64,000 nucleotides of DNA from a virus: positions 17,023 through 81,022 of the IMG/VR virus record IMGVR_UViG_3300025316_000011; one strand, 5' to 3'. Under the pieces are notes generated by a model. That model made no database searches and was not told the DNA's origin. It was given only the letters and a program-made list of their open reading frames with translations. The first letter of the stretch is position 1, and each line of letters begins with the position of its first letter. The position numbers and the translations under genes are program-made. Shown here in pieces: positions 1 through 64,000 of the stretch.

Positions 1-4
1 GAAA

Positions 5-463
5 ATGAAAAAGAACGTTGAATGGATGGAACTCACCATCCGCAGAAACGCAGCGCAGAAAACGTTGATGGGAACCGCCATTGACGAAAGGATAAACGCG
101 TGGATTGATATCGAGATAAATATCGAGAAAAGTCACCCCGAAGCCCTGCTTGCCATACAGGAGGAACGTAACAACTTCCTTGGGCAGATCGATATGGACC
201 CGAAGGATTACGAAGGAATGCTTCATAAAGACATTGAGGGTCGTGAACCGGAACCGAAGAAAGACCCGTCAGAAGCATTACACGCTATCCATAGCGACAT
301 CGAATCTCATGCAATCCCTCCACCGGAAGATGAACCGTTTCCAGAATTGGAGATGGAACCCGATGTAGAACACCCGGAAGCAAGAGTATTAAAAATCTCC
401 GAAAGCCACAGCGACCAGGTAATTGACATTGCCAATGCAGACCCCGACAAAACAGGGGAATAA
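5..463 (+). CDS. hypothetical acidic, proline-rich protein (152 aa)
   Basis: I do not recognise this protein. The first ~60 residues are mixed charged and probably helical. The second half is rich in Glu, Pro and Asp (for example HAIPPPEDEPFPELEMEPD near residues 100-118) and is probably disordered. The ATG at position 5 is preceded only by GAAA, so the gene begins at the window edge and its upstream context is unseen. It is the first visible member of the rightward recombination and replication operon. Being real is fairly sure from codon style and strand; function is unknown. Confidence 0.7.
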   Translation: MKKNVEWMELTIRRNAAQKTLMGTAIDERINAWIDIEINIEKSHPEALLAIQEERNNFLGQIDMDPKDYEGMLHKDIEGREPEPKKDPSEALHAIHSDIESHAIPPPEDEPFPELEMEPDVEHPEARVLKISESHSDQVIDIANADPDKTGE

Positions 464-470
464 GAGTAAA

Positions 471-556
471 GGGGGAATAACGAATGATGGCGGGTCCTGC
501 CATAGTGCATTGACTTCGTTAGTTGGATTCCGTGAGTTCGATTCTCACTTCCCCCG
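471..556 (+). other. tRNA-like element (acceptor stem plus T arm)
   Basis: This intergenic stretch has a perfect 7-bp acceptor-like pairing, GGGGGAA (471-477) with TTCCCCC (549-555). Directly before the 3' arm is a textbook T arm: GTGAG, loop TTCGATT, CTCAC (532-548). A weak anticodon-like stem-loop with loop TTCGTTA can be drawn at about 510-526. The 5' part (478-509) is about 12 bases too long for a normal D arm and instead contains the hairpin ATGGC/GCCAT with loop GGGTCCT. No CCA is encoded after G556. It may be a degenerate tRNA, a tRNA mimic, or a tRNA-derived attachment remnant. The T arm and acceptor are directly visible; a functional tRNA is doubtful. Confidence 0.4.
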
Positions 557-588
557 CAAAGAATTTAACCTTTAAAATCAATAAACAA

Positions 589-1287
589 ATGGCAGCACAA
601 CTTACAGTAGGATTAGTTCACGTGATAACTAAGCGTGACCCCATTATGGAGGATGGCATTCACCAGACATGGGAAAGCCCCAACGGAACATTTTACAAAT
701 GGTTCGTGGAAATTGACGGGAAAAAAGGTACAGCATTATCAAAAGATACTGACCCGTGGTGGAAAGCCGGTGTATCAGTAGAGTACACCCTCGAAACAAA
801 AGAGGGTGGCAAGTATGGCTTTAAGGGGTTTAAGAAACCACAGACGGAAGAAGCCAAAGGCGCACATATCAAAGAAGCGTATAAGGACAAACCATCTGCC
901 TACAACGACCCAACTGTAGTTCATCAATTCGCCATGTCACAGGCCATTGAACAGACGATAAGATTATTTCAGGAGATTGGTTATGCTCCTGCTTCCGTGG
1001 AACAGTTGAGCCAAAATTTCAAGTTTTTATATTCATGGCTTATGGCTGATAAGGCGGCGACAAGGGATATTGTATGGACCCGCGTTAGTTGCCTTAAAGC
1101 AGCCATCACCTGTATCAATGCAGGAAAAACATGGGATGATATCGGGATGGTTGTTGCCCCCGGATGGCTTTATACCTTTCTCCCCGACACTGACGGAGTA
1201 GCCCCGGAGAAACTTACCTCAAAATTAATTCGTCTTGCTGACGAGTTTTACAAATCACCTTCATCTCTAACCAAAGAAACAATTTAA
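589..1287 (+). CDS. putative OB-fold, ssDNA-binding-like protein (232 aa)
   Basis: The ATG at 589 is preferred over an upstream in-frame ATG at 523, because 523 lies inside the tRNA-like element and would add an atypical leader; MAAQLTVG is a natural N-terminus. Residues ~10-85 read as alternating strands rich in aromatic and glycine residues (FYKWFVEIDGK, WWKAGVSVEYTL, KYGFKGFKKP), compatible with an OB fold. Residues ~95-232 are helical. Its place ahead of a nuclease and an SMC-like ATPase suggests a single-strand-binding or annealing role. The OB assignment is inference from pattern and neighbourhood. No family was recognised with certainty. Confidence 0.65.
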   Translation: MAAQLTVGLVHVITKRDPIMEDGIHQTWESPNGTFYKWFVEIDGKKGTALSKDTDPWWKAGVSVEYTLETKEGGKYGFKGFKKPQTEEAKGAHIKEAYKDKPSAYNDPTVVHQFAMSQAIEQTIRLFQEIGYAPASVEQLSQNFKFLYSWLMADKAATRDIVWTRVSCLKAAITCINAGKTWDDIGMVVAPGWLYTFLPDTDGVAPEKLTSKLIRLADEFYKSPSSLTKETI

Positions 1288-1289
1288 CC

Positions 1290-1841
1290 ATGAGAGAAAA
1301 ATCAATTTCAACAGCCATCATCATTGCAGTAGTATTTATTGCAATACTTGTTTTAACAATTCCTACATATATTTACTTCCAGCATAAAATAGAGAAAAAG
1401 GAATTGGGGAAGGTAGCCAAGCCCATGAATGAAACACAACTAAATACTTGTGGCATGGCAGTGGCAAATGCTATTAGCAAACATTTGGGAACAATGGGAA
1501 AGAATGAAGTTATCGGTATCTCCATTTTGTCTGATACCCTTGTCGGGACGGATGATACTACATCTGCCGACACATTGAAAGTGTATTACCTTGTTCATGC
1601 CCGATTCACCTATTCAGATGAATATTACGAAGATCATACCATTGCCTACATCCTGCTTTACACCAAACAGGGGGATGAATGGATATGGGTGGGGAGAAAC
1701 ACCACTCTATGGTGTGAATGTAAATCATCGGGAGGGGTGTGTGATATCTCCTGGGATGGGAAAACGTTTGTGTGCATCAAACAGCCTTCCTGCGGATATG
1801 TATTCCCTTGCGAGATACATAGTGCATACAATACAAAGTAA
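1290..1841 (+). CDS. membrane-anchored hypothetical protein (183 aa)
   Basis: An N-terminal hydrophobic segment at about residues 9-30 (IIIAVVFIAILVLTIPTYIY), followed by a basic stretch, marks a single-span anchor with the rest of the chain outside. The extracytoplasmic part has several cysteines (WCECKSSGGVC, CIKQPSCGYVFPC) that could form disulphides in the periplasm. It starts two bases after the previous stop, so it is translationally linked. Function is unknown. A surface or periplasmic role is inferred from topology only, and it is an odd companion for DNA-processing genes. Confidence 0.7.
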   Translation: MREKSISTAIIIAVVFIAILVLTIPTYIYFQHKIEKKELGKVAKPMNETQLNTCGMAVANAISKHLGTMGKNEVIGISILSDTLVGTDDTTSADTLKVYYLVHARFTYSDEYYEDHTIAYILLYTKQGDEWIWVGRNTTLWCECKSSGGVCDISWDGKTFVCIKQPSCGYVFPCEIHSAYNTK

Positions 1842-1846
1842 ACCCG

Positions 1847-2836
1847 ATGTCAGAAGCACAGGACTATATCAGGATCGCAGATCACATAATTAACGGTACC
1901 CCTATCAAACCCGTTATTCAGGACTTTTCCGAGAAGAAGCCCCCCATAAAACTTTGTGAAATCGTTGACGGTAAGATAAAGACCATCATACTAAACCAGA
2001 GTTTTATGAAGTCTATCTTTTGGACGGGAACATCTACCGAATGGATTGGTTCATGGGACCTGCGACCTGATGCATGTGCGTACAGGGTTCTTAAATGCAA
2101 CATTGAACACGCATTCAAATATCCGTCAAGTCCGGCAATGTCACTTGGAACGTATTTTGAGACGTTATGTATTGGTTCAGGCGCATACGGTAAGACCCGC
2201 GGATTACCCCGAAACACCCGAACAGGGGAGATAAAAAAGAATGAAGAACGTATTTTAGAAGCCGTAGCAAGGTTTAAAAAGTTGGCGGATGAATCAGGTA
2301 TCTTAATAGATGAACGCAATACCCAGGTAGAGCAGAATGTCCCTATTCTCGACACAGGGTTCCCCGACATTCAGGTTTATTTGAAAGTCGTGGCGGACAT
2401 CATAAGCCCCTTTAAATGGAGGAATATTGACGAAGGACTTGCAATACTCGACCTTAAACTTACCGCTGATCGTCATTCAGACTTCTTTAAAGCAAGGGAA
2501 CCGTGGAACTCCTTTTGTTGGTCACTGCCCGATAAAATGTCACATTTACAAGCATTGACATATTCCGCGGTATTTAGGATGAATTTCATTAACCTTGTTT
2601 TTGACTATAAGGCTAAAGACGCGGGATTTTCCATCATTCCTGTTAAGACCATTACAAGTCACCCAAACGACAATGAAGCTAAACTACGTCACAGGGAAAT
2701 GACAGAAGGAATTAAGAAAACAGTGGAGCAGTTGGTTGAATGGTCCGAATGGGATTGGCCTACCAACAAGGGTCCTCATTGCAAAAAGTGTCCCGTCGAA
2801 TCATGCGAAATGAAGAAATTAATAGAATATACCTAA
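1847..2836 (+). CDS. PD-(D/E)XK nuclease, Cas4/RecB-like (329 aa)
   Basis: The chain carries the usual core of this superfamily: a helix with G-x-x-F-E (SLGTYFETL, ~105), VVADII with Asp184, ILDLKL with Asp202 and Lys204, and a helical Q-x-x-x-Y (QALTY, ~235). Cysteines at 77 and 84 and a C-terminal cluster CKKCPVESC (312-320) match the Cas4/AddB arrangement that binds an Fe-S cluster. Such phage enzymes resect DNA ends for recombination. The downstream SMC-like ATPase and DUF1064 protein support that role. Metal and cluster binding are inferred from family knowledge. Confidence 0.8.
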   Translation: MSEAQDYIRIADHIINGTPIKPVIQDFSEKKPPIKLCEIVDGKIKTIILNQSFMKSIFWTGTSTEWIGSWDLRPDACAYRVLKCNIEHAFKYPSSPAMSLGTYFETLCIGSGAYGKTRGLPRNTRTGEIKKNEERILEAVARFKKLADESGILIDERNTQVEQNVPILDTGFPDIQVYLKVVADIISPFKWRNIDEGLAILDLKLTADRHSDFFKAREPWNSFCWSLPDKMSHLQALTYSAVFRMNFINLVFDYKAKDAGFSIIPVKTITSHPNDNEAKLRHREMTEGIKKTVEQLVEWSEWDWPTNKGPHCKKCPVESCEMKKLIEYT

Positions 2837-2849
2837 AAACACAAAACAA

Positions 2850-3254
2850 ATGAACAGGGAAATTAAGTTTAGGGTGTGGGATAAAAAACGCAAAAGATTA
2901 TATCCAGTAGCTAATATTTACGGATTTACAGCAGATAACTTATTTTGCGATGCTCAAAAATTTGACATAATTGAGCAAAAACACTTTATATCAAAGATTC
3001 AACCGAATGAGTGTGCCATTGAGCAATTCACTGGACGTATAGACAAAAACAGAAAGGATATTTGCGAGGGTGACTATTTGGCCACTCCAGAACGTGATGT
3101 AATATTTGAAGTATGCTATGGAGATTGTGAAAATATGGCATCTGGATTCTATTACAAAACAAAAATTGGCAAGAAATATATCATGGATGCATCATGTTCC
3201 AAAATGGAAATCATTGGAAATATTCACGAAAATCCTGAACTTATTCAATCATAA
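2850..3254 (+). CDS. YopX family protein (134 aa)
   Basis: The N-terminus MNREIKFRVWDKKRKRLYPV, the later EQFTGRIDKNRKDICEGDYL and the closing EIIGNIHENPEL are the characteristic pattern of the YopX family, which is frequent in phages and prophages of Firmicutes and Bacteroidetes. The fold is largely beta. Biochemical function is not established for the family. The length is normal and the protein appears intact. It sits between the nuclease and the SMC-like ATPase, but YopX genes occur in many contexts, so this says little about its job. Confidence 0.85.
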   Translation: MNREIKFRVWDKKRKRLYPVANIYGFTADNLFCDAQKFDIIEQKHFISKIQPNECAIEQFTGRIDKNRKDICEGDYLATPERDVIFEVCYGDCENMASGFYYKTKIGKKYIMDASCSKMEIIGNIHENPELIQS

Positions 3255-3274
3255 TCATAAAAACATAAATCAGT

Positions 3275-4696
3275 ATGAGTTATAATCTAAAATCAGCATC
3301 AGCGACAAACCTAAAGGGTCTTTCAGAAATATCAGTAAGTTTCGACCCGTCATTAACTTATTTAGTTGGGCCAAATGGGTCCGCAAAATCAACCATTGGA
3401 CTTGACATACTATGGATAACCATGCAAGGGGTGGGAACCAAGGCAGCAAGCAAAGACAGCACCCCCGTTATTGCTGAAAGATATCAGGTTATCGGGGCAG
3501 AAGGCAAATCAGCCAAAACGAATATCGTACTCCATGACATTCAGAAAAACTATGATATTTCCGTCACAAGAAAGATTACTAAGGATGGAACTGAACTTTC
3601 CTTTGATGCCCCCGACGACATAGTGTTAGATCAGCGATTCCTTAATGAACTTTTTTCTCTGTTCCTTATTTCCCCTCAAAAGTTTATTGCCCTGACACCG
3701 CGGGAACAAAGCATAGCACTCGGCATTGATCTTTCTGATATTGATAAGTCACTTAAATCAGTAAAGGATGAATTTACAATCATAAACCGCCAAATAAGGG
3801 ATATAGGTACTTTGACGGAAGTCCCCAGATGTGAAAGTGTTGATGTCTCCGCCCTTGTTGCCGAAAAGACCCGTAGGCTGGAATATAATCGTATTCAGGA
3901 AACGATAAGACTTGACCGTAACGACCTTACCGAAAGACTTGAATCCTGCGAAGCTGAATTTACAGAATATCAAACATCATTACAGGAGTTAATTATACTC
4001 CGTGACACTATTAAGGCAACGTGTAAAGGTTTTAAGTCTAAAGGTGCTGTGGCTTACCTTCGCACATACTACCCCATCCTTGAACAGCAGATAAATGAGT
4101 TTAACATATCAATCCCCAACAGCAAAGATTACATTACGGAATACAGTAAGAAACTCAATTTATCCATGATACCGCAGGAACTACTTGAAATTGATGAACT
4201 GGACAATCAGATTGCTTCCGCTTCCGAGATCAACGTGAATGCCAACAAATACGCTGAATACGTTAAATCCGTAACAAGGCGGGACAAACTCATTGAGGCA
4301 TTGGATGAAAACAAGCGTCACCAGGAGATATTGCAGTCACAGAGAACGGAGAAAATAAAATCATTCAATCTCCCATTTGCCGATTTGACAATTAATGATG
4401 ATGGTGAGTTGATGTTACAGGGAAGGTATCTGAAAAAGCCAAACTTTTCCACCGGAGAACTCATAAAGACTGTTCCCATGCTTATTATCGCTTCGATGAA
4501 GTCCATGGGTAAAGATATCAACCTCCCCTATACCTATGTTGAAGATTTCTCCTTGCTTGACGAAGATAACCAACAGGACATTATCAATTTCTTTGCAGAA
4601 AACAATATCCAATGTTGCCTTGAGATCGTATCAAAGCAGGTAGGCAACGAACCAAACCACATTTATTTACGTGAAAGTAAGATTGTAACAGAATAA
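3275..4696 (+). CDS. SMC/SbcC/RecF-like ATPase (473 aa)
   Basis: Walker A is GPNGSAKST (residues 32-40); the usual second glycine is alanine. A signature-like FSTGEL lies near 391, and VEDFSLLDEDN near 421 sits where Walker B and the D-loop belong. The middle (about 170-360) is helical and rich in E, K, Q and R, like a short coiled coil. This is the head-coil-head plan of SbcC, RecN and RecF-type ATPases. Phage versions (compare T4 gp46) pair with a nuclease to resect or repair DNA ends. The adjacent Cas4-like enzyme is the obvious partner. An Mre11/SbcD partner was not seen in the window. Confidence 0.8.
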   Translation: MSYNLKSASATNLKGLSEISVSFDPSLTYLVGPNGSAKSTIGLDILWITMQGVGTKAASKDSTPVIAERYQVIGAEGKSAKTNIVLHDIQKNYDISVTRKITKDGTELSFDAPDDIVLDQRFLNELFSLFLISPQKFIALTPREQSIALGIDLSDIDKSLKSVKDEFTIINRQIRDIGTLTEVPRCESVDVSALVAEKTRRLEYNRIQETIRLDRNDLTERLESCEAEFTEYQTSLQELIILRDTIKATCKGFKSKGAVAYLRTYYPILEQQINEFNISIPNSKDYITEYSKKLNLSMIPQELLEIDELDNQIASASEINVNANKYAEYVKSVTRRDKLIEALDENKRHQEILQSQRTEKIKSFNLPFADLTINDDGELMLQGRYLKKPNFSTGELIKTVPMLIIASMKSMGKDINLPYTYVEDFSLLDEDNQQDIINFFAENNIQCCLEIVSKQVGNEPNHIYLRESKIVTE

Positions 4697-4719
4697 TTTA
4701 ACCCTTTAATCATAAAACC

Positions 4720-5166
4720 ATGGCAGCATTACCAGTATTAAACAACTTACCATTTTCAAAGGTTCAGCAACAGAAGTTTGCAGAACAGGCTATTGACGAG
4801 ATATTGTCAGGTGACGTTGATCCCTTGTCCGTCGACATAAGGCTAAAAGCCATGTTGGACACCATCGAGAAGATCCGAAAAAATGATCGGGTAAAAGATT
4901 ATGTCCTTGACGAAGCGGAAAAACAAGGAGGTAAAACCTTCGATTTTCAGGGAGCCAAAATAACATTAGGTTCCAAAACCACACGTGACTATACCGGCTG
5001 CGGTGATACTACCCTCAACGAGATGTACAAGCAGATGGAAAAACTCAAAGAACAAATCAAAGTTCGCGAAGCCATGGTGCTTACGGGAGTTAACCAGGAA
5101 ACCGGGGAGATATATAATCCCCCTCAAACTTCAACAAGCAGATTCCTCACATATAAATTCATTTAA
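4720..5166 (+). CDS. hypothetical protein (148 aa)
   Basis: Not recognised. The first ~75 residues are helical and charged. A short beta segment follows (GGKTFDFQGAKITLGSKTTRDY), then a helix with repeated Lys and Glu (MYKQMEKLKEQIKVREAMV) and the tail GVNQETGEIYNPPQTSTS. The coiled helix suggests oligomerisation. The spacing of this leader (AATTTAACCCTTTAATCATAAA before the ATG, quoted in part) resembles that of the 589 gene, which hints at a shared non-Shine-Dalgarno initiation context. Real gene likely; function unknown. Confidence 0.65.
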   Translation: MAALPVLNNLPFSKVQQQKFAEQAIDEILSGDVDPLSVDIRLKAMLDTIEKIRKNDRVKDYVLDEAEKQGGKTFDFQGAKITLGSKTTRDYTGCGDTTLNEMYKQMEKLKEQIKVREAMVLTGVNQETGEIYNPPQTSTSRFLTYKFI

Positions 5167-5213
5167 CCGGCAATTAATGGAAGCCGGAAGATCATTTAAA
5201 AAGTAATACTAAA

Positions 5214-5654
5214 ATGGTTAAATCATTACGTTGGAAGTCTGTGGATCACCTGAAAGGTCGGATTATTGACCAAGGGACCCCGTCGGTTCAGCCGGAAAAG
5301 CCTAAAACCGGCAAAGCAAGTAAATACCTTAACGTCAAATGTGAGTATGACGGGCATAAGTTCGACAGTCTAAAAGAACGGGACTACTACATTACGTTAC
5401 AGGTATATAAGAGATACGGAGAAGTGATTAACATAGAACTTCAACCTCAATTCCCATACACTATTACCTATTCAAATCCCACAGACCCGGATAAAACCAT
5501 GATTCAGCACGTAAAGTATATCGCTGACTTTAAAGTTGATTACGCTGACGGGCATACAGCCATTATTGACTGTAAAGGGATAAAAACCAATGTTTATTTG
5601 CGTAAGAAAAAAATCATTAAGAAGTTATATAACATTGATATAGTCGAAGTATAA
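5214..5654 (+). CDS. DUF1064 family protein, nuclease-like (146 aa)
   Basis: Key elements of DUF1064 are present: FDSLKERDYY (Glu in the first helix), IELQPQFPYTI, then YIADFKVDY followed by TAIIDCKGIKT and a closing helix YLRKKKIIKKLY. The D...D-x-K pattern (ADF ... DCKG) resembles a PD-(D/E)XK core, and the family is often suggested to be a Holliday-junction or endonuclease-like enzyme. The operon context of recombination genes supports this. Catalytic activity is inference. Its stop overlaps the next start in ATAATG. Confidence 0.75.
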   Translation: MVKSLRWKSVDHLKGRIIDQGTPSVQPEKPKTGKASKYLNVKCEYDGHKFDSLKERDYYITLQVYKRYGEVINIELQPQFPYTITYSNPTDPDKTMIQHVKYIADFKVDYADGHTAIIDCKGIKTNVYLRKKKIIKKLYNIDIVEV

Positions 5655-6247
5655 TGGCTAAAACTTGTCTGTTCCCCGAATGTAAATCTGCTCGTTTCTC
5701 TCATGGTTATTGCCAACGGCATCAACAGTCACGTAGTGATTCAGATTGGGTAAAGAAACAGGAAGATAAGAAAGTGAAAATGGCTGAAAAGATGGATAAG
5801 GCTAATTCCGCGGAAACAGGCAAAAGAAGCCTTATACGGGGTCATAGACCAAGAGTGGTACGCAAGCCCACCCATAGCGAATTAACCTATCCTACCATAC
5901 ACAGTGAAGCCAAGGAAGCCATTGCAACACAAAGTGAGATATTCATGGAGATATGGGAAGAAAGACCTCATGTTTCTTTTCTTTCAGGCAGACCCATTAA
6001 CATAATGCCCGGAACTGATTTATGGTATGTTTGTTTCGCCCATGTATTATCAAAAGCACTTAATAAGTTCCCGCGATACAAACTGTATAAACCTAATGTC
6101 CAATTACTGTTACCCGAAGAACATACGCTATTGGACCATGGATATTCCGATCAGAGGGAACGTTATGCCAAAGAGTATAACTGCGATTGGAACAAAATTT
6201 ACGAGTTATCTGAAACGTTAAAACTTCAATACCCATACTTTATATGA
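5654..6247 (+). CDS. zinc-finger / HNH-like protein, NinG-like (197 aa)
   Basis: The N-terminus CLFPECKSARFSHGYCQRHQ (residues 5-24) is a small zinc-binding knuckle (C-x4-C ... C-x2-H). After a basic linker, the C-terminal half has CFAHVLSKALNKFPRYKLYK followed by NVQLLLPEEHTLLDHG, which has the layout of an HNH nuclease: an AH pair, an Asn, then a His. Phage NinG/Rap-type recombination proteins share this plan. One of the usual cysteine pairs of an HNH finger is missing, so activity is uncertain. Start and stop both overlap neighbours by 1-4 bases, indicating translational coupling. Confidence 0.6.
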   Translation: MAKTCLFPECKSARFSHGYCQRHQQSRSDSDWVKKQEDKKVKMAEKMDKANSAETGKRSLIRGHRPRVVRKPTHSELTYPTIHSEAKEAIATQSEIFMEIWEERPHVSFLSGRPINIMPGTDLWYVCFAHVLSKALNKFPRYKLYKPNVQLLLPEEHTLLDHGYSDQRERYAKEYNCDWNKIYELSETLKLQYPYFI

Positions 6248-6483
6248 GCAGATACAAGAGCAAGGAACATCAGGAGAAGTTAAAGAAACAGGGGACGGGG
6301 ATTTCGGTGGATAACCAAAATCAGGGTCATATCCCACATTCAGCATTAAAGGCGGGAGACGTAAGCCATAAGTCTATTGTCTCATTCCCTGAACAAAGAA
6401 CATGGGTATTTTATGACCCTAAGAAAAAGAAAGAAACCGATGTTCAGTCTTTTTGGAAAGATCATATCATTAATCCCTTTTGA
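6244..6483 (+). CDS. hypothetical basic protein (79 aa)
   Basis: This short lysine-rich protein starts with an ATGA overlap on the preceding stop. It has no recognisable domain; the sequence is mostly polar (KSKEHQEKLKKQGTGISVDN) with one aromatic strand (RTWVFYDPKKKKETDV). The tight coupling and consistent codon style argue that it is real. Function is unknown. Confidence 0.6.
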   Translation: MSRYKSKEHQEKLKKQGTGISVDNQNQGHIPHSALKAGDVSHKSIVSFPEQRTWVFYDPKKKKETDVQSFWKDHIINPF

Positions 6484-6485
6484 TT

Positions 6486-6740
6486 ATGTGGGTATCAAAT
6501 CATGGCATGGATAAGTTTAAAGACATTCAGGGGGTGTCAATGAAGGATTTGGTAGTAAAAGGGAGAAAGATAATCCCGTCTCATTTCTTTGTTTACCCTT
6601 TTTACACGGAATGCTTAGAGGAACATCGTGCCGAACCTGGTTATGACTTTTACGGTAAATGGCAGCAGTGGATTGATAGCGGTCGTATCTTTGTCCTTAA
6701 AGAACAACCAAAAGCAAAAGAAGATGATTTACTAATTTAA
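6486..6740 (+). CDS. hypothetical protein (84 aa)
   Basis: ATG 6486 (MWVSNHGMDKFK) is taken as the start; a TTG at 6480 overlaps the previous stop but is less likely. The protein is rich in aromatic residues (SHFFVYPFYTE, YDFYGKWQQWIDSG) and has no familiar motif. It lies in a run of coupled small genes in the DNA-metabolism operon. Function is unknown. Confidence 0.6.
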   Translation: MWVSNHGMDKFKDIQGVSMKDLVVKGRKIIPSHFFVYPFYTECLEEHRAEPGYDFYGKWQQWIDSGRIFVLKEQPKAKEDDLLI

Positions 6741-6753
6741 ACCCTTATACATT

Positions 6754-6918
6754 ATGGCACGTAATCCCGAAGATTTATCCGATTGCCCCCGTTGCGGGGG
6801 AACAGGTGTACTCGATAACCATTCATGTCCTGATTGCGACGGCACAGGTGATGTAACAGAACGAGAGAGAAAAGCAATACTCAAGCAGATGCAGATTGAA
6901 GAATGGAATGATATTTGA
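6754..6918 (+). CDS. small DnaJ-type zinc-finger protein (54 aa)
   Basis: A short reading frame from ATG 6754 to TGA 6918 encodes two copies of C-x-x-C-x-G-x-G: CPRCGGTG and CPDCDGTG, separated by nine residues. These are the zinc-binding repeats of the DnaJ cysteine-rich domain, and the spacing fits one zinc site. A helical tail (TERERKAILKQMQIEEWNDI) follows. Phages often encode such stand-alone modules; they may bind proteins or nucleic acid. The leader ATTTAAACCCTTATACATT resembles other starts in this operon. The motif is unmistakable; the role is unknown. Confidence 0.8.
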   Translation: MARNPEDLSDCPRCGGTGVLDNHSCPDCDGTGDVTERERKAILKQMQIEEWNDI

Positions 6919-6958
6919 TTGATATATGTCAATGGGAAACAAAACAAATTTCCTTACC

Positions 6959-6995
6959 TTGTTAGTCGAATCAGCAAACAACCGTTGTATCTTTG
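6959..6995 (+). promoter_or_regulatory. candidate Bacteroidetes-type promoter
   Basis: TATCTTTG (6988-6995) matches the TAnnTTTG -7 box of Bacteroidetes housekeeping promoters. A TTG (6959-6961) within TTACCTTG lies upstream, but the gap of 26 bases is longer than the usual 19-21. The strong promoter at 63098 shares both the TTACCTTG upstream box and the TATCTTTG -7 box. It would drive the small membrane protein at 7016 and perhaps the methyltransferase group. Confidence 0.45.
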
Positions 6996-7015
6996 ATTTT
7001 TAAAGTGAAAACGAC

Positions 7016-7216
7016 ATGAAGGATTATATAGTTATTCCGGCGACAGTAATATTAATGGGAATTATAATATTCCTTAGTATCCATAAAGATCCTGTAAAGA
7101 AGTATGCAGTATATACTATTTACAATGGGTATATCATTGACTACGATACCGTCAGGGATACTACAAACCTCGAAAAGCCCATTGCTGGTTTCAAAATAGT
7201 TCACCGGATTAATTAA
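7016..7216 (+). CDS. small membrane protein (66 aa)
   Basis: Residues 4-24 (YIVIPATVILMGIIIFLSIH) are a clear membrane span followed by a ~40-residue polar domain. It lies just after a candidate promoter and before a hairpin, so it may be a separate transcript. Function is unknown. Small single-span proteins of this sort occur in many phages, for example in superinfection exclusion, but nothing here shows that. Confidence 0.65.
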   Translation: MKDYIVIPATVILMGIIIFLSIHKDPVKKYAVYTIYNGYIIDYDTVRDTTNLEKPIAGFKIVHRIN

Positions 7217-7225
7217 GTAAATCCC

Positions 7226-7248
7226 CCAGGCTAACTATACTAGCCTGG
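7226..7248 (+). terminator. hairpin between 7216 and the methyltransferase
   Basis: CCAGGCTA (7226-7233) pairs perfectly with TAGCCTGG (7241-7248) across a 7-base loop, followed by TTTATAC. The 8-bp stem is strong but the T tract is short. It could be a weak terminator for the membrane-protein transcript or a control element in the methyltransferase leader (the start codon is 17 bases downstream). Confidence 0.5.
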
Positions 7249-7264
7249 TTTATACAGAAAAACA

Positions 7265-8035
7265 ATGAGACATGGATCATTATTTTCCGGAATAGGCGGC
7301 TTCGATCTGGCTTCAGAATGGATGGGATGGGAAAATGTGTTTCACTGCGAATGGAATGAATTTGGAAAACGAGTTTTAAAATACTACTGGCCCAATGCAA
7401 TCAGTTACGACGATATCACCAAAACAGACTTCTCTATTCACAGAGGAAACATTGACATCCTTACGGGAGGATTCCCATGTCAAGATATTAGCTATGCAAA
7501 AAGCTGGACAAGTAATAACGAGCATATCAACAATGGACTTGACGGAAAACGATCAGGATTGTGGTTTGAAATGCTCAGGGCAATTAAAGAAATTACCCCC
7601 CCCTGGGTGGTCGCAGAAAACGTCCAGGCACTCACGAAGCAAGGAATCGACATCGTATTACAAACACTTTCCGAAATCGGGTACGATGCGGAATGGTGTG
7701 TTTTACCAGCCTCTTTCTTTGGCGCACCACATTACCGTGAAAGAACGTGGATTGTGGCTTACCCCCACAGCATCGGACGGGAACAAGAGAGCCTCATTTT
7801 CGGCAAAATCCTTAAGCAAGAGATTCGATACTCACCCCAATGGGAATTTAGCCGAACAATATGCAAAAATAACCGGAAAAAGGCTTTGCCCGAATCTTTT
7901 GGAATATATGATGGGATACCCGATGGACTATACAGAGATAAAAGAATAACGGCACTTGGAAATAGCATTGTACCGTTTATTGCTCTCCAAATCTTCAAAG
8001 CAATCGAACAATTTAACGACCTACAAACCCAATGA
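7265..8035 (+). CDS. DNA (cytosine-5) methyltransferase (256 aa)
   Basis: All main C5 motifs are in order: motif I FSGIGGFD (7-14), motif IV GGFPCQD with the catalytic Cys72, motif VI AENV with Glu118, motif VIII RERTW (~158-162) and motif X GNSIVP (~232). The region between VIII and X, which holds the target-recognition part, is short, so specificity cannot be predicted. Orphan phage C5 enzymes usually protect phage DNA from host restriction; no partner endonuclease is seen nearby. The gene contains a second long reading frame with family-like motifs (see 7395-7949). Its stop overlaps the next start in ATGA. Confidence 0.95.
   Translation: MRHGSLFSGIGGFDLASEWMGWENVFHCEWNEFGKRVLKYYWPNAISYDDITKTDFSIHRGNIDILTGGFPCQDISYAKSWTSNNEHINNGLDGKRSGLWFEMLRAIKEITPPWVVAENVQALTKQGIDIVLQTLSEIGYDAEWCVLPASFFGAPHYRERTWIVAYPHSIGREQESLIFGKILKQEIRYSPQWEFSRTICKNNRKKALPESFGIYDGIPDGLYRDKRITALGNSIVPFIALQIFKAIEQFNDLQTQ
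7395..7949 (+). CDS. overprinted ORF inside the methyltransferase gene (184 aa)
   Basis: This frame lies wholly within the methyltransferase, in the +1 frame, and stays open for 184 codons. It does not look like random shadow sequence. Its segments DCGLKCSG, FPKSGTMRNGVFYQ, GLWLTPTASDGNK, HPNGNLAEQ and EYMMGYPMDYTE are, from memory, the recurrent signature of a phage protein family found beside or within C5 methyltransferase loci (SGTxRNG ... PTPTASD ... MMGFPxxWT). The methyltransferase frame is also intact across this stretch. Either both are translated, or the family arose by overprinting of this gene. Function is unknown; translation is not demonstrated. Confidence 0.45.
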   Translation: MQSVTTISPKQTSLFTEETLTSLREDSHVKILAMQKAGQVITSISTMDLTENDQDCGLKCSGQLKKLPPPGWSQKTSRHSRSKESTSYYKHFPKSGTMRNGVFYQPLSLAHHITVKERGLWLTPTASDGNKRASFSAKSLSKRFDTHPNGNLAEQYAKITGKRLCPNLLEYMMGYPMDYTEIKE

Positions 8036-8175
8036 AAAACAACAAACATAGCATAAAGCTGACTGCGCTTGCCCGTCAGAACAGGGTTAAACTCCCTGTG
8101 GTAAGGGAACGGCAGATAAAGGAATGCTCGCGGGTGAGAACGGAATCAGAAAACCATAAAACCAAATCTATATGA
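8032..8175 (+). CDS. small basic protein (47 aa)
   Basis: ATG 8032 overlaps the methyltransferase stop (ATGA), and its own TGA at 8173 overlaps the next ATG (again ATGA). The product is very basic (QNRVKLPVVRERQIKECSRV), as expected of a nucleic-acid-binding peptide. Coupling at both ends is the main reason to accept it. No family was recognised. Confidence 0.55.
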   Translation: MKNNKHSIKLTALARQNRVKLPVVRERQIKECSRVRTESENHKTKSI

Positions 8176-8239
8176 CCCAATCGCTTGAAATATTAGCAAA
8201 AGCCACACTCAACACTCCTGAATTTTTGGAATTTGGGAA
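8157..8239 (+). repeat. 83-bp direct repeat, copy 1
   Basis: Bases 8157-8239 are identical to 9290-9372, 1133 bp downstream. The unit spans the end of the 47-residue gene, the TATATG start junction and the first ~22 codons of the 94-residue gene. The identity begins at TAAAACC and ends at TTTGGGAA. Perfect identity implies a recent duplication or a recombination scar. Confidence 0.95.
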
Positions 8240-8456
8240 CGAGGCGAATATGGTTCGTCCTGTCGAAGTAGAAGATGCCATGCAGACGGCTTGTATTAAG
8301 TTTTCGGAATGGATCAGAAGTCAGGGGTTCATTCGGTGTTATGATTCAGAATCATCATGGATGATATGGAAATCAACATCATATAATATTCAACACGGGG
8401 AATGGATTATAAAGAATACAAAAGAACTATTTGAAATATGGAACCAACAACTATGA
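8172..8456 (+). CDS. hypothetical protein (94 aa)
   Basis: Unrecognised, mostly helical with several Trp residues (SEWIRSQGF, SSWMIWKST, GEWIIKN). Its first 22 codons lie in the 83-bp repeat and are present again at 9305 as a truncated copy. It is coupled by ATGA overlaps to both neighbours. Because a second start-containing copy exists, it may be part of a cassette with the following PP-loop gene. Confidence 0.65.
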   Translation: MTQSLEILAKATLNTPEFLEFGNEANMVRPVEVEDAMQTACIKFSEWIRSQGFIRCYDSESSWMIWKSTSYNIQHGEWIIKNTKELFEIWNQQL

Positions 8457-9292
8457 AGGAAATAGTCAGTTACGGAGGAGGAACCCAATCATCAGCTTTA
8501 ATTATAATGGCATTGGAAGGAGATTATAACTTACCCCGTCCCGACTTCGCAGTATACGCTGATACGGGTGCCGAACCTGAATTTGTGAATGAGTATATCC
8601 GGTATTTCATCGGGTATGTAAAGCAAAAGTATGATTTTGATATTTTCACAACGCAGCATAAAAATGGATTGGTGGATCATCTTAAAAACGGTAAAAAACA
8701 AGATCGTAACGGTCAATTTTATACCACATCCGTTCCTCCGTTATTTACGCTTGCATTGGACGGCACAAAGGGAATGTTAATGAGACAGTGTACTTCCGGC
8801 TTTAAAACGCAACCCTGCAATAAACTGATTAACTCACATTTGAAACGGGCAGAAAAGTATCGGTTTTGGTTAGGAATATCCTTTGATGAACGAAGCAGAA
8901 TGAAAGTATCACCATTAAAGAGGCGTGAAAACTATTATCCGCTGGTAGAAAACTTCATTAACCGTGGCGATTCAATTAAATACCTGAAAGAAAAGGGAGT
9001 TAAGCCAGCACAAAGATCATCCTGTTTCTTCTGCCCGTTTCATTCAGATCGGTACTGGATTTGGTTAAGAAAATATCATCCATCTGAATTTCAAAGGGCT
9101 ATTGAAATGGAAACGGTTATGAATAATTTAGGAGATAAAGGCAGAGTAAAAACCGGAGACTTATTTACAAAGGTTATATATTTCCTTCATTCATCCTGTG
9201 TGCCGCTTGACAAAGTGCAGTTTAAAAACGAAAATCAGTTAAACATGTTCCCGGAGATGATTGATGAATGCGATGGTCTCTGTGGAATTTAA
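8453..9292 (+). CDS. PP-loop ATP pyrophosphatase, PAPS-reductase-like (279 aa)
   Basis: The start at 8453 (MKEIVSYGGGTQSSAL) is preferred because it makes the ATGA overlap used elsewhere; an ATG at 8438 would overlap by 19 bases. The PP-loop SYGGGTQSS (6-14) binds the ATP pyrophosphate. Then come FAVYADTGAEPEFV, MLMRQCTSGFKTQPC, WLGISFDE and RSSCFFCPFHSDRYW, and the ending ECDGLCG. This set is typical of a phage group annotated as phosphoadenosine phosphosulfate reductase. The true substrate is unknown. The cysteines could hold a metal or carry sulphur. Beside a methyltransferase, a DNA or RNA modification role is a reasonable guess. Confidence 0.8.
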   Translation: MKEIVSYGGGTQSSALIIMALEGDYNLPRPDFAVYADTGAEPEFVNEYIRYFIGYVKQKYDFDIFTTQHKNGLVDHLKNGKKQDRNGQFYTTSVPPLFTLALDGTKGMLMRQCTSGFKTQPCNKLINSHLKRAEKYRFWLGISFDERSRMKVSPLKRRENYYPLVENFINRGDSIKYLKEKGVKPAQRSSCFFCPFHSDRYWIWLRKYHPSEFQRAIEMETVMNNLGDKGRVKTGDLFTKVIYFLHSSCVPLDKVQFKNENQLNMFPEMIDECDGLCGI

Positions 9293-9372
9293 AACCAAAT
9301 CTATATGACCCAATCGCTTGAAATATTAGCAAAAGCCACACTCAACACTCCTGAATTTTTGGAATTTGGGAA
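9290..9372 (+). repeat. 83-bp direct repeat, copy 2
   Basis: Identical to 8157-8239. It begins at the stop of the PP-loop gene (GAATTTAAAACC) and carries a start codon with 22 codons of the 94-residue gene before diverging at position 9373. It marks the downstream edge of a ~1.1-kb block containing the 94-residue gene and the PP-loop gene. Confidence 0.95.
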
Positions 9373-9409
9373 AACCGGACAATGGCGTGCCGGGAGTATG
9401 CTTACCTGA
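9305..9409 (+). pseudogene. truncated second copy of the 94-aa gene
   Basis: The first 22 residues (MTQSLEILAKATLNTPEFLE and two more) match the protein at 8172. After the repeat ends, the frame reads KTGQWRAGSMLT and stops, giving 34 residues. This is a 5' fragment fused to unrelated sequence rather than a full gene. Confidence 0.6.
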
Positions 9410-9477
9410 ATGAAAAAATCGGAAAACCGAAACAGAATGCCCCTAACGAACGAAGTCAGGACTTACCAACTGCCTGA
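9382..9477 (+). pseudogene. possible 3' remnant of a deleted gene
   Basis: A 31-codon frame reads MACREYAYLNEKIGKPKQNA and then NERSQDLPTA. It has the look of a genuine protein C-terminus, and its stop lies in the hairpin at 9452-9481. The duplication junction at 9373 cuts into it from upstream, so it may be the tail of a gene whose 5' part was replaced. Support is limited to codon style. Confidence 0.3.
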
Positions 9478-9481
9478 CTTC
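9452..9481 (+). terminator. stem-loop at the end of the rightward operon
   Basis: GAAGTCAGG (9452-9460) pairs with CCTGACTTC (9473-9481), a perfect 9-bp stem with a 12-base loop. No T tract follows directly. It precedes the T-tailed hairpin at 9512, so together they could form a tandem stop or a 3'-end stabiliser. Confidence 0.5.
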
Positions 9482-9509
9482 ATAACGTGTTCGTATCATA
9501 GGGATATCA

Positions 9510-9695
9510 TTAACCCGCTGCGTTATCCGTAGCGGGTTTTTCGTCTGGAACAGCGGGAATCAACTCAACAGCCATAAGAGTTTTATTAATAGCAACGAGG
9601 TTTGATAAAAAGGATTCCCTGCTGGTGTTTACCATAGCAACATGGCATAAGTCCTCAATTCTGGTCTTTGCTTCCTGGTCAACTAATATCTTCAT
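9510..9695 (-). CDS. hypothetical protein (61 aa)
   Basis: This is the last gene of the leftward late operon. The protein is short and helical (EAKTRIEDLCHVAMVNTSRE, then FLSNLVAINKTLMAVELI) and ends in the tail PDEKPATDNAAG, whose codons also make the terminator for the opposing operon. No family was recognised. Confidence 0.6.
   Translation of the reverse strand: MKILVDQEAKTRIEDLCHVAMVNTSRESFLSNLVAINKTLMAVELIPAVPDEKPATDNAAG
9512..9541 (+). terminator. intrinsic terminator of the rightward operon
   Basis: AACCCGCT (9512-9519) and AGCGGGTT (9531-9538) form an 8-bp stem with an 11-base loop, followed by TTTTT. It ends plus-strand transcription. It lies inside the last codons of the converging minus-strand gene (9510-9695), so DNA is used for both purposes. 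Confidence 0.8.
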
Positions 9696-9716
9696 AATTT
9701 ATCTGTTTTTAAATTT

Positions 9717-11327
9717 TTAAATCCATGCAAGTACATACCACGAAGAAGTAGCGTGGTCACATCTTAGTTTGGCATAACCTCCGGCACCTGAAAGTACCAA
9801 AGTTGCTACGTCTGCTCCGGTTTTGTCCACAAAGACAGTATCTCCCGCGTTTTTAGCGATAGTCCCCGTATTGGCACCATATTGAGATAATTCTACTACA
9901 GTCCCATCGGTAAGAGTGGAAATCAATGGTAAAGTAGCGGTTTTTGACCCTCCCGTGGTGTCAAGGGTAATTTGGTTTGGAAGGTTGGCATCAGTAAAAA
10001 CGGTATTGGCAATGATGATGTTTGACGATATTACGTTACGGACAACGGCATCAAGTTGCCCCTGAATATCGGATGATACGTTGGTAAGGTAAGTTAATTT
10101 CCCCGCAGCGACACCCGAAGATACCATTAAGCCACCAGCATCCAAAGCAGGTATTGTCGAGGTTGCCAGCGTAGCCATTTTTGACCATGATAAGGCGGCA
10201 CCCGCAGACACGGAAGCATCCACGACTTTCCCTGTAAGTACCAAATCAGCAACTTCGAGGTCGAGGGATGAATTAACCCTTAGATATTTGTCTGATGAAG
10301 CCCCTAACGCAATGGCAGAGTACGAAGTACCGTTGAACCATAATACCGATTTAGCTGTCACAGTAGATCCTACCACGGCATCCATAAGCTGTTTAAAAGT
10401 AGGTGATATTACCTCCCCTGACGAGTTCATAATCATAGCGCCTGCCCCGGCCCCTGCACCACCGCCTCCACCGGGAGTAGCATCATATTTGAAAGTTCCT
10501 GTCACCCATAAGTCACCGGAGATTTTAACGAGGTATGCTGAATCAGCGGCACCACCAATGCCTAACCGTCCCCTCCACGTTGTTCCGTCATAGCAGATAA
10601 GGGTAGAACCGTTTAATCCTCCGTTGACACCGGCACCACCATAGATATAGGCAGAACCTCCTGTTTTAGGATTGGATGGGTCTAATCCCGCCCCACCAAC
10701 GAAATGAAGGTTTGAGCCATTGTTCCCTGTGGATGTTTTCGGGTTGATGTAAGCGTCAGCAGCATAGGTAAGCAGATACGAAGCTGCGGTAACGGGACCT
10801 GTCCCCATATCGAGGGAATCCCCTGATGTGACGGGAGTAATAACCGTAGCGGTATCTTTCCATACACTCCCCGACAATGCTGAATAAAGTAGTTTTTTAG
10901 GTTTGCCGGAATCAGCGGTATCGACAATAACAAGGAAATCCGTTGCTGCCAGGGTAGTCTTTGCTGTCAACGATGTAGGATCGAAGTCTATCTGGTAGTC
11001 AAGCCTGTCAGTTGCGGAAATGGCAGTTACCTTTATACCTTGGTAGGATGAATTACTCGAAAGGAGTTCCGTGCCATTAACCTGTAATGCCGGGAGATGG
11101 GATGGCAACACAACACCGTTACCACTACGGGCCTTACTTACTGCTGTCGTGGCGAGGGTCACGAGCCCCTGAAGTGTTTCAGTAGCATAGTCCCCGGATG
11201 AGACCTTAAAAGGTATGCTATCCATTAAATCCCTGAATGTGTTTTCTGACGGGATATTGTTGGCGTTGAATTTGGTTCCTGCCGTGGTACGTGGGGAATC
11301 GAAGAAAAAAGCCTTGTTGCGTTGCAT
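9717..11327 (-). CDS. tail fibre-like protein (536 aa)
   Basis: Composition is fibre-like: rich in Gly, Ser, Thr, Ala and Val, poor in Cys, with repeated short strands. A flexible stretch GGGGGAGAGAGAM lies near residue 290 between two domains. Segments such as YSALSGSVWKDTATVITPVT and KYLRVNSSLDLEVADLVLTG are typical of phage fibre shafts and tips in this host group. The C-terminal ~85 residues (from NQITLDTTGGSKTATLPL to SSWYVLAWI) look like a compact beta tip. Unlike the fibres further upstream it has no signal peptide. Role in receptor contact is inferred. Confidence 0.65.
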   Translation of the reverse strand: MQRNKAFFFDSPRTTAGTKFNANNIPSENTFRDLMDSIPFKVSSGDYATETLQGLVTLATTAVSKARSGNGVVLPSHLPALQVNGTELLSSNSSYQGIKVTAISATDRLDYQIDFDPTSLTAKTTLAATDFLVIVDTADSGKPKKLLYSALSGSVWKDTATVITPVTSGDSLDMGTGPVTAASYLLTYAADAYINPKTSTGNNGSNLHFVGGAGLDPSNPKTGGSAYIYGGAGVNGGLNGSTLICYDGTTWRGRLGIGGAADSAYLVKISGDLWVTGTFKYDATPGGGGGAGAGAGAMIMNSSGEVISPTFKQLMDAVVGSTVTAKSVLWFNGTSYSAIALGASSDKYLRVNSSLDLEVADLVLTGKVVDASVSAGAALSWSKMATLATSTIPALDAGGLMVSSGVAAGKLTYLTNVSSDIQGQLDAVVRNVISSNIIIANTVFTDANLPNQITLDTTGGSKTATLPLISTLTDGTVVELSQYGANTGTIAKNAGDTVFVDKTGADVATLVLSGAGGYAKLRCDHATSSWYVLAWI

Positions 11328-11335
11328 ATCGAATG

Positions 11336-11926
11336 TTATTTGAAAAGTAACCCTATTCTTACGTTTACGTATGTGCCATTGAGGTAAACTCCCCCAATCC
11401 CAACTGTCAACTGATCTTGTACTATAATCTGTCCACCTATCCCGATACCAGGAAAGTCTTTGAAGTTTCTCCCGACCATTTCAGCATATAACCCCCAATG
11501 GAGTAATTTGGCTTTGTAGGCGGGAGACTTACTGAAACAAGTGTCTGTTCTTAATGTTATCCTATCAATTTCTTTTGGGAATACAAAGTCTGAAAACGAT
11601 AAGTCGTTAAGGTTCCCTAATATATGTGCCGACCAATGAAACCTGATACCTTTTTGGTTGAAAGTAGAATCATACCAATTTTCACTGATCTCTTTTATGA
11701 TAGTGTCATGGATGATGGTTTTTACTGGAATGGGTTTTATCCTTATTTCAGCGGGAATATGAATAGTGTCATATAATATCACTGTATCTGCTTTTGCTGA
11801 CTTATAGGCCGTCACCTGATCTGAAAGTACATTTATCCTACTATTGGCTGAAATCACTTTGTAGCCAAGGAAACAGGCCAATGCTATCAAAATTCCTATC
11901 ACTACGTATGTTGCTATCTGTTTCAT
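11336..11926 (-). CDS. membrane-anchored protein, possible spanin-like lysis protein (196 aa)
   Basis: Residues 5-25 (ATYVVIGILIALACFLGYKV) form an N-terminal anchor. A helical stretch and then a periplasmic domain follow, with a strand-rich C-terminus (IGIGGQIIVQDQLTVGIGGV). It is encoded directly after the holin genes, the usual place for envelope-disrupting proteins in this phage group. The spanin idea rests on topology and location only. Confidence 0.55.
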   Translation of the reverse strand: MKQIATYVVIGILIALACFLGYKVISANSRINVLSDQVTAYKSAKADTVILYDTIHIPAEIRIKPIPVKTIIHDTIIKEISENWYDSTFNQKGIRFHWSAHILGNLNDLSFSDFVFPKEIDRITLRTDTCFSKSPAYKAKLLHWGLYAEMVGRNFKDFPGIGIGGQIIVQDQLTVGIGGVYLNGTYVNVRIGLLFK

Positions 11927-11927
11927 C

Positions 11928-12056
11928 TTAATAAATATGAGGTCTTTCTCTTGTGCAAATGCAAAATATGGCTAATGCGATGATTGCCAACACCAATAAT
12001 CCCACCCCGAAGTTCGGGGTAGGATTTGATGTGGAGTTTGTTGGTTGCGGTGTCAT
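11928..12056 (-). CDS. small membrane protein of the lysis cassette (42 aa)
   Basis: A coupled start (TAATG with the holin stop) opens a frame MTPQPTNSTSNPTPNFGVGL, then a hydrophobic span VLAIIALAIFCICT and a short basic end. The polar N-terminus and single span resemble small holin or antiholin partners. The longer in-frame version (start at 12266) would run through the holin gene out of frame and is rejected. Confidence 0.55.
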   Translation of the reverse strand: MTPQPTNSTSNPTPNFGVGLLVLAIIALAIFCICTRERPHIY

Positions 12057-12292
12057 TACGGTTTTTCGATAGTCAACGGCTGACCCGTTGAGTTCGTGAG
12101 GAAATTTTTGACCAAATAGGCAATTCCGGCACCTACCGCAGATAAAACGACTGGTTGCCAAAATACCCATGTGAAGGCAATGGTCCCTGCCTGTAATGCC
12201 TGATACACTCCGATTACTAATGCTGTGATAACAGCAAGGATAAATCCTTTTAATGCATCGAGCCAATTTAATGAAGCAAAATTTGAGTTCAT
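12056..12292 (-). CDS. holin (78 aa)
   Basis: Two hydrophobic helices (about 14-35 and 42-62) with a short loop and a polar tail ending TNSTGQPLTIEKP match holins seen in Bacteroidetes phages (N-terminal SLNWLDALKGFILAVITALV, later FTWVFWQPVVLSAVGAG). It would permeabilise the inner membrane at lysis. No dedicated endolysin lies beside it; the only muralytic motif seen in the window is the transglycosylase in the virion block. Confidence 0.75.
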   Translation of the reverse strand: MNSNFASLNWLDALKGFILAVITALVIGVYQALQAGTIAFTWVFWQPVVLSAVGAGIAYLVKNFLTNSTGQPLTIEKP

Positions 12293-12315
12293 TGTTTTTG
12301 ATTTTAAGGTTAATA

Positions 12316-12768
12316 CTAATTGTGTTTAATAATTATATCGGTAATCTTTGTCAAATTTTCTTTAAATAGTTCGGTAAGTATTTTAACACCACCTTCCGAC
12401 ACACTCATTTTATTTTCAAGGTAACTACGAGTAGTGGAAACTAAGTCCCGGAAGTCGTAAATGTTTTTTTCAAGTTTGGCGAGTTTAAGTTCATGCTGAT
12501 TATTGGTTATTTGCCATTCCTTATAAAATACCTGATCGTCTGTTTGAAGTTTGTTGAATTTCTCTGCTAAATTATCATGTTTTGTGATAGCTTTTTCAAC
12601 ATCGAGTATCAAAACTTCTTTTTGCTCCATAACGGTCTTTAAAAGATCCGCCACAGACTGTTTAATCTCCTTTTGATCGGTTTTAAGGTTCCAATAGGTA
12701 AGGGAAATAAACCCTACCATCCCGGTTACTAACCCCGATATTATCCAATAGGCAGTAGATTGTTCCAT
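12316..12768 (-). CDS. membrane-anchored coiled-coil protein (150 aa)
   Basis: Residues 6-26 (AYWIISGLVTGMVGFISLTY) are a membrane span. The remainder is a long charged helix with heptad character (QKEIKQSVADLLKTVMEQKE, then ILDVEKAITKHDNLAEKFNK). It sits beside the holin and could act in lysis control or envelope disruption. Function unknown. Confidence 0.65.
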   Translation of the reverse strand: MEQSTAYWIISGLVTGMVGFISLTYWNLKTDQKEIKQSVADLLKTVMEQKEVLILDVEKAITKHDNLAEKFNKLQTDDQVFYKEWQITNNQHELKLAKLEKNIYDFRDLVSTTRSYLENKMSVSEGGVKILTELFKENLTKITDIIIKHN

Positions 12769-12786
12769 TACCTGACATTATGAATT

Positions 12787-12975
12787 TCATGTTTTGTTCC
12801 ACCACTTTCGAGTTTGTTCTCTACCTGCCAAGCTATAATGTATGTCATCAATACAGCGTAAACTATCCACATCATCCTGAATGACCATTTTGTTATTTGC
12901 GATCTGCTCATACCCCGTATTGTTTAATAATATATTTGATTTTGTGGTACATAGGCTGGACATGTAAAGTTCCAT
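12787..12975 (-). CDS. hypothetical small protein (62 aa)
   Basis: A short frame in line with its neighbours, with no recognisable domain (for example NNTGYEQIANNKMVIQDDVD). The gap upstream (12976-13036) is AT-rich and featureless. Accepted mainly because it fills an otherwise empty slot on the operon strand. Confidence 0.45.
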   Translation of the reverse strand: MELYMSSLCTTKSNILLNNTGYEQIANNKMVIQDDVDSLRCIDDIHYSLAGREQTRKWWNKT

Positions 12976-13036
12976 TTCGAATTATCTATTAATTGAATCG
13001 GTATATCCAAAGACTTGCATTTGGTGTTTTTTTTGA

Positions 13037-13414
13037 TTATTCTTGTGATACCTTGATTTTATAATTTGGCTCAATGGCATCTTTGATTGCTTTTTTTAGT
13101 TTAATATCGCTAAAGAACCCATTCAACGCAGTCTGTATATCGGCAAACCTGATTTGAATTTTCACCTCTTTTACCAGGGTATCGCCAACACCGACAATCC
13201 TTTTTTTGGTTAGAGTTAGTTCAATGTTTGAACCATTCAGCGAAAAATACGATCCTGAATCGACTGCCTGAGTTGAAAACTGTCCAAGGTTCCATTCATA
13301 GATAAAACGCGAACCATGATAGGTTGTGTCAAGCACCACACCGGGATTTTTAATGGATTGCCCAAACCCTGATAATGTCACAAAACAAAGGATAATTAAT
13401 GTTGTTTTTTTCAT
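13037..13414 (-). CDS. exported hypothetical protein (125 aa)
   Basis: The start at 13414 gives a classic signal peptide, MKKTTLIILCFVTLSGFGQS, with cleavage likely before Gln19. An upstream in-frame start at 13459 would overlap the previous gene and bury the signal, so it is rejected. The mature part is beta-rich with YEWNLGQFSTQAVDSGSYFS and a helical end. It belongs to a group of three signal-peptide proteins in the fibre region. Role unknown. Confidence 0.7.
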   Translation of the reverse strand: MKKTTLIILCFVTLSGFGQSIKNPGVVLDTTYHGSRFIYEWNLGQFSTQAVDSGSYFSLNGSNIELTLTKKRIVGVGDTLVKEVKIQIRFADIQTALNGFFSDIKLKKAIKDAIEPNYKIKVSQE

Positions 13415-13416
13415 AG

Positions 13417-14484
13417 TTAGAATCCTGTTGAGAAAAGTAAAGAATTGAGAAATTTCCATCCTGAGTTAAAGCCCTGACTTGTTGAGTTGCTTCCAGCCAT
13501 CCACTCCCCCCCTGTGGCTGTGGAATAAGATATATTGCAAAATGATACGCGGGTAATACCTGTTGATTTTGTTATGGCCCACCCTGCCGTACCTGTCCCT
13601 GTTAATGTAATTCTATTGCCTGGGGTTCCGTTGATAGATAAGTTTGTAACTGTTTGTGTTGATCCATCTGTAAACTTTATAAATCGAGTAACGCTACTAT
13701 TAGTACCTAAAGTGGTAAATGTATTATTACCGGAAATAGTCATTCCTCCAGTTGTTAGTGTACCCTCCAAGTACACATTTTCAAATGTTTTACCATTCCC
13801 TTTAAACGCTGGATTACCCGCAGTAAATCGTAAAGTTGACCCTGTTCCTGTGAAAGTGAAATTGCTGCCATTTGTTGCAAAGTCTATTGCCCCGTTTGCA
13901 CTAAAATTAACATTTGCTGCGCCTGTAATAAGTGTTGAGGGATTGGTAGCGTCACTGATAGCAAATGTTTGAATAGTACATGGCTTCCCATTCAAATTAA
14001 TAGTGCCAATAGCTATTCTCATGCCTATACAACTAAGATTATCCATTATCTTTATCTCAGCACTTCCTCCTGACTTATAAAAATTTCCAATAGAAATACC
14101 GTTGCTGTACCAAGTAGCCGAAGAAGCATTCTGCATGAGAAATGTTGATGCCGTTATTGGCATTGTACCACTTAGATAAACATTCCCATAAATATTAACG
14201 TTAAAATTAGTACCATTACCTACAACCGTTCCTCTGAATCCATGACAATTCCAATCCAAACAGTTTATAATTCCAGTAATAGTGCAGGTGACATTCCCTG
14301 CTGCATAAGTAAAATAAAGATTATCAGAACTTGTAGGAAATGCAAGTGCAGTAGTCCATGATGTAGTATCGGTAGCGTAATTTGATAAGGTTGTACTGTT
14401 CCCATTCACGTTCTTCCAATAGTAATTCGTTGAAAATACGTTAAAAGAAATCAGTATTAATATTACAGTGGTTAGCTTTCTCAT
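13417..14484 (-). CDS. exported beta-rich fibre-like protein (355 aa)
   Basis: ATG 14484 gives MRKLTTVILILISFNVFS, a signal peptide; a longer version from 14529 would run into the upstream gene. The mature protein is a run of short Asn-, Thr- and Gly-rich strands (NYYWKNVNGNSTTLSNYATD, TFLMQNASSATWYSNGISIG) like a right-handed beta-helix or adhesin of Bacteroidetes. The C-terminus WKFLNSLLFSTGF is aromatic. It starts one base from the preceding stop. A surface-binding role is inferred. Confidence 0.65.
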   Translation of the reverse strand: MRKLTTVILILISFNVFSTNYYWKNVNGNSTTLSNYATDTTSWTTALAFPTSSDNLYFTYAAGNVTCTITGIINCLDWNCHGFRGTVVGNGTNFNVNIYGNVYLSGTMPITASTFLMQNASSATWYSNGISIGNFYKSGGSAEIKIMDNLSCIGMRIAIGTINLNGKPCTIQTFAISDATNPSTLITGAANVNFSANGAIDFATNGSNFTFTGTGSTLRFTAGNPAFKGNGKTFENVYLEGTLTTGGMTISGNNTFTTLGTNSSVTRFIKFTDGSTQTVTNLSINGTPGNRITLTGTGTAGWAITKSTGITRVSFCNISYSTATGGEWMAGSNSTSQGFNSGWKFLNSLLFSTGF

Positions 14485-14485
14485 G

Positions 14486-17400
14486 CTATTTAATATCTGC
14501 AATCTGTGAACATATATAAACTCCCCCAATATACTTTACAATTAGTAAGTCATTCGCCCCACTCGTATTTGTATAAACAGGGGTTACGCCACCGGGATAA
14601 GTAAACGTTGGGCTTGTAGCTACTGTGTACGTTGTGGTTGATGCCTCATGTGTCATTAATACAGACACTATCTGTCCAGCCACCATATTGCTAAACGTAT
14701 AGGTGCAATTTCCTGTCCTTGTTACTGTGAAATTATTGGAGGTAGAACAATCAAAGGTTATTGCCGTTCCTGAATTACCGGATGCAACAACATCTGAATA
14801 TAACCTACCTGTAACATTTACATTTCCCGTAAACTTTGCAGCCACATTAGTAGTTGCACCTGTTGGTGCCGCAACCTTTAATCCATATCCAGTTGTTACA
14901 TTGGTCAATGCCTTTGTCTCAACTGCGACTGCACAAGACTCTGTTAATGTTGTGTTGGTTCCTCCTGTTGGTGGTCCCTGAATAACCACTCCATCAGCAT
15001 CAGATATTGTCGTTGCACTCGTAGCTGTTAGTGTTGGGGTGGAAATTATAACGCTTCTCTGATTTGTAATTGCCCCTCCATTATGCTGAAGAGTACGAGC
15101 AAGGTTAATATTTACATCTGTTACCTCACTTCCCACATCAACACCTGATTGTGATCCTCCCGTCACGGATACTATATTAACCCCCGATCCCCCTGTAATT
15201 GATGGTTGTGTAACAATTAATTTTGGCGTGGTAATTTGAGTTGTGAAAGTTGGCGAACTTAAATTAGCTTTTAATACTAACTTGGTTGTCATGTCAAAAT
15301 AGGCTGCAAATTTCTTATTTACCCCTGTATCAGATGGTAATGATCTTAATCCTATTGCAGCCATAGTAGTGTAATATGCAGCAAGTTTTTTATTGGCTGA
15401 TGTATCGGCATATAACCAGTATGAGGACATCCCTGAAATTGGTTGATAATTTGCTCCCCACTCGTTTAATCCATCATACATTGCCTTGGGGGTGACATAC
15501 CCATGATGGTAAACGTTGCTATCAGCAAGATTAACATAAGTTCCCAATAGGGTGTGAGCATCAAAATATTTTCTGGTTATATATCCATAACTTGTGTTGG
15601 TATTACTATCTGCACGTTTAGGGAATAATGTAGCAGAGTGATAGTCCCCCCAATTAAAGGCTGTGACACCTTTGTTCTGTTTGGTTCTCCAATCAGTAAG
15701 AGTATCATTATTAATGGCAATAGTTCCCGTAGTTGTGATCGTTCCTCCTGTTAATGGTGAGGTTGTTGAAATTGATGTTACCGTTCCTGAACTTGATGAT
15801 TTATGGTCATTAAAATATTTTAATGTAATTGCATTAGCATTTGTATTTGAATCTGCTTTACTAAAATACAATCCTGCATGATTACCCCACCCATAAACAG
15901 TATCTAATCTATCTATTGAATTTCTAATGTTATAAAAGGGTTTATTGGAATTAACATTAATCATTGTTTCGGGTATAACATTATCTGCAACAATAGAAAA
16001 ATAAGCATAATCAGTTGTTGCTGTCACACCTCTAATGAAAACATGATGAACATCACTTGCTAATCTAATCGCTTGTGAAGACGATCCCGTTTGTTCTGAT
16101 ATATATGATCCACCGTCAATTACACATGAATCACCAGAAATAAATAAAACCAAACCATTTCCAGATGGGTATTTGGGTGAAAACCCACTGCAATTAATTA
16201 ACTTAGCACCCTTAGTAATTCCAGCTAATGAGTTTGTTCCAAATGCGGATATTTGAAATGCAGCAGGTGCTTTTGATTCCGCTGAACAGTTTACAAATGT
16301 TCCTCCTAATGATGATATTCCTTCTAATCCCCCTTCAAGTGCAACACCTACGCACCCATAAGCTATTGAATTATTATATCCCACCATACCCTCATCTGTA
16401 TGAGATAATCCCTTACAATAATATGCTATTGCACTATCGTAAGTGGGAGTTCCATTACCATTTAAAAAACCAACACCAGAATTTGCAGAAATTCCCATAT
16501 CATCGCCTTCACCAATACAGTTATATGCTCTTGCCAATTTACCTAAATTGGCAAACCCTGTTTGACCATGTGAAATACCCTCGCAAAATCTTGCCTCGCC
16601 TTGATTATCGAATGCCGCAGAATAAGGGTGTGTTGTTTCTGCGGTAGATTTAATTACTAATCCGCCCTCATTATAAATTCCAGATTGAACTAATGATGTG
16701 CCATAGCAATCATCTGCTTTCCCACCAGCATCAATATGAATCCCGTATCCCGAATTACTGTTTACCCAACAATCTACAGCATACCCATTGGCACTAACAT
16801 CTAATCCATAATTGCCTCCTGTTAACTTCGTAGCAAGTATTTTTGCACCTGTCAGCTTTCCACTTATCAATGCTCCGTAATTAGTTGTTGATTCAAATGT
16901 GACGTTGTTACAAGTTATTTCACTGCTTGTATTTGTGAGCCATAAACAGACATACTTTGTTGATTTAAAATAAAGATTTGACAATTGACAAATTACCTTT
17001 GTTCCATTATCCTTTACTGCCGTTAATGCTGTTGTATCAATAATGGTTACATTTTTGCCATATCCAAAGATATTAACCCCATTTTTTAGGGTAATCTTTT
17101 CGTAATATGTACCGGGATAAATGACGATTGAATAAGTTGAATCTGCCACAGTAAGTGCTGAATTTACTGTAAGGTATTTCTGACCCGAACCAACATAAAG
17201 TATTTTGTTTCCAATAGGCTGGAATGTCAATCCTGCATGATAAGGAGTTAAATATCCTCTAATACTATCTTCCTTATGAAGAAGCAAAGCTGTATCAACT
17301 GAAGGAAGTTGTGTTAAGTCATATTGTGTTGCATATCCACCCATTCTTACACTATCTTTCTTATGAACAAGTAAAGATGTGTCTGTTGCAGGAGGGATTG

Positions 17401-17800
17401 TAGGCTTATCTGTTAAAGAATTATACGACTTTTCATCGAGATTAGCAAGGCTATCATGATTACTCATAGTTCTATAAGAACCTTTGGGTTGATATAATGT
17501 AGCAGCCTGAGTTTTTCTCAGGAATAACATAGTGTCAATTATCCCACCCCCAATAGACCCCACAGAGACAACCCATCCCATTCTGTACATGGTAGTCATG
17601 GAATCATTGACGGAAGTATTAGTATGAGTAAACTGATACTGCCTACGAGGTACGCTATCGGATAGTACAACGACCTGTGTGGCAGCAAAGATAGCCCCTA
17701 ACTTAGTTCTGTTGTTTGGTAAGGTGAGAATAGGTTTTGTGTTCTGTCCCGCCGCCATAAGGCTAAAAAGGCATAAAGCTATAAATACTAATTTTCTCAT
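14486..17800 (-). CDS. large fibre protein with signal peptide and beta-helix (1104 aa)
   Basis: Residues 1-19 (MRKLVFIALCLFSLMAAGQ) form a signal peptide. After a linker, QKYLTVNSALTVADSTYSIV and IYPGTYYEKITLKNGVNIFG (about 205-250) start a parallel beta-helix of the pectinesterase type, running to about residue 600. Shaft repeats with ADSNTN ... YFDAH or YFNDH motifs follow, then a compact C-terminal tip (TGNCTYTFSNMVAGQIVSVL). It is probably a receptor-binding or glycan-degrading fibre. No catalytic residues can be assigned by eye. A signal peptide is unexpected for a virion protein. Confidence 0.75.
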   Translation of the reverse strand: MRKLVFIALCLFSLMAAGQNTKPILTLPNNRTKLGAIFAATQVVVLSDSVPRRQYQFTHTNTSVNDSMTTMYRMGWVVSVGSIGGGIIDTMLFLRKTQAATLYQPKGSYRTMSNHDSLANLDEKSYNSLTDKPTIPPATDTSLLVHKKDSVRMGGYATQYDLTQLPSVDTALLLHKEDSIRGYLTPYHAGLTFQPIGNKILYVGSGQKYLTVNSALTVADSTYSIVIYPGTYYEKITLKNGVNIFGYGKNVTIIDTTALTAVKDNGTKVICQLSNLYFKSTKYVCLWLTNTSSEITCNNVTFESTTNYGALISGKLTGAKILATKLTGGNYGLDVSANGYAVDCWVNSNSGYGIHIDAGGKADDCYGTSLVQSGIYNEGGLVIKSTAETTHPYSAAFDNQGEARFCEGISHGQTGFANLGKLARAYNCIGEGDDMGISANSGVGFLNGNGTPTYDSAIAYYCKGLSHTDEGMVGYNNSIAYGCVGVALEGGLEGISSLGGTFVNCSAESKAPAAFQISAFGTNSLAGITKGAKLINCSGFSPKYPSGNGLVLFISGDSCVIDGGSYISEQTGSSSQAIRLASDVHHVFIRGVTATTDYAYFSIVADNVIPETMINVNSNKPFYNIRNSIDRLDTVYGWGNHAGLYFSKADSNTNANAITLKYFNDHKSSSSGTVTSISTTSPLTGGTITTTGTIAINNDTLTDWRTKQNKGVTAFNWGDYHSATLFPKRADSNTNTSYGYITRKYFDAHTLLGTYVNLADSNVYHHGYVTPKAMYDGLNEWGANYQPISGMSSYWLYADTSANKKLAAYYTTMAAIGLRSLPSDTGVNKKFAAYFDMTTKLVLKANLSSPTFTTQITTPKLIVTQPSITGGSGVNIVSVTGGSQSGVDVGSEVTDVNINLARTLQHNGGAITNQRSVIISTPTLTATSATTISDADGVVIQGPPTGGTNTTLTESCAVAVETKALTNVTTGYGLKVAAPTGATTNVAAKFTGNVNVTGRLYSDVVASGNSGTAITFDCSTSNNFTVTRTGNCTYTFSNMVAGQIVSVLMTHEASTTTYTVATSPTFTYPGGVTPVYTNTSGANDLLIVKYIGGVYICSQIADIK

Positions 17801-17802
17801 GC

Positions 17803-18621
17803 TTATAGTTTTTCAAAGATAAATTCTATGTTAAAGATAGCGTTGTTCCAATCGTCTCCCACCCCTGCATGGTGAAGGTAAATAGTTGTAGGAGTTGTCA
17901 GGGAGAAAGTCTTATTCACCGCAATGGTAGTCAACCCTTTCGTAGTAAGATCGAGCAGGTTCATCCCTGAACAGGCAAAACATTCATTACCTCCCGAAGT
18001 GATCCCCATACTTAGCTGCGCCCAATTAGCGGTCTTATTCTCAAAGACAACATCATTGAATTTGTAGTTTCCCGGAATCAAATTGAGAAATACCGAATCG
18101 GCTGAAATGTTGGTTTTGGTTGCTTTGACGGTACAGCATGAATTGGTGATATTGTTTATGATATATGTAGTAAATGACTGCCATACATTAACAGGGACAG
18201 TAGTTGTGGCAAATCCCGTCGTTTGACCTGAATTACCCCTTATGTGGAATGGGTTCACCGCACCCTGGATTATCATGCTGCCGATACCTCCATTTGAAGT
18301 ATCTCCAATGTACACGTTGATAAGGTCGGCAATGGTCTTGCCTTCAATCCCGGTACATTGTAGTTGCTTTTGGATTTTGTCAATGCAATAGAGTGTCCGG
18401 TAATAACTTAATGGATAAAACAAGCCATTGATAAGGTCTATTTCCCGTTGCTGTTCGATAATATCCAAATAAAACCATAGGTTATGAAGCAGCGATAATC
18501 TCCGGGATTCAGTAACCTTTTTACCCATCACGAAGTCACGTATCATGTCATTGGATATCGACACTACGTAAGGGTGCGCTATTTGCCAATATGCCGTTTG
18601 CTGTTGTTCCCGGACTGTCAT
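17803..18621 (-). CDS. hypothetical virion-associated protein (272 aa)
   Basis: The N-terminal ~120 residues are helical (MTVREQQQTAYWQIAHPYVV, SLLHNLWFYLDIIEQQREID), the usual form of an attachment domain. The C-terminal part is a beta domain (NVWQSFTTYIINNITN ... IFNIEFIFEKL) resembling a fibre tip or carbohydrate-binding fold. It lies between fibre genes and may be an adaptor or baseplate-proximal protein. No family recognised. Confidence 0.6.
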   Translation of the reverse strand: MTVREQQQTAYWQIAHPYVVSISNDMIRDFVMGKKVTESRRLSLLHNLWFYLDIIEQQREIDLINGLFYPLSYYRTLYCIDKIQKQLQCTGIEGKTIADLINVYIGDTSNGGIGSMIIQGAVNPFHIRGNSGQTTGFATTTVPVNVWQSFTTYIINNITNSCCTVKATKTNISADSVFLNLIPGNYKFNDVVFENKTANWAQLSMGITSGGNECFACSGMNLLDLTTKGLTTIAVNKTFSLTTPTTIYLHHAGVGDDWNNAIFNIEFIFEKL

Positions 18622-18623
18622 GG

Positions 18624-19718
18624 TTAACAGGTTATATTGATGTTATTGCTCCCTCCGCATAATCCGCAGCGGTCGGTGACTATCTTTAACTTGTCGATCA
18701 TTTGACCGATGTCAGTCAAAAGATCACTCTCGCTTTTAGTGATAGGGTATAATCCTACATACTGGCTTTTCTGTAAATACACCATTTGGTTGATGCTCGT
18801 CACCAGTTCCCGTATCATCAGCAAGTCATGTTTTTTGGCCTTATTATCATCACAGTCGTCACATGGATCATCGCAGGTACAAAGTGTGTACTTAAACAAC
18901 TTCGTGTAACAGGCATTGGCTTTACATGTTTCAAGGATAGGTATGGTAACGACAATCCATGATGTAGGAGTAGGTATATGCTGTTGGTTGCCATTGTTGA
19001 CATAGGCAAGTTCAAATGTGTATGACCCGTCACCATAGGCAGAAAGGTCGATTATCACCGTAGTCCCGGCAAAGGGCAATCCCTCAACCAACAACGTACC
19101 ATCGTAGTTATAAAGCCTTGTCCGAACAACGACACACGATATGTTTATTGCTACCTCCCATTTCAGGCAGTCCGTCTTGGAAAGGACAAAAGCATCTCGG
19201 TCGATAAAGGTTATTGCCGTGGTTGCTATCGAAGTTGCCCCTACTGCCGCAACGGACAACCCTGCCAATGCGTAAATATCGGCAATGGTAAGGGCGGTAT
19301 ATACATAACTCCCTATTGTAAGCGGTTGCCCTACGACAAGCGGGGAGAAATCAGTAACATCGAGTGCGGGATTGGTCCCCGAAGATGAAGGGTTGATAGT
19401 CCCGGTAGTAGTCTTGATATAGAATACCCCGTTATAAAACACTATCCCGAATTGACCGAAATCAATATTATTCAGTGCATCCCATGTGTAGTTATACAGG
19501 GCATAGACTGATATCGTCTGCTGCGCCCCTACGGGGACACTCCATGAATCGGCATTGGATTGGTCAACATTGAAATCGGCGGCAAAGGCATCACTTGACC
19601 AGAATACCATTATCCCTGTCAAATCGCGTTCCCCCGCGGCATAAGGGGTAATGTCGCTGATACCTAAGTACCCATCGAGTGACTTGTCTAAAGAAATTAC
19701 GGGTGTAACCATGTCCAC
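18624..19718 (-). CDS. hypothetical protein with cysteine-rich C-terminal region (364 aa)
   Basis: The first ~240 residues form repeated Ig-like or fibronectin-like beta domains (SWSVPVGAQQTISVYALYNY, YGDGSYTFELAYVNNGNQQH). Then comes a cysteine cluster CTCDDPCDDCDDNK near residue 285 and CGLCGG near the end, linked by a helical segment. Such a CxCxxxCxxC pattern could bind metal or form disulphides. A second ATG six bases later is possible. Role unknown; position among fibre genes suggests a virion or adhesion part. Confidence 0.6.
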   Translation of the reverse strand: MDMVTPVISLDKSLDGYLGISDITPYAAGERDLTGIMVFWSSDAFAADFNVDQSNADSWSVPVGAQQTISVYALYNYTWDALNNIDFGQFGIVFYNGVFYIKTTTGTINPSSSGTNPALDVTDFSPLVVGQPLTIGSYVYTALTIADIYALAGLSVAAVGATSIATTAITFIDRDAFVLSKTDCLKWEVAINISCVVVRTRLYNYDGTLLVEGLPFAGTTVIIDLSAYGDGSYTFELAYVNNGNQQHIPTPTSWIVVTIPILETCKANACYTKLFKYTLCTCDDPCDDCDDNKAKKHDLLMIRELVTSINQMVYLQKSQYVGLYPITKSESDLLTDIGQMIDKLKIVTDRCGLCGGSNNINITC

Positions 19719-19749
19719 AAAATTAAGAAAAATTCATACTACTGTCAAA

Positions 19750-22700
19750 TTAAGGAGTGGTTAAGGCTACTGCCCTCTTATACCCTCCGTACACTCCTAA
19801 TGTCCCTGCGAGAACGCTGAATTTCTTCTGTCCAAGTCCTACTTCTGTAAGTCTCAATGTCGTACCTAAAATTGGAATAGGGTTTTTCATCCATTCTTCG
19901 GAAGCATAACCAAGCATAAGTTCGCTGTAAAGGTATGAATACTTCTGCTGGTCCTTCTTTGTCAATGTCCCGATGAAATACACCAACCCGGCTAAAGCCC
20001 CAGCATAGACAAGGCTGCGGCCTAAGTTGATACGCCTGTGAGTAGGTAAACTCTGCCAATACTTTAACGGGTCTTTCATGTTTTTAAAATCCCGTAAGTC
20101 GTGGATTACGTGTCTCCATGACTGAAAATGACCTTCCATGATATTCATTTCCCATTTTGTCATGGTGTTGCCTTCTTCATCAAGATATGGGACCCACCTT
20201 CCCCCTCCAATGGTTTCACCTGTCTTTGCATTGACACCAAGATTATTCAAATGTGGCATCATAAACATTCTGAACATCCCGACCATTTTACCCTTCCACC
20301 CGTTTGTCATCAATGCCTTTGTAGCATCGTCAATCCCTACATATACGAACTGTGAAGCATACCATTTGTAATGATTGTTCACAATATCCCAATCGTCTCC
20401 CCTGTCAGGGATAATGTCGCTATCACTCATTTCACCCTGTGACTTTAACCTTTCCGTAAGGGCATTATACATAGCCTTCTGTTTGGCAGATTGGCTCCCA
20501 TCGGAGTTGAAGTACCTCTTGTCTTTAAATCGGTCCCATGCTAAGTCCCCCGACTTAGCATCCACAGAATAGGCTTCCCATGCCCCGTTATGGATAAGTT
20601 GAGACACCAGAGAATGTACCCGCATCGTTTGGTCAACGGAGTTATCAGGTAACATCCCCCATGCTGCGGATAAAGCATTTTTCTTAACACTTAGGTTCTC
20701 CATCGGAGAATGAAGTAGGCTATCCTCCGTCTGATTCCAATAGTGAAACTTCCGGGCAATGGCCCATACCTTTCTACGGTTGGAGAACATTTTACCTGCT
20801 GCCTTTAAGTGGTCAGCCATAGTAGGTAGTATTTCACTCCTTAATTCCTCCGGCATTCCAATATTAGCGGCTGATTGAGCAATGGCATTAACGGTTGATT
20901 TGAATGCTCCCGCGATAAGAACTTTAGGCGCCGTTACGAACCTATACATCAGCAAAATGTTAGTCATGCCACGCATGGCGGTATTGGCTACGTCGGCTGT
21001 TTCCACGGGACCGATAAGCGGAACATCAATAGTTCCTCCGTTATCCCGTTTGTCTGCATTCTGTTTATTGACATAACGGTTAAAGTATTCCTCCATAAAT
21101 TCCCTTGTATGGCGAAGGTTTACGTTGTTGGAATTTTCCCATCCGGTCATTAAAGCCATCTGCGTATTATACTCCGGCAGGAACTCATTGCCAATCATTT
21201 CATCCCTGATACCTTTAAGCATAAAGTAGTTGCCGATTTTCTCAATGTCGTGAGAAGCCTTTTCGTTAAGGTCAGGGTCAAAAAGTTCAAAATGTGAAGT
21301 ATTCCCATCCCTTACCTCTACCAATCCTATCTTTTCATGTGTCTTTGAAGGGTCAAGCATTTGTTGGTTAATACTGCTGAACAACTTGGTCATGCTTTTA
21401 TCCTTGGTGACATCGGTGAAAATCTGGTCCGGTGCTTGGATATTGTCAAAGTATTTCTTCAACCCCTCTTTGAACTTACCCTGCATAAGCATTTCGTTGG
21501 CTGATTTGTCGATTACAGGAATATGACCTTTTGGTGCACGGGAGTTCATGTCGTTAAACTGCTGCTCGGCATCCTCCCATGTAAATTCGCTGATATTCAA
21601 ATCATCATGCTCGCTGCCTATTTCGGTAAATTGATGCTGCCAGTAAATGTCTGCTATGGTACGCTTTCTCATTTCATCGTACATGGCATTGGTGAGTTCA
21701 AGGTCGGCATCGGTAATCTTCCCTTTGTCATATAATGGCTTTGTTTCGGGGTCATTCTTGTCCATGTGGAGAACTGTTCCCCGCACCGTTACCTTATCAC
21801 CCTTTTTGTAGGATTTCCCACCATAGGTCAAGTCCTTACCCGCAACAACGTCCATATCCTTATAGAGATGGTCGAAGTATAAGTTTCCTGCGGTTCCGAC
21901 AAATGGCTGTGCTTTAATGCCATGTTGCGCCACTACCTTCTCAAGCAATGGGAATATCTTTTCATGGTATTTCCAATATGCCGATACGGTACGTTCGATA
22001 GACATTTGCATGGCCCCTGCGGAAGCCTGGATAAAGCTGCTGCGCTGTACCAATGGAGAAGGAATGTTTTCAAGTCCCCCCCCTTTTATGTCAGCGATTT
22101 GGTTTGCCGTCTCAATATGACCAAATCCTGTTCCCGGCCTTTTGAGTTCATCCAACGTGGCACTTACAAGTTGATAGATAGGGTCAGCAAACTTCTCTGT
22201 GTCGCTGCCTATCTTATGGTCTAATACCCTCTGCCATTCTGTTAAGGCTTTTATCTTTGCCTGTTTTGAACCTTTGGTGAGTAAGTCCCGCCTTGCTACG
22301 ACAGATTCCCTTTTCGTGTCAAATTCTTCGTAAGGGTCCATCATTTCTTCCTGATTGGAGAGATATTCACTAAGCTGGTTGATGAAAGGGGTGCGCAGTT
22401 TATCATTCTCTATCCGCTTGTTTTGGATGATACCACGGATAGTGATGCTCCCTACCATATCCATAAATTCAGGTTGTGCCTTTAAAATGTCAAGTATCTT
22501 ACCAATATCCTCAATGCTGTTTACCTGATAAGGCTTAACGCTGTTTTTACGTGTCTCAATGACTGATAACTTTCTGAAGGTAGCATCCATGCCTAACGCT
22601 TGCATCCCAATCATGAGTTTCCGGTAGCTATACATGCTGTCATTGTATTCTGCGGGGCCGCCTAATTTGCGATATTTCTTATCATCCATGATATCCCCCA

Positions 22701-25700
22701 AAATGTTCCGTTGCCTACCAATGACGGCATCCGTTCCCTGACCATAGGAGGTAACATCGAATATAGATACGTCAGCCTTCCCGTTTTTGTCAAATCCATG
22801 AACAACAACGATAGGGTCATAACCTTTTAAATCGTCTTTATACAATGACCTGAAACGTGGGTCTGCGTGTTCCGGCAGTTGGGAGTACCTCACTACGTCC
22901 ATGGCTCCCTGTTCAATACCAAGTAGGTTGATAAGGGTTTTAAGTACCTGTGGGTTGTAGTCTTTTAATCCTACCGTTGAAGCAATATCAGAAATGGTAG
23001 CCTGTTTACTGTTATGAGTAGCAGATAACCCAATAGGGGTATTGGCAAAAGATATGAAGTTCTGTATAAGTTCAGGTACTTTCCCGTCAATCATAGGATA
23101 TTTGGGTGTAACCTGGTTATGAATGGCTTCTTTTAACTTCTCGTCAGTATCGTATTTGTCAGCAGGGAAAACAGTCTGATGGGTTCCTTCGTTGTAATAA
23201 TAGTTACCCCTTGCATTTACTCCCGTCTTTTTAACTTCATTGAAGATTTCATCGGTGACTTCTTCCGGTGTGAGTTTTGAGAACCGTAAAGAATCAGCGT
23301 GATCTGATGCTAAATGAAGTGTAAGGTCGCTAATGTCCAATACAGGCATCTTTGCGGATCTGCTTTCAGCCTTACCCATTTTGTCAATGACTTTCATCTC
23401 GTCAGGGGTGAATGTGAACTTGTCTCCTTTTAATACCTGATTGGTGAAATCTTTAAAGAACTTTTCTAAGTCAGGGTTTCCAATGTCAAACCCGTCTTTT
23501 AATCCGAGTATGCCTTTTAACCCATTCCATAATTCGGTGACATAACGCTTCACGTTCTCATAGATACGTGTGGCGAAGGTTTTATCCGTCTCCGGTATCT
23601 TACTGTCACTTTCCCGTAAAAAGCGTTCTACGGCAGGAATAGAGGTAAACCCTCCCATGGTAGCCATCACTTCGTCAATGTGCTGCTGCCCGTCAAGTTC
23701 GGGATAAGTAATCTTTATCTGTTCCGATAATTTGGCAACATCGTTCCCCCCCTGACTGATAGCATCCTTCACGTAGTTTTCAAATTCAGCATACTTTTCG
23801 GGATTACGTGACTTATACACGGCATTCCATATATGCTGTAACTCATGTACCCCTGTGGATGATGTTACCTTGTCAATGTTGTAATGTATTCCCTGTCCAT
23901 CGACATATCCCCTTGCTGTTGGGCTAATACCTTTTTCCCGTAACGAATCGGAATCTTCCTTAATGAAGTTAAGTTGTTCAAACTGACCTTTTATTTTGTC
24001 AAGCAGGATTTCAAATGATTGTTGAACAACACGGTTATCTTGGATTTTGTTAAGGTCAATAGGCTTTTGAAATAGGGGCAATCCCTGTGCTACTTCATCA
24101 CGCATTTTGGGGGTAATGTCAATAGAATGTTGAGTTGTTGAACCATTAATTTTACGTTCGGATTCTATGGCAATTTCTTGTAATGTCTTTTGTATTGCTT
24201 CCTTAGATAGTTGATTCCCTACATCTATCGGAATTGTAGATAGAACGTCATCATTCCATGCACGTAATTGGTAGTCTCCAGTATGAGGTGATTTAACCAC
24301 AAACGAATCTGTAAAATCATTTTCATTTATAAGCCTTTTTGTACCAATATCTTTTGTTTTCACACTCCCCTTGCCCCACAAACCTTCTGCAACCTGACCG
24401 ACAATGCCTAATTTGCCTTCTGCCGGACTTCCGTAGAAACCTATCATGCCTTTGCCACCAACCTTAATATCCTGACCCGTCAAACTACGCAAAGTTCCTT
24501 TTGGTTCTTGTGCCATAAGTTTTTCAGCAACGTCCTTACCAATAATATCAGGCAAATCTTTAGGTTGAACTCCCGTTCTCTCTATTACAGTATTTCCATC
24601 ATGGTCGTATGCTTTAAGATTGCTACCGCTATAATGAATTTCGTTTATTTTCTTTGACAAATCATACCGTTCATTCTGCTGTTCACCCGTTGTCCAACTG
24701 ATACTTTCTGCACCTTCTTTTATAGCCTGTTTCAACGCAACTTTCAATCCAAGTTTTGTCCATGCTGTCGTTTCGGTGACGAAAGGGGCATGAGTATGTT
24801 TACTCTTGTTAGCATCTTTATTTAAAGTTTCTAACGCATTTTTAATCGCTTCTTCTTTTGTATTTCCTGAATCAAACACGAAATCTTGGGTTGCCCTGTC
24901 ATACCCTTTCGGGGCAGTTATTTTCCAATAATCCTCAAATTTAGTTGGAGGTTCTACTATGAATCCTGTTGGTAATTCAGTTATGCTGTTGGGTTCTTTA
25001 AACCCTTCTTTTTTCCCTTTCTGCCCCCAATCTGACTGAATTTCATCAACAAATAAAACTTTCTTTCCGTTAACGTCAACACGGGTGCTTAACCTTAAAT
25101 GTGCCAAAATGTTATGTTCATCGAAATGGGATGAACGGTAATAAAAATCCCTGCTTGCTAACACATACGAACGTGTATTGCGCTGTTGTGCATCGTTGAG
25201 TTCATCGTAAGGTACATTGTACTGTACGAAAGCCATTTGTTGAAGTTCATCGGTAGTAGGTTCCTTCGGTGGTAACGTTATCAATACCTCTTTGTAGTTC
25301 TCTTTGTCTCCGGGGAGTTGGTACGCCGAATATTTTGTTTGTGATTTTTCACGTTCTTCCTTACTTGTAAGTTTAGTCCTTATTTCATTATTTCTTAATT
25401 CTAATTTCACAAGTTGATCGAATGCTTTTTCTGGTATATATGTCGGTTTCTCCCCTCCATTTTTAATGAAATGATCTACGTCACCCCATATTTCATCTGC
25501 AAAATGTGTGTAATTAGAATCCCGTTCAACTCTACTAAAAATAGCATTTTTTGCGTTTATGATTAAATCATATTCTTCTTGTAATTTAACCTCATTATCT
25601 CCTTTTGAAACTTCCCGAATATCAATCCGGTTATCCTTCATCCATTGCTGGATTTCCCCTCTACTGAAAGTCTTTGAAGGGTTAGCCTTTAACATATCAT

Positions 25701-28700
25701 CTAACCCTGTATAGGTGAGTTCATCGCCCTTTACTCCCCGTGATCGTAACTGTTCGAGCCATTTGTTGCCAGTGAGTTTTTCCGCCTTAATATCCAAAAC
25801 GGCTTTTTCAACGGGAGAATAGAACCCATTGATAACATCAAGGTATGGTGATAATGGCTTTACCGTTGAGGTATTACTCATGGTCCCATCGGTAGTAGTC
25901 TTTTCGGAATCAAACCCTCCATGCGGATAGCGTTTGTAACCTTCGCCACCGGCATAAGCCTTCATTTCCGTAGAAAGGCGGGAATATTCATTTTGGTCAT
26001 TACCTATCCCATCAAGGTATCTGCCAAAGGCAGTAGATTGTTCATGTAACCCATTAGGCTTATCGTAGAACTCTTTTGGGATGATATTGATAGCAGAACC
26101 TTGTTTTGATTCAAGTCCGTTTGTGAGCAATATCTGATAGGCATACTTTGATTGTAAATCTTCCGGCAGTCTCTTAAATTCATCCTGTAAGAACTCAACA
26201 GTTTTTGGGTCAGTTTCACTTATAAGTGAATTTCCCCTGAAACTACGGACAAACATGTTGTCGGTGATGCTGTCATAAAATTCACCAGGATTTCTTACCC
26301 CTATCTTTTCAAGTTCCCCTATGGCTACGTTTTTAGGCATATCGGCAATGCCTTTTAACCATGATTGGTATTTGTCAAACCCTTCAACATATTCCTGCCT
26401 GTCTTTGGCTGAATATAAATGATAGTCCGTCCCGTTAAGGTCAATGGCTTTTTCCCCTATTGACTTCTTAAAGTACCTGTCAAGGAAAAGGTCATGGTAT
26501 GGCTTACCTCCACCAAATTCATCCATTGCATGGTGTTCGATATTGGTAAGTACCTTGTTAACCTCTTTTGACGGGTCAAGTTCCGTCCGGGTAGCCTTGC
26601 GGGACAAATCAGGCATTTGATCTTTAAACCTGCCATGGTCAATATCATAAATCAGGTTGTCAATATGCTTCATGTCCGGCTGATACCTGCCAAACATCTT
26701 ATTGACCATATCCATGAATGCCTGAAATATCCCTTTCGGGGTGTACCACGGGGACTTCTCCTTCTTTTCAAATGGTTTTTCAATGCCTGTCTTACCGATA
26801 TAATGAGCTATCCATTCCTCTGCTTGTAGGTCGGTAATCTTTTTGCCCCGCCATTGTGGGGAATAACGCTTCATGGCGGTTTTGGATTCATTCATTATGA
26901 TACCCTTACTTGGTTCATCCAAAAAGTAGTTATATACCATGTGGAAAAACTCATGCTTTGGTGATGTATATACAATCCCATCCCTCTGCATTTCAAGTCG
27001 TATCCTGCCATTATGAAGGTAGCCAAATACCTGTTTCCCGTCAATATTCAAAAACCCGATGCCATGTTTGTCCAGACTTTCACGAATATCAGCGGCAATG
27101 TCGGGATGAACGTTGGAATCTAACCAAGTGTTGAGGGTTTCTCGGCTGATTCTGCGGGTGTCTGTTTCACGGGATTCTTCAAAGATTGGCCCGTTTTCTT
27201 CTCCATTTCCATCCGCTGGTGCGCCACCCTCATTGCCAAGATTTGACTTGGGGTATACTTCGAGAACTGTTTTTTCATCTGATAAATATTTATATAGGTT
27301 ATTATAACTTTCTTCTGAAAATGGGAACCCTTGGAACTGATCTTTGTTGGCTTCAATTGATGATAACAGTTCTTCTTTTGTTGCCGTTGAAATATCAATC
27401 CCGTTATGTTTAACAAAAGTATCTAATGTCGCAAAGTCAGGGATTTCCGCATAAGCAGCCTTAATACGTTTTTTGCCTTCATTGATACTCATTCCCGTCT
27501 TTTCCTTATACTTGCGGGATATTTCCTTTTGGATTTCAGGAACTTTATCTTTAAATACGCTTTTGTCAGGATTGGAATTGATAAAATCAATAACATCGTC
27601 AGGAGTTATATTTGAGTTATAACCCTCATTCTCTTCGTTTACAAATAAATCAATTCCTTTTAAATTTGTGTCATTTGATTTATCAAGCAACCAATTTTTT
27701 TCTATCGGATGCTTCTTCTTAAACTGGCCTTTCTTTCTCCCTGACTTTTGTTCTACTTTAAGGGTGTTTTCATCCCCAAAACGAACATAACTCTTATATG
27801 AGAATTGTTCAGCTTCCAGCCTTTCCTGCCATGGTTGTAATCCACTTTGGGATGTCAACACTACCTGATCGTAGGCAGCAATTAAATCGTTAGGTGTAGC
27901 ATACTTCGATTCAACCGCCCATTGAGGAAACTGTTCTTCACTGATATTTTCTGAATCGTTTTTCCTATCCTGTAACAAAGATTCAACTTCCGATGTTCTT
28001 GCGGCACGAATGGATTGCTCACGAGTAGTAAGCGTTTCTCCAGCAAATAACTTGTCCGCAATGGTGTTTAACCTTTTATCAGAAACTACGTTGTTGTCAA
28101 CAAACTCCTTATATTCTTTGGCAGGAACCTTTTCATTTTTGTCGGCTTTAATCTTTTCCTTTTCCTGATTTACGAAGTTAATAGCTTCTTCTGCACTTCC
28201 TTCACCTTTGCCAAATGTCACGGGAGGATTCGATTCCGGCCCCGCTTGAACAACTTCACCGGGTTTTATGTCATTAATGAATACTGACGTATGTGGCAGC
28301 AAATCTAAGGTGTTGGTAAGGAATGTACCTGCCCTGCCAGAGAGTATGTCTGAAAGCCCGTATGCCTTGTCAAACGGCAACTCAACATTGCCAAGTTCGG
28401 ATGATCTTTCGATAATCCTGTCAAACATTTTGGCATATCCTTCTTTGTTGGCAAACTCTTTTTTAAGTTTCAAACGATAACCAGCAGCAGCGGTATCATA
28501 TTCCCATTTGCCAAAATCCCCAATGATTTTACCTATCTCTTTATTCTTAAATTGCGCCCTGTTATTATGAATAAAATTGAAAAGCATGGTCCCGTCCATC
28601 TCCCCGTTTTGGGTAAGGTATGTGTCGGTATCCTTCCATGCCTTTAAAATATCGGCAATGGATTTCCCTTCGGCAGCGGCAACCTCCGACATCTTCAATG

Positions 28701-31700
28701 TACGCAGGATGATATAATTTGATTCAGAAATAATGGCAACAGGGTCATATTGGATAATGAGTTTCTGTCTCATTGTCCCTTTCTCATATATGTTCTTTGC
28801 GGTAGCCATGTTCCCAAAGACTACTTTCCCCTCCATTTTGCCAATCAACTCACTGACGGGGATATACTTTGTCCTGCCGTCCTGGTTTTTACCCGTAACA
28901 GAATAAACTTTATAATCATCTCCCAACGGGATATTGTTGGATAATACCACAGGGTCATTTGAGAACTTACCCCGGCCTTCGGTGATTAAGTCTTTTAAGG
29001 CGGCATTATGATCTTCTGAAAGTCCTTTATGTGGTTGGTCAAGCATCATAAGATACCTGAACTTTTCAGGTAATTCTCCCGTCTCATTAACCGATTTCTC
29101 TATTTCGGCAAATGCCTTTTCTGATAACCGGCTCCCCGTGGATCTCTTTAACTGATCGAGAAATTCAGCTTTCTTTGCTCCGTCTTTAAATGTGAATCTG
29201 ACGGATAGCACATCATTCATCGTCACCTTATTCCCTAACGGGTCGGTCATATCCTGACTACGCAGATACACCAATTCGGGATTAAAATAGGCTGAAAGTG
29301 CATGGATATGCTTTGTGATGTCCTGTTTGGTAGTATGATCTTCGGCAGATACATCGCTGCCAAAAGTGTAATGAGTGTAAGCGTATGATTCCCCTGTTTC
29401 AGCGAATGCCGAGGTTTTCCCCTTTGCTACCTTCCCTACGGGTTTGGGAACATATTTATCCCTGTGGTTAGTGTCAATGTAGCTGATACCGCTTATATCC
29501 ATTTTTGACGGCTTCAATAACGGGTCGTCAATGTTAATGGCTTTAACTTCTGCTTCTGTGTCAGCTACCACAACTTTCAACGATATCCCGTCTTTGCCTA
29601 CCGATACTATACGGGCATATCCTTTTGGGTCAATGGTTTTAAATACATCTCCTGCCGTTGGTTTTACGGTAACAGGTAATATCTGGTCGGGGTCAGTTTT
29701 TCCCTTTACAGGTTCTACGGGTTTTACCCCCGTAGTCTGATCTCCTGTAACAGTCCTTAGTCTGTCAATTTCCCTGTCGTAGTACCGTTTGAGCAGGTCG
29801 TCCGGCAGTTGGGCCGGAGTTTCAACCCATGAGACATCTTCTTTACGGCCTTTGTTGAGATCGTCAGCTTTTCTATCCGGGAGTGCGACAAAATCACTTG
29901 CTCTGCCGGTGGCGGTATAGTAATCTGCATCGTTGCCATTCCTCTCAAAGCCGATATATACCTTCTTAAAAATACTGCCACGTATGGATTTCGGAGTTTC
30001 GCCATTGTCTTGTATGTCTTTATCGAGAACGAAAATGTTAGGATTCTTCTTTTCTTCTTCCGTCAAATCTTCGTAATCCAACGGATTAAGGATAAGTGCC
30101 TTTTCCCCTGATGGGTCGGCATAAAAAGCATCAACAACACCTTTGGCATCTTTAAAATACTGGATACCATTACCGTTTTCATCTACAAATCCGTTTGGCA
30201 TGGCATCACCTATACCCCTAAACACATCATGGAGTACATTTACCAATGGGTTGTTATTGTTCTTCCTTTCGGTAAGGGTTAATGACTTTGCTCCTACCTT
30301 TGAGATATTGTCCGTCCCCTGACGGATATCACCCAAAAACAGGATGGTCCCTGATTTACCAAAATGGTTTTTAATCAGGATAATGTCATTGTCTGATAAC
30401 CGCTGTGATTCGTCAATAATGATATGGTCCGCACGTTTTACACGTTCGATAAGGTCGGGACTATTCAGTACGTCCTCTAACCGCAGATATTCAGGCTTAA
30501 TGCCTGATAACCCTTCACCAAGCGATTTCTCATTGCCTACCGATACTCCAATGGCAACAACGTCTTTGGAAAATGGTTCTTCTGAATAGTACGAATGAAG
30601 GTCGTAAAGTCCTTTTAAGAATGATGTGCTTTTTCCCGTCCCGCTATCTCCACCGATAAAAATGGAGTTATCCATAAAGACACGGTTCATGGCATCAACT
30701 TCGGCCTGTATCCCTACCCCTTTCCATGTGGTAAGGTATTTGGATTCCGCTTCAACAACTTTACCGAGTATTTTGTGTGCATTGCCATTATCATTCACCA
30801 TAAAGGAAAAGGCAAGGCTTTGCGCTCCCTGAATCAACGGGTCAACGCTTTCACCTGTTTCGGTAAATGCTTTAAGCCTTGCTAACTCCATGCTCTTTGC
30901 ATGAACGCCAAAAGTCTCAATGAGTGAATTTATGGTGTTGATATAGCCTACGCTTGTCCCGCCTTTGCGCGTTAAATAATCATCTCCCGGTTTTAACTGA
31001 TACAGGGCATCAAGTGACGATTTGTATTCTTTGTTATCGTAAAATTGGGTATTCAGGTAGGTATCTTCAATACCCTGCATGTGACGATGCAATACAAGGT
31101 CGCTAATAAATGCTTCAAATTCTGGACTGTCAATAATCTTGTCCTGTAACTCAAACAGTCTTGATTTTATCTCTACAATCTGGCGGTTGGCTTCATGTAA
31201 CTTTTTACGTTCCCCGTCAGATAAGGTATATTTCATTTCCTTCCATGCTTCGGGAATGGATGGAATAGCCTTTACCAAGTCATTATATTCCGGCATAACG
31301 GAAACAATACCCTGTGCTATATTTTCTAAATCCCGCTTCGCTTTGTCAATACCCTGGATAAAGTATTTGTCGTTGTGGTTGTTTAACTTACTTTCATTAA
31401 GATCATCATACAACCTTAATATCGAATAATACCTATTGAGTAAGTTCAAATGCTTATTTCCCTGATCTTCCGATAAGGTAATGTCGTTTGGGGATAAATG
31501 AGGTTTCAGTTCGTCTTTTGCGCCAAGCAGATAGGCTGACCGAACAATCATTTTATTCTTTTCTACCTTGTCTTGTAAATCCTTAATCTTTTGACGGATA
31601 ACGGTAGGTTCGGAAGTGTCGGAAAACGACATATTGCTAATGGATAACGGATTATCACTGGTAATATCGTTAGCAATATCACCACTAAGCATGTCGCTGA

Positions 31701-34404
31701 TAACCTTTTCCTTGTCGGTAGATAAAAGGTTCTGTTTGTTTTCAAATAAGTTTTCTGTGCCTTCGTATGCTTTGGATAATCCGGCAACATAACCAACATC
31801 GGAATCGGAAAGTACGGGAGCAAACTTCTGCCTGTCTCCCGCCTCCGTAACCAATTTCCCCTTTAAGTCGAGAAATTCATTTTGTAAGTCCAACTGCCGG
31901 GACATATCAATTTTACTTGATACATCATTTATCATCCCGGTAATCTTTCGTACACTGTTTAACCTTTCAACATCATCGGTTAATTTACCGGCACCCCTTA
32001 TTTCTTCCCGTATCTGTTGGACAACGGGAGTTAATGCCTGTTCCTCTGATATAGCCTTCTGGTTGAACTCTTTTCTGCGGGCAATCTCTTTGTCCACATC
32101 GGTAGAGAAAACCTTACTTGCCTCATAGGAACGATTGAGGTTATCATCTTTCAGGTTAGCTTCAAACTTATCCCGCCATGCTTTGGATTTACGGTTTTCT
32201 TCCGTTATGGGATTTGTGTTCCCTACCGAATTACGGTAATCTTCATCGGTTTTGTCAATCACCGCACCCAACGAGATATGATTTGACTTTACAAGGTCGT
32301 TATATGCCTTGGAGAAATCCGTTCCGTCCTCTTTGGTGGTAATGTCTTTTATCCTTTGTTTGGCGGTTTCCTGCTGTTCCTGAATAGCTTTTATCTTTTC
32401 AGGGTCGGATTCCGTCTTTAATGCTTCATTCCCCGATTCAATGGTTTTGCCATTAACAATGACATCACGTAGTAACCCGATATTGTTACCAAAGTTTGAC
32501 CTTATGGCAGGGTCGGCATACATATTGGAAATCTGATCGGTATATTGAAGTTCCTGAACAAACGCCTGATAACGGGATTCATTTTCCGTCATGGCATCGC
32601 TGCCTTCGGTAATTGGGTTCCCGTCTTTGTCATGCGTTTCCCTGCCAAAGAAACTTTTATTCTTTAAGTCCTCCGATATTTTCAGGGCATCCTGTGTCTT
32701 ACCTGATGCAGAAATGTTCTCCATGGTAATGTCAGGCATCTTTGAAAACAGTCCCGGAGAATCAAAAGGTTTCCCCCTTAACGTCTCTACCCCTTTTCTT
32801 GCGGCACCTTCGATTGGAGAATAAAGTAATCCGCTGAAAAACCCACTGACGTAACTTGACATCATCTTATTCGGTAAGCGGTCAATTACGTTTGATATGA
32901 AACTCTTGTTGGCATCGTATTTATCAAACTGGCCTTTTCCCGGTGCTGCGTTTGGGTTCTTCGATAATGCACGTAAGTCATTTAATGTCTGTACCCCGGC
33001 TTCTACTGCTGTACCTGATGCCATCATGGTTCCCATCCCGTGTGCGCCAAGTAATAACTTCCCAACGGGTGTCCCGATACCTTTGACAAAACGAAGTTTA
33101 AGTTCAGGAGATAATAGAGCAAAATCAGTACCCCATTTAAGACCGTAACTTTTCATCTCGTTTGAAATGAGTTTAGTTGTCTGTGCCTTTAATTCGGCAC
33201 CCATAAGTCCTTTCGATAAGAACGTTGGCCCCGTCATAAAAGCGGTTGCGCCAAAAGCGGGTCCGGCTAACATCACCTGCCATGCTAAATCAGCGGGGTC
33301 AACCCCATTTTCTTTTCCCGCTTCGGTATATGAATCCATCCCCATTCCGGTAAATAAGGCAAAGGTGGCGGCACCATGCGCTGATGCTTCCGCTGCCATC
33401 CCCGAACCAAACATACCTGATGCTTCCATTGCTCCCCCTGCACCACGGGTAAGCAGCACAATAGGGATAAGTGACCCTATGGAATATGCTGCGGCTGAAA
33501 ACGAAGAAAACATACTCCCCTGCGCTTCCATGCCAACGGGAATCTGACTACGTTTACTTAAATTCTGAAATACCCTGCCTTCACGTTCTAACCATGAGTT
33601 ACTGTCTTTTCCCGTGGTCATAAAGTCAATGAACTTATTGCTCTGTTCCATGACGGAACCTACCATAGATTGAACACCTACAAGTCCATTATATACCCCT
33701 TTGAGTAGCGCACCATACCAGTTCTCCGTCATTGACTGCGGTCCCCATGAGGATGCTATCTGACTACGAAGGACCTTTGGGTCGTCTGCCGCCACGTTAC
33801 GGTAAATGGAGTTTCCGTACTCATCCTGGTCTATGATACGTACCTTTGATGGGTCGTCTCCCTGTAACAACGGAGCCAATGAAGGAATAAGTGGTGAACC
33901 AATGCCAATAGGGACATTGGCTAACTTCTGTAAAAACCCCGGAGGAGAGTAGGGTACTTTCTTCCCGTCGGTGTCAACGACAAAACCTTTTGAAGCTGCC
34001 AACTCGTCACGGGTAGCGATAATCCTACCGTATTTGTCAACCCCTTCCGGCATCCCACCTGTGACGCTTTCATCGTATTCGGGTGTCTTTAATTCAGGTT
34101 TGTCGTATTGCCAGAAAGGGGCTACGCTGCCATTGTATTTAGTGGTAGCATATCCTCCGTAGGAATCATGTGCCTTTTGGTAAACTTCGTGGAATTTGTC
34201 TTTAGTGATACCTTCGAGCATCCCTCCTTTTGAGGCATATTTCTCGAAAGACTTGTCCTCCGGCAAAAGGGTAAAAGTGTAACCATTTTCCCGTGCATGA
34301 GTAGCCATGTCCTCATGGGTAAAACCTCCGGCAAACATCGGGAGGAAATCTCTTTTTTCAACTTCTTTTTTTTCAGGAGTTATGGTAGGTTGAGTATCTT
34401 CCAC
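19750..34404 (-). CDS. giant polyvalent protein with helicase and zincin motifs (4884 aa)
   Basis: A single uninterrupted frame of 14.6 kb. Hydrophobic patches lie near 295-400, a long helical region follows to ~1200, then an SF1 helicase-like ATPase: Walker A GGDSGTGKST (1251-1260), Walker B with DES at 1331-1333, LFLGDIRQ, and YTATGRASD near 1494. A first zincin motif HEFFH is at 2484-2488. Segments around 2900-3450 (EIQSDWGQ at 3121-3128, ITPKMRDEVAQGLPLFQ) match the PLxRFG-type part of phage polyvalent proteins. A second zincin motif HELQH is at 3520-3524. A hydrophobic span lies near 4805. Such giants are thought to be packaged and ejected into the host to protect or prepare phage DNA. 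Individual activities are inferred from motifs. Confidence 0.85.
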   Translation of the reverse strand: MEDTQPTITPEKKEVEKRDFLPMFAGGFTHEDMATHARENGYTFTLLPEDKSFEKYASKGGMLEGITKDKFHEVYQKAHDSYGGYATTKYNGSVAPFWQYDKPELKTPEYDESVTGGMPEGVDKYGRIIATRDELAASKGFVVDTDGKKVPYSPPGFLQKLANVPIGIGSPLIPSLAPLLQGDDPSKVRIIDQDEYGNSIYRNVAADDPKVLRSQIASSWGPQSMTENWYGALLKGVYNGLVGVQSMVGSVMEQSNKFIDFMTTGKDSNSWLEREGRVFQNLSKRSQIPVGMEAQGSMFSSFSAAAYSIGSLIPIVLLTRGAGGAMEASGMFGSGMAAEASAHGAATFALFTGMGMDSYTEAGKENGVDPADLAWQVMLAGPAFGATAFMTGPTFLSKGLMGAELKAQTTKLISNEMKSYGLKWGTDFALLSPELKLRFVKGIGTPVGKLLLGAHGMGTMMASGTAVEAGVQTLNDLRALSKNPNAAPGKGQFDKYDANKSFISNVIDRLPNKMMSSYVSGFFSGLLYSPIEGAARKGVETLRGKPFDSPGLFSKMPDITMENISASGKTQDALKISEDLKNKSFFGRETHDKDGNPITEGSDAMTENESRYQAFVQELQYTDQISNMYADPAIRSNFGNNIGLLRDVIVNGKTIESGNEALKTESDPEKIKAIQEQQETAKQRIKDITTKEDGTDFSKAYNDLVKSNHISLGAVIDKTDEDYRNSVGNTNPITEENRKSKAWRDKFEANLKDDNLNRSYEASKVFSTDVDKEIARRKEFNQKAISEEQALTPVVQQIREEIRGAGKLTDDVERLNSVRKITGMINDVSSKIDMSRQLDLQNEFLDLKGKLVTEAGDRQKFAPVLSDSDVGYVAGLSKAYEGTENLFENKQNLLSTDKEKVISDMLSGDIANDITSDNPLSISNMSFSDTSEPTVIRQKIKDLQDKVEKNKMIVRSAYLLGAKDELKPHLSPNDITLSEDQGNKHLNLLNRYYSILRLYDDLNESKLNNHNDKYFIQGIDKAKRDLENIAQGIVSVMPEYNDLVKAIPSIPEAWKEMKYTLSDGERKKLHEANRQIVEIKSRLFELQDKIIDSPEFEAFISDLVLHRHMQGIEDTYLNTQFYDNKEYKSSLDALYQLKPGDDYLTRKGGTSVGYINTINSLIETFGVHAKSMELARLKAFTETGESVDPLIQGAQSLAFSFMVNDNGNAHKILGKVVEAESKYLTTWKGVGIQAEVDAMNRVFMDNSIFIGGDSGTGKSTSFLKGLYDLHSYYSEEPFSKDVVAIGVSVGNEKSLGEGLSGIKPEYLRLEDVLNSPDLIERVKRADHIIIDESQRLSDNDIILIKNHFGKSGTILFLGDIRQGTDNISKVGAKSLTLTERKNNNNPLVNVLHDVFRGIGDAMPNGFVDENGNGIQYFKDAKGVVDAFYADPSGEKALILNPLDYEDLTEEEKKNPNIFVLDKDIQDNGETPKSIRGSIFKKVYIGFERNGNDADYYTATGRASDFVALPDRKADDLNKGRKEDVSWVETPAQLPDDLLKRYYDREIDRLRTVTGDQTTGVKPVEPVKGKTDPDQILPVTVKPTAGDVFKTIDPKGYARIVSVGKDGISLKVVVADTEAEVKAINIDDPLLKPSKMDISGISYIDTNHRDKYVPKPVGKVAKGKTSAFAETGESYAYTHYTFGSDVSAEDHTTKQDITKHIHALSAYFNPELVYLRSQDMTDPLGNKVTMNDVLSVRFTFKDGAKKAEFLDQLKRSTGSRLSEKAFAEIEKSVNETGELPEKFRYLMMLDQPHKGLSEDHNAALKDLITEGRGKFSNDPVVLSNNIPLGDDYKVYSVTGKNQDGRTKYIPVSELIGKMEGKVVFGNMATAKNIYEKGTMRQKLIIQYDPVAIISESNYIILRTLKMSEVAAAEGKSIADILKAWKDTDTYLTQNGEMDGTMLFNFIHNNRAQFKNKEIGKIIGDFGKWEYDTAAAGYRLKLKKEFANKEGYAKMFDRIIERSSELGNVELPFDKAYGLSDILSGRAGTFLTNTLDLLPHTSVFINDIKPGEVVQAGPESNPPVTFGKGEGSAEEAINFVNQEKEKIKADKNEKVPAKEYKEFVDNNVVSDKRLNTIADKLFAGETLTTREQSIRAARTSEVESLLQDRKNDSENISEEQFPQWAVESKYATPNDLIAAYDQVVLTSQSGLQPWQERLEAEQFSYKSYVRFGDENTLKVEQKSGRKKGQFKKKHPIEKNWLLDKSNDTNLKGIDLFVNEENEGYNSNITPDDVIDFINSNPDKSVFKDKVPEIQKEISRKYKEKTGMSINEGKKRIKAAYAEIPDFATLDTFVKHNGIDISTATKEELLSSIEANKDQFQGFPFSEESYNNLYKYLSDEKTVLEVYPKSNLGNEGGAPADGNGEENGPIFEESRETDTRRISRETLNTWLDSNVHPDIAADIRESLDKHGIGFLNIDGKQVFGYLHNGRIRLEMQRDGIVYTSPKHEFFHMVYNYFLDEPSKGIIMNESKTAMKRYSPQWRGKKITDLQAEEWIAHYIGKTGIEKPFEKKEKSPWYTPKGIFQAFMDMVNKMFGRYQPDMKHIDNLIYDIDHGRFKDQMPDLSRKATRTELDPSKEVNKVLTNIEHHAMDEFGGGKPYHDLFLDRYFKKSIGEKAIDLNGTDYHLYSAKDRQEYVEGFDKYQSWLKGIADMPKNVAIGELEKIGVRNPGEFYDSITDNMFVRSFRGNSLISETDPKTVEFLQDEFKRLPEDLQSKYAYQILLTNGLESKQGSAINIIPKEFYDKPNGLHEQSTAFGRYLDGIGNDQNEYSRLSTEMKAYAGGEGYKRYPHGGFDSEKTTTDGTMSNTSTVKPLSPYLDVINGFYSPVEKAVLDIKAEKLTGNKWLEQLRSRGVKGDELTYTGLDDMLKANPSKTFSRGEIQQWMKDNRIDIREVSKGDNEVKLQEEYDLIINAKNAIFSRVERDSNYTHFADEIWGDVDHFIKNGGEKPTYIPEKAFDQLVKLELRNNEIRTKLTSKEEREKSQTKYSAYQLPGDKENYKEVLITLPPKEPTTDELQQMAFVQYNVPYDELNDAQQRNTRSYVLASRDFYYRSSHFDEHNILAHLRLSTRVDVNGKKVLFVDEIQSDWGQKGKKEGFKEPNSITELPTGFIVEPPTKFEDYWKITAPKGYDRATQDFVFDSGNTKEEAIKNALETLNKDANKSKHTHAPFVTETTAWTKLGLKVALKQAIKEGAESISWTTGEQQNERYDLSKKINEIHYSGSNLKAYDHDGNTVIERTGVQPKDLPDIIGKDVAEKLMAQEPKGTLRSLTGQDIKVGGKGMIGFYGSPAEGKLGIVGQVAEGLWGKGSVKTKDIGTKRLINENDFTDSFVVKSPHTGDYQLRAWNDDVLSTIPIDVGNQLSKEAIQKTLQEIAIESERKINGSTTQHSIDITPKMRDEVAQGLPLFQKPIDLNKIQDNRVVQQSFEILLDKIKGQFEQLNFIKEDSDSLREKGISPTARGYVDGQGIHYNIDKVTSSTGVHELQHIWNAVYKSRNPEKYAEFENYVKDAISQGGNDVAKLSEQIKITYPELDGQQHIDEVMATMGGFTSIPAVERFLRESDSKIPETDKTFATRIYENVKRYVTELWNGLKGILGLKDGFDIGNPDLEKFFKDFTNQVLKGDKFTFTPDEMKVIDKMGKAESRSAKMPVLDISDLTLHLASDHADSLRFSKLTPEEVTDEIFNEVKKTGVNARGNYYYNEGTHQTVFPADKYDTDEKLKEAIHNQVTPKYPMIDGKVPELIQNFISFANTPIGLSATHNSKQATISDIASTVGLKDYNPQVLKTLINLLGIEQGAMDVVRYSQLPEHADPRFRSLYKDDLKGYDPIVVVHGFDKNGKADVSIFDVTSYGQGTDAVIGRQRNILGDIMDDKKYRKLGGPAEYNDSMYSYRKLMIGMQALGMDATFRKLSVIETRKNSVKPYQVNSIEDIGKILDILKAQPEFMDMVGSITIRGIIQNKRIENDKLRTPFINQLSEYLSNQEEMMDPYEEFDTKRESVVARRDLLTKGSKQAKIKALTEWQRVLDHKIGSDTEKFADPIYQLVSATLDELKRPGTGFGHIETANQIADIKGGGLENIPSPLVQRSSFIQASAGAMQMSIERTVSAYWKYHEKIFPLLEKVVAQHGIKAQPFVGTAGNLYFDHLYKDMDVVAGKDLTYGGKSYKKGDKVTVRGTVLHMDKNDPETKPLYDKGKITDADLELTNAMYDEMRKRTIADIYWQHQFTEIGSEHDDLNISEFTWEDAEQQFNDMNSRAPKGHIPVIDKSANEMLMQGKFKEGLKKYFDNIQAPDQIFTDVTKDKSMTKLFSSINQQMLDPSKTHEKIGLVEVRDGNTSHFELFDPDLNEKASHDIEKIGNYFMLKGIRDEMIGNEFLPEYNTQMALMTGWENSNNVNLRHTREFMEEYFNRYVNKQNADKRDNGGTIDVPLIGPVETADVANTAMRGMTNILLMYRFVTAPKVLIAGAFKSTVNAIAQSAANIGMPEELRSEILPTMADHLKAAGKMFSNRRKVWAIARKFHYWNQTEDSLLHSPMENLSVKKNALSAAWGMLPDNSVDQTMRVHSLVSQLIHNGAWEAYSVDAKSGDLAWDRFKDKRYFNSDGSQSAKQKAMYNALTERLKSQGEMSDSDIIPDRGDDWDIVNNHYKWYASQFVYVGIDDATKALMTNGWKGKMVGMFRMFMMPHLNNLGVNAKTGETIGGGRWVPYLDEEGNTMTKWEMNIMEGHFQSWRHVIHDLRDFKNMKDPLKYWQSLPTHRRINLGRSLVYAGALAGLVYFIGTLTKKDQQKYSYLYSELMLGYASEEWMKNPIPILGTTLRLTEVGLGQKKFSVLAGTLGVYGGYKRAVALTTP

Positions 34405-34415
34405 GGTAGTTTAGT

Positions 34416-36308
34416 TTAATATTTGCCTTGGTTACTGTATTGGTCCATTGCTTGCTGCTTGGCCTTTCTTTCTGCTTCATCTCTTGCCTCAATCGCACGT
34501 TGTGTACCCTTGGCATATTCTTTGTTTTCAAACTGAATAAGCGTTTCCGGCTTTACTGGCATATCCAACGGAATGATCTTATATTCCTGTTTGCCTTTTT
34601 TACCTCCGGCAAATTCATCGTACCATACTGATTCATATTGCCCTTTGTCAACACCTGATTCTATGTTTACTCCCTGAATGCGTTTAAGGTTTTTAAAGAA
34701 AGGACTATCCGCAGGGACAGCCATACGGACCCTTACGGTAGGAACCACGGCACGCCTTAAATTATCAATAGGCTTTTTTACGTCCATAAGGTCAAGGGTC
34801 TTTCCCCCGTCTTTTGATTCAGGTATGAAGTTTTCCTGAACCTCCCCTGAAATCCCTACAATACGGGCATGGGAACCTTCAAAGATAGACATGGAATTTG
34901 GTGCGCCATCGGGAGAATAAAAGAAGTTCATACCCTTTGAGAAATAGTCAGGCATGATACCCCCTTCATGGGTCATAAATGAAGTTGCATTGTTATTAAA
35001 CTCTGTGATGTTACTCAATGGGACTTCCCAACGATTAAGTTGTAATTCTTCCTTTGTCTTTACGTCAACAAACTTTTCAGTTCCTCCAGAAGGTCTTAAT
35101 GTTCCACCTTCCTTATATGCTATTTCAGATGGTCCTGACGGTTTTGATTCACCTGTAAGTATTTTAGTAAAACCACCCTTAACTACGTTTCCTTCTCCCG
35201 TCCCTGCATCTTTAACTTTGATATGTTCGGTAGCATCCGTTACGGTTGTTCTGCCGGGAATTTCAGATAATATAAGGTCTTTACCGTAACCCTTAATCAT
35301 ATCGTTTAACCGTTCCTTTTCGTTACGGTCAAGTTTCTGCATATTCAAAAGTTTGGAAACGATACCGGATTCTTCTTTGTTGAAGGTAAAAACCCCTTTA
35401 TCGTTATCCATCGAGAACCCTATATTGCCATCCTTTGTCTGCCTTGCATGGAGTAGTTTCTCATAGAATTTACTTGTAAGGTCAAGTCGGGCAGGTTCCG
35501 TCATGTTTTCCATCATGTTATTCGCTGCATCCCTCAACTTATGTGCATCGGTGCTGCGAGTAAGTACGTTGATATAACTCATGTTTTCAGTTCCATAGAC
35601 GGGAATTACTACCTGCGGTGCATAAGTTACTTTACCATTGGCATCGGTAACGGGAATAGGTACAGATTCTTTACTTTTACCTGCTTTACCATATTCTTTA
35701 TCAACAAACTTATTCCATGAACCTGTGTAGTTGATTTTGGTATCTAATCCCGTGTGAACAGGCATACCTGACTTTTCCCCCGGTGCATAATCAAAACCTC
35801 TTACCGCTTCGATATGGGTAAGCCATCCTGGACCTCCCTCTTTGTCCCCAATGACAGGCATATAAACACCGTTATCATCGGTAAGTGCGATACTGTTTGC
35901 GGTGCTTTCATCTCCACCTTCTACAAGGGCTTTTTCGTAACCTTTGGACTGAATGTAGTTTTGCTTATACAGGCTGGATTCCGCCTGTAACTTCATTTTC
36001 TGCTGGTCAATATCCATCAATTCCTTGTTCCACTCCCGCTGCATATCGGATGAAGGGATATTCTGTGACTTGGAGAAGTATTCCATCATCTTACTCCTAA
36101 GACCTTGTTCCCGTCCCGATAAGGATGATTGCTTTTCAAGGTAATACATTTTCTGACCGGGAAGCATATCTTCGTCAGCATGTTCCTCTTTGTATTGTTC
36201 CTTTTGGTAAAAGTCAGGCTGTGATGATTGCCTTAACTGCTTCATCTCGTCAGCCTGACCTTCTACCTGTGGATTTCGCTGCGGAGCCGGGAGTACCTGC
36301 CATGCCAT
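34416..36308 (-). CDS. hypothetical internal virion protein (630 aa)
   Basis: The N-terminal ~130 residues are helical and rich in Gln, Lys and Glu (EQYKEEHADEDMLPGQKMYY, MDIDQQKMKLQAESSLYKQN). The rest is mixed alpha/beta, and the end is again a charged helix (AIEARDEAERKAKQQAMDQY). It lies directly upstream of the giant protein and downstream of the GroES-like gene. In phages of similar layout this slot holds cargo proteins ejected with DNA. No family recognised; the assignment comes from position. Confidence 0.6.
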   Translation of the reverse strand: MAWQVLPAPQRNPQVEGQADEMKQLRQSSQPDFYQKEQYKEEHADEDMLPGQKMYYLEKQSSLSGREQGLRSKMMEYFSKSQNIPSSDMQREWNKELMDIDQQKMKLQAESSLYKQNYIQSKGYEKALVEGGDESTANSIALTDDNGVYMPVIGDKEGGPGWLTHIEAVRGFDYAPGEKSGMPVHTGLDTKINYTGSWNKFVDKEYGKAGKSKESVPIPVTDANGKVTYAPQVVIPVYGTENMSYINVLTRSTDAHKLRDAANNMMENMTEPARLDLTSKFYEKLLHARQTKDGNIGFSMDNDKGVFTFNKEESGIVSKLLNMQKLDRNEKERLNDMIKGYGKDLILSEIPGRTTVTDATEHIKVKDAGTGEGNVVKGGFTKILTGESKPSGPSEIAYKEGGTLRPSGGTEKFVDVKTKEELQLNRWEVPLSNITEFNNNATSFMTHEGGIMPDYFSKGMNFFYSPDGAPNSMSIFEGSHARIVGISGEVQENFIPESKDGGKTLDLMDVKKPIDNLRRAVVPTVRVRMAVPADSPFFKNLKRIQGVNIESGVDKGQYESVWYDEFAGGKKGKQEYKIIPLDMPVKPETLIQFENKEYAKGTQRAIEARDEAERKAKQQAMDQYSNQGKY

Positions 36309-36323
36309 ATTCCGAAGTGTTAA

Positions 36324-36740
36324 TTAGTTCTTTAACGATAATGGTTTTTCACCTTTAATGGCTTTGGCTTTTTCCTCTACTTTGAATTTTAATGATTGTG
36401 TTTCTTCTGCGGTCGGGGTGCATTTGCCTAAGATAAGAGCATAACGGATACATGGATAATCAATACCATCCATGATAACATACTCTGTCCCACGTTCGAG
36501 GATTTCCCCCGGAAGATAAACAATATCCCCTTTTTTAATGTCCATGTCGTATTTGATACCTCCATTCATGTAGTAAGGAGAAACATACATTACTAATCCC
36601 CGATAGGGATGATCTTTGAAATTACCCTTTGATGCGTAAGGCAGTTGAGTATTAGGATTGATAAGTGGGCTTGATGTTGTTGGTTCGGTGTATATGGGTT
36701 TCACCACTACGTAACCATTTAAAGGCTGATACTCTGTCAT
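36324..36740 (-). CDS. GroES-like co-chaperonin candidate (138 aa)
   Basis: The pattern of a Cpn10 fold is visible: MTEYQPLNGYVVVKPIY at the start, YRGLVMYVSPYY in the middle, then DIKKGDIVYLPGEI, EYVIMDGIDYPCIRYALIL. In GroES the comparable parts are LxDRVxVK, GxVxAVG, KVGDxVxF and EYLILxExDILAI. A mobile-loop-like insert (PTTSSPLINPNTQLPYASKG) sits where the loop that contacts GroEL would be. Phage co-chaperonins such as T4 gp31 help fold capsid protein. Similarity is judged by eye. It has its own promoter just upstream. Confidence 0.5.
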   Translation of the reverse strand: MTEYQPLNGYVVVKPIYTEPTTSSPLINPNTQLPYASKGNFKDHPYRGLVMYVSPYYMNGGIKYDMDIKKGDIVYLPGEILERGTEYVIMDGIDYPCIRYALILGKCTPTAEETQSLKFKVEEKAKAIKGEKPLSLKN

Positions 36741-36763
36741 ATTTCTTTAGTTTTATGTTGCTG

Positions 36764-36794
36764 CAAATATATACTTTTACTATATTAAAGTCAA
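36764..36794 (-). promoter_or_regulatory. Bacteroidetes-type promoter for the GroES-like gene
   Basis: On the minus strand, TTG (36794-36792) is followed after exactly 20 bases by TATATTTG (36771-36764), a full match to TTG-N19-21-TAnnTTTG. The -33 box is extended as TTGACTTT, shared with the promoter at 63098. The site lies in the 70-bp gap between the 670-residue gene and the GroES-like gene, and it would also feed the giant protein. Confidence 0.75.
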
Positions 36795-36810
36795 CAAAGT
36801 TAGAAAATAA

Positions 36811-38823
36811 TTATTTCCTCATATACATATCCGCCATCAATTTTGAATAGACCGCATCCTTCATCCTCTGCTTTTGTTTGAGGTCGTCATATTCAACCGG
36901 ACCGTAGATTAGGTTCACTAAAGCCTTGTATCTTTCAGTATCTTGGAGACCTGCGGTTTTAAGTCTTTCCAATTCCAAGGTAGCGTTCTTCGTGGCTACA
37001 TCGGCATCCATGGCTGACTGCGTAAGGCTAAACTGATTAGAAGTCCGTGCGTTTTCCGATTGAGCCTTTGTCTCCATTTCAGCATTAATCCCGGCATACT
37101 GCTCCCCGACTTTATTGGTGGCTTCGATACCAGAAGCGATAAGGCTTGGTATCATGTCGGTTCTGCCTGTTTGGGTAAGTTTCTCCACCCCTGCGTTTAT
37201 CTGCCTTCCTACTTCGTCTAAAGTAGCTTTTGGGTTCTGATAGCGGGGTGTTACCATTGTGGGAGTTCCGGCAGGAGTATTAGGTACTCTTACCTGTTGA
37301 GGTTTGGGTTGAAGAATGGTAATCAGGTTGGCGGCTACATCCCCTAACATTTTCTTTTCAGCATATCCAAATTTAAACTTACTACCTGTTTCAGTTGTTT
37401 TAGACAAATCAGGAGGATTCATCAGAGATTCAGGGTCCATTGTTTGGGGATCTTCTTTTTGAGGGAATAGTCCGCCTGATTTCGCAATATCATCCCATCC
37501 CGATAATGCCATGTCGGGGGTATCTTCAAACGTTGCATGTGGAGGTGTCTTAGGTGCAAAACCTGCCACATTTTCATCATATTTCCAATTAGGGAATGTC
37601 CCTAATCCCTTTGTTTTTCCACTAAGATCAAAAGCAGGATTCTCATATTTCCCTAATCCAATACCACTTGTCTTTAATTTACCTAATCCGATATTACTTT
37701 TAAAATCCCCTCCCGTGTCGGAGGTCCCTGTCCCCAAATCTCCCCTTACTCCTTTTTCAATAGGCACTTCATTGACGGGGCTTTTACTTGTCGGTGCGCC
37801 TGTAAATGGATTTTTGCCTTCCTTTACCAACTGCTTCATCCTTTCTGTATTCGGATGTGCATTACTCGATGTCCCAAACAGTGCGGAGAAATTAACAAGT
37901 CCTGTGTGTGGATTGAAAAATTCATCCCCATCTGGTGGATTATCTGCTCCGTTGACTGCTTTGCCAACACCATTGACATTTGGGATGCTATCGAGAATGG
38001 ATTTTAATGTTTCCCCTGAATTAAGTCTCCCCTGTTGATCTTTGTTTAGAATGGCATGGTTCTTAGGTAACTTTAAATCAATCCCGCCTTGAGCATGTGA
38101 CGGGCCTACAAGCGGCTTTTTGCTTATGATCTTATGGTTGTTATCAAATTCAACAACGATTTCTCCACCTTCGGCTTCAACGGGTGCGGAACCTGACTTG
38201 TTTTTGCCCCCATTTTTAAGAACAGGTTCTTCAAACGTGGCTTCCTTTGGAGTAGAAGGAGATAAGGCTTCCGTTGTCCCTGGTGCATCCATAACGGTCG
38301 AAGTAGGTCCCCCAATCAATGATGTGCTACCTGATCCCGGCAATGCGTTTTGAGTAAATGCGGGAGACGAACCACCTACCGATGCCCCATTTTGTAATAC
38401 AGAAGAAGTCATTCCCGCCCCTTCAAATGCACCTGCGCTATTTAATCCACCAACAACGGATGATGCTGCGCTTGCAACACCCATAACGGTATTATGGGTC
38501 TGCTCCATACCGTTGATTTTGTCAACCTGCTTTGGGTCGAGTTCTGTCCCGTTGATAAGGCTTACGTCACGATATGCTCCCGCCACTTTCCCCAAAGAAC
38601 TCCCTGCGGCATTCTGCGATACTGCGGTTTTACCCGATCTCCGGTATAACTTTTTTTTGGCTTTGTCGGCGGCACTCCCGGCAGCAAAACCATATATGCC
38701 TCCTGCCACGGCACCTACTCCAGCACCTATTAATGTCCCCACTCCTGGAATTACAGACCCTATCGTTCCACCTACGGCAGCACCCGTTACGGCATCGCTA
38801 CCTGCTGTTCCCCATTTATCCAT
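36811..38823 (-). CDS. glycine-zipper virion/cargo-like protein (670 aa)
   Basis: The N-terminus (residues ~10-55) is a glycine-zipper membrane segment (AVGGTIGSVIPGVGTLIGAG, GVGAVAGGIYGFAAGSAADK). The middle contains EAEGGEIVVEFDNNHKI with GPSHAQGGIDLKLPKNHAI, a pattern I associate with internal proteins of crAss-like phages. The C-terminal ~170 residues are helical (ATKNATLELERLKTAGLQDT). A membrane-penetrating ejection protein is a reasonable reading. Pro-, Gly- and Ser-rich linkers separate the parts. Function is inferred. Confidence 0.6.
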   Translation of the reverse strand: MDKWGTAGSDAVTGAAVGGTIGSVIPGVGTLIGAGVGAVAGGIYGFAAGSAADKAKKKLYRRSGKTAVSQNAAGSSLGKVAGAYRDVSLINGTELDPKQVDKINGMEQTHNTVMGVASAASSVVGGLNSAGAFEGAGMTSSVLQNGASVGGSSPAFTQNALPGSGSTSLIGGPTSTVMDAPGTTEALSPSTPKEATFEEPVLKNGGKNKSGSAPVEAEGGEIVVEFDNNHKIISKKPLVGPSHAQGGIDLKLPKNHAILNKDQQGRLNSGETLKSILDSIPNVNGVGKAVNGADNPPDGDEFFNPHTGLVNFSALFGTSSNAHPNTERMKQLVKEGKNPFTGAPTSKSPVNEVPIEKGVRGDLGTGTSDTGGDFKSNIGLGKLKTSGIGLGKYENPAFDLSGKTKGLGTFPNWKYDENVAGFAPKTPPHATFEDTPDMALSGWDDIAKSGGLFPQKEDPQTMDPESLMNPPDLSKTTETGSKFKFGYAEKKMLGDVAANLITILQPKPQQVRVPNTPAGTPTMVTPRYQNPKATLDEVGRQINAGVEKLTQTGRTDMIPSLIASGIEATNKVGEQYAGINAEMETKAQSENARTSNQFSLTQSAMDADVATKNATLELERLKTAGLQDTERYKALVNLIYGPVEYDDLKQKQRMKDAVYSKLMADMYMRK

Positions 38824-38826
38824 AGC

Positions 38827-41800
38827 TTAATCGTATGAGATGTCAAAGTCACTGATTACACTCTTTAACTCTATATCCTGATCTCCTTCATAGACAAGGG
38901 TTACTTTTATCCATATACCTCTTAATTCGCTTGTAGTCTCATAGGCATCATTGTCCGCCGATGTTTGTATAATGACCGGAACGTGCCATTTGTGTTCAAG
39001 GTATTCTGCTACGTTCCAAAAATCACTACTCCCAAAACTATAATATCCCTCTTGGTATTGTGTCGTAAAGGTAATGGAACTTAACGGCACGTTAGCCATT
39101 TCAATATCGAGACTGTTGATAATCTTAACCAATTCGGCTGCGCTTTCCTTTTCAGATACCCCATTGATGATAAATGATATTTTCGTCTGCTGTTTGTTCC
39201 CAAAGAACGTAGCAAAGTTAGGTGTGCCGTCAGCCTTTACCTTTTGATTATACAGATACACCCTGTTATCGGTAATGTAGTCAAATCCTACCCCGATATT
39301 CTTATATCTGCTGTGTTGACTGAAAAGCATGTTCCCCAACGTCAGGTACAAATGCTCTGCAAAAGGGTAGTCCCCTCTATACCCGTCAATCTTTTCGGAA
39401 AAGATAATGGTTCGCATCAAATGACCATTCTCATAGGTAGGGATAGGAAGTAAAAAGGTCATACCTATTTCTTCATTGTCAATGTCTGCATAGGCTACAA
39501 TTCCGCACCCGGATAACGGATCATCCGGTAAATCATCGGAAGCGTCACGGTACGGAGAATAGGCATCCGAAAGTTTGGTAAGTTCATCCTGGATAAATGC
39601 CCTCCCTGATACATCTTCCATGACAAGCCTTGCACCTCCAGACAACATACGTTCGGTGTTTATCTTCCACCATACGTTTTGAATGAAGTCATATCCGTAT
39701 GTCCCCCGCGTTCCGTTGGTAATAGAACTTTTATGCTGTGTGCCAAACCATCCTATCTTTTCTATTTTATCTGAAAAGAAGGTAAGCGATGTACCGAGAA
39801 TTACGTCCTGCCCCTGATTGGTCTGCCCTACTACTTCTTCATTGAAAAATATCTGGTTAGTCCCGTTTCGTTGAACTATAAAGGCTTTTGACATGTTCTT
39901 TCCAATGTAGTTTATGTCCCCGTCCTCAATGGCGAAATCCTGATATGAGTTATCCTGAATTGACCTGTACCCGTCAAGGAATGCCCCCGCAATATGAGCA
40001 TCAGAAGCGTAAACCCTGTTTGGTTTGTTCTGTTCAAAGACAGGCTGCGTTACATCGTAACCCTTATAAGTCTTATCTGACTTTACCTTGTTATACCCAC
40101 TGTTGATCTGTAAGGCTTCTTCCATGTATTTCCCGGCTTCAATGGCAATAAATTGGTCAATGGTTATTCCGTCCACCATGCACTTAGGGAAAAAGGTGTA
40201 TTCGAGGTATTTGTCGGTAGTATTAGCGGCAATGACGTTATTCCTCATTCCGGCATTATACCTACATTCGACGGTAACGCCAATCATAAAGCCATGCTGA
40301 TACCAATAACAGTTCTTGTCAATGAAGTTACGGGCGTATCCGTCCTGCGTGCTACTGCAAATACTATTTTGAGCATCGCTATTGTTGTTGTGCGAAATAT
40401 TGTACCACCTGTGGGTCCTGAACCATACCTTCTGAAGAAAACAATCCCCTTTAAAGCACTGATACATGCTACTGAAATTGTTTATATCATCAAATGTCAC
40501 AAGTTCAGATATGATATTATATTGAGTAAAGGTAGTCCCAAAAGAATCATTGGTAGCCTTTATCCAATCAGAATCCATAGTGTTTTTATATACGCTGACA
40601 ATGCAGGTTCTTTCTTGGTTGTTGTTGTAATTGTAAGGTGATGAAGGGTTGTATTTTGCGTATAAACCTCTCATGGTTTTGTCCGTCGAAATATCCTCAA
40701 CTCCTATATAGGCGGAAGTACCAATATCCCGGTTCCAAATGTGAGAAAATGCTACAAATCCTATGTTCACTCCGTCACCCGTAAGGTGTGAAGTGAAATT
40801 AAGATTTCCTTTACCCTGTAAATGTTCTACCCTTGTTGCACTTACCTTTATATCATCAGAGGAAATAAGATCATCAGCCAACGATATTGCGTTAGCCGCT
40901 GCCATTGGGTTAAGGTCTATCCCGTAGATAGAACTCGAAGCCTTACTTGTGCGGGGTAATACCTTTCTCGCTGCTGTAATGATATATGGGTTTTCACCCG
41001 AAGGAGTAACGGCATCGAACTTAAACAATGGTTTGACCACTGCATTTGTCGGGACAATAATACCACCTTCATCAAACAGTAGGTCGGGGCAAAAGATACC
41101 ATGTTTGTTCCCGTATGGATTAGGGGAGTTAAACATACTCTCTGTATATGCCCCTGCGATGTTATCCCACCGTGCAGGGAGGGTAATCTGATGTTTAGAT
41201 GCTTCCACTATCCCACTGAAATTATAGGCAAAATACCCGTCAAATCCGGTAGGCTTGTAGTCCATACGTGGTGAAGGAGGGGTATGTGCTCCATAATCAT
41301 CGGTGTAACCATAATAGGCATCAACATCTTCATGGACAGTAGGCATATATCCCCGGTAAAGCGGGATGATAGCTGCGGTCAATGGAAAGAATGTAGTAGT
41401 GTTGTTGGCGATATTATGTGTGTCAGGTTGAATGTCTCCTTGAAATGAACATGGGTAGCTTCTGTTTTCATCTGTTACAGCAACACCATGATAACCATGT
41501 AATGATACTCCTTGACAGATAAAGTTGTCTATCCGGTCCGCCCTTGCAAAGTAAAAGCCCACAATGTCGGCAAAGTCAGTCTTATGATTGTTGTAGTAAT
41601 CCCTTGCGTAAGCGGTCATAAAAGATACCCCTGTAATCCTATCCTGCTTTGGAAATGTACTACCTCCATACATGGATGCAGTAGCCCAATCTGCGAACTT
41701 ATAAAGCCCCTTTTCGGTCAACTGACCAAGATTCCCCTGGCATGGGAACGCTTCTGAAATAGTCCCGTCAGAAAACTTGAAAACACATGCAAAAGGATAT

Positions 41801-43077
41801 ACCTGATCTTTGAAATAACCTACGTACTTATATACGTTTTCCGACACCGAATAGGCTGTTAACCCTCCGTTGACGGCATCATTGATATTTGTTGAAGCAA
41901 AATATTCATCATGGTAAAATTCACCTATTACGACCTTGCTGGCAAAGGATATAAGACTATCCCTTTTATAACTCAACGCTGACCGTTTCACGTTAGCCTT
42001 TAAAAGACGTTTCTCTATCTGTGTTTGAGTTTTAGAGATAGGATAAGGGAATGGTTCTTTTAGTATTTCTGTGTATAACAGGCTTTCCTGTGGCTCGTCA
42101 CCGTAAATGGAAAATTGACTTGACGTGCCGGAAATAGGATAGTAGTTTCCGATAAGCCATATATCCCGTTGTGCGGGGCCATTCTCCGTTGTGGCACTAT
42201 AACGGACAACTCCTACCTGAATATAGGAAAAATTAGGATCGAGATTGTCAATGTTTACGTCAATCCTTTTGTTGGTCACATTGTCTATACCCGTAGTCCA
42301 GTTCTTTTCCTGATAACCTACATGGTACTTAGGGACATTCCCAACATCAATGCTCAGCGGTCCTATCTCTTTTACGAAATTTGTTTTCCCGTAATTATAG
42401 GTGAGATAGCGGATATACAGGTATATGTTCCCCGGCTTTAAATACCCTCCATCAACAACCTGAACATCGTTTACCTTTATCTCCTTATTAGTGAATGGAA
42501 CATGGTTTAATGCCCCGTCAAAGTTACTTAAATACACATAACGGGGTACGGATTCCCCCGTCACCTTAAATCCATTATTGATTACCCTGTCGGGATTGTA
42601 GTTATCAATGAAATACAGGTCAACGGTGTTGTCGTAAGACTTTTTAGCAACGACATCGACCTGGTGGTGTATGCTGAAATTGAATTTTGTAGTCCTTAAC
42701 GGAAATGGACCATACGGCGGAGCATTCCCAGCTACGGGCATCCCTCCCCCTAAATTTAGCAACGGGAAATAGTATTTACTGAAACCTGCCGTTGCCCTGT
42801 TTGGAGTAGGATATGTCCCTATCTCTCCTTCTCCCGTAAGTTGATTTAAGGAAAAGATATAAGCCACTCCTTCAAGTTCACAACCCCCGATGATTTCAAA
42901 GCCTTCGGTAATATCAAAAAATTCCACGTTCCCCGGAACAACGGTAGCAATAAGTCCCTTCCCTGCTTTATTGAATACCCTTATTCCAACGGTAGGAAAT
43001 ACAATGATGTCTCCCTTAATGTCGGATACGTCAATGTCTGATATTATGTTCCCCGAAAACTTATTTATCTGCTTCAT
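38827..43077 (-). CDS. large tail (nozzle/muzzle-like) protein (1416 aa)
   Basis: A very long beta-rich chain with many aromatic strands. It begins MKQINKFSGNIISDIDVSDI and has DNYNPDRVINNGFKV, YLKPGNIYLYIRYLTYNYGK and later IKVTLVYEGDQDIELKSV. The opening and the D-Y-N-P-D pattern fit proteins that build the tail tube end in podoviruses of this layout. It is encoded after the connector proteins and before the internal proteins, matching the muzzle slot of crAss-like phages. Its stop comes four bases before the start of the 670-residue gene. Assignment is by position and size. Confidence 0.6.
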   Translation of the reverse strand: MKQINKFSGNIISDIDVSDIKGDIIVFPTVGIRVFNKAGKGLIATVVPGNVEFFDITEGFEIIGGCELEGVAYIFSLNQLTGEGEIGTYPTPNRATAGFSKYYFPLLNLGGGMPVAGNAPPYGPFPLRTTKFNFSIHHQVDVVAKKSYDNTVDLYFIDNYNPDRVINNGFKVTGESVPRYVYLSNFDGALNHVPFTNKEIKVNDVQVVDGGYLKPGNIYLYIRYLTYNYGKTNFVKEIGPLSIDVGNVPKYHVGYQEKNWTTGIDNVTNKRIDVNIDNLDPNFSYIQVGVVRYSATTENGPAQRDIWLIGNYYPISGTSSQFSIYGDEPQESLLYTEILKEPFPYPISKTQTQIEKRLLKANVKRSALSYKRDSLISFASKVVIGEFYHDEYFASTNINDAVNGGLTAYSVSENVYKYVGYFKDQVYPFACVFKFSDGTISEAFPCQGNLGQLTEKGLYKFADWATASMYGGSTFPKQDRITGVSFMTAYARDYYNNHKTDFADIVGFYFARADRIDNFICQGVSLHGYHGVAVTDENRSYPCSFQGDIQPDTHNIANNTTTFFPLTAAIIPLYRGYMPTVHEDVDAYYGYTDDYGAHTPPSPRMDYKPTGFDGYFAYNFSGIVEASKHQITLPARWDNIAGAYTESMFNSPNPYGNKHGIFCPDLLFDEGGIIVPTNAVVKPLFKFDAVTPSGENPYIITAARKVLPRTSKASSSIYGIDLNPMAAANAISLADDLISSDDIKVSATRVEHLQGKGNLNFTSHLTGDGVNIGFVAFSHIWNRDIGTSAYIGVEDISTDKTMRGLYAKYNPSSPYNYNNNQERTCIVSVYKNTMDSDWIKATNDSFGTTFTQYNIISELVTFDDINNFSSMYQCFKGDCFLQKVWFRTHRWYNISHNNNSDAQNSICSSTQDGYARNFIDKNCYWYQHGFMIGVTVECRYNAGMRNNVIAANTTDKYLEYTFFPKCMVDGITIDQFIAIEAGKYMEEALQINSGYNKVKSDKTYKGYDVTQPVFEQNKPNRVYASDAHIAGAFLDGYRSIQDNSYQDFAIEDGDINYIGKNMSKAFIVQRNGTNQIFFNEEVVGQTNQGQDVILGTSLTFFSDKIEKIGWFGTQHKSSITNGTRGTYGYDFIQNVWWKINTERMLSGGARLVMEDVSGRAFIQDELTKLSDAYSPYRDASDDLPDDPLSGCGIVAYADIDNEEIGMTFLLPIPTYENGHLMRTIIFSEKIDGYRGDYPFAEHLYLTLGNMLFSQHSRYKNIGVGFDYITDNRVYLYNQKVKADGTPNFATFFGNKQQTKISFIINGVSEKESAAELVKIINSLDIEMANVPLSSITFTTQYQEGYYSFGSSDFWNVAEYLEHKWHVPVIIQTSADNDAYETTSELRGIWIKVTLVYEGDQDIELKSVISDFDISYD

Positions 43078-44459
43078 CTTGTGATAGTCTTTAGGAAACG
43101 ATTAACTTTTGCAGGGACTACTATGGGTTCGGGTTTCTTTTCTTCGGGTTCCTTTTCTGGTTCTTTTGCCGGTGCCGTCGGTTTATCTGAATAGAAGTTT
43201 ACACCAAGTTTATCCATCAACTCAATATGGTCAAAAACTTCATCGAGTTTGTCACTCGGAAAGTCCAAATGTCTTGTTTTAACATCGCCGATTATCCCTT
43301 TTACATTCTCAATAGCTTCTTCAAGTGTGTTTCCGCAAGCGACTACCGCACCAATTTCCTGTAATTTATATGGTTGTGGAATTACCCTTGGAACTCCGTC
43401 AATGACAACGTAGTTTTTAAGGAAAACGTTGTTCCGGTACTTTTCATGTATTTCGACGGAAATAAAATGATCTTCTGAAAATTCAGAATGGATGATAACC
43501 TGAACACCAAACTTGTACTTGGTTATAGGTTCCACAATTTGTCCCATTCCCAATCCCATGTAAATATCGGCAATGTTCTCATACATATACTGCATAAGTT
43601 CTACCGGAGGATGTGGCATTCTGCATGTTGAATCAATAAAATAAGGTTTTTTCTCTTTACCGTACCGGATTTCGGTTGAAAAGTGTTGTTGGTATCCAAC
43701 TGCGGAAAAGGCTTCGGTAAATGCCGTGTTAATAACCTTAATAGGTTCAGGAACGTCTTTTATGTTGATAAACTTTGCCGTATAGGAACAGTCCTTTGTC
43801 TCAATACCACAAAGCATATTTTCGGCAAATTTACCCCCTGCGAAGAAAGTGTCACACCCAAATTCAACCATATCATCATCCCCAATCGGGTCCTGTACGA
43901 GAAATTCAATCTGTTCACGTAAGTCACCTAACCTGTAAGAAATATCATCCAATTCACTTGCTGAAATCCTTTCGTTGATATACTGCATGGTTTCAGTAAT
44001 GCCACGGAGATTTGATATTTTGATAAACTTCTTCTCCTTGTCTTTAAGGTACTCCCGTAACTTAGTTATGCCTTTAATTGGAGTAAAGTCATTAACGGGT
44101 AATCCTTTTGATTTAAGGAACTCTTGTAAATAACTACGGTCAAGTTCAAACTTTTTGCCGTAGAATGAAGAAACAACGTGTTTCCCTATTTTCCGTAAAT
44201 GGTCGGCTAAGTCTCCATCATAAACATCGGTAAATATGATAAGGTCCACCGTCTCATTATCTATAACCTTCCATAAGTCCTCAACCTTCTCAACTCCCGG
44301 AATGCCTACCCCAATGAATCGTGGATTATAGTCAGGAAATCCCGATTGTGTCCAAGGTGTAAAGTAATACACCTTTTTGAACTTAGGAACAAGTAAACGG
44401 GCAAGTTCACAACTCGACCCGTTATCATAAATCAACACAACCGCTTCTTTCGTTATCAT
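43074..44459 (-). CDS. ATP-grasp-like protein in the tail block (461 aa)
   Basis: The N-terminal domain is Rossmann-like (AVVLIYDNGSSCELARLLVP, then VDLIIFTDVYDGDLADHLRK). Next comes FYGKKFELDRSYLQEFLKSKGLPVNDF, the usual entry of an ATP-grasp domain, then KKFIKISNL, MVEFGCDTFFAGG, and PYFIDSTCRMPHPP where the metal-binding E-x-N loop would be. The end VACGNTLEEAIENVKGI resembles PurD-type ligases. The last ~50 residues are a Pro- and Glu-rich tail. ATP-grasp enzymes join carboxylates to amines. Target unknown; it overlaps both neighbours by 4 bases. Confidence 0.6.
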   Translation of the reverse strand: MITKEAVVLIYDNGSSCELARLLVPKFKKVYYFTPWTQSGFPDYNPRFIGVGIPGVEKVEDLWKVIDNETVDLIIFTDVYDGDLADHLRKIGKHVVSSFYGKKFELDRSYLQEFLKSKGLPVNDFTPIKGITKLREYLKDKEKKFIKISNLRGITETMQYINERISASELDDISYRLGDLREQIEFLVQDPIGDDDMVEFGCDTFFAGGKFAENMLCGIETKDCSYTAKFINIKDVPEPIKVINTAFTEAFSAVGYQQHFSTEIRYGKEKKPYFIDSTCRMPHPPVELMQYMYENIADIYMGLGMGQIVEPITKYKFGVQVIIHSEFSEDHFISVEIHEKYRNNVFLKNYVVIDGVPRVIPQPYKLQEIGAVVACGNTLEEAIENVKGIIGDVKTRHLDFPSDKLDEVFDHIELMDKLGVNFYSDKPTAPAKEPEKEPEEKKPEPIVVPAKVNRFLKTITR

Positions 44460-44851
44460 AAGGTCATTACAGTTTCATTGTGGCCATTCCATGAAATCCC
44501 CATAAATCCGCAAAGCATCATTTCGATAGAAGTAGCAAGTGCGTGCATGTTCATATATGGACACCTTGGATCAAAACCAGGTTCATCAATATCGCTATGA
44601 AGCCATTCTTCTCGTTCCTTTTCGTAAGCAAGATCAAAGTCCATTATATCCTGTTCTTTAATCTTATAAAAATCTGTAGTAATCCATTCCGCAAGTTCAT
44701 GCAAAGCCACAAGGCAATTATTTACTGTATGCGGCATCTTGGACACCCGGATTTGTAAAGTATCTCCTTCAATCCAATAGTCCCCACACGTTGAGTAACG
44801 CTGACTTTCGTGAGGGATGAACTCAATATTTATCCGGTTGATTTCTGTCAT
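44456..44851 (-). CDS. phage protein with conserved HELAE motif (131 aa)
   Basis: VALHELAEWI (near residue 50), then DIDEPGFDPRCPYMNMHALA and TSIEMMLCGFMGISW, form a pattern I have seen in many phage hypothetical proteins (HELxE ... EPGxxP ... PY ... H ... A ... E). The H-E-x-x-E plus the later His could bind a metal, but no activity is known. It is coupled to both neighbours by short overlaps and sits between the ATP-grasp gene and a Gln/Gly-rich protein. Confidence 0.65.
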   Translation of the reverse strand: MTEINRINIEFIPHESQRYSTCGDYWIEGDTLQIRVSKMPHTVNNCLVALHELAEWITTDFYKIKEQDIMDFDLAYEKEREEWLHSDIDEPGFDPRCPYMNMHALATSIEMMLCGFMGISWNGHNETVMTL

Positions 44852-45183
44852 TGCTGCGGTTCATTTTCAGGTTGTCCCGGCTGCTGACCCTGCTGACCTC
44901 CACCTTGGCTGAATACCCCCACGATCATCTGTACCAGCTTTTTCACATCGTCAGGCTGTTTGATACTCATGTTACCAAGCGGTTGAGACTGACCATTAGC
45001 ATTCACCGCAATGGTTACATCAACGGATATGCCCCCGCCCTGCCCCGGCTGTTGACCCTGTGTAGGTCCACCTTGTCCCGGCTGCATAGGCTGTTGTCCC
45101 CCCTGCGGAGCCGACATATCGGCATTTACCAATCCATTAGCGGCACAATTCTTAGATTTCTTTTTAGTGGTTTTGTATTTCAT
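44848..45183 (-). CDS. Gln/Gly/Pro-rich low-complexity protein (111 aa)
   Basis: The start is set at 45183 (MKYKTTKKKSKN), because the longer version from 45264 would overlap the transglycosylase gene by 77 bases. Two low-complexity stretches (QGGQQPMQPGQGGPTQGQQP near 25-45 and GGGQQGQQPGQPENEPQQ at the end) flank a short folded core (VDVTIAVNANGQSQPLGNMS, KLVQMIVGVF). It is probably a disordered virion or assembly protein. Function unknown. Confidence 0.6.
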   Translation of the reverse strand: MKYKTTKKKSKNCAANGLVNADMSAPQGGQQPMQPGQGGPTQGQQPGQGGGISVDVTIAVNANGQSQPLGNMSIKQPDDVKKLVQMIVGVFSQGGGQQGQQPGQPENEPQQ

Positions 45184-45187
45184 GGTG

Positions 45188-46492
45188 TTACATTTTAAAA
45201 AGGTTGCTGACAAAATTAACGTCCCCGGCAAGGTCTGGCTTGTTGTATAACTGCATCCAATCATCCATGTTTGGGGTGTCCTGCTCTATGCCTTCCCCTG
45301 CTGATCGTGTGCCTGTTGTTGGTGTCTTTGGTAATGGCTTGTTTAAACTTGGCAAAGTGGTCCGCTGAACCGGGAATAAAGTAGTTTTCCCCGGTATCTC
45401 CAACTCCCTGTTTGACTTCTGATAACTTGTCATATCAGCCAACGAAGGAGTTAGATTCTGCGGTAATCCCGGTGGGGTCATTTTGGATTTGTATGACGGG
45501 TCAAACCATCTCCTTATTTCCCCTACCGTTATCTGCTGATCTTTGTCAACGTCAATGGCAGGGTTTAATTTGGCTAACTTTGCTCTTGATTGTTGGTCCG
45601 TCCCAATAGCGTAATCATCCGATTTACCTAATGCAGCGGGATACATATTCGCTATGTAAAGGTCCGATGGTTGTTTTATCTTGTCTTTATACTGGTTCCA
45701 ATATTTAAAGGCAAAAGGCAACTGCTCGGATGCTGTCATGTGCCGCAGTTCTTCGGCAGAAGTCCCCATAGCTTTTGCCGTGGAATCAATCATCTGAACG
45801 ATACCGCTTGCGGACCCATGTGGATTATGTGCGGAGGAATCACCACCGCTTTCGATATGAATAAGCCTGTTAACCCAATCCTTGTTTATCCCTGATTTCT
45901 TGGATAAAGATTCGAGGACGGAGTTAAATTCAGGATCATCCATTGCTTGATGTTTTACACCACCAGCGGCAAATACTTTTCTTGGTTGATCGTCAGCGGC
46001 AGAATATGGGTCCATTAAGGCGGTGCTTGCTCCACCACTTGCATTCTTAATCCCATTCTTACCTTTGGGACTTTGCATTTTATATTTAAACTGTTGTTTA
46101 TCCCCTAACTCACTCCATGTAGGATTATCAATAATAGTATCATTTGATCCTTTTTTACGATATTCCCTAACGTCCCCGAAATTAACACCTTTTGCTGATG
46201 AAGGATATTCTCTCATTTCTGCACCCGGACCCATTGGCACCCATTCATAAGGTGTTGGGACCATGCTTTTCATTGGATGCCTTAACAACGTATTGTTATT
46301 GGATGAGGGGATTCCTGTTGATAGAATAGGCTGCATTGGGATTAATGAGTTTGATGATAAATCAATATCATTAACAATCCCACCCGCTGCTTTATGCGAA
46401 GAATATTTTGCCCCGCCAATCTGCCTTTTTTTGGCATTTAGCAGGTCCATCCGGTTTCCGGTAGTGCTTTTCTTGCGTTTATGGGAGTACAT
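45188..46492 (-). CDS. lytic transglycosylase-like virion protein (434 aa)
   Basis: After a basic N-terminus (MYSHKRKKSTTGNRMDLLNA) and a linker, residues ~190-320 hold an SLT-like domain. WVNRLIHIESGGDSSAHNPH carries the catalytic Glu214, and GSASGIVQMIDSTAKAMGTS follows, then the usual helices. Such domains cut peptidoglycan during DNA entry. The C-terminal ~110 residues are a Pro- and Thr-rich linker. Its place in the tail block rather than beside the holin points to an entry role, though it may double as the lysis enzyme since no other muralytic domain was seen. Confidence 0.75.
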   Translation of the reverse strand: MYSHKRKKSTTGNRMDLLNAKKRQIGGAKYSSHKAAGGIVNDIDLSSNSLIPMQPILSTGIPSSNNNTLLRHPMKSMVPTPYEWVPMGPGAEMREYPSSAKGVNFGDVREYRKKGSNDTIIDNPTWSELGDKQQFKYKMQSPKGKNGIKNASGGASTALMDPYSAADDQPRKVFAAGGVKHQAMDDPEFNSVLESLSKKSGINKDWVNRLIHIESGGDSSAHNPHGSASGIVQMIDSTAKAMGTSAEELRHMTASEQLPFAFKYWNQYKDKIKQPSDLYIANMYPAALGKSDDYAIGTDQQSRAKLAKLNPAIDVDKDQQITVGEIRRWFDPSYKSKMTPPGLPQNLTPSLADMTSYQKSNRELEIPGKTTLFPVQRTTLPSLNKPLPKTPTTGTRSAGEGIEQDTPNMDDWMQLYNKPDLAGDVNFVSNLFKM

Positions 46493-47144
46493 GCCTTACG
46501 TGGTGTTTTACTTCATCCGACAATAACCATAACTTAGCGGGTTGAGGAAATTCATCAAAGGTAATCTTCATCTCCTGGTTAAGTTCATCCCGTGTCTTAA
46601 ACTGTAACGAGTAACATTGTGCTGCCAATATCTCGTTTTCTTTGTTCAACTTTACTTCCTGCCAAAAGTTAGCATTGATTTTTCCCGTCCCGAAGTCTGA
46701 AAACAACGCATTATACACACAGAACCATTCACATGCTAATTCGTGACCACGTTGTATTAACGGCTCCCCCGTTTCCATGTCAATAGGGGACCCGTAGTAG
46801 TCGATTAACGGGTTGGTGACTTTATCCCTTGGGTTGAAGATTAAGTATGAGCCTAAGTCGTTAAACTTAACTCTACCACCATTCCCGTGGCTGCCATGTT
46901 CGGTATAAACATCAACGATACGGTAAGTATTACACGGGACCCGCGCTTTATCGTTATAAACCTTTAACGGGACTTGTGTATAGATATACATATTGTCAAC
47001 GTTGACACAAATCTCGTTTTCAATCTGCATACACCATTCCAATACTTCCGCAGAAGAAACGGCCTTGTTAAAGCCTTTAAGCCGAGCCATGACCCGGTTT
47101 TCGATTTCAGCGTAATTGGCGTATTTATAGTTGTTGTCAGACAT
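46479..47144 (-). CDS. connector/ring-like virion protein (221 aa)
   Basis: Helical at the start (YANYAEIENRVMARLKGFNK, EVLEWCMQIENEICVNVDNM), a beta centre (YTQVPLKVYNDKARVPCNTY), and helical again. Proteins of this size and alpha-beta-alpha form, following the capsid gene in series, act as head-tail connectors or tail rings in podoviruses. No direct family recognition; assigned by context. Its end overlaps the transglycosylase start by 14 bases. Confidence 0.55.
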   Translation of the reverse strand: MSDNNYKYANYAEIENRVMARLKGFNKAVSSAEVLEWCMQIENEICVNVDNMYIYTQVPLKVYNDKARVPCNTYRIVDVYTEHGSHGNGGRVKFNDLGSYLIFNPRDKVTNPLIDYYGSPIDMETGEPLIQRGHELACEWFCVYNALFSDFGTGKINANFWQEVKLNKENEILAAQCYSLQFKTRDELNQEMKITFDEFPQPAKLWLLSDEVKHHVRHVLP

Positions 47145-47718
47145 TTTTCGGTGGGTCTAAACGCATAATTTCTTTTGCTCTTTCCCCCTCAAACACAGGG
47201 ATATATTCTTTTACTTCTGATAAATCTTTAGAGTAATTTGTCGGGTGATAAGGAACTTCATCATAGTCTTTCCCTGCCTGTACCAACTTACTCAACCTTG
47301 TATATCCGGCCCCATATCTTAACCACGGGAATACTAAGGCAGGTTTCATCTTTCGTTCAAGTTCAGGGGATAAACGAGCATACGCTTTATAGTAATGACC
47401 ACGGAACTTAGACCTCCATCTGTATCCATGACTGACATTCTTAAAGTCCCGTATTGACAAGGCCATATATGGTTCATCATCCACATGGAATCCTACGGTA
47501 ACACCATTCTCAAGAATATCGTTCACTGCCAGTTCCATGTACTTTGTAATGATTGCTTTTGCCAATGTCTCAAGTCTCTCTGTCTTTATTGGTCCTTTAC
47601 CTATGTAATACCTGCGATACAACTGCTTCCACCCGACAAAGTGTATGGGGTATGTGGATTTGTCTCTTAATATATCATATACACTTATTTCCTTAATGTT
47701 TGACTTAGTGTTTATCAT
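47137..47718 (-). CDS. hypothetical virion block protein (193 aa)
   Basis: Basic and rich in Tyr and Lys (WKQLYRRYYIGKGPIKTERL, WRSKFRGHYYKAYARLSPEL), with a beta segment NDILENGVTVGFHVDDEPYM. The high positive charge would suit contact with DNA or the portal ring. It overlaps both neighbours (8 and 14 bases). No family recognised. Confidence 0.55.
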   Translation of the reverse strand: MINTKSNIKEISVYDILRDKSTYPIHFVGWKQLYRRYYIGKGPIKTERLETLAKAIITKYMELAVNDILENGVTVGFHVDDEPYMALSIRDFKNVSHGYRWRSKFRGHYYKAYARLSPELERKMKPALVFPWLRYGAGYTRLSKLVQAGKDYDEVPYHPTNYSKDLSEVKEYIPVFEGERAKEIMRLDPPKNV

Positions 47719-48136
47719 ATCTTTCTGTTTCTCTTAAGTCTCTTAACCTTACCTGGTCAACGTTTACATTGCGAACATGTTGCCGTATGTTAAACCCTAA
47801 GAACTTTTTGGTCTGTTCAACGACATCGGTATGCCCTCCCGTGGTGGGAGCCGCTATATCTTTTGTCCGGGATGCTTCCCATTTCTCAATGGACCCTCTC
47901 ATATCGGTACTTGGTAATTCTGCTTCAATTAAAGCCGCCATATCAGACGGAATGGTGTAGGTGGCATTACCTACCACAATGTCATAAACGATGATTCCTG
48001 CGCCTTGGCAGGTGTCCCTACATGAATTATAGAGTGAACTTACAGGGGCAATTCTCTGTCCGAGTAAAGCGTATTGCTGTGGTGATAAAAACCACCTTCC
48101 CCCTATCTGCCTGTTTTCGGTTATCTGGACAATCAT
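47705..48136 (-). CDS. hypothetical virion block protein (143 aa)
   Basis: The segment ENRQIGGRWFLSPQQYALLG at the N-terminus and a long polar C-terminal half are visible. It lies in the chain of small overlapping genes between the 227-residue and 193-residue proteins, where connectors are expected. Function unknown. Confidence 0.55.
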   Translation of the reverse strand: MIVQITENRQIGGRWFLSPQQYALLGQRIAPVSSLYNSCRDTCQGAGIIVYDIVVGNATYTIPSDMAALIEAELPSTDMRGSIEKWEASRTKDIAAPTTGGHTDVVEQTKKFLGFNIRQHVRNVNVDQVRLRDLRETERYDKH

Positions 48137-48816
48137 TGTTCTTCTTCTGACTGTGGTTTAACTTTCTGCTGTGGTGCCTGTCCTGCTGCCGTTACACTTC
48201 CTCCTACTAGGTCAGCAAGTAACGGTGTTTGTGTGATTGAATTTTTTACGATGATCTTTATGGCTTCTACCGAAGCTGTGGGGAAATTACTTGTTTCGTT
48301 ATCCCATCCCGGAACAGTACGGGGATCTTCAAAGATAGCCACAAGCAATCCTGACGAGAATCCTTTCGGTATATTCTTCATTATGGCAATGTCTCCCAAA
48401 AGGGTGTATATGGGAAATTTTGAAGTCCATCGTGCCGCCTTGCGAGTTACAAAGTCCTGAATGTCCATTCTCGATATTTTCTCGTTATATCCGAGCATTC
48501 CGAAATAGGAAATATTGGCATCCCCGATGAACTTTACGAGTGGTGGTAATTCTGCTTTGTAGTAAACCGTCTTATCGGTAAATACGAATCCTGCGACGGT
48601 ACATGTATCTCTTTGGCATACAACGGGAACATCGGGAAATATCTGAAAGAACCCTTCAATTGGCATCTTTTCAGAAAAGAACTTTTTAAGGACTGAAAGA
48701 TTGGCTTCGACAATTTTATCCTCCACTAACTCAAGGTCAATGGCCAAGTCATTAGTGACGTTGTACTTCTTTAAATCTTCAATTATTTCGTCCCGGAGTG
48801 CCGCTAATGTTGCCAT
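48133..48816 (-). CDS. connector/ring-like virion protein (227 aa)
   Basis: The N-terminus MATLAALRDEIIEDLKKYNV is helical; a central beta region (VPVVCQRDTCTVAGFVFTDK, VYYKAELPPLVKFIGDANIS) follows, and the tail QAPQQKVKPQSEEEQ is disordered. The plan is similar to the 221- and 228-residue proteins in the same block, suggesting related ring components. It follows a strong terminator, so it may be expressed less than the gene before it. Confidence 0.55.
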   Translation of the reverse strand: MATLAALRDEIIEDLKKYNVTNDLAIDLELVEDKIVEANLSVLKKFFSEKMPIEGFFQIFPDVPVVCQRDTCTVAGFVFTDKTVYYKAELPPLVKFIGDANISYFGMLGYNEKISRMDIQDFVTRKAARWTSKFPIYTLLGDIAIMKNIPKGFSSGLLVAIFEDPRTVPGWDNETSNFPTASVEAIKIIVKNSITQTPLLADLVGGSVTAAGQAPQQKVKPQSEEEQ

Positions 48817-48843
48817 ATCCTATTTTTATGTATTAAAGGAAAG

Positions 48844-48865
48844 GGAGGGGGACGATTCCCCCTCC
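48844..48865 (-). terminator. intrinsic terminator/attenuator after the 489-aa structural gene
   Basis: On the minus strand GGAGGGGG (48865-48858) and CCCCCTCC (48851-48844) form a perfect 8-bp GC-rich stem with a 6-base loop, followed by CTTTCCTTT. It lies between the 489-residue gene and the next connector gene, and it would partly separate a highly expressed gene from the rest of the operon. Confidence 0.7.
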
Positions 48866-48882
48866 GCATTCTACGATAAATG

Positions 48883-50352
48883 TTAGACTACGGCAACGTA
48901 GTCCGTTCCGTGGGTTAGTCCACTCCAAGCATCGAGCAGACCATTGATAGTCGCATTGGCAACAAAGTTTGCATTGTCGGTTACACTTTCGGTCATGTAA
49001 TCGGTCCCGTACCACAGGTTAGTAGAACCCAATCCCTGCTGGATATATACGGCAACACGCATGTTGTAGTTATCCCGGTGCGATGCCCCGTTGAGGGCGG
49101 AAGTGGCAGGATTGTATTCAATGGTGATTTTGTTCCACAGTGAATCTACCGAAGGCTGACCAAGGACAACGAAGTTGCTCAACTTGTCCATGCCCTGTGC
49201 ATTCAGGAACTCGTTGAACACCTGTTTCCATGTCAGGGCGGGCCATACACCTTTCCCGGAATATCCTGCGGAAATAGTTGTGTATGCATCGAGAAGATTG
49301 AACTTCAGCTCATTTGCCCCGGAATAAACATAAATGTCTTTCCGGTTTCCGGTAGTCTTTGCCATGGCAAACACGCTTCCAGCAACTCCAAGGGTCCCGG
49401 CATTGATGTTGGTGGCAATGGTGGATGAAGCGGCTGCGGTGACAATGGTGTTCGATGTACCACCGATAGCGATTTTGATACTTCCAGCTCCGGTAGCAGT
49501 GTTAGCCACTACTGCAAGGTTGAAAGGAGTTACGGTAGCCCATCCAAACTGCGGGAAGTCAATGTAAAACTTCGGGTCCGTGTACTTAGCGTAAATCCAC
49601 ATATAGCGGGTAATTGCCCCGATAGTGGTTACTCCACCTCCGTCAGCGATGTAGAAAATCAACCCAGGGTTTACACTTGTTACAGCGATATGGGTTGCAT
49701 CAATGGCAAAGGCTACGAGGGATGCAGAGAATGTGGCATCGGAATTGAGGGCGTTGATAGTTGCAGCAAGAGAAGCCCCAAGTGCGATAGTCGTAGATAC
49801 ACCTGCTACGATGTATGTCAGAGAATCGGTCACGGCATTGGCAGTAGAGAAAGTGTAAAGCCTTTTAGCGTGGACAATGTTTGGTTCGCGGGTGCTTCTG
49901 AATACGGCCTGGTCGCTTTCGATCTGCGTGATGATATTATCCTCCATGATGATTTTGTCACTGTCAGCCATATAACCGCCCGAAGGGGTCTGGATGGCTT
50001 CGATAACTCCACCGAAGGACTTTGTTGCGGGGTAGTAATCATCATTCATAACCCCCGGCTGCTGCCATTTCCGGTGAACGTTGATTTCATACTCATAATG
50101 GCACATGGCGCACGGGGCGGGAGCATTGACGGCAACGAGAACACTCTTAAAAGCACCTGCTTTGGTGACATCGTTTTTCAACGTTGTCAGTCCGGCAACC
50201 CACGGGATTTGCATTCCTTTGCCTTTGCCTTTCAGCACAAGCATGTGGGGAACAGCCCCTGTGTCAGGGTCTGTAGAAACATAGTATCCAAAATCCTTAA
50301 CGGTTAAGGTATTAATGAGATACTTCATTCGCGGATAATTCAGATTTTCCAT
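48883..50352 (-). CDS. abundant structural protein with duplicated beta domain (489 aa)
   Basis: The central part holds two similar beta-rich segments: about 165-235 (SLTYIVAGVSTTIALGASLA and on) and 270-345 (GSIKIAIGGTSNTIVTAAAS and on), which look like an internal duplication of an Ig-like insert. The N-terminal part has CAMCHYEYEINVHRKW and the C-terminal part is mixed. Immediate termination after the gene suggests high expression. It could be a decoration, sheath-like or second capsid component. No family recognised by eye. Confidence 0.6.
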   Translation of the reverse strand: MENLNYPRMKYLINTLTVKDFGYYVSTDPDTGAVPHMLVLKGKGKGMQIPWVAGLTTLKNDVTKAGAFKSVLVAVNAPAPCAMCHYEYEINVHRKWQQPGVMNDDYYPATKSFGGVIEAIQTPSGGYMADSDKIIMEDNIITQIESDQAVFRSTREPNIVHAKRLYTFSTANAVTDSLTYIVAGVSTTIALGASLAATINALNSDATFSASLVAFAIDATHIAVTSVNPGLIFYIADGGGVTTIGAITRYMWIYAKYTDPKFYIDFPQFGWATVTPFNLAVVANTATGAGSIKIAIGGTSNTIVTAAASSTIATNINAGTLGVAGSVFAMAKTTGNRKDIYVYSGANELKFNLLDAYTTISAGYSGKGVWPALTWKQVFNEFLNAQGMDKLSNFVVLGQPSVDSLWNKITIEYNPATSALNGASHRDNYNMRVAVYIQQGLGSTNLWYGTDYMTESVTDNANFVANATINGLLDAWSGLTHGTDYVAVV

Positions 50353-50378
50353 TTTTTCAGATATTTGGAAATTACAGA

Positions 50379-51065
50379 TTATTTTCCTTGCTGTGTGACC
50401 ATCATCTCTTGGAGTTTGCTCTTATATCGAGGGTCCCCCCTGTTCTCTAAAAACAACCTCACAGCAATCTCTACTATTTCTTCATTCTGTACTGGATTTG
50501 TTTCAGGGTCCACTTTGTTAAGGTAGGACACTAATACAGGATAGCGATAGTATTCTAAAATCATTTGTCCAGAAGTCCGTCCGATTAGCGAAATAACGTC
50601 ATTGCGGTACTGATAATATGGCCTACCATAGTTCGGCTTGCGATACTTGTTCCATGTCATTACTCCCGCCTGTTCTGATCTGCGAACGTGTGCTTCAAAT
50701 TCCAACCCGTTATCATCACCGATAAATGTTACCCTTAGTCCATGCAAATATAACGGATAATTACCGGACATCAAAAGCCCTGCGGTAGTCATTGAAGTAT
50801 ATGCACTTGGGACAGCGAATGTGCCACCTGACCCTGAAATGACGAGATAGTTTGAACCGTCAGTAAGAACGACAAACTTCTCAAGATCGTCAATCCTTTT
50901 TTGGTTAAACTCTGCCAGAGGGAGTTTCTGCCGCATCCAATCCAAAGTAGCATCTCCATGCCAGCTTTCCCATTCAATGGGAGTGACGGTATGGTTAGCT
51001 ACTTTGCGGATGCCTTGGAGAAACTTACGGTAAGCATCTTCGGCGGTGATGATAAGGTTAGCCAT
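50379..51065 (-). CDS. head-tail connector-like protein (228 aa)
   Basis: Helical N-terminus (ITAEDAYRKFLQGIRKVANH), central beta domain (SNYLVISGSGGTFAVPSAYT), and C-terminal helices (NPVQNEEIVEIAVRLFLENR). This fits adaptor proteins that attach to the portal. Its start overlaps the stop of the next upstream gene by one base. Named by position and form, not by recognised homology. Confidence 0.55.
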   Translation of the reverse strand: MANLIITAEDAYRKFLQGIRKVANHTVTPIEWESWHGDATLDWMRQKLPLAEFNQKRIDDLEKFVVLTDGSNYLVISGSGGTFAVPSAYTSMTTAGLLMSGNYPLYLHGLRVTFIGDDNGLEFEAHVRRSEQAGVMTWNKYRKPNYGRPYYQYRNDVISLIGRTSGQMILEYYRYPVLVSYLNKVDPETNPVQNEEIVEIAVRLFLENRGDPRYKSKLQEMMVTQQGK

Positions 51066-51982
51066 TAATCGGGGATTTTTTCGGTTTTAGACCTTCTATC
51101 GGCTACGTCAAGTTGTGTTTGCCACTTCGCCACGATATCCCTGTTCTTACGGTCGTCAATCCATTCTGTTACGGAATCGAACGTTTGTCCGATATAAATG
51201 TCTCCATAATAGAAGTCATTGTTCTTTTTACGGGCAATGATGTTATGGCTGACAACCTTTACTGCAAAGATAATCCTGTTGGCACCCGGACCCTTCATTT
51301 TCAATACCTCCTGCGGGAACCTACGGCAAGCATCCAACACCAAGGCTTTTAACCTGGTATCTGAAAGGTTGCCTACGGTAACTTTGTATTCAGGAACCGC
51401 ATAACCGAGGAAGATAAGGACTTCGTTGAAACGGCCTGTTCCGATGTCGTTACGGACAAACTGCTCCGCATCGTAAGCCAAATCAATGTTATTCAACTTT
51501 TCCTGTGCTTCAACCTCTTTGTCGTCAACGTAGAAGTTATGCTTGTTTTTGTTGTATAACACTTTTGACTTAGCCACCGGGGATTCTGATGCCGCCAATA
51601 TAGCGGTAAGTTCCGCATGGTCCTTTGGGTTTACATAAATCCGGTCAACCTCAACATCCTTTCCTTCTTTGTTTGGTTCAATGTAGGAATCATAACTGTT
51701 ATCATATTCATAACCGTGCATGATAAGGATATGGTTGGCGGGGTCGATGATGTATGGGTTAGGTCCCATGTGAAGGTCGTGCTTTTCGGCAGGGGTGAGT
51801 TTATCCGCTCCCGTCCATTTTGCCGGTTGGGTAATAATGTCATCCTGCCCCGTTACGGGCATTCTGGTCCTTACCGATGTTGGACACGCATACTGATAGG
51901 GAGCCTTCGTGTACTTCCCCTTTGGCGTAATGATCTTAACCTTTTGGGTTACTCTGATTACTGTTACTGAATCTTTTGCCAT
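51065..51982 (-). CDS. hypothetical virion block protein (305 aa)
   Basis: Located directly after the capsid gene, where decoration, minor capsid or completion proteins are usual. The N-terminal ~60 residues are basic and extended (TQKVKIITPKGKYTKAPYQY). The middle (NPYIIDPANHILIMHGYEYD) and the C-terminal segment (LKMKGPGANRIIFAVKVVSH) are alpha/beta. No family recognised. Confidence 0.55.
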   Translation of the reverse strand: MAKDSVTVIRVTQKVKIITPKGKYTKAPYQYACPTSVRTRMPVTGQDDIITQPAKWTGADKLTPAEKHDLHMGPNPYIIDPANHILIMHGYEYDNSYDSYIEPNKEGKDVEVDRIYVNPKDHAELTAILAASESPVAKSKVLYNKNKHNFYVDDKEVEAQEKLNNIDLAYDAEQFVRNDIGTGRFNEVLIFLGYAVPEYKVTVGNLSDTRLKALVLDACRRFPQEVLKMKGPGANRIIFAVKVVSHNIIARKKNNDFYYGDIYIGQTFDSVTEWIDDRKNRDIVAKWQTQLDVADRRSKTEKIPD

Positions 51983-52009
51983 TGTTAAATTGTTTTTGGT
52001 TTTAGTAAA

Positions 52010-52030
52010 GGGTGAGTGCTTTACGCACCC
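52010..52030 (-). terminator. hairpin after the capsid gene
   Basis: On the minus strand GGGTGCGT pairs with ACTCACCC (one mismatch) around a 5-base loop, followed by TTTACT. It lies 23 bases past the capsid stop. The T tract is short, so partial termination or mRNA protection is more likely than full termination. Confidence 0.5.
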
Positions 52031-52053
52031 ACCCCGGATTGTTTAATTGTCGG

Positions 52054-53517
52054 TTACGCCGCCCACGGCATGAAGCAATAGTGAACGGTAGTACGGGACA
52101 CGATACCCGTCTGCCACAGGTGATGTTTGCTGGACCCGTCAACGGAACTTGCCAAATCTTCCTTACCGGAATCAAGGCCATTGACTGTACCGGAAACAGC
52201 GGGACGAAGCTGTACGAGTTCCATCATGTTGTCACCTTCAGCGGTAAATCCGATAGGACAAACGATAGCATCCCATGAACCTTTCTTGTCACCATTGGAC
52301 AGGATTTTCGTGGCACGTTCTTCGTTGTCAAACCAACGGTAACGCATAGGTATAATACGAACTCCCATGAACTCATAGTAAGCATAGTCCATGTTCACGC
52401 CTTTGTCTGCTCCGTCACCAACGACGTTGTTGTTCAGGGTCTTGTATCCAAGTTTGAACATAAGGTCATGGAACGAAGCGATATTGTTGTAACCACCAAC
52501 GATAACGGCTTCTTTTTTGCCTTCTCTGCCGCTGCGAAGGTCAAGGTCCTGCATCATGGAACGGAGGTATTTTTCAGTCCATCCTGCGGTAGTCATGGGG
52601 CGTTCAACGGCTCCATCGTTACCATAGAGGACACCACCACCTGCCATGATTTCCCTGCCACGTTTATCGTGCATAAAAACTTTTCCGTCAACGTCAACGG
52701 TGCTTTTACCGAACAGCATCTGGTATTCGTGATACTTCACGGCCCTTCTCATCATTTCTTTTTCGGCATGGTCGAGATACCCGTAGGATTTTCCACCCTG
52801 TTTGTTCTTGTAGGCGTACCAGTCACGGCTTGGCTTCATTGCCGCGGCACTCCCTGAATAACTCATTTTGACACGCTGCAAGGTAAGGTACGCATGACCC
52901 CATCCATCGAAAGTGTATTTCTCACTCCCGGTTTCAGAAAAGTCATGTTCGTACTGTGTCATACCGACACCGGCTTCTTCGCCTTCGCCCAAAAGCAGGG
53001 GATCGCAGAAATCTTCCGGGTCATTGGTATTTAACCGGACATCGTAACGCATAACTCCGTTGAACTCGGTGGGTTCGTCGGGGTCAAACAAGTACAGTTG
53101 GGTACGGTTGTCGGAAAGTTCAATTACTTCCTTGGGACGGGCCCAGTTATTATCTACATAAATGTAGAATGAGGTTCCCCTGTAACCGGGTTTCGTTGGG
53201 TATGCCGCCGAATAGAACGTAACGCCCGTATCGTTGGCTGTGAAGTGGATTTTGCGCTTCTGCGAAGAAGCGATAGGATACATGATATGGTTTGAAGAAA
53301 CTGTCCTGAATTTGTTGGACCATGTGCCTTCACGCAATCCTGTGGTAAAATAACCTTTGTCGGTTAAGATAGCGGAAAGCGGTGAATATTCCTCATCGTT
53401 AAAAGGCTGATACACTCTTGGGAGCATGTCAGCATCAACTACGGCACTGCGGGTTAGTGAATAACTGGTAATGCTTTCACCAACGACATCTGCGGGTTGA
53501 CCGGGAAGTAATCTCAT
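52054..53517 (-). CDS. major capsid protein (487 aa)
   Basis: Size (487 aa), place after a scaffold-like gene and portal, and a following hairpin all fit the major capsid protein. The sequence has DMLPRVYQPFNDEEYSPLSA at the N-terminus, a long central spine-helix-like segment (YLDHAEKEMMRRAVKYHEYQ), and YEFMGVRIIPMRYRWFDNEE in the C-terminal half, consistent with an HK97-type fold of the crAss-like size class. Fold assignment is by context, since capsid sequences diverge strongly. Confidence 0.7.
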   Translation of the reverse strand: MRLLPGQPADVVGESITSYSLTRSAVVDADMLPRVYQPFNDEEYSPLSAILTDKGYFTTGLREGTWSNKFRTVSSNHIMYPIASSQKRKIHFTANDTGVTFYSAAYPTKPGYRGTSFYIYVDNNWARPKEVIELSDNRTQLYLFDPDEPTEFNGVMRYDVRLNTNDPEDFCDPLLLGEGEEAGVGMTQYEHDFSETGSEKYTFDGWGHAYLTLQRVKMSYSGSAAAMKPSRDWYAYKNKQGGKSYGYLDHAEKEMMRRAVKYHEYQMLFGKSTVDVDGKVFMHDKRGREIMAGGGVLYGNDGAVERPMTTAGWTEKYLRSMMQDLDLRSGREGKKEAVIVGGYNNIASFHDLMFKLGYKTLNNNVVGDGADKGVNMDYAYYEFMGVRIIPMRYRWFDNEERATKILSNGDKKGSWDAIVCPIGFTAEGDNMMELVQLRPAVSGTVNGLDSGKEDLASSVDGSSKHHLWQTGIVSRTTVHYCFMPWAA

Positions 53518-53560
53518 TGTAGTACGGTATTAAAATTCTTTAATGTTTTGAGCCGTCGAT

Positions 53561-54601
53561 TTATGGTAACGGGAGGTTTCCGCCTGATGGCTTTCCTATC
53601 GTACCGCTTTTGGCTTTGGGGGCTATGTCTAATTTCTCGTTCAACAATATCTCTTTGAAATTCTCTTTTTGAGCAGAGAGATATTCATTAATGTAGTCCC
53701 CTCCAAACATGGTGCTTGCGAGGACAAACCGCATGAGTTTTTTGTTGTCATTCAACAAACCCAATAGGTGTGGTTTCCCTGTCGTCGGGTCAATTTGATT
53801 CAATAATATGAAGTCGCGTTTCGCTTGTAATTTCTGTTCAGGTGTCAGCGGGACCCCGCTGAAATCACTCATGGTGTCAATTTCGGCAGCTACGGTTTTG
53901 GCAATCTCCACCCTTTGCTTATTGATGCTGGATATACGTTCTGCTGACTGCTGCGTATGTTCTTCTGTCCCCCTGTTATAGTATTCATCGAACTGCCTAC
54001 GGGCAACACCGTCAATCTCTGCTGCCTTCTGGTCGAGTTCGATAGGGGTGAGTTTGCCGATATAGTCCTTAATGGCTTTATCGTCATACTGACGAACTTC
54101 GTTTCCATTGGCATCTTTTTTAACCAAGGACTGATACCATGATTCAACTTTTTTGTCGGCAGATAAGTTAAAGAACTCCTGGCTGTCATTGTAAGTCTTT
54201 ATATATTCCGCCCGTTTATCCGGTGCGGTTCTTTTGTAGTTGGCAATGAAAGCATCTTCATCGGCAGGTTCTTCGTTATCCGGTTCAAATTCGGTGTTTT
54301 CAATTACAAGTTGGCGAAATGCGGACCATTCATCAACACCTTCACCAAACTTTCCCTGTTTGAAATCATCGGGAATAGAGATACCATCTTTTTCAAGTTG
54401 TTCCCATGCGGGCTTTAAGGAAAAGGAATAAGATTGATCCTGTTGTCCCGCCTCATTACCCTCACCACCCATATCTCCGGGTTCAGCGTTCGGTTGTTCA
54501 GGTTCTTTACGCTGCGCCTCCTGCTGATAAAAGTCATATAATGGTGAATTTTCCGGCACCGATACCGGGGATGCTGCTGTACTTTCTACTTCTGGTTCCA
54601 T
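53561..54601 (-). CDS. putative scaffold protein (346 aa)
   Basis: Highly acidic and helical, with a disordered N-terminus (PENSPLYDFYQQEAQRKEPE, PDNEEPADEDAFIANYKRTA) and a coiled C-terminal half, the usual composition of scaffold proteins. It lies between portal and capsid genes. A promoter lies just upstream (54636-54666), which would allow scaffold and capsid to be made in excess of portal. No protease domain was seen. Role inferred from composition and position. Confidence 0.65.
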   Translation of the reverse strand: MEPEVESTAASPVSVPENSPLYDFYQQEAQRKEPEQPNAEPGDMGGEGNEAGQQDQSYSFSLKPAWEQLEKDGISIPDDFKQGKFGEGVDEWSAFRQLVIENTEFEPDNEEPADEDAFIANYKRTAPDKRAEYIKTYNDSQEFFNLSADKKVESWYQSLVKKDANGNEVRQYDDKAIKDYIGKLTPIELDQKAAEIDGVARRQFDEYYNRGTEEHTQQSAERISSINKQRVEIAKTVAAEIDTMSDFSGVPLTPEQKLQAKRDFILLNQIDPTTGKPHLLGLLNDNKKLMRFVLASTMFGGDYINEYLSAQKENFKEILLNEKLDIAPKAKSGTIGKPSGGNLPLP

Positions 54602-54612
54602 TGTTCTGTTTT

Positions 54613-54813
54613 TTATGATTGTTGATTCTGTTCTGCAAATTTAGCAATCTTTGACACTCTTAGCAATTTACCTTTGTAATAACCACGTGCGGATGCTATT
54701 TTTTTTCTACCGCATTCTATTATGTTTGATAATGTTTCAGCATTCACCTGAACCTTTCCTTCAAGTATGTCCAAGTATTGTTGGAGACACAGATCATCCA
54801 TTCGTATTAACAT
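54613..54813 (-). CDS. hypothetical small protein (66 aa)
   Basis: The start at 54813 (MLIRMDDLCLQQYLDILEGK) avoids overlap with the portal stop; a start at 54849 would overlap by 32 bases. It is helical with a basic end (GRKKIASARGYYKGKLLRVS). Its last codons also carry the promoter of the scaffold gene. It may be a DNA-binding or small head protein. No family recognised. Confidence 0.6.
   Translation of the reverse strand: MLIRMDDLCLQQYLDILEGKVQVNAETLSNIIECGRKKIASARGYYKGKLLRVSKIAKFAEQNQQS
54636..54666 (-). promoter_or_regulatory. Bacteroidetes-type promoter before the scaffold and capsid genes
   Basis: Minus-strand TTG (54666-54664), 20 bases, TAAATTTG (54643-54636), then CAG. The spacer carries AGTGTCAAA at spacer bases 6-14, exactly as in the promoter at 61759. 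It lies inside the 66-residue gene and would give extra transcript for scaffold and capsid. Confidence 0.7.
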
Positions 54814-54817
54814 AGCG

Positions 54818-57445
54818 TTAGTTTTTATCGGGTTGCTTTTGAGATTCAAGTAATTTCTGGATATGATCTAAGCGGGCTTTCATGATTTTTATAGATTCAT
54901 CTGCCCTGTTATGCTCATTCTTTACCTGCATGGTCATTTTGTTGCTTTCAAATTCAGAATTGGCTTTAAACTCACCAAGTTCCTTCTTTAAATCAAGTTC
55001 CCGTCCCTTTAACTCTAATTCGGCTTTGGCGGTATAACTTTCAAGTTGTAACTTCTGCTTCTGAACTTCGATATTCATTTGGTCAATCTGCCGTTTCTGT
55101 TCTTCGACAACCTGAACCATTTTACCCTGTAATTCGATTTTCTGATTTTGTAAGTCAGCCATAGCCTGATTCTGCTTCTGCTGTGATTCACCGGCTAACC
55201 GCTTGGCTTCTTCATCGAAATATTCAGCCATTCTCTGAACTTCACGTAAACTGTCGGAGTTGTATATGCTTGTAAAGTCTCTTAATGATAAAGTACCTTT
55301 AGAATAACTCTGGAGGGAGTAATTCTTAAACTCATTAAGTTTCCTTTCTTCGAGGTTGTTGTTGGCAAGTAAGATTTCATAGTCCGCCATGTTAAGGGTA
55401 TTTGCCGGAATGTCCACAATATCTTCTTCATTGTTTTCATTTATGTAAGACATTATGGTATTCTTGTCCCAAAGGTATTGACGGGCAATGTTCATCATCA
55501 TTGTCAATGCCCTGCGTTCTACTTCGTCATGTTTGGCGTATAAGACTTCGGTGATAAGCATTACAGACTGTTGAGACATCTTCATAGTCCCAACTTGGTC
55601 CTCATTATTCACTTGTCCCATTGCTTGCGGGGAAAGTCCCATAATCAATCCCATCTGAATATCAAGGTTCTGTAATATCTTGTCCAAATACTGAATTGAA
55701 TCAGATAATGAAAGATCAAGTACCTGCCATTGGTTAAAGGAGGACTGAATTTGGTTTACTCCCGACTTTTTAGTCTCCAATGGCATATCACCAAGTTTGC
55801 GGGAATAACGATATTCCTTGTCTGACATGCCTTTTGGTTTGAAAAGCATATCGTAAAGCAATGTTTTGGTCCCCGCCAGAGCAAACATAAGTTCCTTATG
55901 CCAGGATACTATGTTTATCATCCGCTGAATCTCCTTAGTGGCCCATATCAGGGAGTAAGGCTGCTGCGTTATGTTGTTGAATGTTTGTCCAACGATAGGA
56001 AGTAGTGTCTTTGAGTAATTATCAACGCTACGGGGCTGAATGGGGTCTTTCTCGGCCTTGTAGATACTGTTGTTGATAATCGCACCCTTATAACGGTCGT
56101 AAACATACCTTACAACGACTTCATCACCTGCATTTGTGTCGATAACTTGTGCCTTTTCATCATCAATGGTTTCAAGTAGCCCTCTTTTATCGTTCGGTTG
56201 CGCCCTTAAAACCCATTGGCTAATCTTTTTTCCGTTTGCATCACGGTAGTAGTTGTATTTGTAGTCCTTTTTGTCAACAACATCTTGTTTTTTGTCGTTA
56301 GGTCCGATGAAATTGGTGAAATAACGACCTTTACGGTGTGGGTTCTCCCGTCTTATTGCCTTAATCTGCCTTTCAGCTACCCACCATACCCGTTTCACAT
56401 TAATCCCGGCAGAAGCATTGACTGACCCGCTTGGCACGAAGTTAGGACCACCATCAACGACACTTCCGTTTTCATCAACGACAAATGGACCTGCATTACT
56501 CCCTATTGAGGATTCCCCTGTATTGAAGTTTTCAATCTGTGTTTTCTCGCCTCCTGTAAGTCCAAATTCGCTGATAACGTCCTGCGGTGTCATATTTTCT
56601 TCAAATCCCGCCCAATCAAGGTTCTGAACCCACTCGACATCATCCGCTGCCTGATAAAAGACATTATGTCCCTGCAATGGTCGGTAAATAGGCAATTTGT
56701 CTCCCGGTCTGTAATCAACGTAGTAGTATTCCTTACCCGTAACCATGGATGCCGTAAAGTTCTGAACGCCTTTTTGCTTAACGTTCAAACTCTGCATGTA
56801 GGACTTCATGGCTTTTTGTGCCGTGATCTCGATAAAGTCCTTATTGGTATATCGCTGTAACTGGTCGAGTTTGCGGATATTCTGCATGGTAAAGACTTCG
56901 GTATCCTGTAAGGTCTGACGGATAGTCTCTATCTGCGCTTCGATTTGGGGAAATGCCTTTTTAGCCTGTAACTGCGCTTGCTGTTGTTCTTCGTTTTCAG
57001 GCTTTTGTTGTAACTGTTGTTCGAGTTCCTGTTTCTTCTCAAGGATCTCTTTTAACTGACCTTCGATTTGATTGTATTGCCCCCGGAAACTTGCGATGTA
57101 CTTATCTACATAGAACTTAGTACGGGCTTCTTTTTTCTTTATGAGGGAACTGTTATCAACGGCTGATACGGAAAACTGAAATGGTCTTTCAAGTTGCCTT
57201 CCAATAAGATAGTTTAACTTTGGTCGTTGTGCGGGGATATGCTGAAACTTGGCAGGTAAGTCGTTCCCGCCAATTTTCGTTAAATACTCAAATTCACGTA
57301 TATCGGTGTAATTGTTGTAAAGCTGCCAGCATTTGGTATCAACCATACGGCTTACCGAACTTGCAGCAGTACAAAGGCTTTGAAGGATGTCGATACGACC
57401 GCATTCTGATTGTGAATGAGTGTTTAAGTTTACTAAAGTTGCCAT
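54818..57445 (-). CDS. portal protein (875 aa)
   Basis: The protein starts with helices, then HIPAQRPKLNYLIGRQLERP and FQFSV (about 70-95), a pattern of portal proteins in the crAss-like group. A coiled segment (~125-180) is rich in Gln and Glu. The beta hairpins and stem follow in the middle (EYYYVDYRPGDKLPIYRPLQ). The C-terminal ~120 residues form a long coiled crown (QNQKIELQGKMVQVVEEQKR). It lies directly after the large terminase. The large size matches the ~800-residue portals of that group. A dodecameric ring at the packaging vertex is expected. Confidence 0.8.
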   Translation of the reverse strand: MATLVNLNTHSQSECGRIDILQSLCTAASSVSRMVDTKCWQLYNNYTDIREFEYLTKIGGNDLPAKFQHIPAQRPKLNYLIGRQLERPFQFSVSAVDNSSLIKKKEARTKFYVDKYIASFRGQYNQIEGQLKEILEKKQELEQQLQQKPENEEQQQAQLQAKKAFPQIEAQIETIRQTLQDTEVFTMQNIRKLDQLQRYTNKDFIEITAQKAMKSYMQSLNVKQKGVQNFTASMVTGKEYYYVDYRPGDKLPIYRPLQGHNVFYQAADDVEWVQNLDWAGFEENMTPQDVISEFGLTGGEKTQIENFNTGESSIGSNAGPFVVDENGSVVDGGPNFVPSGSVNASAGINVKRVWWVAERQIKAIRRENPHRKGRYFTNFIGPNDKKQDVVDKKDYKYNYYRDANGKKISQWVLRAQPNDKRGLLETIDDEKAQVIDTNAGDEVVVRYVYDRYKGAIINNSIYKAEKDPIQPRSVDNYSKTLLPIVGQTFNNITQQPYSLIWATKEIQRMINIVSWHKELMFALAGTKTLLYDMLFKPKGMSDKEYRYSRKLGDMPLETKKSGVNQIQSSFNQWQVLDLSLSDSIQYLDKILQNLDIQMGLIMGLSPQAMGQVNNEDQVGTMKMSQQSVMLITEVLYAKHDEVERRALTMMMNIARQYLWDKNTIMSYINENNEEDIVDIPANTLNMADYEILLANNNLEERKLNEFKNYSLQSYSKGTLSLRDFTSIYNSDSLREVQRMAEYFDEEAKRLAGESQQKQNQAMADLQNQKIELQGKMVQVVEEQKRQIDQMNIEVQKQKLQLESYTAKAELELKGRELDLKKELGEFKANSEFESNKMTMQVKNEHNRADESIKIMKARLDHIQKLLESQKQPDKN

Positions 57446-57458
57446 GATGTAATTCTCG

Positions 57459-59594
57459 TTACGAGTACACTTCCTGTAATTGACCGCCTACCATTTTGTA
57501 TCCTCTGAAATTCTGTTGCGGTGCTTCCTGCCTTTCGTTTTGACCACTAATGTCCAATATGTATTCCTCCAACTGTGCCATTACTGATACCATTGCCATT
57601 GTGATGTCGCAGTTATAATGCTTGGCCCGCTTAAATTCCGAAAAAGCCTTTAAGACAAACTCAAACGGGATATTCTCAATGTTCCCTTCCTGTAATAGCC
57701 AATCCCTTAACTTTGTCAGCATGTGAGGGATTAACGATGAAGGCATACCGTATTTGTTGCTTACCATAGACCTTTCGATATTAGCTACTATTACCAAGTC
57801 GGGACGGGGTGCTAAAAATCCTTCAAGTCCAAACTTCTCATAATATTCAAAGATAAGAATTTTGGTGTATTCAATCATGTTCCTTACCTGGTAATAGATA
57901 GATAGTTTGGCAGCATTCTCATAAGCTGCTTCTCTACCTCCCTGTTCTTCCGTCGGCCTACCTATATAACCCGCTACAAGGTTATTCATAATTCCCATCT
58001 CCGGGGAATATACACTTTTGCTTTTGTCAACGTTCTTAAACACCAAAGAACATAACTTCGACGATGAAGTATTGGCTTCCGTGAAGTCATAACTGTCTGT
58101 TCCTTGTATGTAAAGTTCAGGAATGACCTCTGACCCCATTTTCCCGTTACCCAGCGACACTTCCCTCATGCGTGGGTGTTCTCCTATCACTATGAATATA
58201 TCTCCTTCCTCTTGGTCTGGTTCCCATGTTACACCCACTGCCGGATTTGACGGGTCGTTATAATTGAGGAATCCTCGTTCAAAAAGGTCTTTATGTTTAT
58301 GGGTTATGATTTCGTTCCTTGTCCTATTGCATTTATCGGAAATATAGTCTCCAAAGAAACCTCCCGGAATGATATTGAACATATCCGTAGTTTCCATGGG
58401 TTCCATTTGCTTCCATGCTGCCTGATCTTTTTTAGACATGGCATCCAATTCCTCCTGCCATTGCTTTTCTGATTCAGCACGTAGGGAATTACCATTATCA
58501 TCCATTACCCTGAACTTCCATGCAGGGATAAAACAACATATCTGTTTACGTTCTTCGTTTTGTTCCCGCCTGTCGTATAGGTTATCTATTTCAAGCATTC
58601 TGTTTTCAACGGGATTGTATGTGAACTTTTCAAGGTCAGCAAGGTTATTTACCGTGGCTTTGCCCTTTTCGTCTTTTTTACCTGACGTGCCGGAAAGGAC
58701 AATGTATCCCGTTCTGCGTTTACCTCCTGTGATGATTGACGGCCTGATATTCTTTATGATCTCGGTAGCAAGACCTTCTTCCATAATCCCAAATTCTTCA
58801 ATGTGGGCTTTGTAAAGTTTATTAAGACCATTCAATACTTCGGCATTCCCGTTGGCAGTACGGTTATGAATTTCAATCCCTGTATATTTCGATGTAAATT
58901 TGTTATCGTTGTCATACTCAATGGTTTTAAAGAATGCAGTATTGGCCATTTCCTTAATCCCATCCTTAACCATTAGGTAGGTATTGTCATTGTAATAATC
59001 CCTTCCCGATGTTATTGCGGTTTGAACATTTGACATGAAAAACCATATCCATCCATGGTCACAGGCTTCTTCCGATGAAATAGCACGTTGCCTTGTCTTG
59101 GCCCATGTCATATCTTTAAACTCTCGTCTTGACCTTTCCCGAAGCATCCAATTTTCCCATGATAAGTCTGTAAACCATGGATGCCCGTAAGTCTTACTAT
59201 GTTGAAGTTTGTCCTCAATAGAAATGTTCCAAAAGTTCAAATAGAAATAATTCCTACCCGAAATCCAAATATCACCAGATGCAGGTATGGTGATGTCAAG
59301 GTGTTTTATATACCTACTCCCATCCGGCAGGACATCCATGTTCCAACCATCAACAAAAGTATCTCCCCTTTGGGAAAAATCAACGGCATTTGGTACGGTA
59401 TAACCATTTACACAACGGTAAAGTTGGCGGTTCCACCATGCCTTGTCCGGTATGAATTTAGTGGTAAACTTTTTAAGGTCATTCTTTAACTTGTACGGAA
59501 CCTCCTTAGGGGAAACCCAAAACATATCTTTATCCCAAGGGATGTCAACCTTTTCGGATACCGGGGCGAATGCTTTTGAGTTCGTGAATATCAT
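57459..59594 (-). CDS. large terminase subunit (711 aa)
   Basis: An ATPase-like basic motif WAKTRQRAISSEEA (about 163-176) resembles the degenerate Walker A of crAss-like terminases. The nuclease domain shows GTDSYDF with Asp500, then helices, and CDITMAMVSVM with Asp663 near the end, the acidic residues that bind metal for DNA cleavage. Length is normal for this family. The start overlaps the preceding gene (ATGA), and the portal follows 13 bases later. It packages DNA into the prohead using ATP. Confidence 0.85.
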   Translation of the reverse strand: MIFTNSKAFAPVSEKVDIPWDKDMFWVSPKEVPYKLKNDLKKFTTKFIPDKAWWNRQLYRCVNGYTVPNAVDFSQRGDTFVDGWNMDVLPDGSRYIKHLDITIPASGDIWISGRNYFYLNFWNISIEDKLQHSKTYGHPWFTDLSWENWMLRERSRREFKDMTWAKTRQRAISSEEACDHGWIWFFMSNVQTAITSGRDYYNDNTYLMVKDGIKEMANTAFFKTIEYDNDNKFTSKYTGIEIHNRTANGNAEVLNGLNKLYKAHIEEFGIMEEGLATEIIKNIRPSIITGGKRRTGYIVLSGTSGKKDEKGKATVNNLADLEKFTYNPVENRMLEIDNLYDRREQNEERKQICCFIPAWKFRVMDDNGNSLRAESEKQWQEELDAMSKKDQAAWKQMEPMETTDMFNIIPGGFFGDYISDKCNRTRNEIITHKHKDLFERGFLNYNDPSNPAVGVTWEPDQEEGDIFIVIGEHPRMREVSLGNGKMGSEVIPELYIQGTDSYDFTEANTSSSKLCSLVFKNVDKSKSVYSPEMGIMNNLVAGYIGRPTEEQGGREAAYENAAKLSIYYQVRNMIEYTKILIFEYYEKFGLEGFLAPRPDLVIVANIERSMVSNKYGMPSSLIPHMLTKLRDWLLQEGNIENIPFEFVLKAFSEFKRAKHYNCDITMAMVSVMAQLEEYILDISGQNERQEAPQQNFRGYKMVGGQLQEVYS

Positions 59595-60223
59595 CCCTGA
59601 ACCTTATTTGGATCATCGTACAACCATGTATTTTCACCCTCCTTTGATCTTTCTGCTTCTTCGATTTTCAGAAAAGCCTGGATATTCTTTAGTATCTTTG
59701 AAAATGATTCATACTGCTTCCAGAGTTCAGCCTTTTCCGAGAAGTTAGGGATAGTAACCTTTACAGCCTTTTTTAATTTACGAACCTTTCCATCTTCACA
59801 TAAGGCATCTACTCCCGCAGGAATATCTACATCTACCTTTGTGGGAACATCGTTTAAGGCTTCCATGAGTGCTTCAAAGTCATTACGAAGGTTCTGGTCA
59901 GCACGATCATTGATAGTCTGTGATAAGTCAACAAATGATTCTGTAAAGGCTTTTACTCCCGTCTCTTTTGCCAGTTGTTCCCATGTCGTCTGAAATGGTC
60001 GAAGGTAATCTTCGTTGACAATCTTGATACGTTCCTGAACAGACTTATTCCAGTAAATGTTCCTTGGCTTGTATATCCAATAGACTGCGGTGCATACTGC
60101 GTTGAAATGGCTTTTATCCTTTGACTTGTCTGCCTGATATAGTTTCTGAACATCCGGGCGTGTCATAGCTTCGGGCGAACAAAGAACTTTTCCTGCTATT
60201 ACATCAAAGTATAAGAATACCAT
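59591..60223 (-). CDS. protein in the small-terminase position (210 aa)
   Basis: Mostly helical with a charged C-terminal half (AELWKQYESFSKILKNIQAF) and an early segment CTAVYWIYKPRNIYWNKSVQ. It is translationally coupled to the large terminase by a 4-base overlap, the normal place of the small subunit. No helix-turn-helix is evident, so the assignment rests on position. It is the first gene after a strong terminator. Confidence 0.5.
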   Translation of the reverse strand: MVFLYFDVIAGKVLCSPEAMTRPDVQKLYQADKSKDKSHFNAVCTAVYWIYKPRNIYWNKSVQERIKIVNEDYLRPFQTTWEQLAKETGVKAFTESFVDLSQTINDRADQNLRNDFEALMEALNDVPTKVDVDIPAGVDALCEDGKVRKLKKAVKVTIPNFSEKAELWKQYESFSKILKNIQAFLKIEEAERSKEGENTWLYDDPNKVQG

Positions 60224-60247
60224 TACTCCGTCGATTTATGGATAAAT

Positions 60248-60270
60248 AAAAAAACCGGGGCGTACCCCGG
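60248..60270 (-). terminator. intrinsic terminator upstream of the terminase genes
   Basis: Minus-strand CCGGGG (60270-60265), loop TACG, CCCCGG (60260-60255), then seven T. A short but perfect and GC-rich stem with a long T tract. It ends transcription of the small-gene cluster 60272-62949 and separates it from the packaging genes. Confidence 0.85.
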
Positions 60271-60271
60271 A

Positions 60272-60610
60272 TTAAGGTTTGTTCTTATAAAGTAAACATC
60301 GGCCTTTACTCAACTTGATGCTTTTTATCGGAAGCAAGTAGGGTATCCCTGCCGATAATGTGTCGGTGTGCATGGTAACGGATACCCCTGCGGGTTTCTT
60401 CCCCGGCATCCACCAAACGGTGTCAATGATACAAAGTATCTCCGGCATGACATAGTAATAGCCCGTTACGTTGGTGTGCTTGGTTAGGTTACTTACCCGT
60501 TCAACTCCATACAAACCAAACTGAAGGTTGATAAGGTCCCCCATCCCATTCTGACAAAACCCTATAACGGGTAATGACAGGATAAACAGAAACAAAATTA
60601 TCTTTTTCAT
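60272..60610 (-). CDS. exported hypothetical protein (112 aa)
   Basis: MKKIILFLFILSLPVIGFCQ is a signal peptide with likely cleavage before Gln20 (a Cys at 19 might also fit a lipoprotein). The mature domain has TNVTGYYYVMPEILCIIDTV and GRCLLYKNKP. Two bases from the preceding gene, so one transcript. Function unknown; secretion into the host envelope is inferred. Confidence 0.65.
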   Translation of the reverse strand: MKKIILFLFILSLPVIGFCQNGMGDLINLQFGLYGVERVSNLTKHTNVTGYYYVMPEILCIIDTVWWMPGKKPAGVSVTMHTDTLSAGIPYLLPIKSIKLSKGRCLLYKNKP

Positions 60611-60611
60611 G

Positions 60612-61322
60612 TTAGTTGTCGAGTTTTATGTACTTTGTTCCGTTGGCTCCCCAAAAATGACCGTTAAGGTAAACAACCCTCCCTGCGGTTTTTGTCGTTG
60701 TGTCGCTGGCGGTTAATCCAAGATATGAAGCGTTAACGTTATTGGCAGCAACTACGGTGGCGTTCGTTCGGTCGCATTGAACAATGGATGTGAATATAGA
60801 ATCAATGGTAGTAAGAGAATGAGGTAATGTTAGTCCGTTAGCATCTTTTCGTGTAAGTGCCTGCGCCCCGATTGTCAGTGATGTAGCGTAAAGTGCGTTA
60901 ATATAACCTATGCCGAAATGATGAGTTGATGTGCCTATATATCCTGTTCCGGTTGTAGCGGGGATGATGCTGTCTTTGTTAACAAAGCCGTTGATGTATC
61001 CATAAAGGAATTTAAGGGATGATGTACCGATTGTTCCGGCTCCCGTCGTTGCAGGGGTAAGGCTCGAAATACCCGTAGAAGCGTATGGATATACCCGGGA
61101 ATGCCCGTCAGTGATAACCGATGCAGGGGTAGCCGTTGCCGTAAAGGTCTTTGTGACTTCTATCATCTGTCCTGTTGACCTCACAATGATAACATTTCCA
61201 TCAACAAGCGTTCGACCAAGTTGGGTAGTTGGTGTTGCATACCTGTAAACAAGTACGGGGTTCTGTGCAAATACGATGCTCGTCAGAATTGACAAAGCAA
61301 ATAAAAGAAATAGCTTTTTCAT
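60612..61322 (-). CDS. exported fibre-like protein (236 aa)
   Basis: MKKLFLLFALSILTSIVFAQ is a signal peptide with an A-Q cleavage site. The mature part is Ser-, Thr-, Gly- and Ala-rich with near-repeats (ATTGAGTIGTSSLKFLYGYI and ATTGTGYIGTSTHHFGIGYI), like a fibre shaft. The C-terminus AGRVVYLNGHFWGANGTKYI resembles fibre tips. It is encoded away from the main fibre block. Adhesion or host-surface function is inferred. Confidence 0.65.
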   Translation of the reverse strand: MKKLFLLFALSILTSIVFAQNPVLVYRYATPTTQLGRTLVDGNVIIVRSTGQMIEVTKTFTATATPASVITDGHSRVYPYASTGISSLTPATTGAGTIGTSSLKFLYGYINGFVNKDSIIPATTGTGYIGTSTHHFGIGYINALYATSLTIGAQALTRKDANGLTLPHSLTTIDSIFTSIVQCDRTNATVVAANNVNASYLGLTASDTTTKTAGRVVYLNGHFWGANGTKYIKLDN

Positions 61323-61342
61323 TGTTTAAAGTTTAAAGTGTT

Positions 61343-61744
61343 TTATTCGATTCCCTTCTCTGCTTCTTCGTCTGTAAATGATCCGGGAGTGCTTCTCCCA
61401 CGTTTAAGCATCTGCATAAAGTATGACATGGCTTCGTCTGCTGTACTCCACCAGTAGCATTCCATTCCGATAAGTCTTTTCTTTTCCGTCGGCATACCCT
61501 CATTGACCGTTTGCCGGATAATCCTGCGGATAGTCATTTTCAAATTCGGGTTGTTCATCTCGCACACAGAATCGTTTTCCCGAAAGCGATTTCCCTCCCG
61601 TTTGGCTTCTAACCACAATAGGATTGCTTCTGTGGCATCTTCGGGATTATCCTGGTGTTTCTCTACGACACTCCACGGAACAAGTACAGGTGAGTTGAAA
61701 ACGAACGAAAGTACTACTGATTTAGTGTTGCTGTTGTCTGACAT
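61343..61744 (-). CDS. hypothetical protein (133 aa)
   Basis: ATG 61744 (MSDNSNTKSVVLSFVFNSPV) is chosen over a TTG at 61789, because a promoter with its -7 box at 61759 lies just upstream and would sit within the longer version. The protein is alpha/beta with LGVEC-like aromatic parts (MECYWWSTADEAMSYFMQML). No family recognised. Confidence 0.65.
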   Translation of the reverse strand: MSDNSNTKSVVLSFVFNSPVLVPWSVVEKHQDNPEDATEAILLWLEAKREGNRFRENDSVCEMNNPNLKMTIRRIIRQTVNEGMPTEKKRLIGMECYWWSTADEAMSYFMQMLKRGRSTPGSFTDEEAEKGIE

Positions 61745-61758
61745 AAAAATCGTTTTTG

Positions 61759-61789
61759 CAAATGTAGTTTCTTTTGACACTAAAATCAA
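61759..61789 (-). promoter_or_regulatory. Bacteroidetes-type promoter upstream of 61744
   Basis: Minus-strand TTG (61789-61787), 20 bases, TACATTTG (61766-61759), then CA. The spacer contains AGTGTCAAA at the same offset as the promoter at 54636. It would drive the 133-residue gene and the two exported proteins up to the terminator at 60248. Confidence 0.75.
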
Positions 61790-62034
61790 TAGGTAAAATT
61801 CCCGTTTCTTTTTGCTCCCTTAATGAACTTATCAGTTACCCATACGGTATAATGACTGTTTTCATATTTTCCCTTACCGGACTTTTCGGCTAATAGGGCG
61901 GCACGAGTTAGAGTTAGTTTATGTTTTCCCATATCCCTTGCTATGGCTGCCGCCGAATTACCCACAAAGAGTTTTTCATCACCCTTTGTGAGTAACACTA
62001 TGACACGGCCTTTCATCTTTTTCTTAGGAAGCAT
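61786..62034 (-). CDS. small basic hypothetical protein (82 aa)
   Basis: Lys-rich (MLPKKKMKGRVIVLLTKGDE) with a helical segment NSAAAIARDMGKHKLTLTRA that could be a DNA-binding helix pair, ending VWVTDKFIKGAKRNGNFTY. A regulatory role is possible but not supported by a recognised fold. Confidence 0.6.
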   Translation of the reverse strand: MLPKKKMKGRVIVLLTKGDEKLFVGNSAAAIARDMGKHKLTLTRAALLAEKSGKGKYENSHYTVWVTDKFIKGAKRNGNFTY

Positions 62035-62043
62035 TTTTGTCTT

Positions 62044-62307
62044 TTAATCTTCGTCAATGAACATTTGCGGTAATCCGGCACTTGGTTGTTCCGGTTTTGG
62101 TTCCCTTGCCTTGTTGATCTTATCTTCTTCGATCAGTCTTTTTTCTTCGAGGTCAAGGTGAAGTTGGAGTTCGTGCTGTTGGATGGCTTCGTGTTTAAAT
62201 ACCTGCCCCGTGTCGGTACGTATATAGGTTTTTAAGCGGGTATTGTAGTCGAAATGGATTTCAATGTCAACAAGGCGGTACTCCCTGCCGGAAGAAATTT
62301 TACCCAC
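62044..62307 (-). CDS. hypothetical protein (87 aa)
   Basis: A beta N-terminus (YRLVDIEIHFDYNTRLKTYI) then an acidic coiled helix (QQHELQLHLDLEEKRLIEED) and a Pro-rich tail. Start overlaps the upstream gene by 8 bases. Function unknown. Confidence 0.6.
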   Translation of the reverse strand: MGKISSGREYRLVDIEIHFDYNTRLKTYIRTDTGQVFKHEAIQQHELQLHLDLEEKRLIEEDKINKAREPKPEQPSAGLPQMFIDED

Positions 62308-62659
62308 TCAAAAGGTTGATGGCGGCAATGTGACCGTCAATTTCAGACTTCATCTGGCTTTTAAAGGATTTCAGATTGTCCTCTGCCCGTGACTTGTCGG
62401 TTATATGTTCCGTTAAGTCCTGTGAGTAGGATAACTTTTCAGGGTCCGTAAGTTGGCATTCAAGTCGCGTTGATTCCTTCATAACCCGATACGTGTCTTT
62501 TTCGGGAGCAGGTTTCTTTTCTGCGATTGTCTGATACGTCTGCCCCCCATCGGTAGAAACGGAAATTTTGTTGAAGCCTTCTGACTTGTTTACGACTTTC
62601 TGCATCTCCTTGTGAAAATCTTCTGAGACTTTCTTCACTGAATCTTTTTCTGTACTCAT
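62300..62659 (-). CDS. hypothetical charged protein (119 aa)
   Basis: Highly charged and helical, rich in Lys, Glu, Ser and Asp (KVSEDFHKEMQKVVNKSEGF, DKSRAEDNLKSFKSQMKSEI). A short motif ISVSTDGGQTYQTI lies near residue 32. No family recognised. Second gene in the leftward small-gene operon. Confidence 0.6.
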   Translation of the reverse strand: MSTEKDSVKKVSEDFHKEMQKVVNKSEGFNKISVSTDGGQTYQTIAEKKPAPEKDTYRVMKESTRLECQLTDPEKLSYSQDLTEHITDKSRAEDNLKSFKSQMKSEIDGHIAAINLLSG

Positions 62660-62673
62660 GGTGCTTTTTGTTT

Positions 62674-62949
62674 TTAAATGATTGATGATAACTCGTCGAT
62701 CTGATTGTGAAGCATGTTTAGCAACTCCGTTTGAGAATCCATTTGATAACCAAGTCGGTCTAAATGGTTGTCGTCAGGTTCCTTTACGGGTGTAGGAGAT
62801 GAAGCGTTATCTTTTGATAACCCTCTTAATCTGCTGAGTATTGTATTCAAATTGGATACTGAATCCGAAATTGAACCCGTTGATGACGTTACTCGTTGAA
62901 CAATGCTACCCAGCACTGTTATTGAACTTGAAATTCCTTCTATATTCAT
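62674..62949 (-). CDS. hypothetical coiled-coil protein (91 aa)
   Basis: First gene of the leftward operon from the divergent control region. Ser- and Leu/Ile-rich helix (SITVLGSIVQRVTSSTGSIS) followed by a second helix (QMDSQTELLNMLHNQIDELS). Small size suggests an accessory or structural helper. No family recognised. Confidence 0.6.
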   Translation of the reverse strand: MNIEGISSSITVLGSIVQRVTSSTGSISDSVSNLNTILSRLRGLSKDNASSPTPVKEPDDNHLDRLGYQMDSQTELLNMLHNQIDELSSII

Positions 62950-62986
62950 ACTGTTTCTGTTTTTTGTTTATATCCCGCCTTATTTC

Positions 62987-63023
62987 CCATAAGCATCATT
63001 TGGCGGGAAATGATTACTTATGG
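62987..63023. promoter_or_regulatory. 37-bp near-perfect palindrome, candidate operator
   Basis: CCATAAG-C-ATCATTT, centre GGCGGG, then AAATGAT-TA-CTTATGG: the arms match over 14 bases each with only a one-base difference in a central bulge. A second inverted repeat overlaps it: CCCGCC (62974-62979) can pair with GGCGGG (63002-63007). It lies in the 204-bp gap between divergent genes, between the leftward start at 62949 and the promoters. A dimeric repressor or switch protein could bind here. Confidence 0.65.
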
Positions 63024-63026
63024 TCA

Positions 63027-63067
63027 CAAATGTATGAACAAAAATATCGTTCTCGACATATACTCAA
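63027..63067 (-). promoter_or_regulatory. leftward promoter candidates
   Basis: Two -7-like boxes point left: TATTTTTG (63046-63039) with TTG at 63067-63065, an 18-base gap; and TACATTTG (63034-63027), whose -33 box is poor. One of these should start the operon at 62949. The first has the better overall spacing. Confidence 0.5.
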
Positions 63068-63097
63068 AACTTTTTTTGAAAATATTTAACTTTTACC

Positions 63098-63127
63098 TTG
63101 ACTTTTTGTTTTTTATATTTATCTTTG
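63098..63127 (+). promoter_or_regulatory. strong Bacteroidetes-type promoter for the rightward operon
   Basis: TTG (63098-63100), 19 bases, TATCTTTG (63120-63127), then CA: a full match to the phylum's consensus. The -33 box is extended to TTGACTTT, as in the promoter at 36764. It lies 27 bases upstream of the start codon at 63154. Confidence 0.8.
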
Positions 63128-63153
63128 CATCGTATTTTTAAAACAAATAGAAA

Positions 63154-63372
63154 ATGAACAAACAACCAGTAATTCCTGAAAACCGTGGAGGTAAAAACAA
63201 GCGATACGATTTCTCCGATTTTAAAGTAAACGAAGATCGTTGCTTTACGGAAACGAACACGAGTAAGTTACTTACAAGCGCAAAGAGTTATTGTAGATAT
63301 CACAATATACCGTGTAAGTTCCGGTGTTATAGCGCAAATGATGGTTCTACCCATATAGTTAGAATAAAATGA
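63154..63372 (+). CDS. hypothetical protein (72 aa)
   Basis: First gene of the rightward operon. Basic, with SDFKVNEDRCFTETNTSKLL and a closing strand STHIVRIK. Its stop overlaps the next start (ATGA). Small proteins in this slot often regulate or assist replication, but no family was recognised. Confidence 0.65.
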   Translation: MNKQPVIPENRGGKNKRYDFSDFKVNEDRCFTETNTSKLLTSAKSYCRYHNIPCKFRCYSANDGSTHIVRIK

Positions 63373-63746
63373 AAAATATGTACTACTTCACTCACGACTA
63401 CAATGCAAGAACAGACGATAAGATAAAAACACTTATCCGAAAACATGGGATGAATGGGTATGGACTGTTTTGGTGCATTATTGAGGACCTTTACAACAAT
63501 GCGAACGCATTACGACCTGACTACGATGGCATTGCATACGATTTACGAACGGAATCAGCATTGGTTAAAAGTATCGTAAATGACTTTGGGTTATTCAAAT
63601 TTGATAACGAAGGATGCTTCTTTTCAGAAAGCATAAGTAGGCGACTAAAGAAGTCAACTGAAATTTCAGAACAGAACAGAAAAAACGCAATCGTGAGATG
63701 GAAAAAAGAAAAACATAAAAAGCCTGATATTCAATACAATATATAA
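63369..63746 (+). CDS. DUF4373 / Lin1244-type replication protein, N-terminal part (125 aa)
   Basis: MKNMYYFTHDYNARTDDKIK, then RKHGMNGYGLFWCIIEDLYN and VNDFGLFKFDNEGCFF match the DUF4373 winged-helix domain that opens many Bacteroidetes phage replication initiators. Full proteins continue through a polar linker into a second domain. Here the frame stops soon after RRLKKSTEISEQNRKNAIVR, near residue 125. Sequence past the stop still reads like the linker (see 63752). So the gene appears truncated, or the contig has an error here. Confidence 0.75.
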   Translation: MKNMYYFTHDYNARTDDKIKTLIRKHGMNGYGLFWCIIEDLYNNANALRPDYDGIAYDLRTESALVKSIVNDFGLFKFDNEGCFFSESISRRLKKSTEISEQNRKNAIVRWKKEKHKKPDIQYNI

Positions 63747-63751
63747 TTATA

Positions 63752-63829
63752 AATGCGTTCGCATTGCGTTCGTATATATTTTAACTGCGAACGTAATGCC
63801 TAAAAGTAAATAAAAGTAAATAAAATAAA
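63752..63829 (+). pseudogene. remnant of the replication-protein linker with inverted repeat
   Basis: Right after the stop, frames read NAFALRS and then CERNA followed by KVNKIN-like codons. This is the kind of linker found in intact DUF4373 proteins (NAxAMRSxCERNAxKVxxSK), now broken by stops and a frame change. Within it GCATTGCGTTCG (63761-63772) and CGAACGTAATGC (63788-63799) form an inverted repeat with one mismatch, which could alternatively be an origin-type or terminator-like structure. Confidence 0.45.
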
Positions 63830-64000
63830 TACCTGCGACGATTCGGCCCTCCTCTTCTTCGGAATCCGGAGCTACGACAAGTCTGGCAAAGCTGACTCCA
63901 ACAAGACGCACTCAACTGGTTCCTGCTCAACAAGAGGCTTTTTGGCTGGAGGCCTCGAAGGTTTTTCAATTCCAGCTGACTTTGAGGGAGTGATCTTCTT
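63830..64000. other. compositionally distinct end segment, possible junction
   Basis: From about 63830 the sequence turns clearly more GC-rich than the AT-rich DNA before it. On the minus strand one frame reads KKITPSKSAGIEKPSRPPAK and continues to a stop at LPDLS. On the plus strand a frame stays open to the edge (CDDSALLFFGIRSYDKSGKA). Neither resembles the phage genes nearby. It may be an assembly chimera or an acquired fragment. No gene can be named. Confidence 0.4.

Follow-up and report, generated by a model that had tools for sequence, protein, structure and literature searches.

A single open reading frame (ORF) of 4884 codons in a distant crass-like phage is best explained as a counterpart of the crassvirus cargo block (gp47-like protein, RNA polymerase and gp49-like protein), fused in one frame and with the polymerase core deleted, for which both cargo and enzymatic roles are proposed. 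We put the probability of this reading at roughly two in three. It is supported by the match of the first of two zincin-like domains to gp47 of phage crAss001, the match of the C-terminal region to phi14:2 gp076 and crAss001 gp49, and an order of parts that is the same as in the relatives of this phage. A preliminary description of the DNA had pointed to a pair of zincin-like sites, to an ATPase/helicase of SF1 type and to neighboring virion proteins, all of which held up, but its PLxRFG-type module (the motif is not present anywhere in the giant protein) and its view of the zincin pair as unusual did not, and it overlooked the main point, namely that a crassviral virion RNA polymerase block has probably been fused in one ORF from which the polymerase core is gone.

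The window, by which we mean the whole 64-kb stretch of DNA that was analyzed, is part of an 81,022-bp IMG/VR record that is linear, without terminal repeat, and unclosed. As previously described, the giant ORF is a single gene (19750..34404, minus strand), which starts with a GTG codon at 34404 and continues without an internal stop to 19750; the product has a predicted mass of 549 kDa. Searches of Pfam, PHROGs and the PDB with the whole giant returned nothing firm, and neither phage records, searched at the nucleotide level with its gene, nor viral contigs, scanned directly with the whole protein, gave a match. When the giant was searched by segments, weak helicase matches were obtained, along with a partial PHROG match in the region of the EIQSDW module (see below).

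The phage is of crassvirus type, but distant, as judged from the portal (tblastn, E to 5e-19), TerL (E to 3e-13) and capsid (phrog_11589, E 1e-21) matches. We refer to it as a distant crass-like phage, and not as a proven member of the Crassvirales, because the DxDxD polymerase is absent from the 81 kb and the record is unclosed. In the direction of transcription, TerL, portal, capsid and tail genes are followed by genes for proteins of 1416, 670 and 630 aa, and then by the giant. The 1416-aa protein (38827..43077, minus strand) is a muzzle-type tail protein, 37–41% identical to those of the relatives, which in turn match the phi14:2 muzzle gp082 with E-values of 6e-7 and 2.5e-8. The 670-aa gene (36811..38823, minus strand), in the position of cargo protein 1, encodes a glycine-rich, hydrophobic N-terminus, has homologs in the relatives G046 and G047, and gave a weak phmmer match to crAss001 gp45. 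The 630-aa gene (34416..36308, minus strand), on the N-terminal side of the giant, is matched by homologs at the equivalent site of G046 and of G047 and, from its position only, may encode cargo protein 2. On the C-terminal side is a 364-aa gene (18624..19718, minus strand) that is 40.6% identical to the gene flanking the giant of G046.

Several other genes were seen in passing. A 138-aa protein encoded between the two cargo genes (36324–36740) appears GroES-like by eye, and a 1104-aa protein (14486–17800) with a signal-like N-terminus and β-helix-like repeats, but no PHROG match, is probably a tail spike. The window also encodes a C5 cytosine DNA methylase (7265–8035), an SMC/RecN-like ATPase (3275–4696) and a protein with a weak PAPS-reductase-like match (8438–9292). 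Locus L007 includes a fusion of an SNF2-type helicase with an N6/N4 DNA methylase (2242–4431, Pfam) and, by eye, a TnpB/IS605-type OrfB protein with a CxxC zinc finger (4433–5623, minus strand) and proteins with long arrays of short repeat units (NTGDRNTGY at 15250–16203 and NATVKAWD at 11794–12417).

In crAss001 and phi14:2, the giant proteins of the transcription block come after the genes for the muzzle and cargo proteins 1 and 2, which is also the position of the giant in the window. The crAss001 proteins gp47, gp49 and gp50 were detected in virions by mass spectrometry (PMC10172136), and gp078, gp077 and gp076 of phi14:2, which are collinear and correspond to the order gp47-like protein, polymerase, gp49-like protein, are all virion proteins according to the record annotation. 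The earlier suggestion that a site beside virion proteins fits injection is now better founded, since the position and parts of the giant match crassvirus proteins found in virions. Homology and position suggest that the giant is itself virion cargo; its position suggests that it may be injected with the DNA.

Relatives were found by TerL alignment, after which homologous giants were searched for in the same records. (A scan with a muzzle alignment added one further relative, in which the giant is cut off at the contig end.) The giants in the same slot are 5428–6586 aa long. In G046 (IMG/VR 3300013137_000017), there is one ORF of 6586 aa (17569–37326; loci L180 and L181), and its two neighbors are homologous to those of the window's giant. 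Its parts are, in order, the helicase (Walker A at residue 1427), zincin 1 (HESMH, 2703), a crass-type RNA polymerase (DYDGD, 4455), zincin 2 (HEIAH, 5247) and the C-terminal region. The G046 and window giants thus share the single ORF, the flanking genes, the helicase, both zincins and the C-terminus; they differ in that G046 has the polymerase with its DYDGD motif and no EIQSD motif. In G081/G048, the same parts are divided between two genes. The first, of 5331 aa (where the contig end truncates it) to 5835 aa, encodes the helicase, zincin 1 and the DxDxD motif; the second, of 1565–1729 aa, encodes zincin 2 and the C-terminus. G083 likewise has two genes, of 5428 aa (helicase, zincin 1, DxDxD) and 1595 aa (zincin 2, C-terminus). 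In G057, the polymerase is in a separate gene from zincin 2 and the C-terminal part; the second gene contains an EIQSDW-like module, which immediately precedes zincin 2, and matches phi14:2 gp076 at both ends. G047 yielded the N-terminal 1595 aa only.

The N-terminal part of the giant (residues 46–1150; 30955..34269, minus strand) is homologous to that of G047, with blastp aligning residues 46–1554 at 24% identity and an E-value of 2e-84. It is followed by the predicted SF1-type helicase domain (residues 1158–1508; 29881..30933, minus strand). The motifs previously noted in this domain were all present: Walker A (GGDSGTGKS) at residue 1251, DESQ at 1331, and YTATGRASDF, with TGRA at 1499. A motif III (GDIRQ, or GDxxQ) at residue 1358 had been missed, and the motifs are in the order expected for SF1. 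Motifs I, II, III (GDxxQ) and VI are invariant across four related sequences. Profile matches (AAA_19, AAA_30, PhoH, RecD and HelD) were weak and below the cutoff, and the helicase profile had no match above decoys among the crassvirus cargo proteins compared. Together, the motifs support the assignment of an ATPase/helicase of SF1 type with putative activity.

Both HExxH sites reported earlier, HEFFH (residues 2484–2488; 26941..26955, minus strand) and HELQH (residues 3520–3524; 23833..23847, minus strand), were found where described, while composition alone would lead to the expectation of 0.12 such motifs in the giant. The first lies in zincin-like domain 1 (residues 2429–2622; 26539..27120, minus strand), which hhalign aligned to the HEAFH domain of crAss001 gp47 (96.3%, E 1.8e-9) with a score of 64.9, compared to a maximum of 26.3 for decoys shuffled so as to retain HExxH. 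Zincin-like domain 2 (residues 3455–3707; 23284..24042, minus strand) has homologs in G046, G048/G081, G083 and G057. The candidate third ligands are E2530 (26815–26817) and E3578 (23671–23673), respectively. H2484, E2485, H2488 and E2530 are invariant in four sequences at 19–26% identity, and H3520, E3521, H3524 and E3578 in all aligned relatives. Since each HExxH and its glutamate, 42–54 residues further on, are among only 10–11 invariant positions in alignments at 19–26% identity, the motifs are not due to chance. An hhalign comparison of zincin 1 with zincin 2 (81%, E 1.2e-5) shows that they are related.

Fold prediction, which the earlier description had proposed as a check, was run with AlphaFold2 (AF2) and was not decisive: it gave low-confidence models with mean pLDDT of 51–54 for either domain and no significant Foldseek match. 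For zincin 2, the order of elements (a helix, three strands, the HExxH helix and the Glu helix, with core pLDDT of about 60–80) is suggestive, and among its weak PDB matches the minigluzincins 4qhf, 4qhi and 4jix had the highest target-normalized TM-scores (TMt 0.38–0.41, E 2.9–8.5). The zincin 1 model, also of low confidence, had no significant match in the structure search. A zincin fold is therefore likely, but no more than likely, for the HExxH domains. A fold of 1200 residues extending across both zincins was considered and dropped, because MAFFT had placed zincin fragments on the EIQSDW region. Other known crassvirus virion proteins also contain HExxH: phi14:2 gp081 has HEFTH and HEFIH and gp076 has HEIMH, in addition to the HEAFH of crAss001 gp47. 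The zincin profiles did not match the sites in gp081 and gp076 above shuffled controls.

At the other end of the giant, the C-terminal region (residues 4186–4870; 19795..21849, minus strand), which includes a hydrophobic helix near residues 4794–4813, was aligned by hhalign to phi14:2 gp076 (92%, E 6e-7, score 60.1) and to crAss001 gp49 (74%, E 3e-5, score 47.4), compared to a best decoy score of 25.5.

The polymerase of the relatives is recognizable by its catalytic motif, which reads RIPTT..S....SDYDGD and resembles that of crassvirus polymerases. When a profile of four such sequences was used, crAss001 gp50 and phi14:2 gp077 ranked first, with scores of 26–32 (best 31.6) against a decoy maximum of 23.0. 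This match is modest, covering about 57 columns, but it includes the catalytic motif, and additional matches occur in collinear order. In the window's giant, the corresponding segment of roughly 2300 residues is absent between zincin 1, which ends near residue 2622, and zincin 2, which starts near residue 3455. No D[YF]DxD motif was found in any ORF of at least 50 codons in the 81-kb, unclosed record. A polymerase HMM had no match in the record either, but an HMM made from two relatives also missed the polymerase of a third; the polymerases of this clade diverge too fast for a negative HMM result alone to stand. What is present is a remnant resembling the C-terminal part of the polymerase (residues 2601–2807; 25984..26604, minus strand), which was matched by an HMM of the relatives (E 2.4e-5), and with phi14:2 gp077 added (E 9.4e-8); the window's giant was left out when the HMM was built, and over 2000 decoy ORFs were included in the test. 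In every relative, the polymerase is either part of the giant or encoded right next to it. That this phage has lost its virion RNA polymerase is therefore probable, but only probable, given the unclosed record and the limits that divergence sets to a negative HMM result.

Where the polymerase would be expected, the giant carries the EIQSDW module (residues 2861–3460; 24025..25824, minus strand; core residues 3023–3324), which is common to giant proteins of other phages. At least 515 related stretches, on more than 500 contigs, were found in IMG/VR, the best with 36–43% identity, and the module HMM gave an E-value of 7e-88. The core (24433–25338) has invariant Y, E, H, R, Q, S and D residues (loci L008–L087). 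There was no match to a Pfam or PDB family, and this module of the giant proteins of phages seems not to have been described before. The window's TerL was found in none of 44 carrier records tested. Among ORFs above 2500 aa with the module, 19 of 23 also contain HExxH, and one has a GGDEF domain; of 78 ORFs in which the EIQSDW motif occurs, only 2 have PLxRFG. The simplest account is an in-frame deletion of the polymerase plus the gain, or survival, of the EIQSDW module.

We considered the possibility that the polymerase has been retained, either in an unassembled part of the genome or in a form too divergent to be recognized, and that the giant is the accessory part of the cargo block. The record is indeed unclosed, the HMM is insensitive within the clade, as noted above, and in G057, G083 and G081 the parts of the block are already spread across at least two genes, so that relocation is possible. 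However, the polymerase never leaves the side of the giant in the relatives, and here both neighbors match those of G046; D[YF]DxD is missing from the 81 kb, and the polymerase C-terminal remnant lies at the site of the would-be deletion, all of which makes retention unlikely. That two contigs were misjoined inside the giant, making the missing polymerase an artifact, is far less probable still. This is a metagenome assembly, and a near-identical second copy was looked for and not found; however, the frame is open across all junctions, over 4884 codons, the genes on either side are those expected for the clade, and in G057, too, an EIQSDW-like module lies immediately before zincin 2.

With a helicase and two zincins, the chain combines several unrelated enzymatic domains, as do the polyvalent proteins of Iyer et al. 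(2017), and it might be read as a typical example, with effector modules injected against host defense and a crassvirus match that is positional only. The presence of EIQSDW in other phages' giants, most of the large ones with HExxH and one with GGDEF, is in keeping with this. However, particular cargo proteins of crassviruses are matched by zincin 1 and by the C-terminal region, and the parts are ordered as in the polymerase-bearing relatives. These matches largely refute a purely polyvalent reading, which we regard as quite improbable, and leave the acquisition of one polyvalent module. A fused cargo block that has lost its polymerase core remains our preferred reading. Its remaining parts would be the N-terminal region, the SF1-type helicase, the gp47-type zincin, a stub resembling the polymerase C-terminus, the acquired EIQSDW module, the related second zincin, and the gp49/gp076-like C-terminus.

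Under the fused-block reading, the giant would most likely be packaged in the capsid beside the two upstream cargo proteins and be extruded, together with the DNA, through the tail. Once there, inside the cell, the helicase may act on incoming DNA or nucleoprotein, the zincins could be working peptidases that trim the chain or neighboring cargo, at maturation or at entry, and transcription of the early genes would then fall to the host polymerase. The fuller scenario, in which the polymerase was discarded, the gap was refilled with a module from other phages' injected giants, infection starts on host transcription and the block serves as a delivery chassis, seems to us evenly poised between right and wrong.

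For the zincins, self-processing is the leading but tentative proposal, at somewhat less than even odds. Zincin-mediated processing has been proposed for P1 DdrB-like proteins (PMC5512222), but processing of a polyprotein cannot be the sole use, since HExxH is kept in crAss001 gp47 and phi14:2 gp076, where the cargo genes are separate. Any cleavage may also follow injection, because the zincin-bearing polymerase of N4 is packaged uncut (PMC5512222). The same two observations would fit zincins that are effectors cutting host proteins after injection instead of trimming phage cargo; this is possible, if somewhat doubtful, as no target is known and processing has also been proposed for the P1 proteins. 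A structural role, or a relic, is rather unlikely. As for the pair itself, 36% of polyvalent proteins have 1–5 zincin domains, and about 8% have more than one (Iyer et al. 2017, PMC5512222). Two zincins in one protein are thus uncommon but known, contrary to what was first thought, and phi14:2 gp081 alone has two HExxH sites.

A virion RNA polymerase counts as a hallmark of crass-like phages, and its apparent loss, not the zincin pair, is what appears to be new here. The Epsilon group was first reported to lack the transcription block (PMC7886860), but such a block was subsequently identified there (PMC11054128). In the present lineage, the block is one ORF of 6586 aa in one member and an ORF of 4884 aa without RNA polymerase in another, which shows that the polymerase, the zincins, the helicase and the C-terminus can be separated as modules. 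The role of the non-polymerase parts of the crassvirus cargo becomes testable, including zincin action where there is no polymerase to release, and the EIQSDW module provides a link between the crassvirus cargo and polyvalent proteins from other phages.

Compared to the crassvirus cargo block (crAss001 gp47/gp49/gp50; phi14:2 gp078-gp077-gp076), the giant has the same slot, a gp47-type zincin, a gp49/gp076-like C-terminus and a remnant resembling the polymerase C-terminus, but it is one ORF, has no DxDxD core, contains a helicase unmatched in the crassvirus proteins compared, and has the extra EIQSDW module. With the polyvalent proteins, it shares unlike enzymatic domains in one chain, zincin peptidases and predicted injection; its backbone, however, comes from the crassvirus polymerase block, and its helicase is SF1, not SWI2/SNF2 (PMC5512222). 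The N4-like virion RNA polymerase and P23-45 gp96 are likewise giant virion proteins in which a zincin or metallopeptidase site is fused to transcription machinery (PMC5512222, PMC10770324, PMC12633501), but both keep the polymerase, which in N4 belongs to another family.
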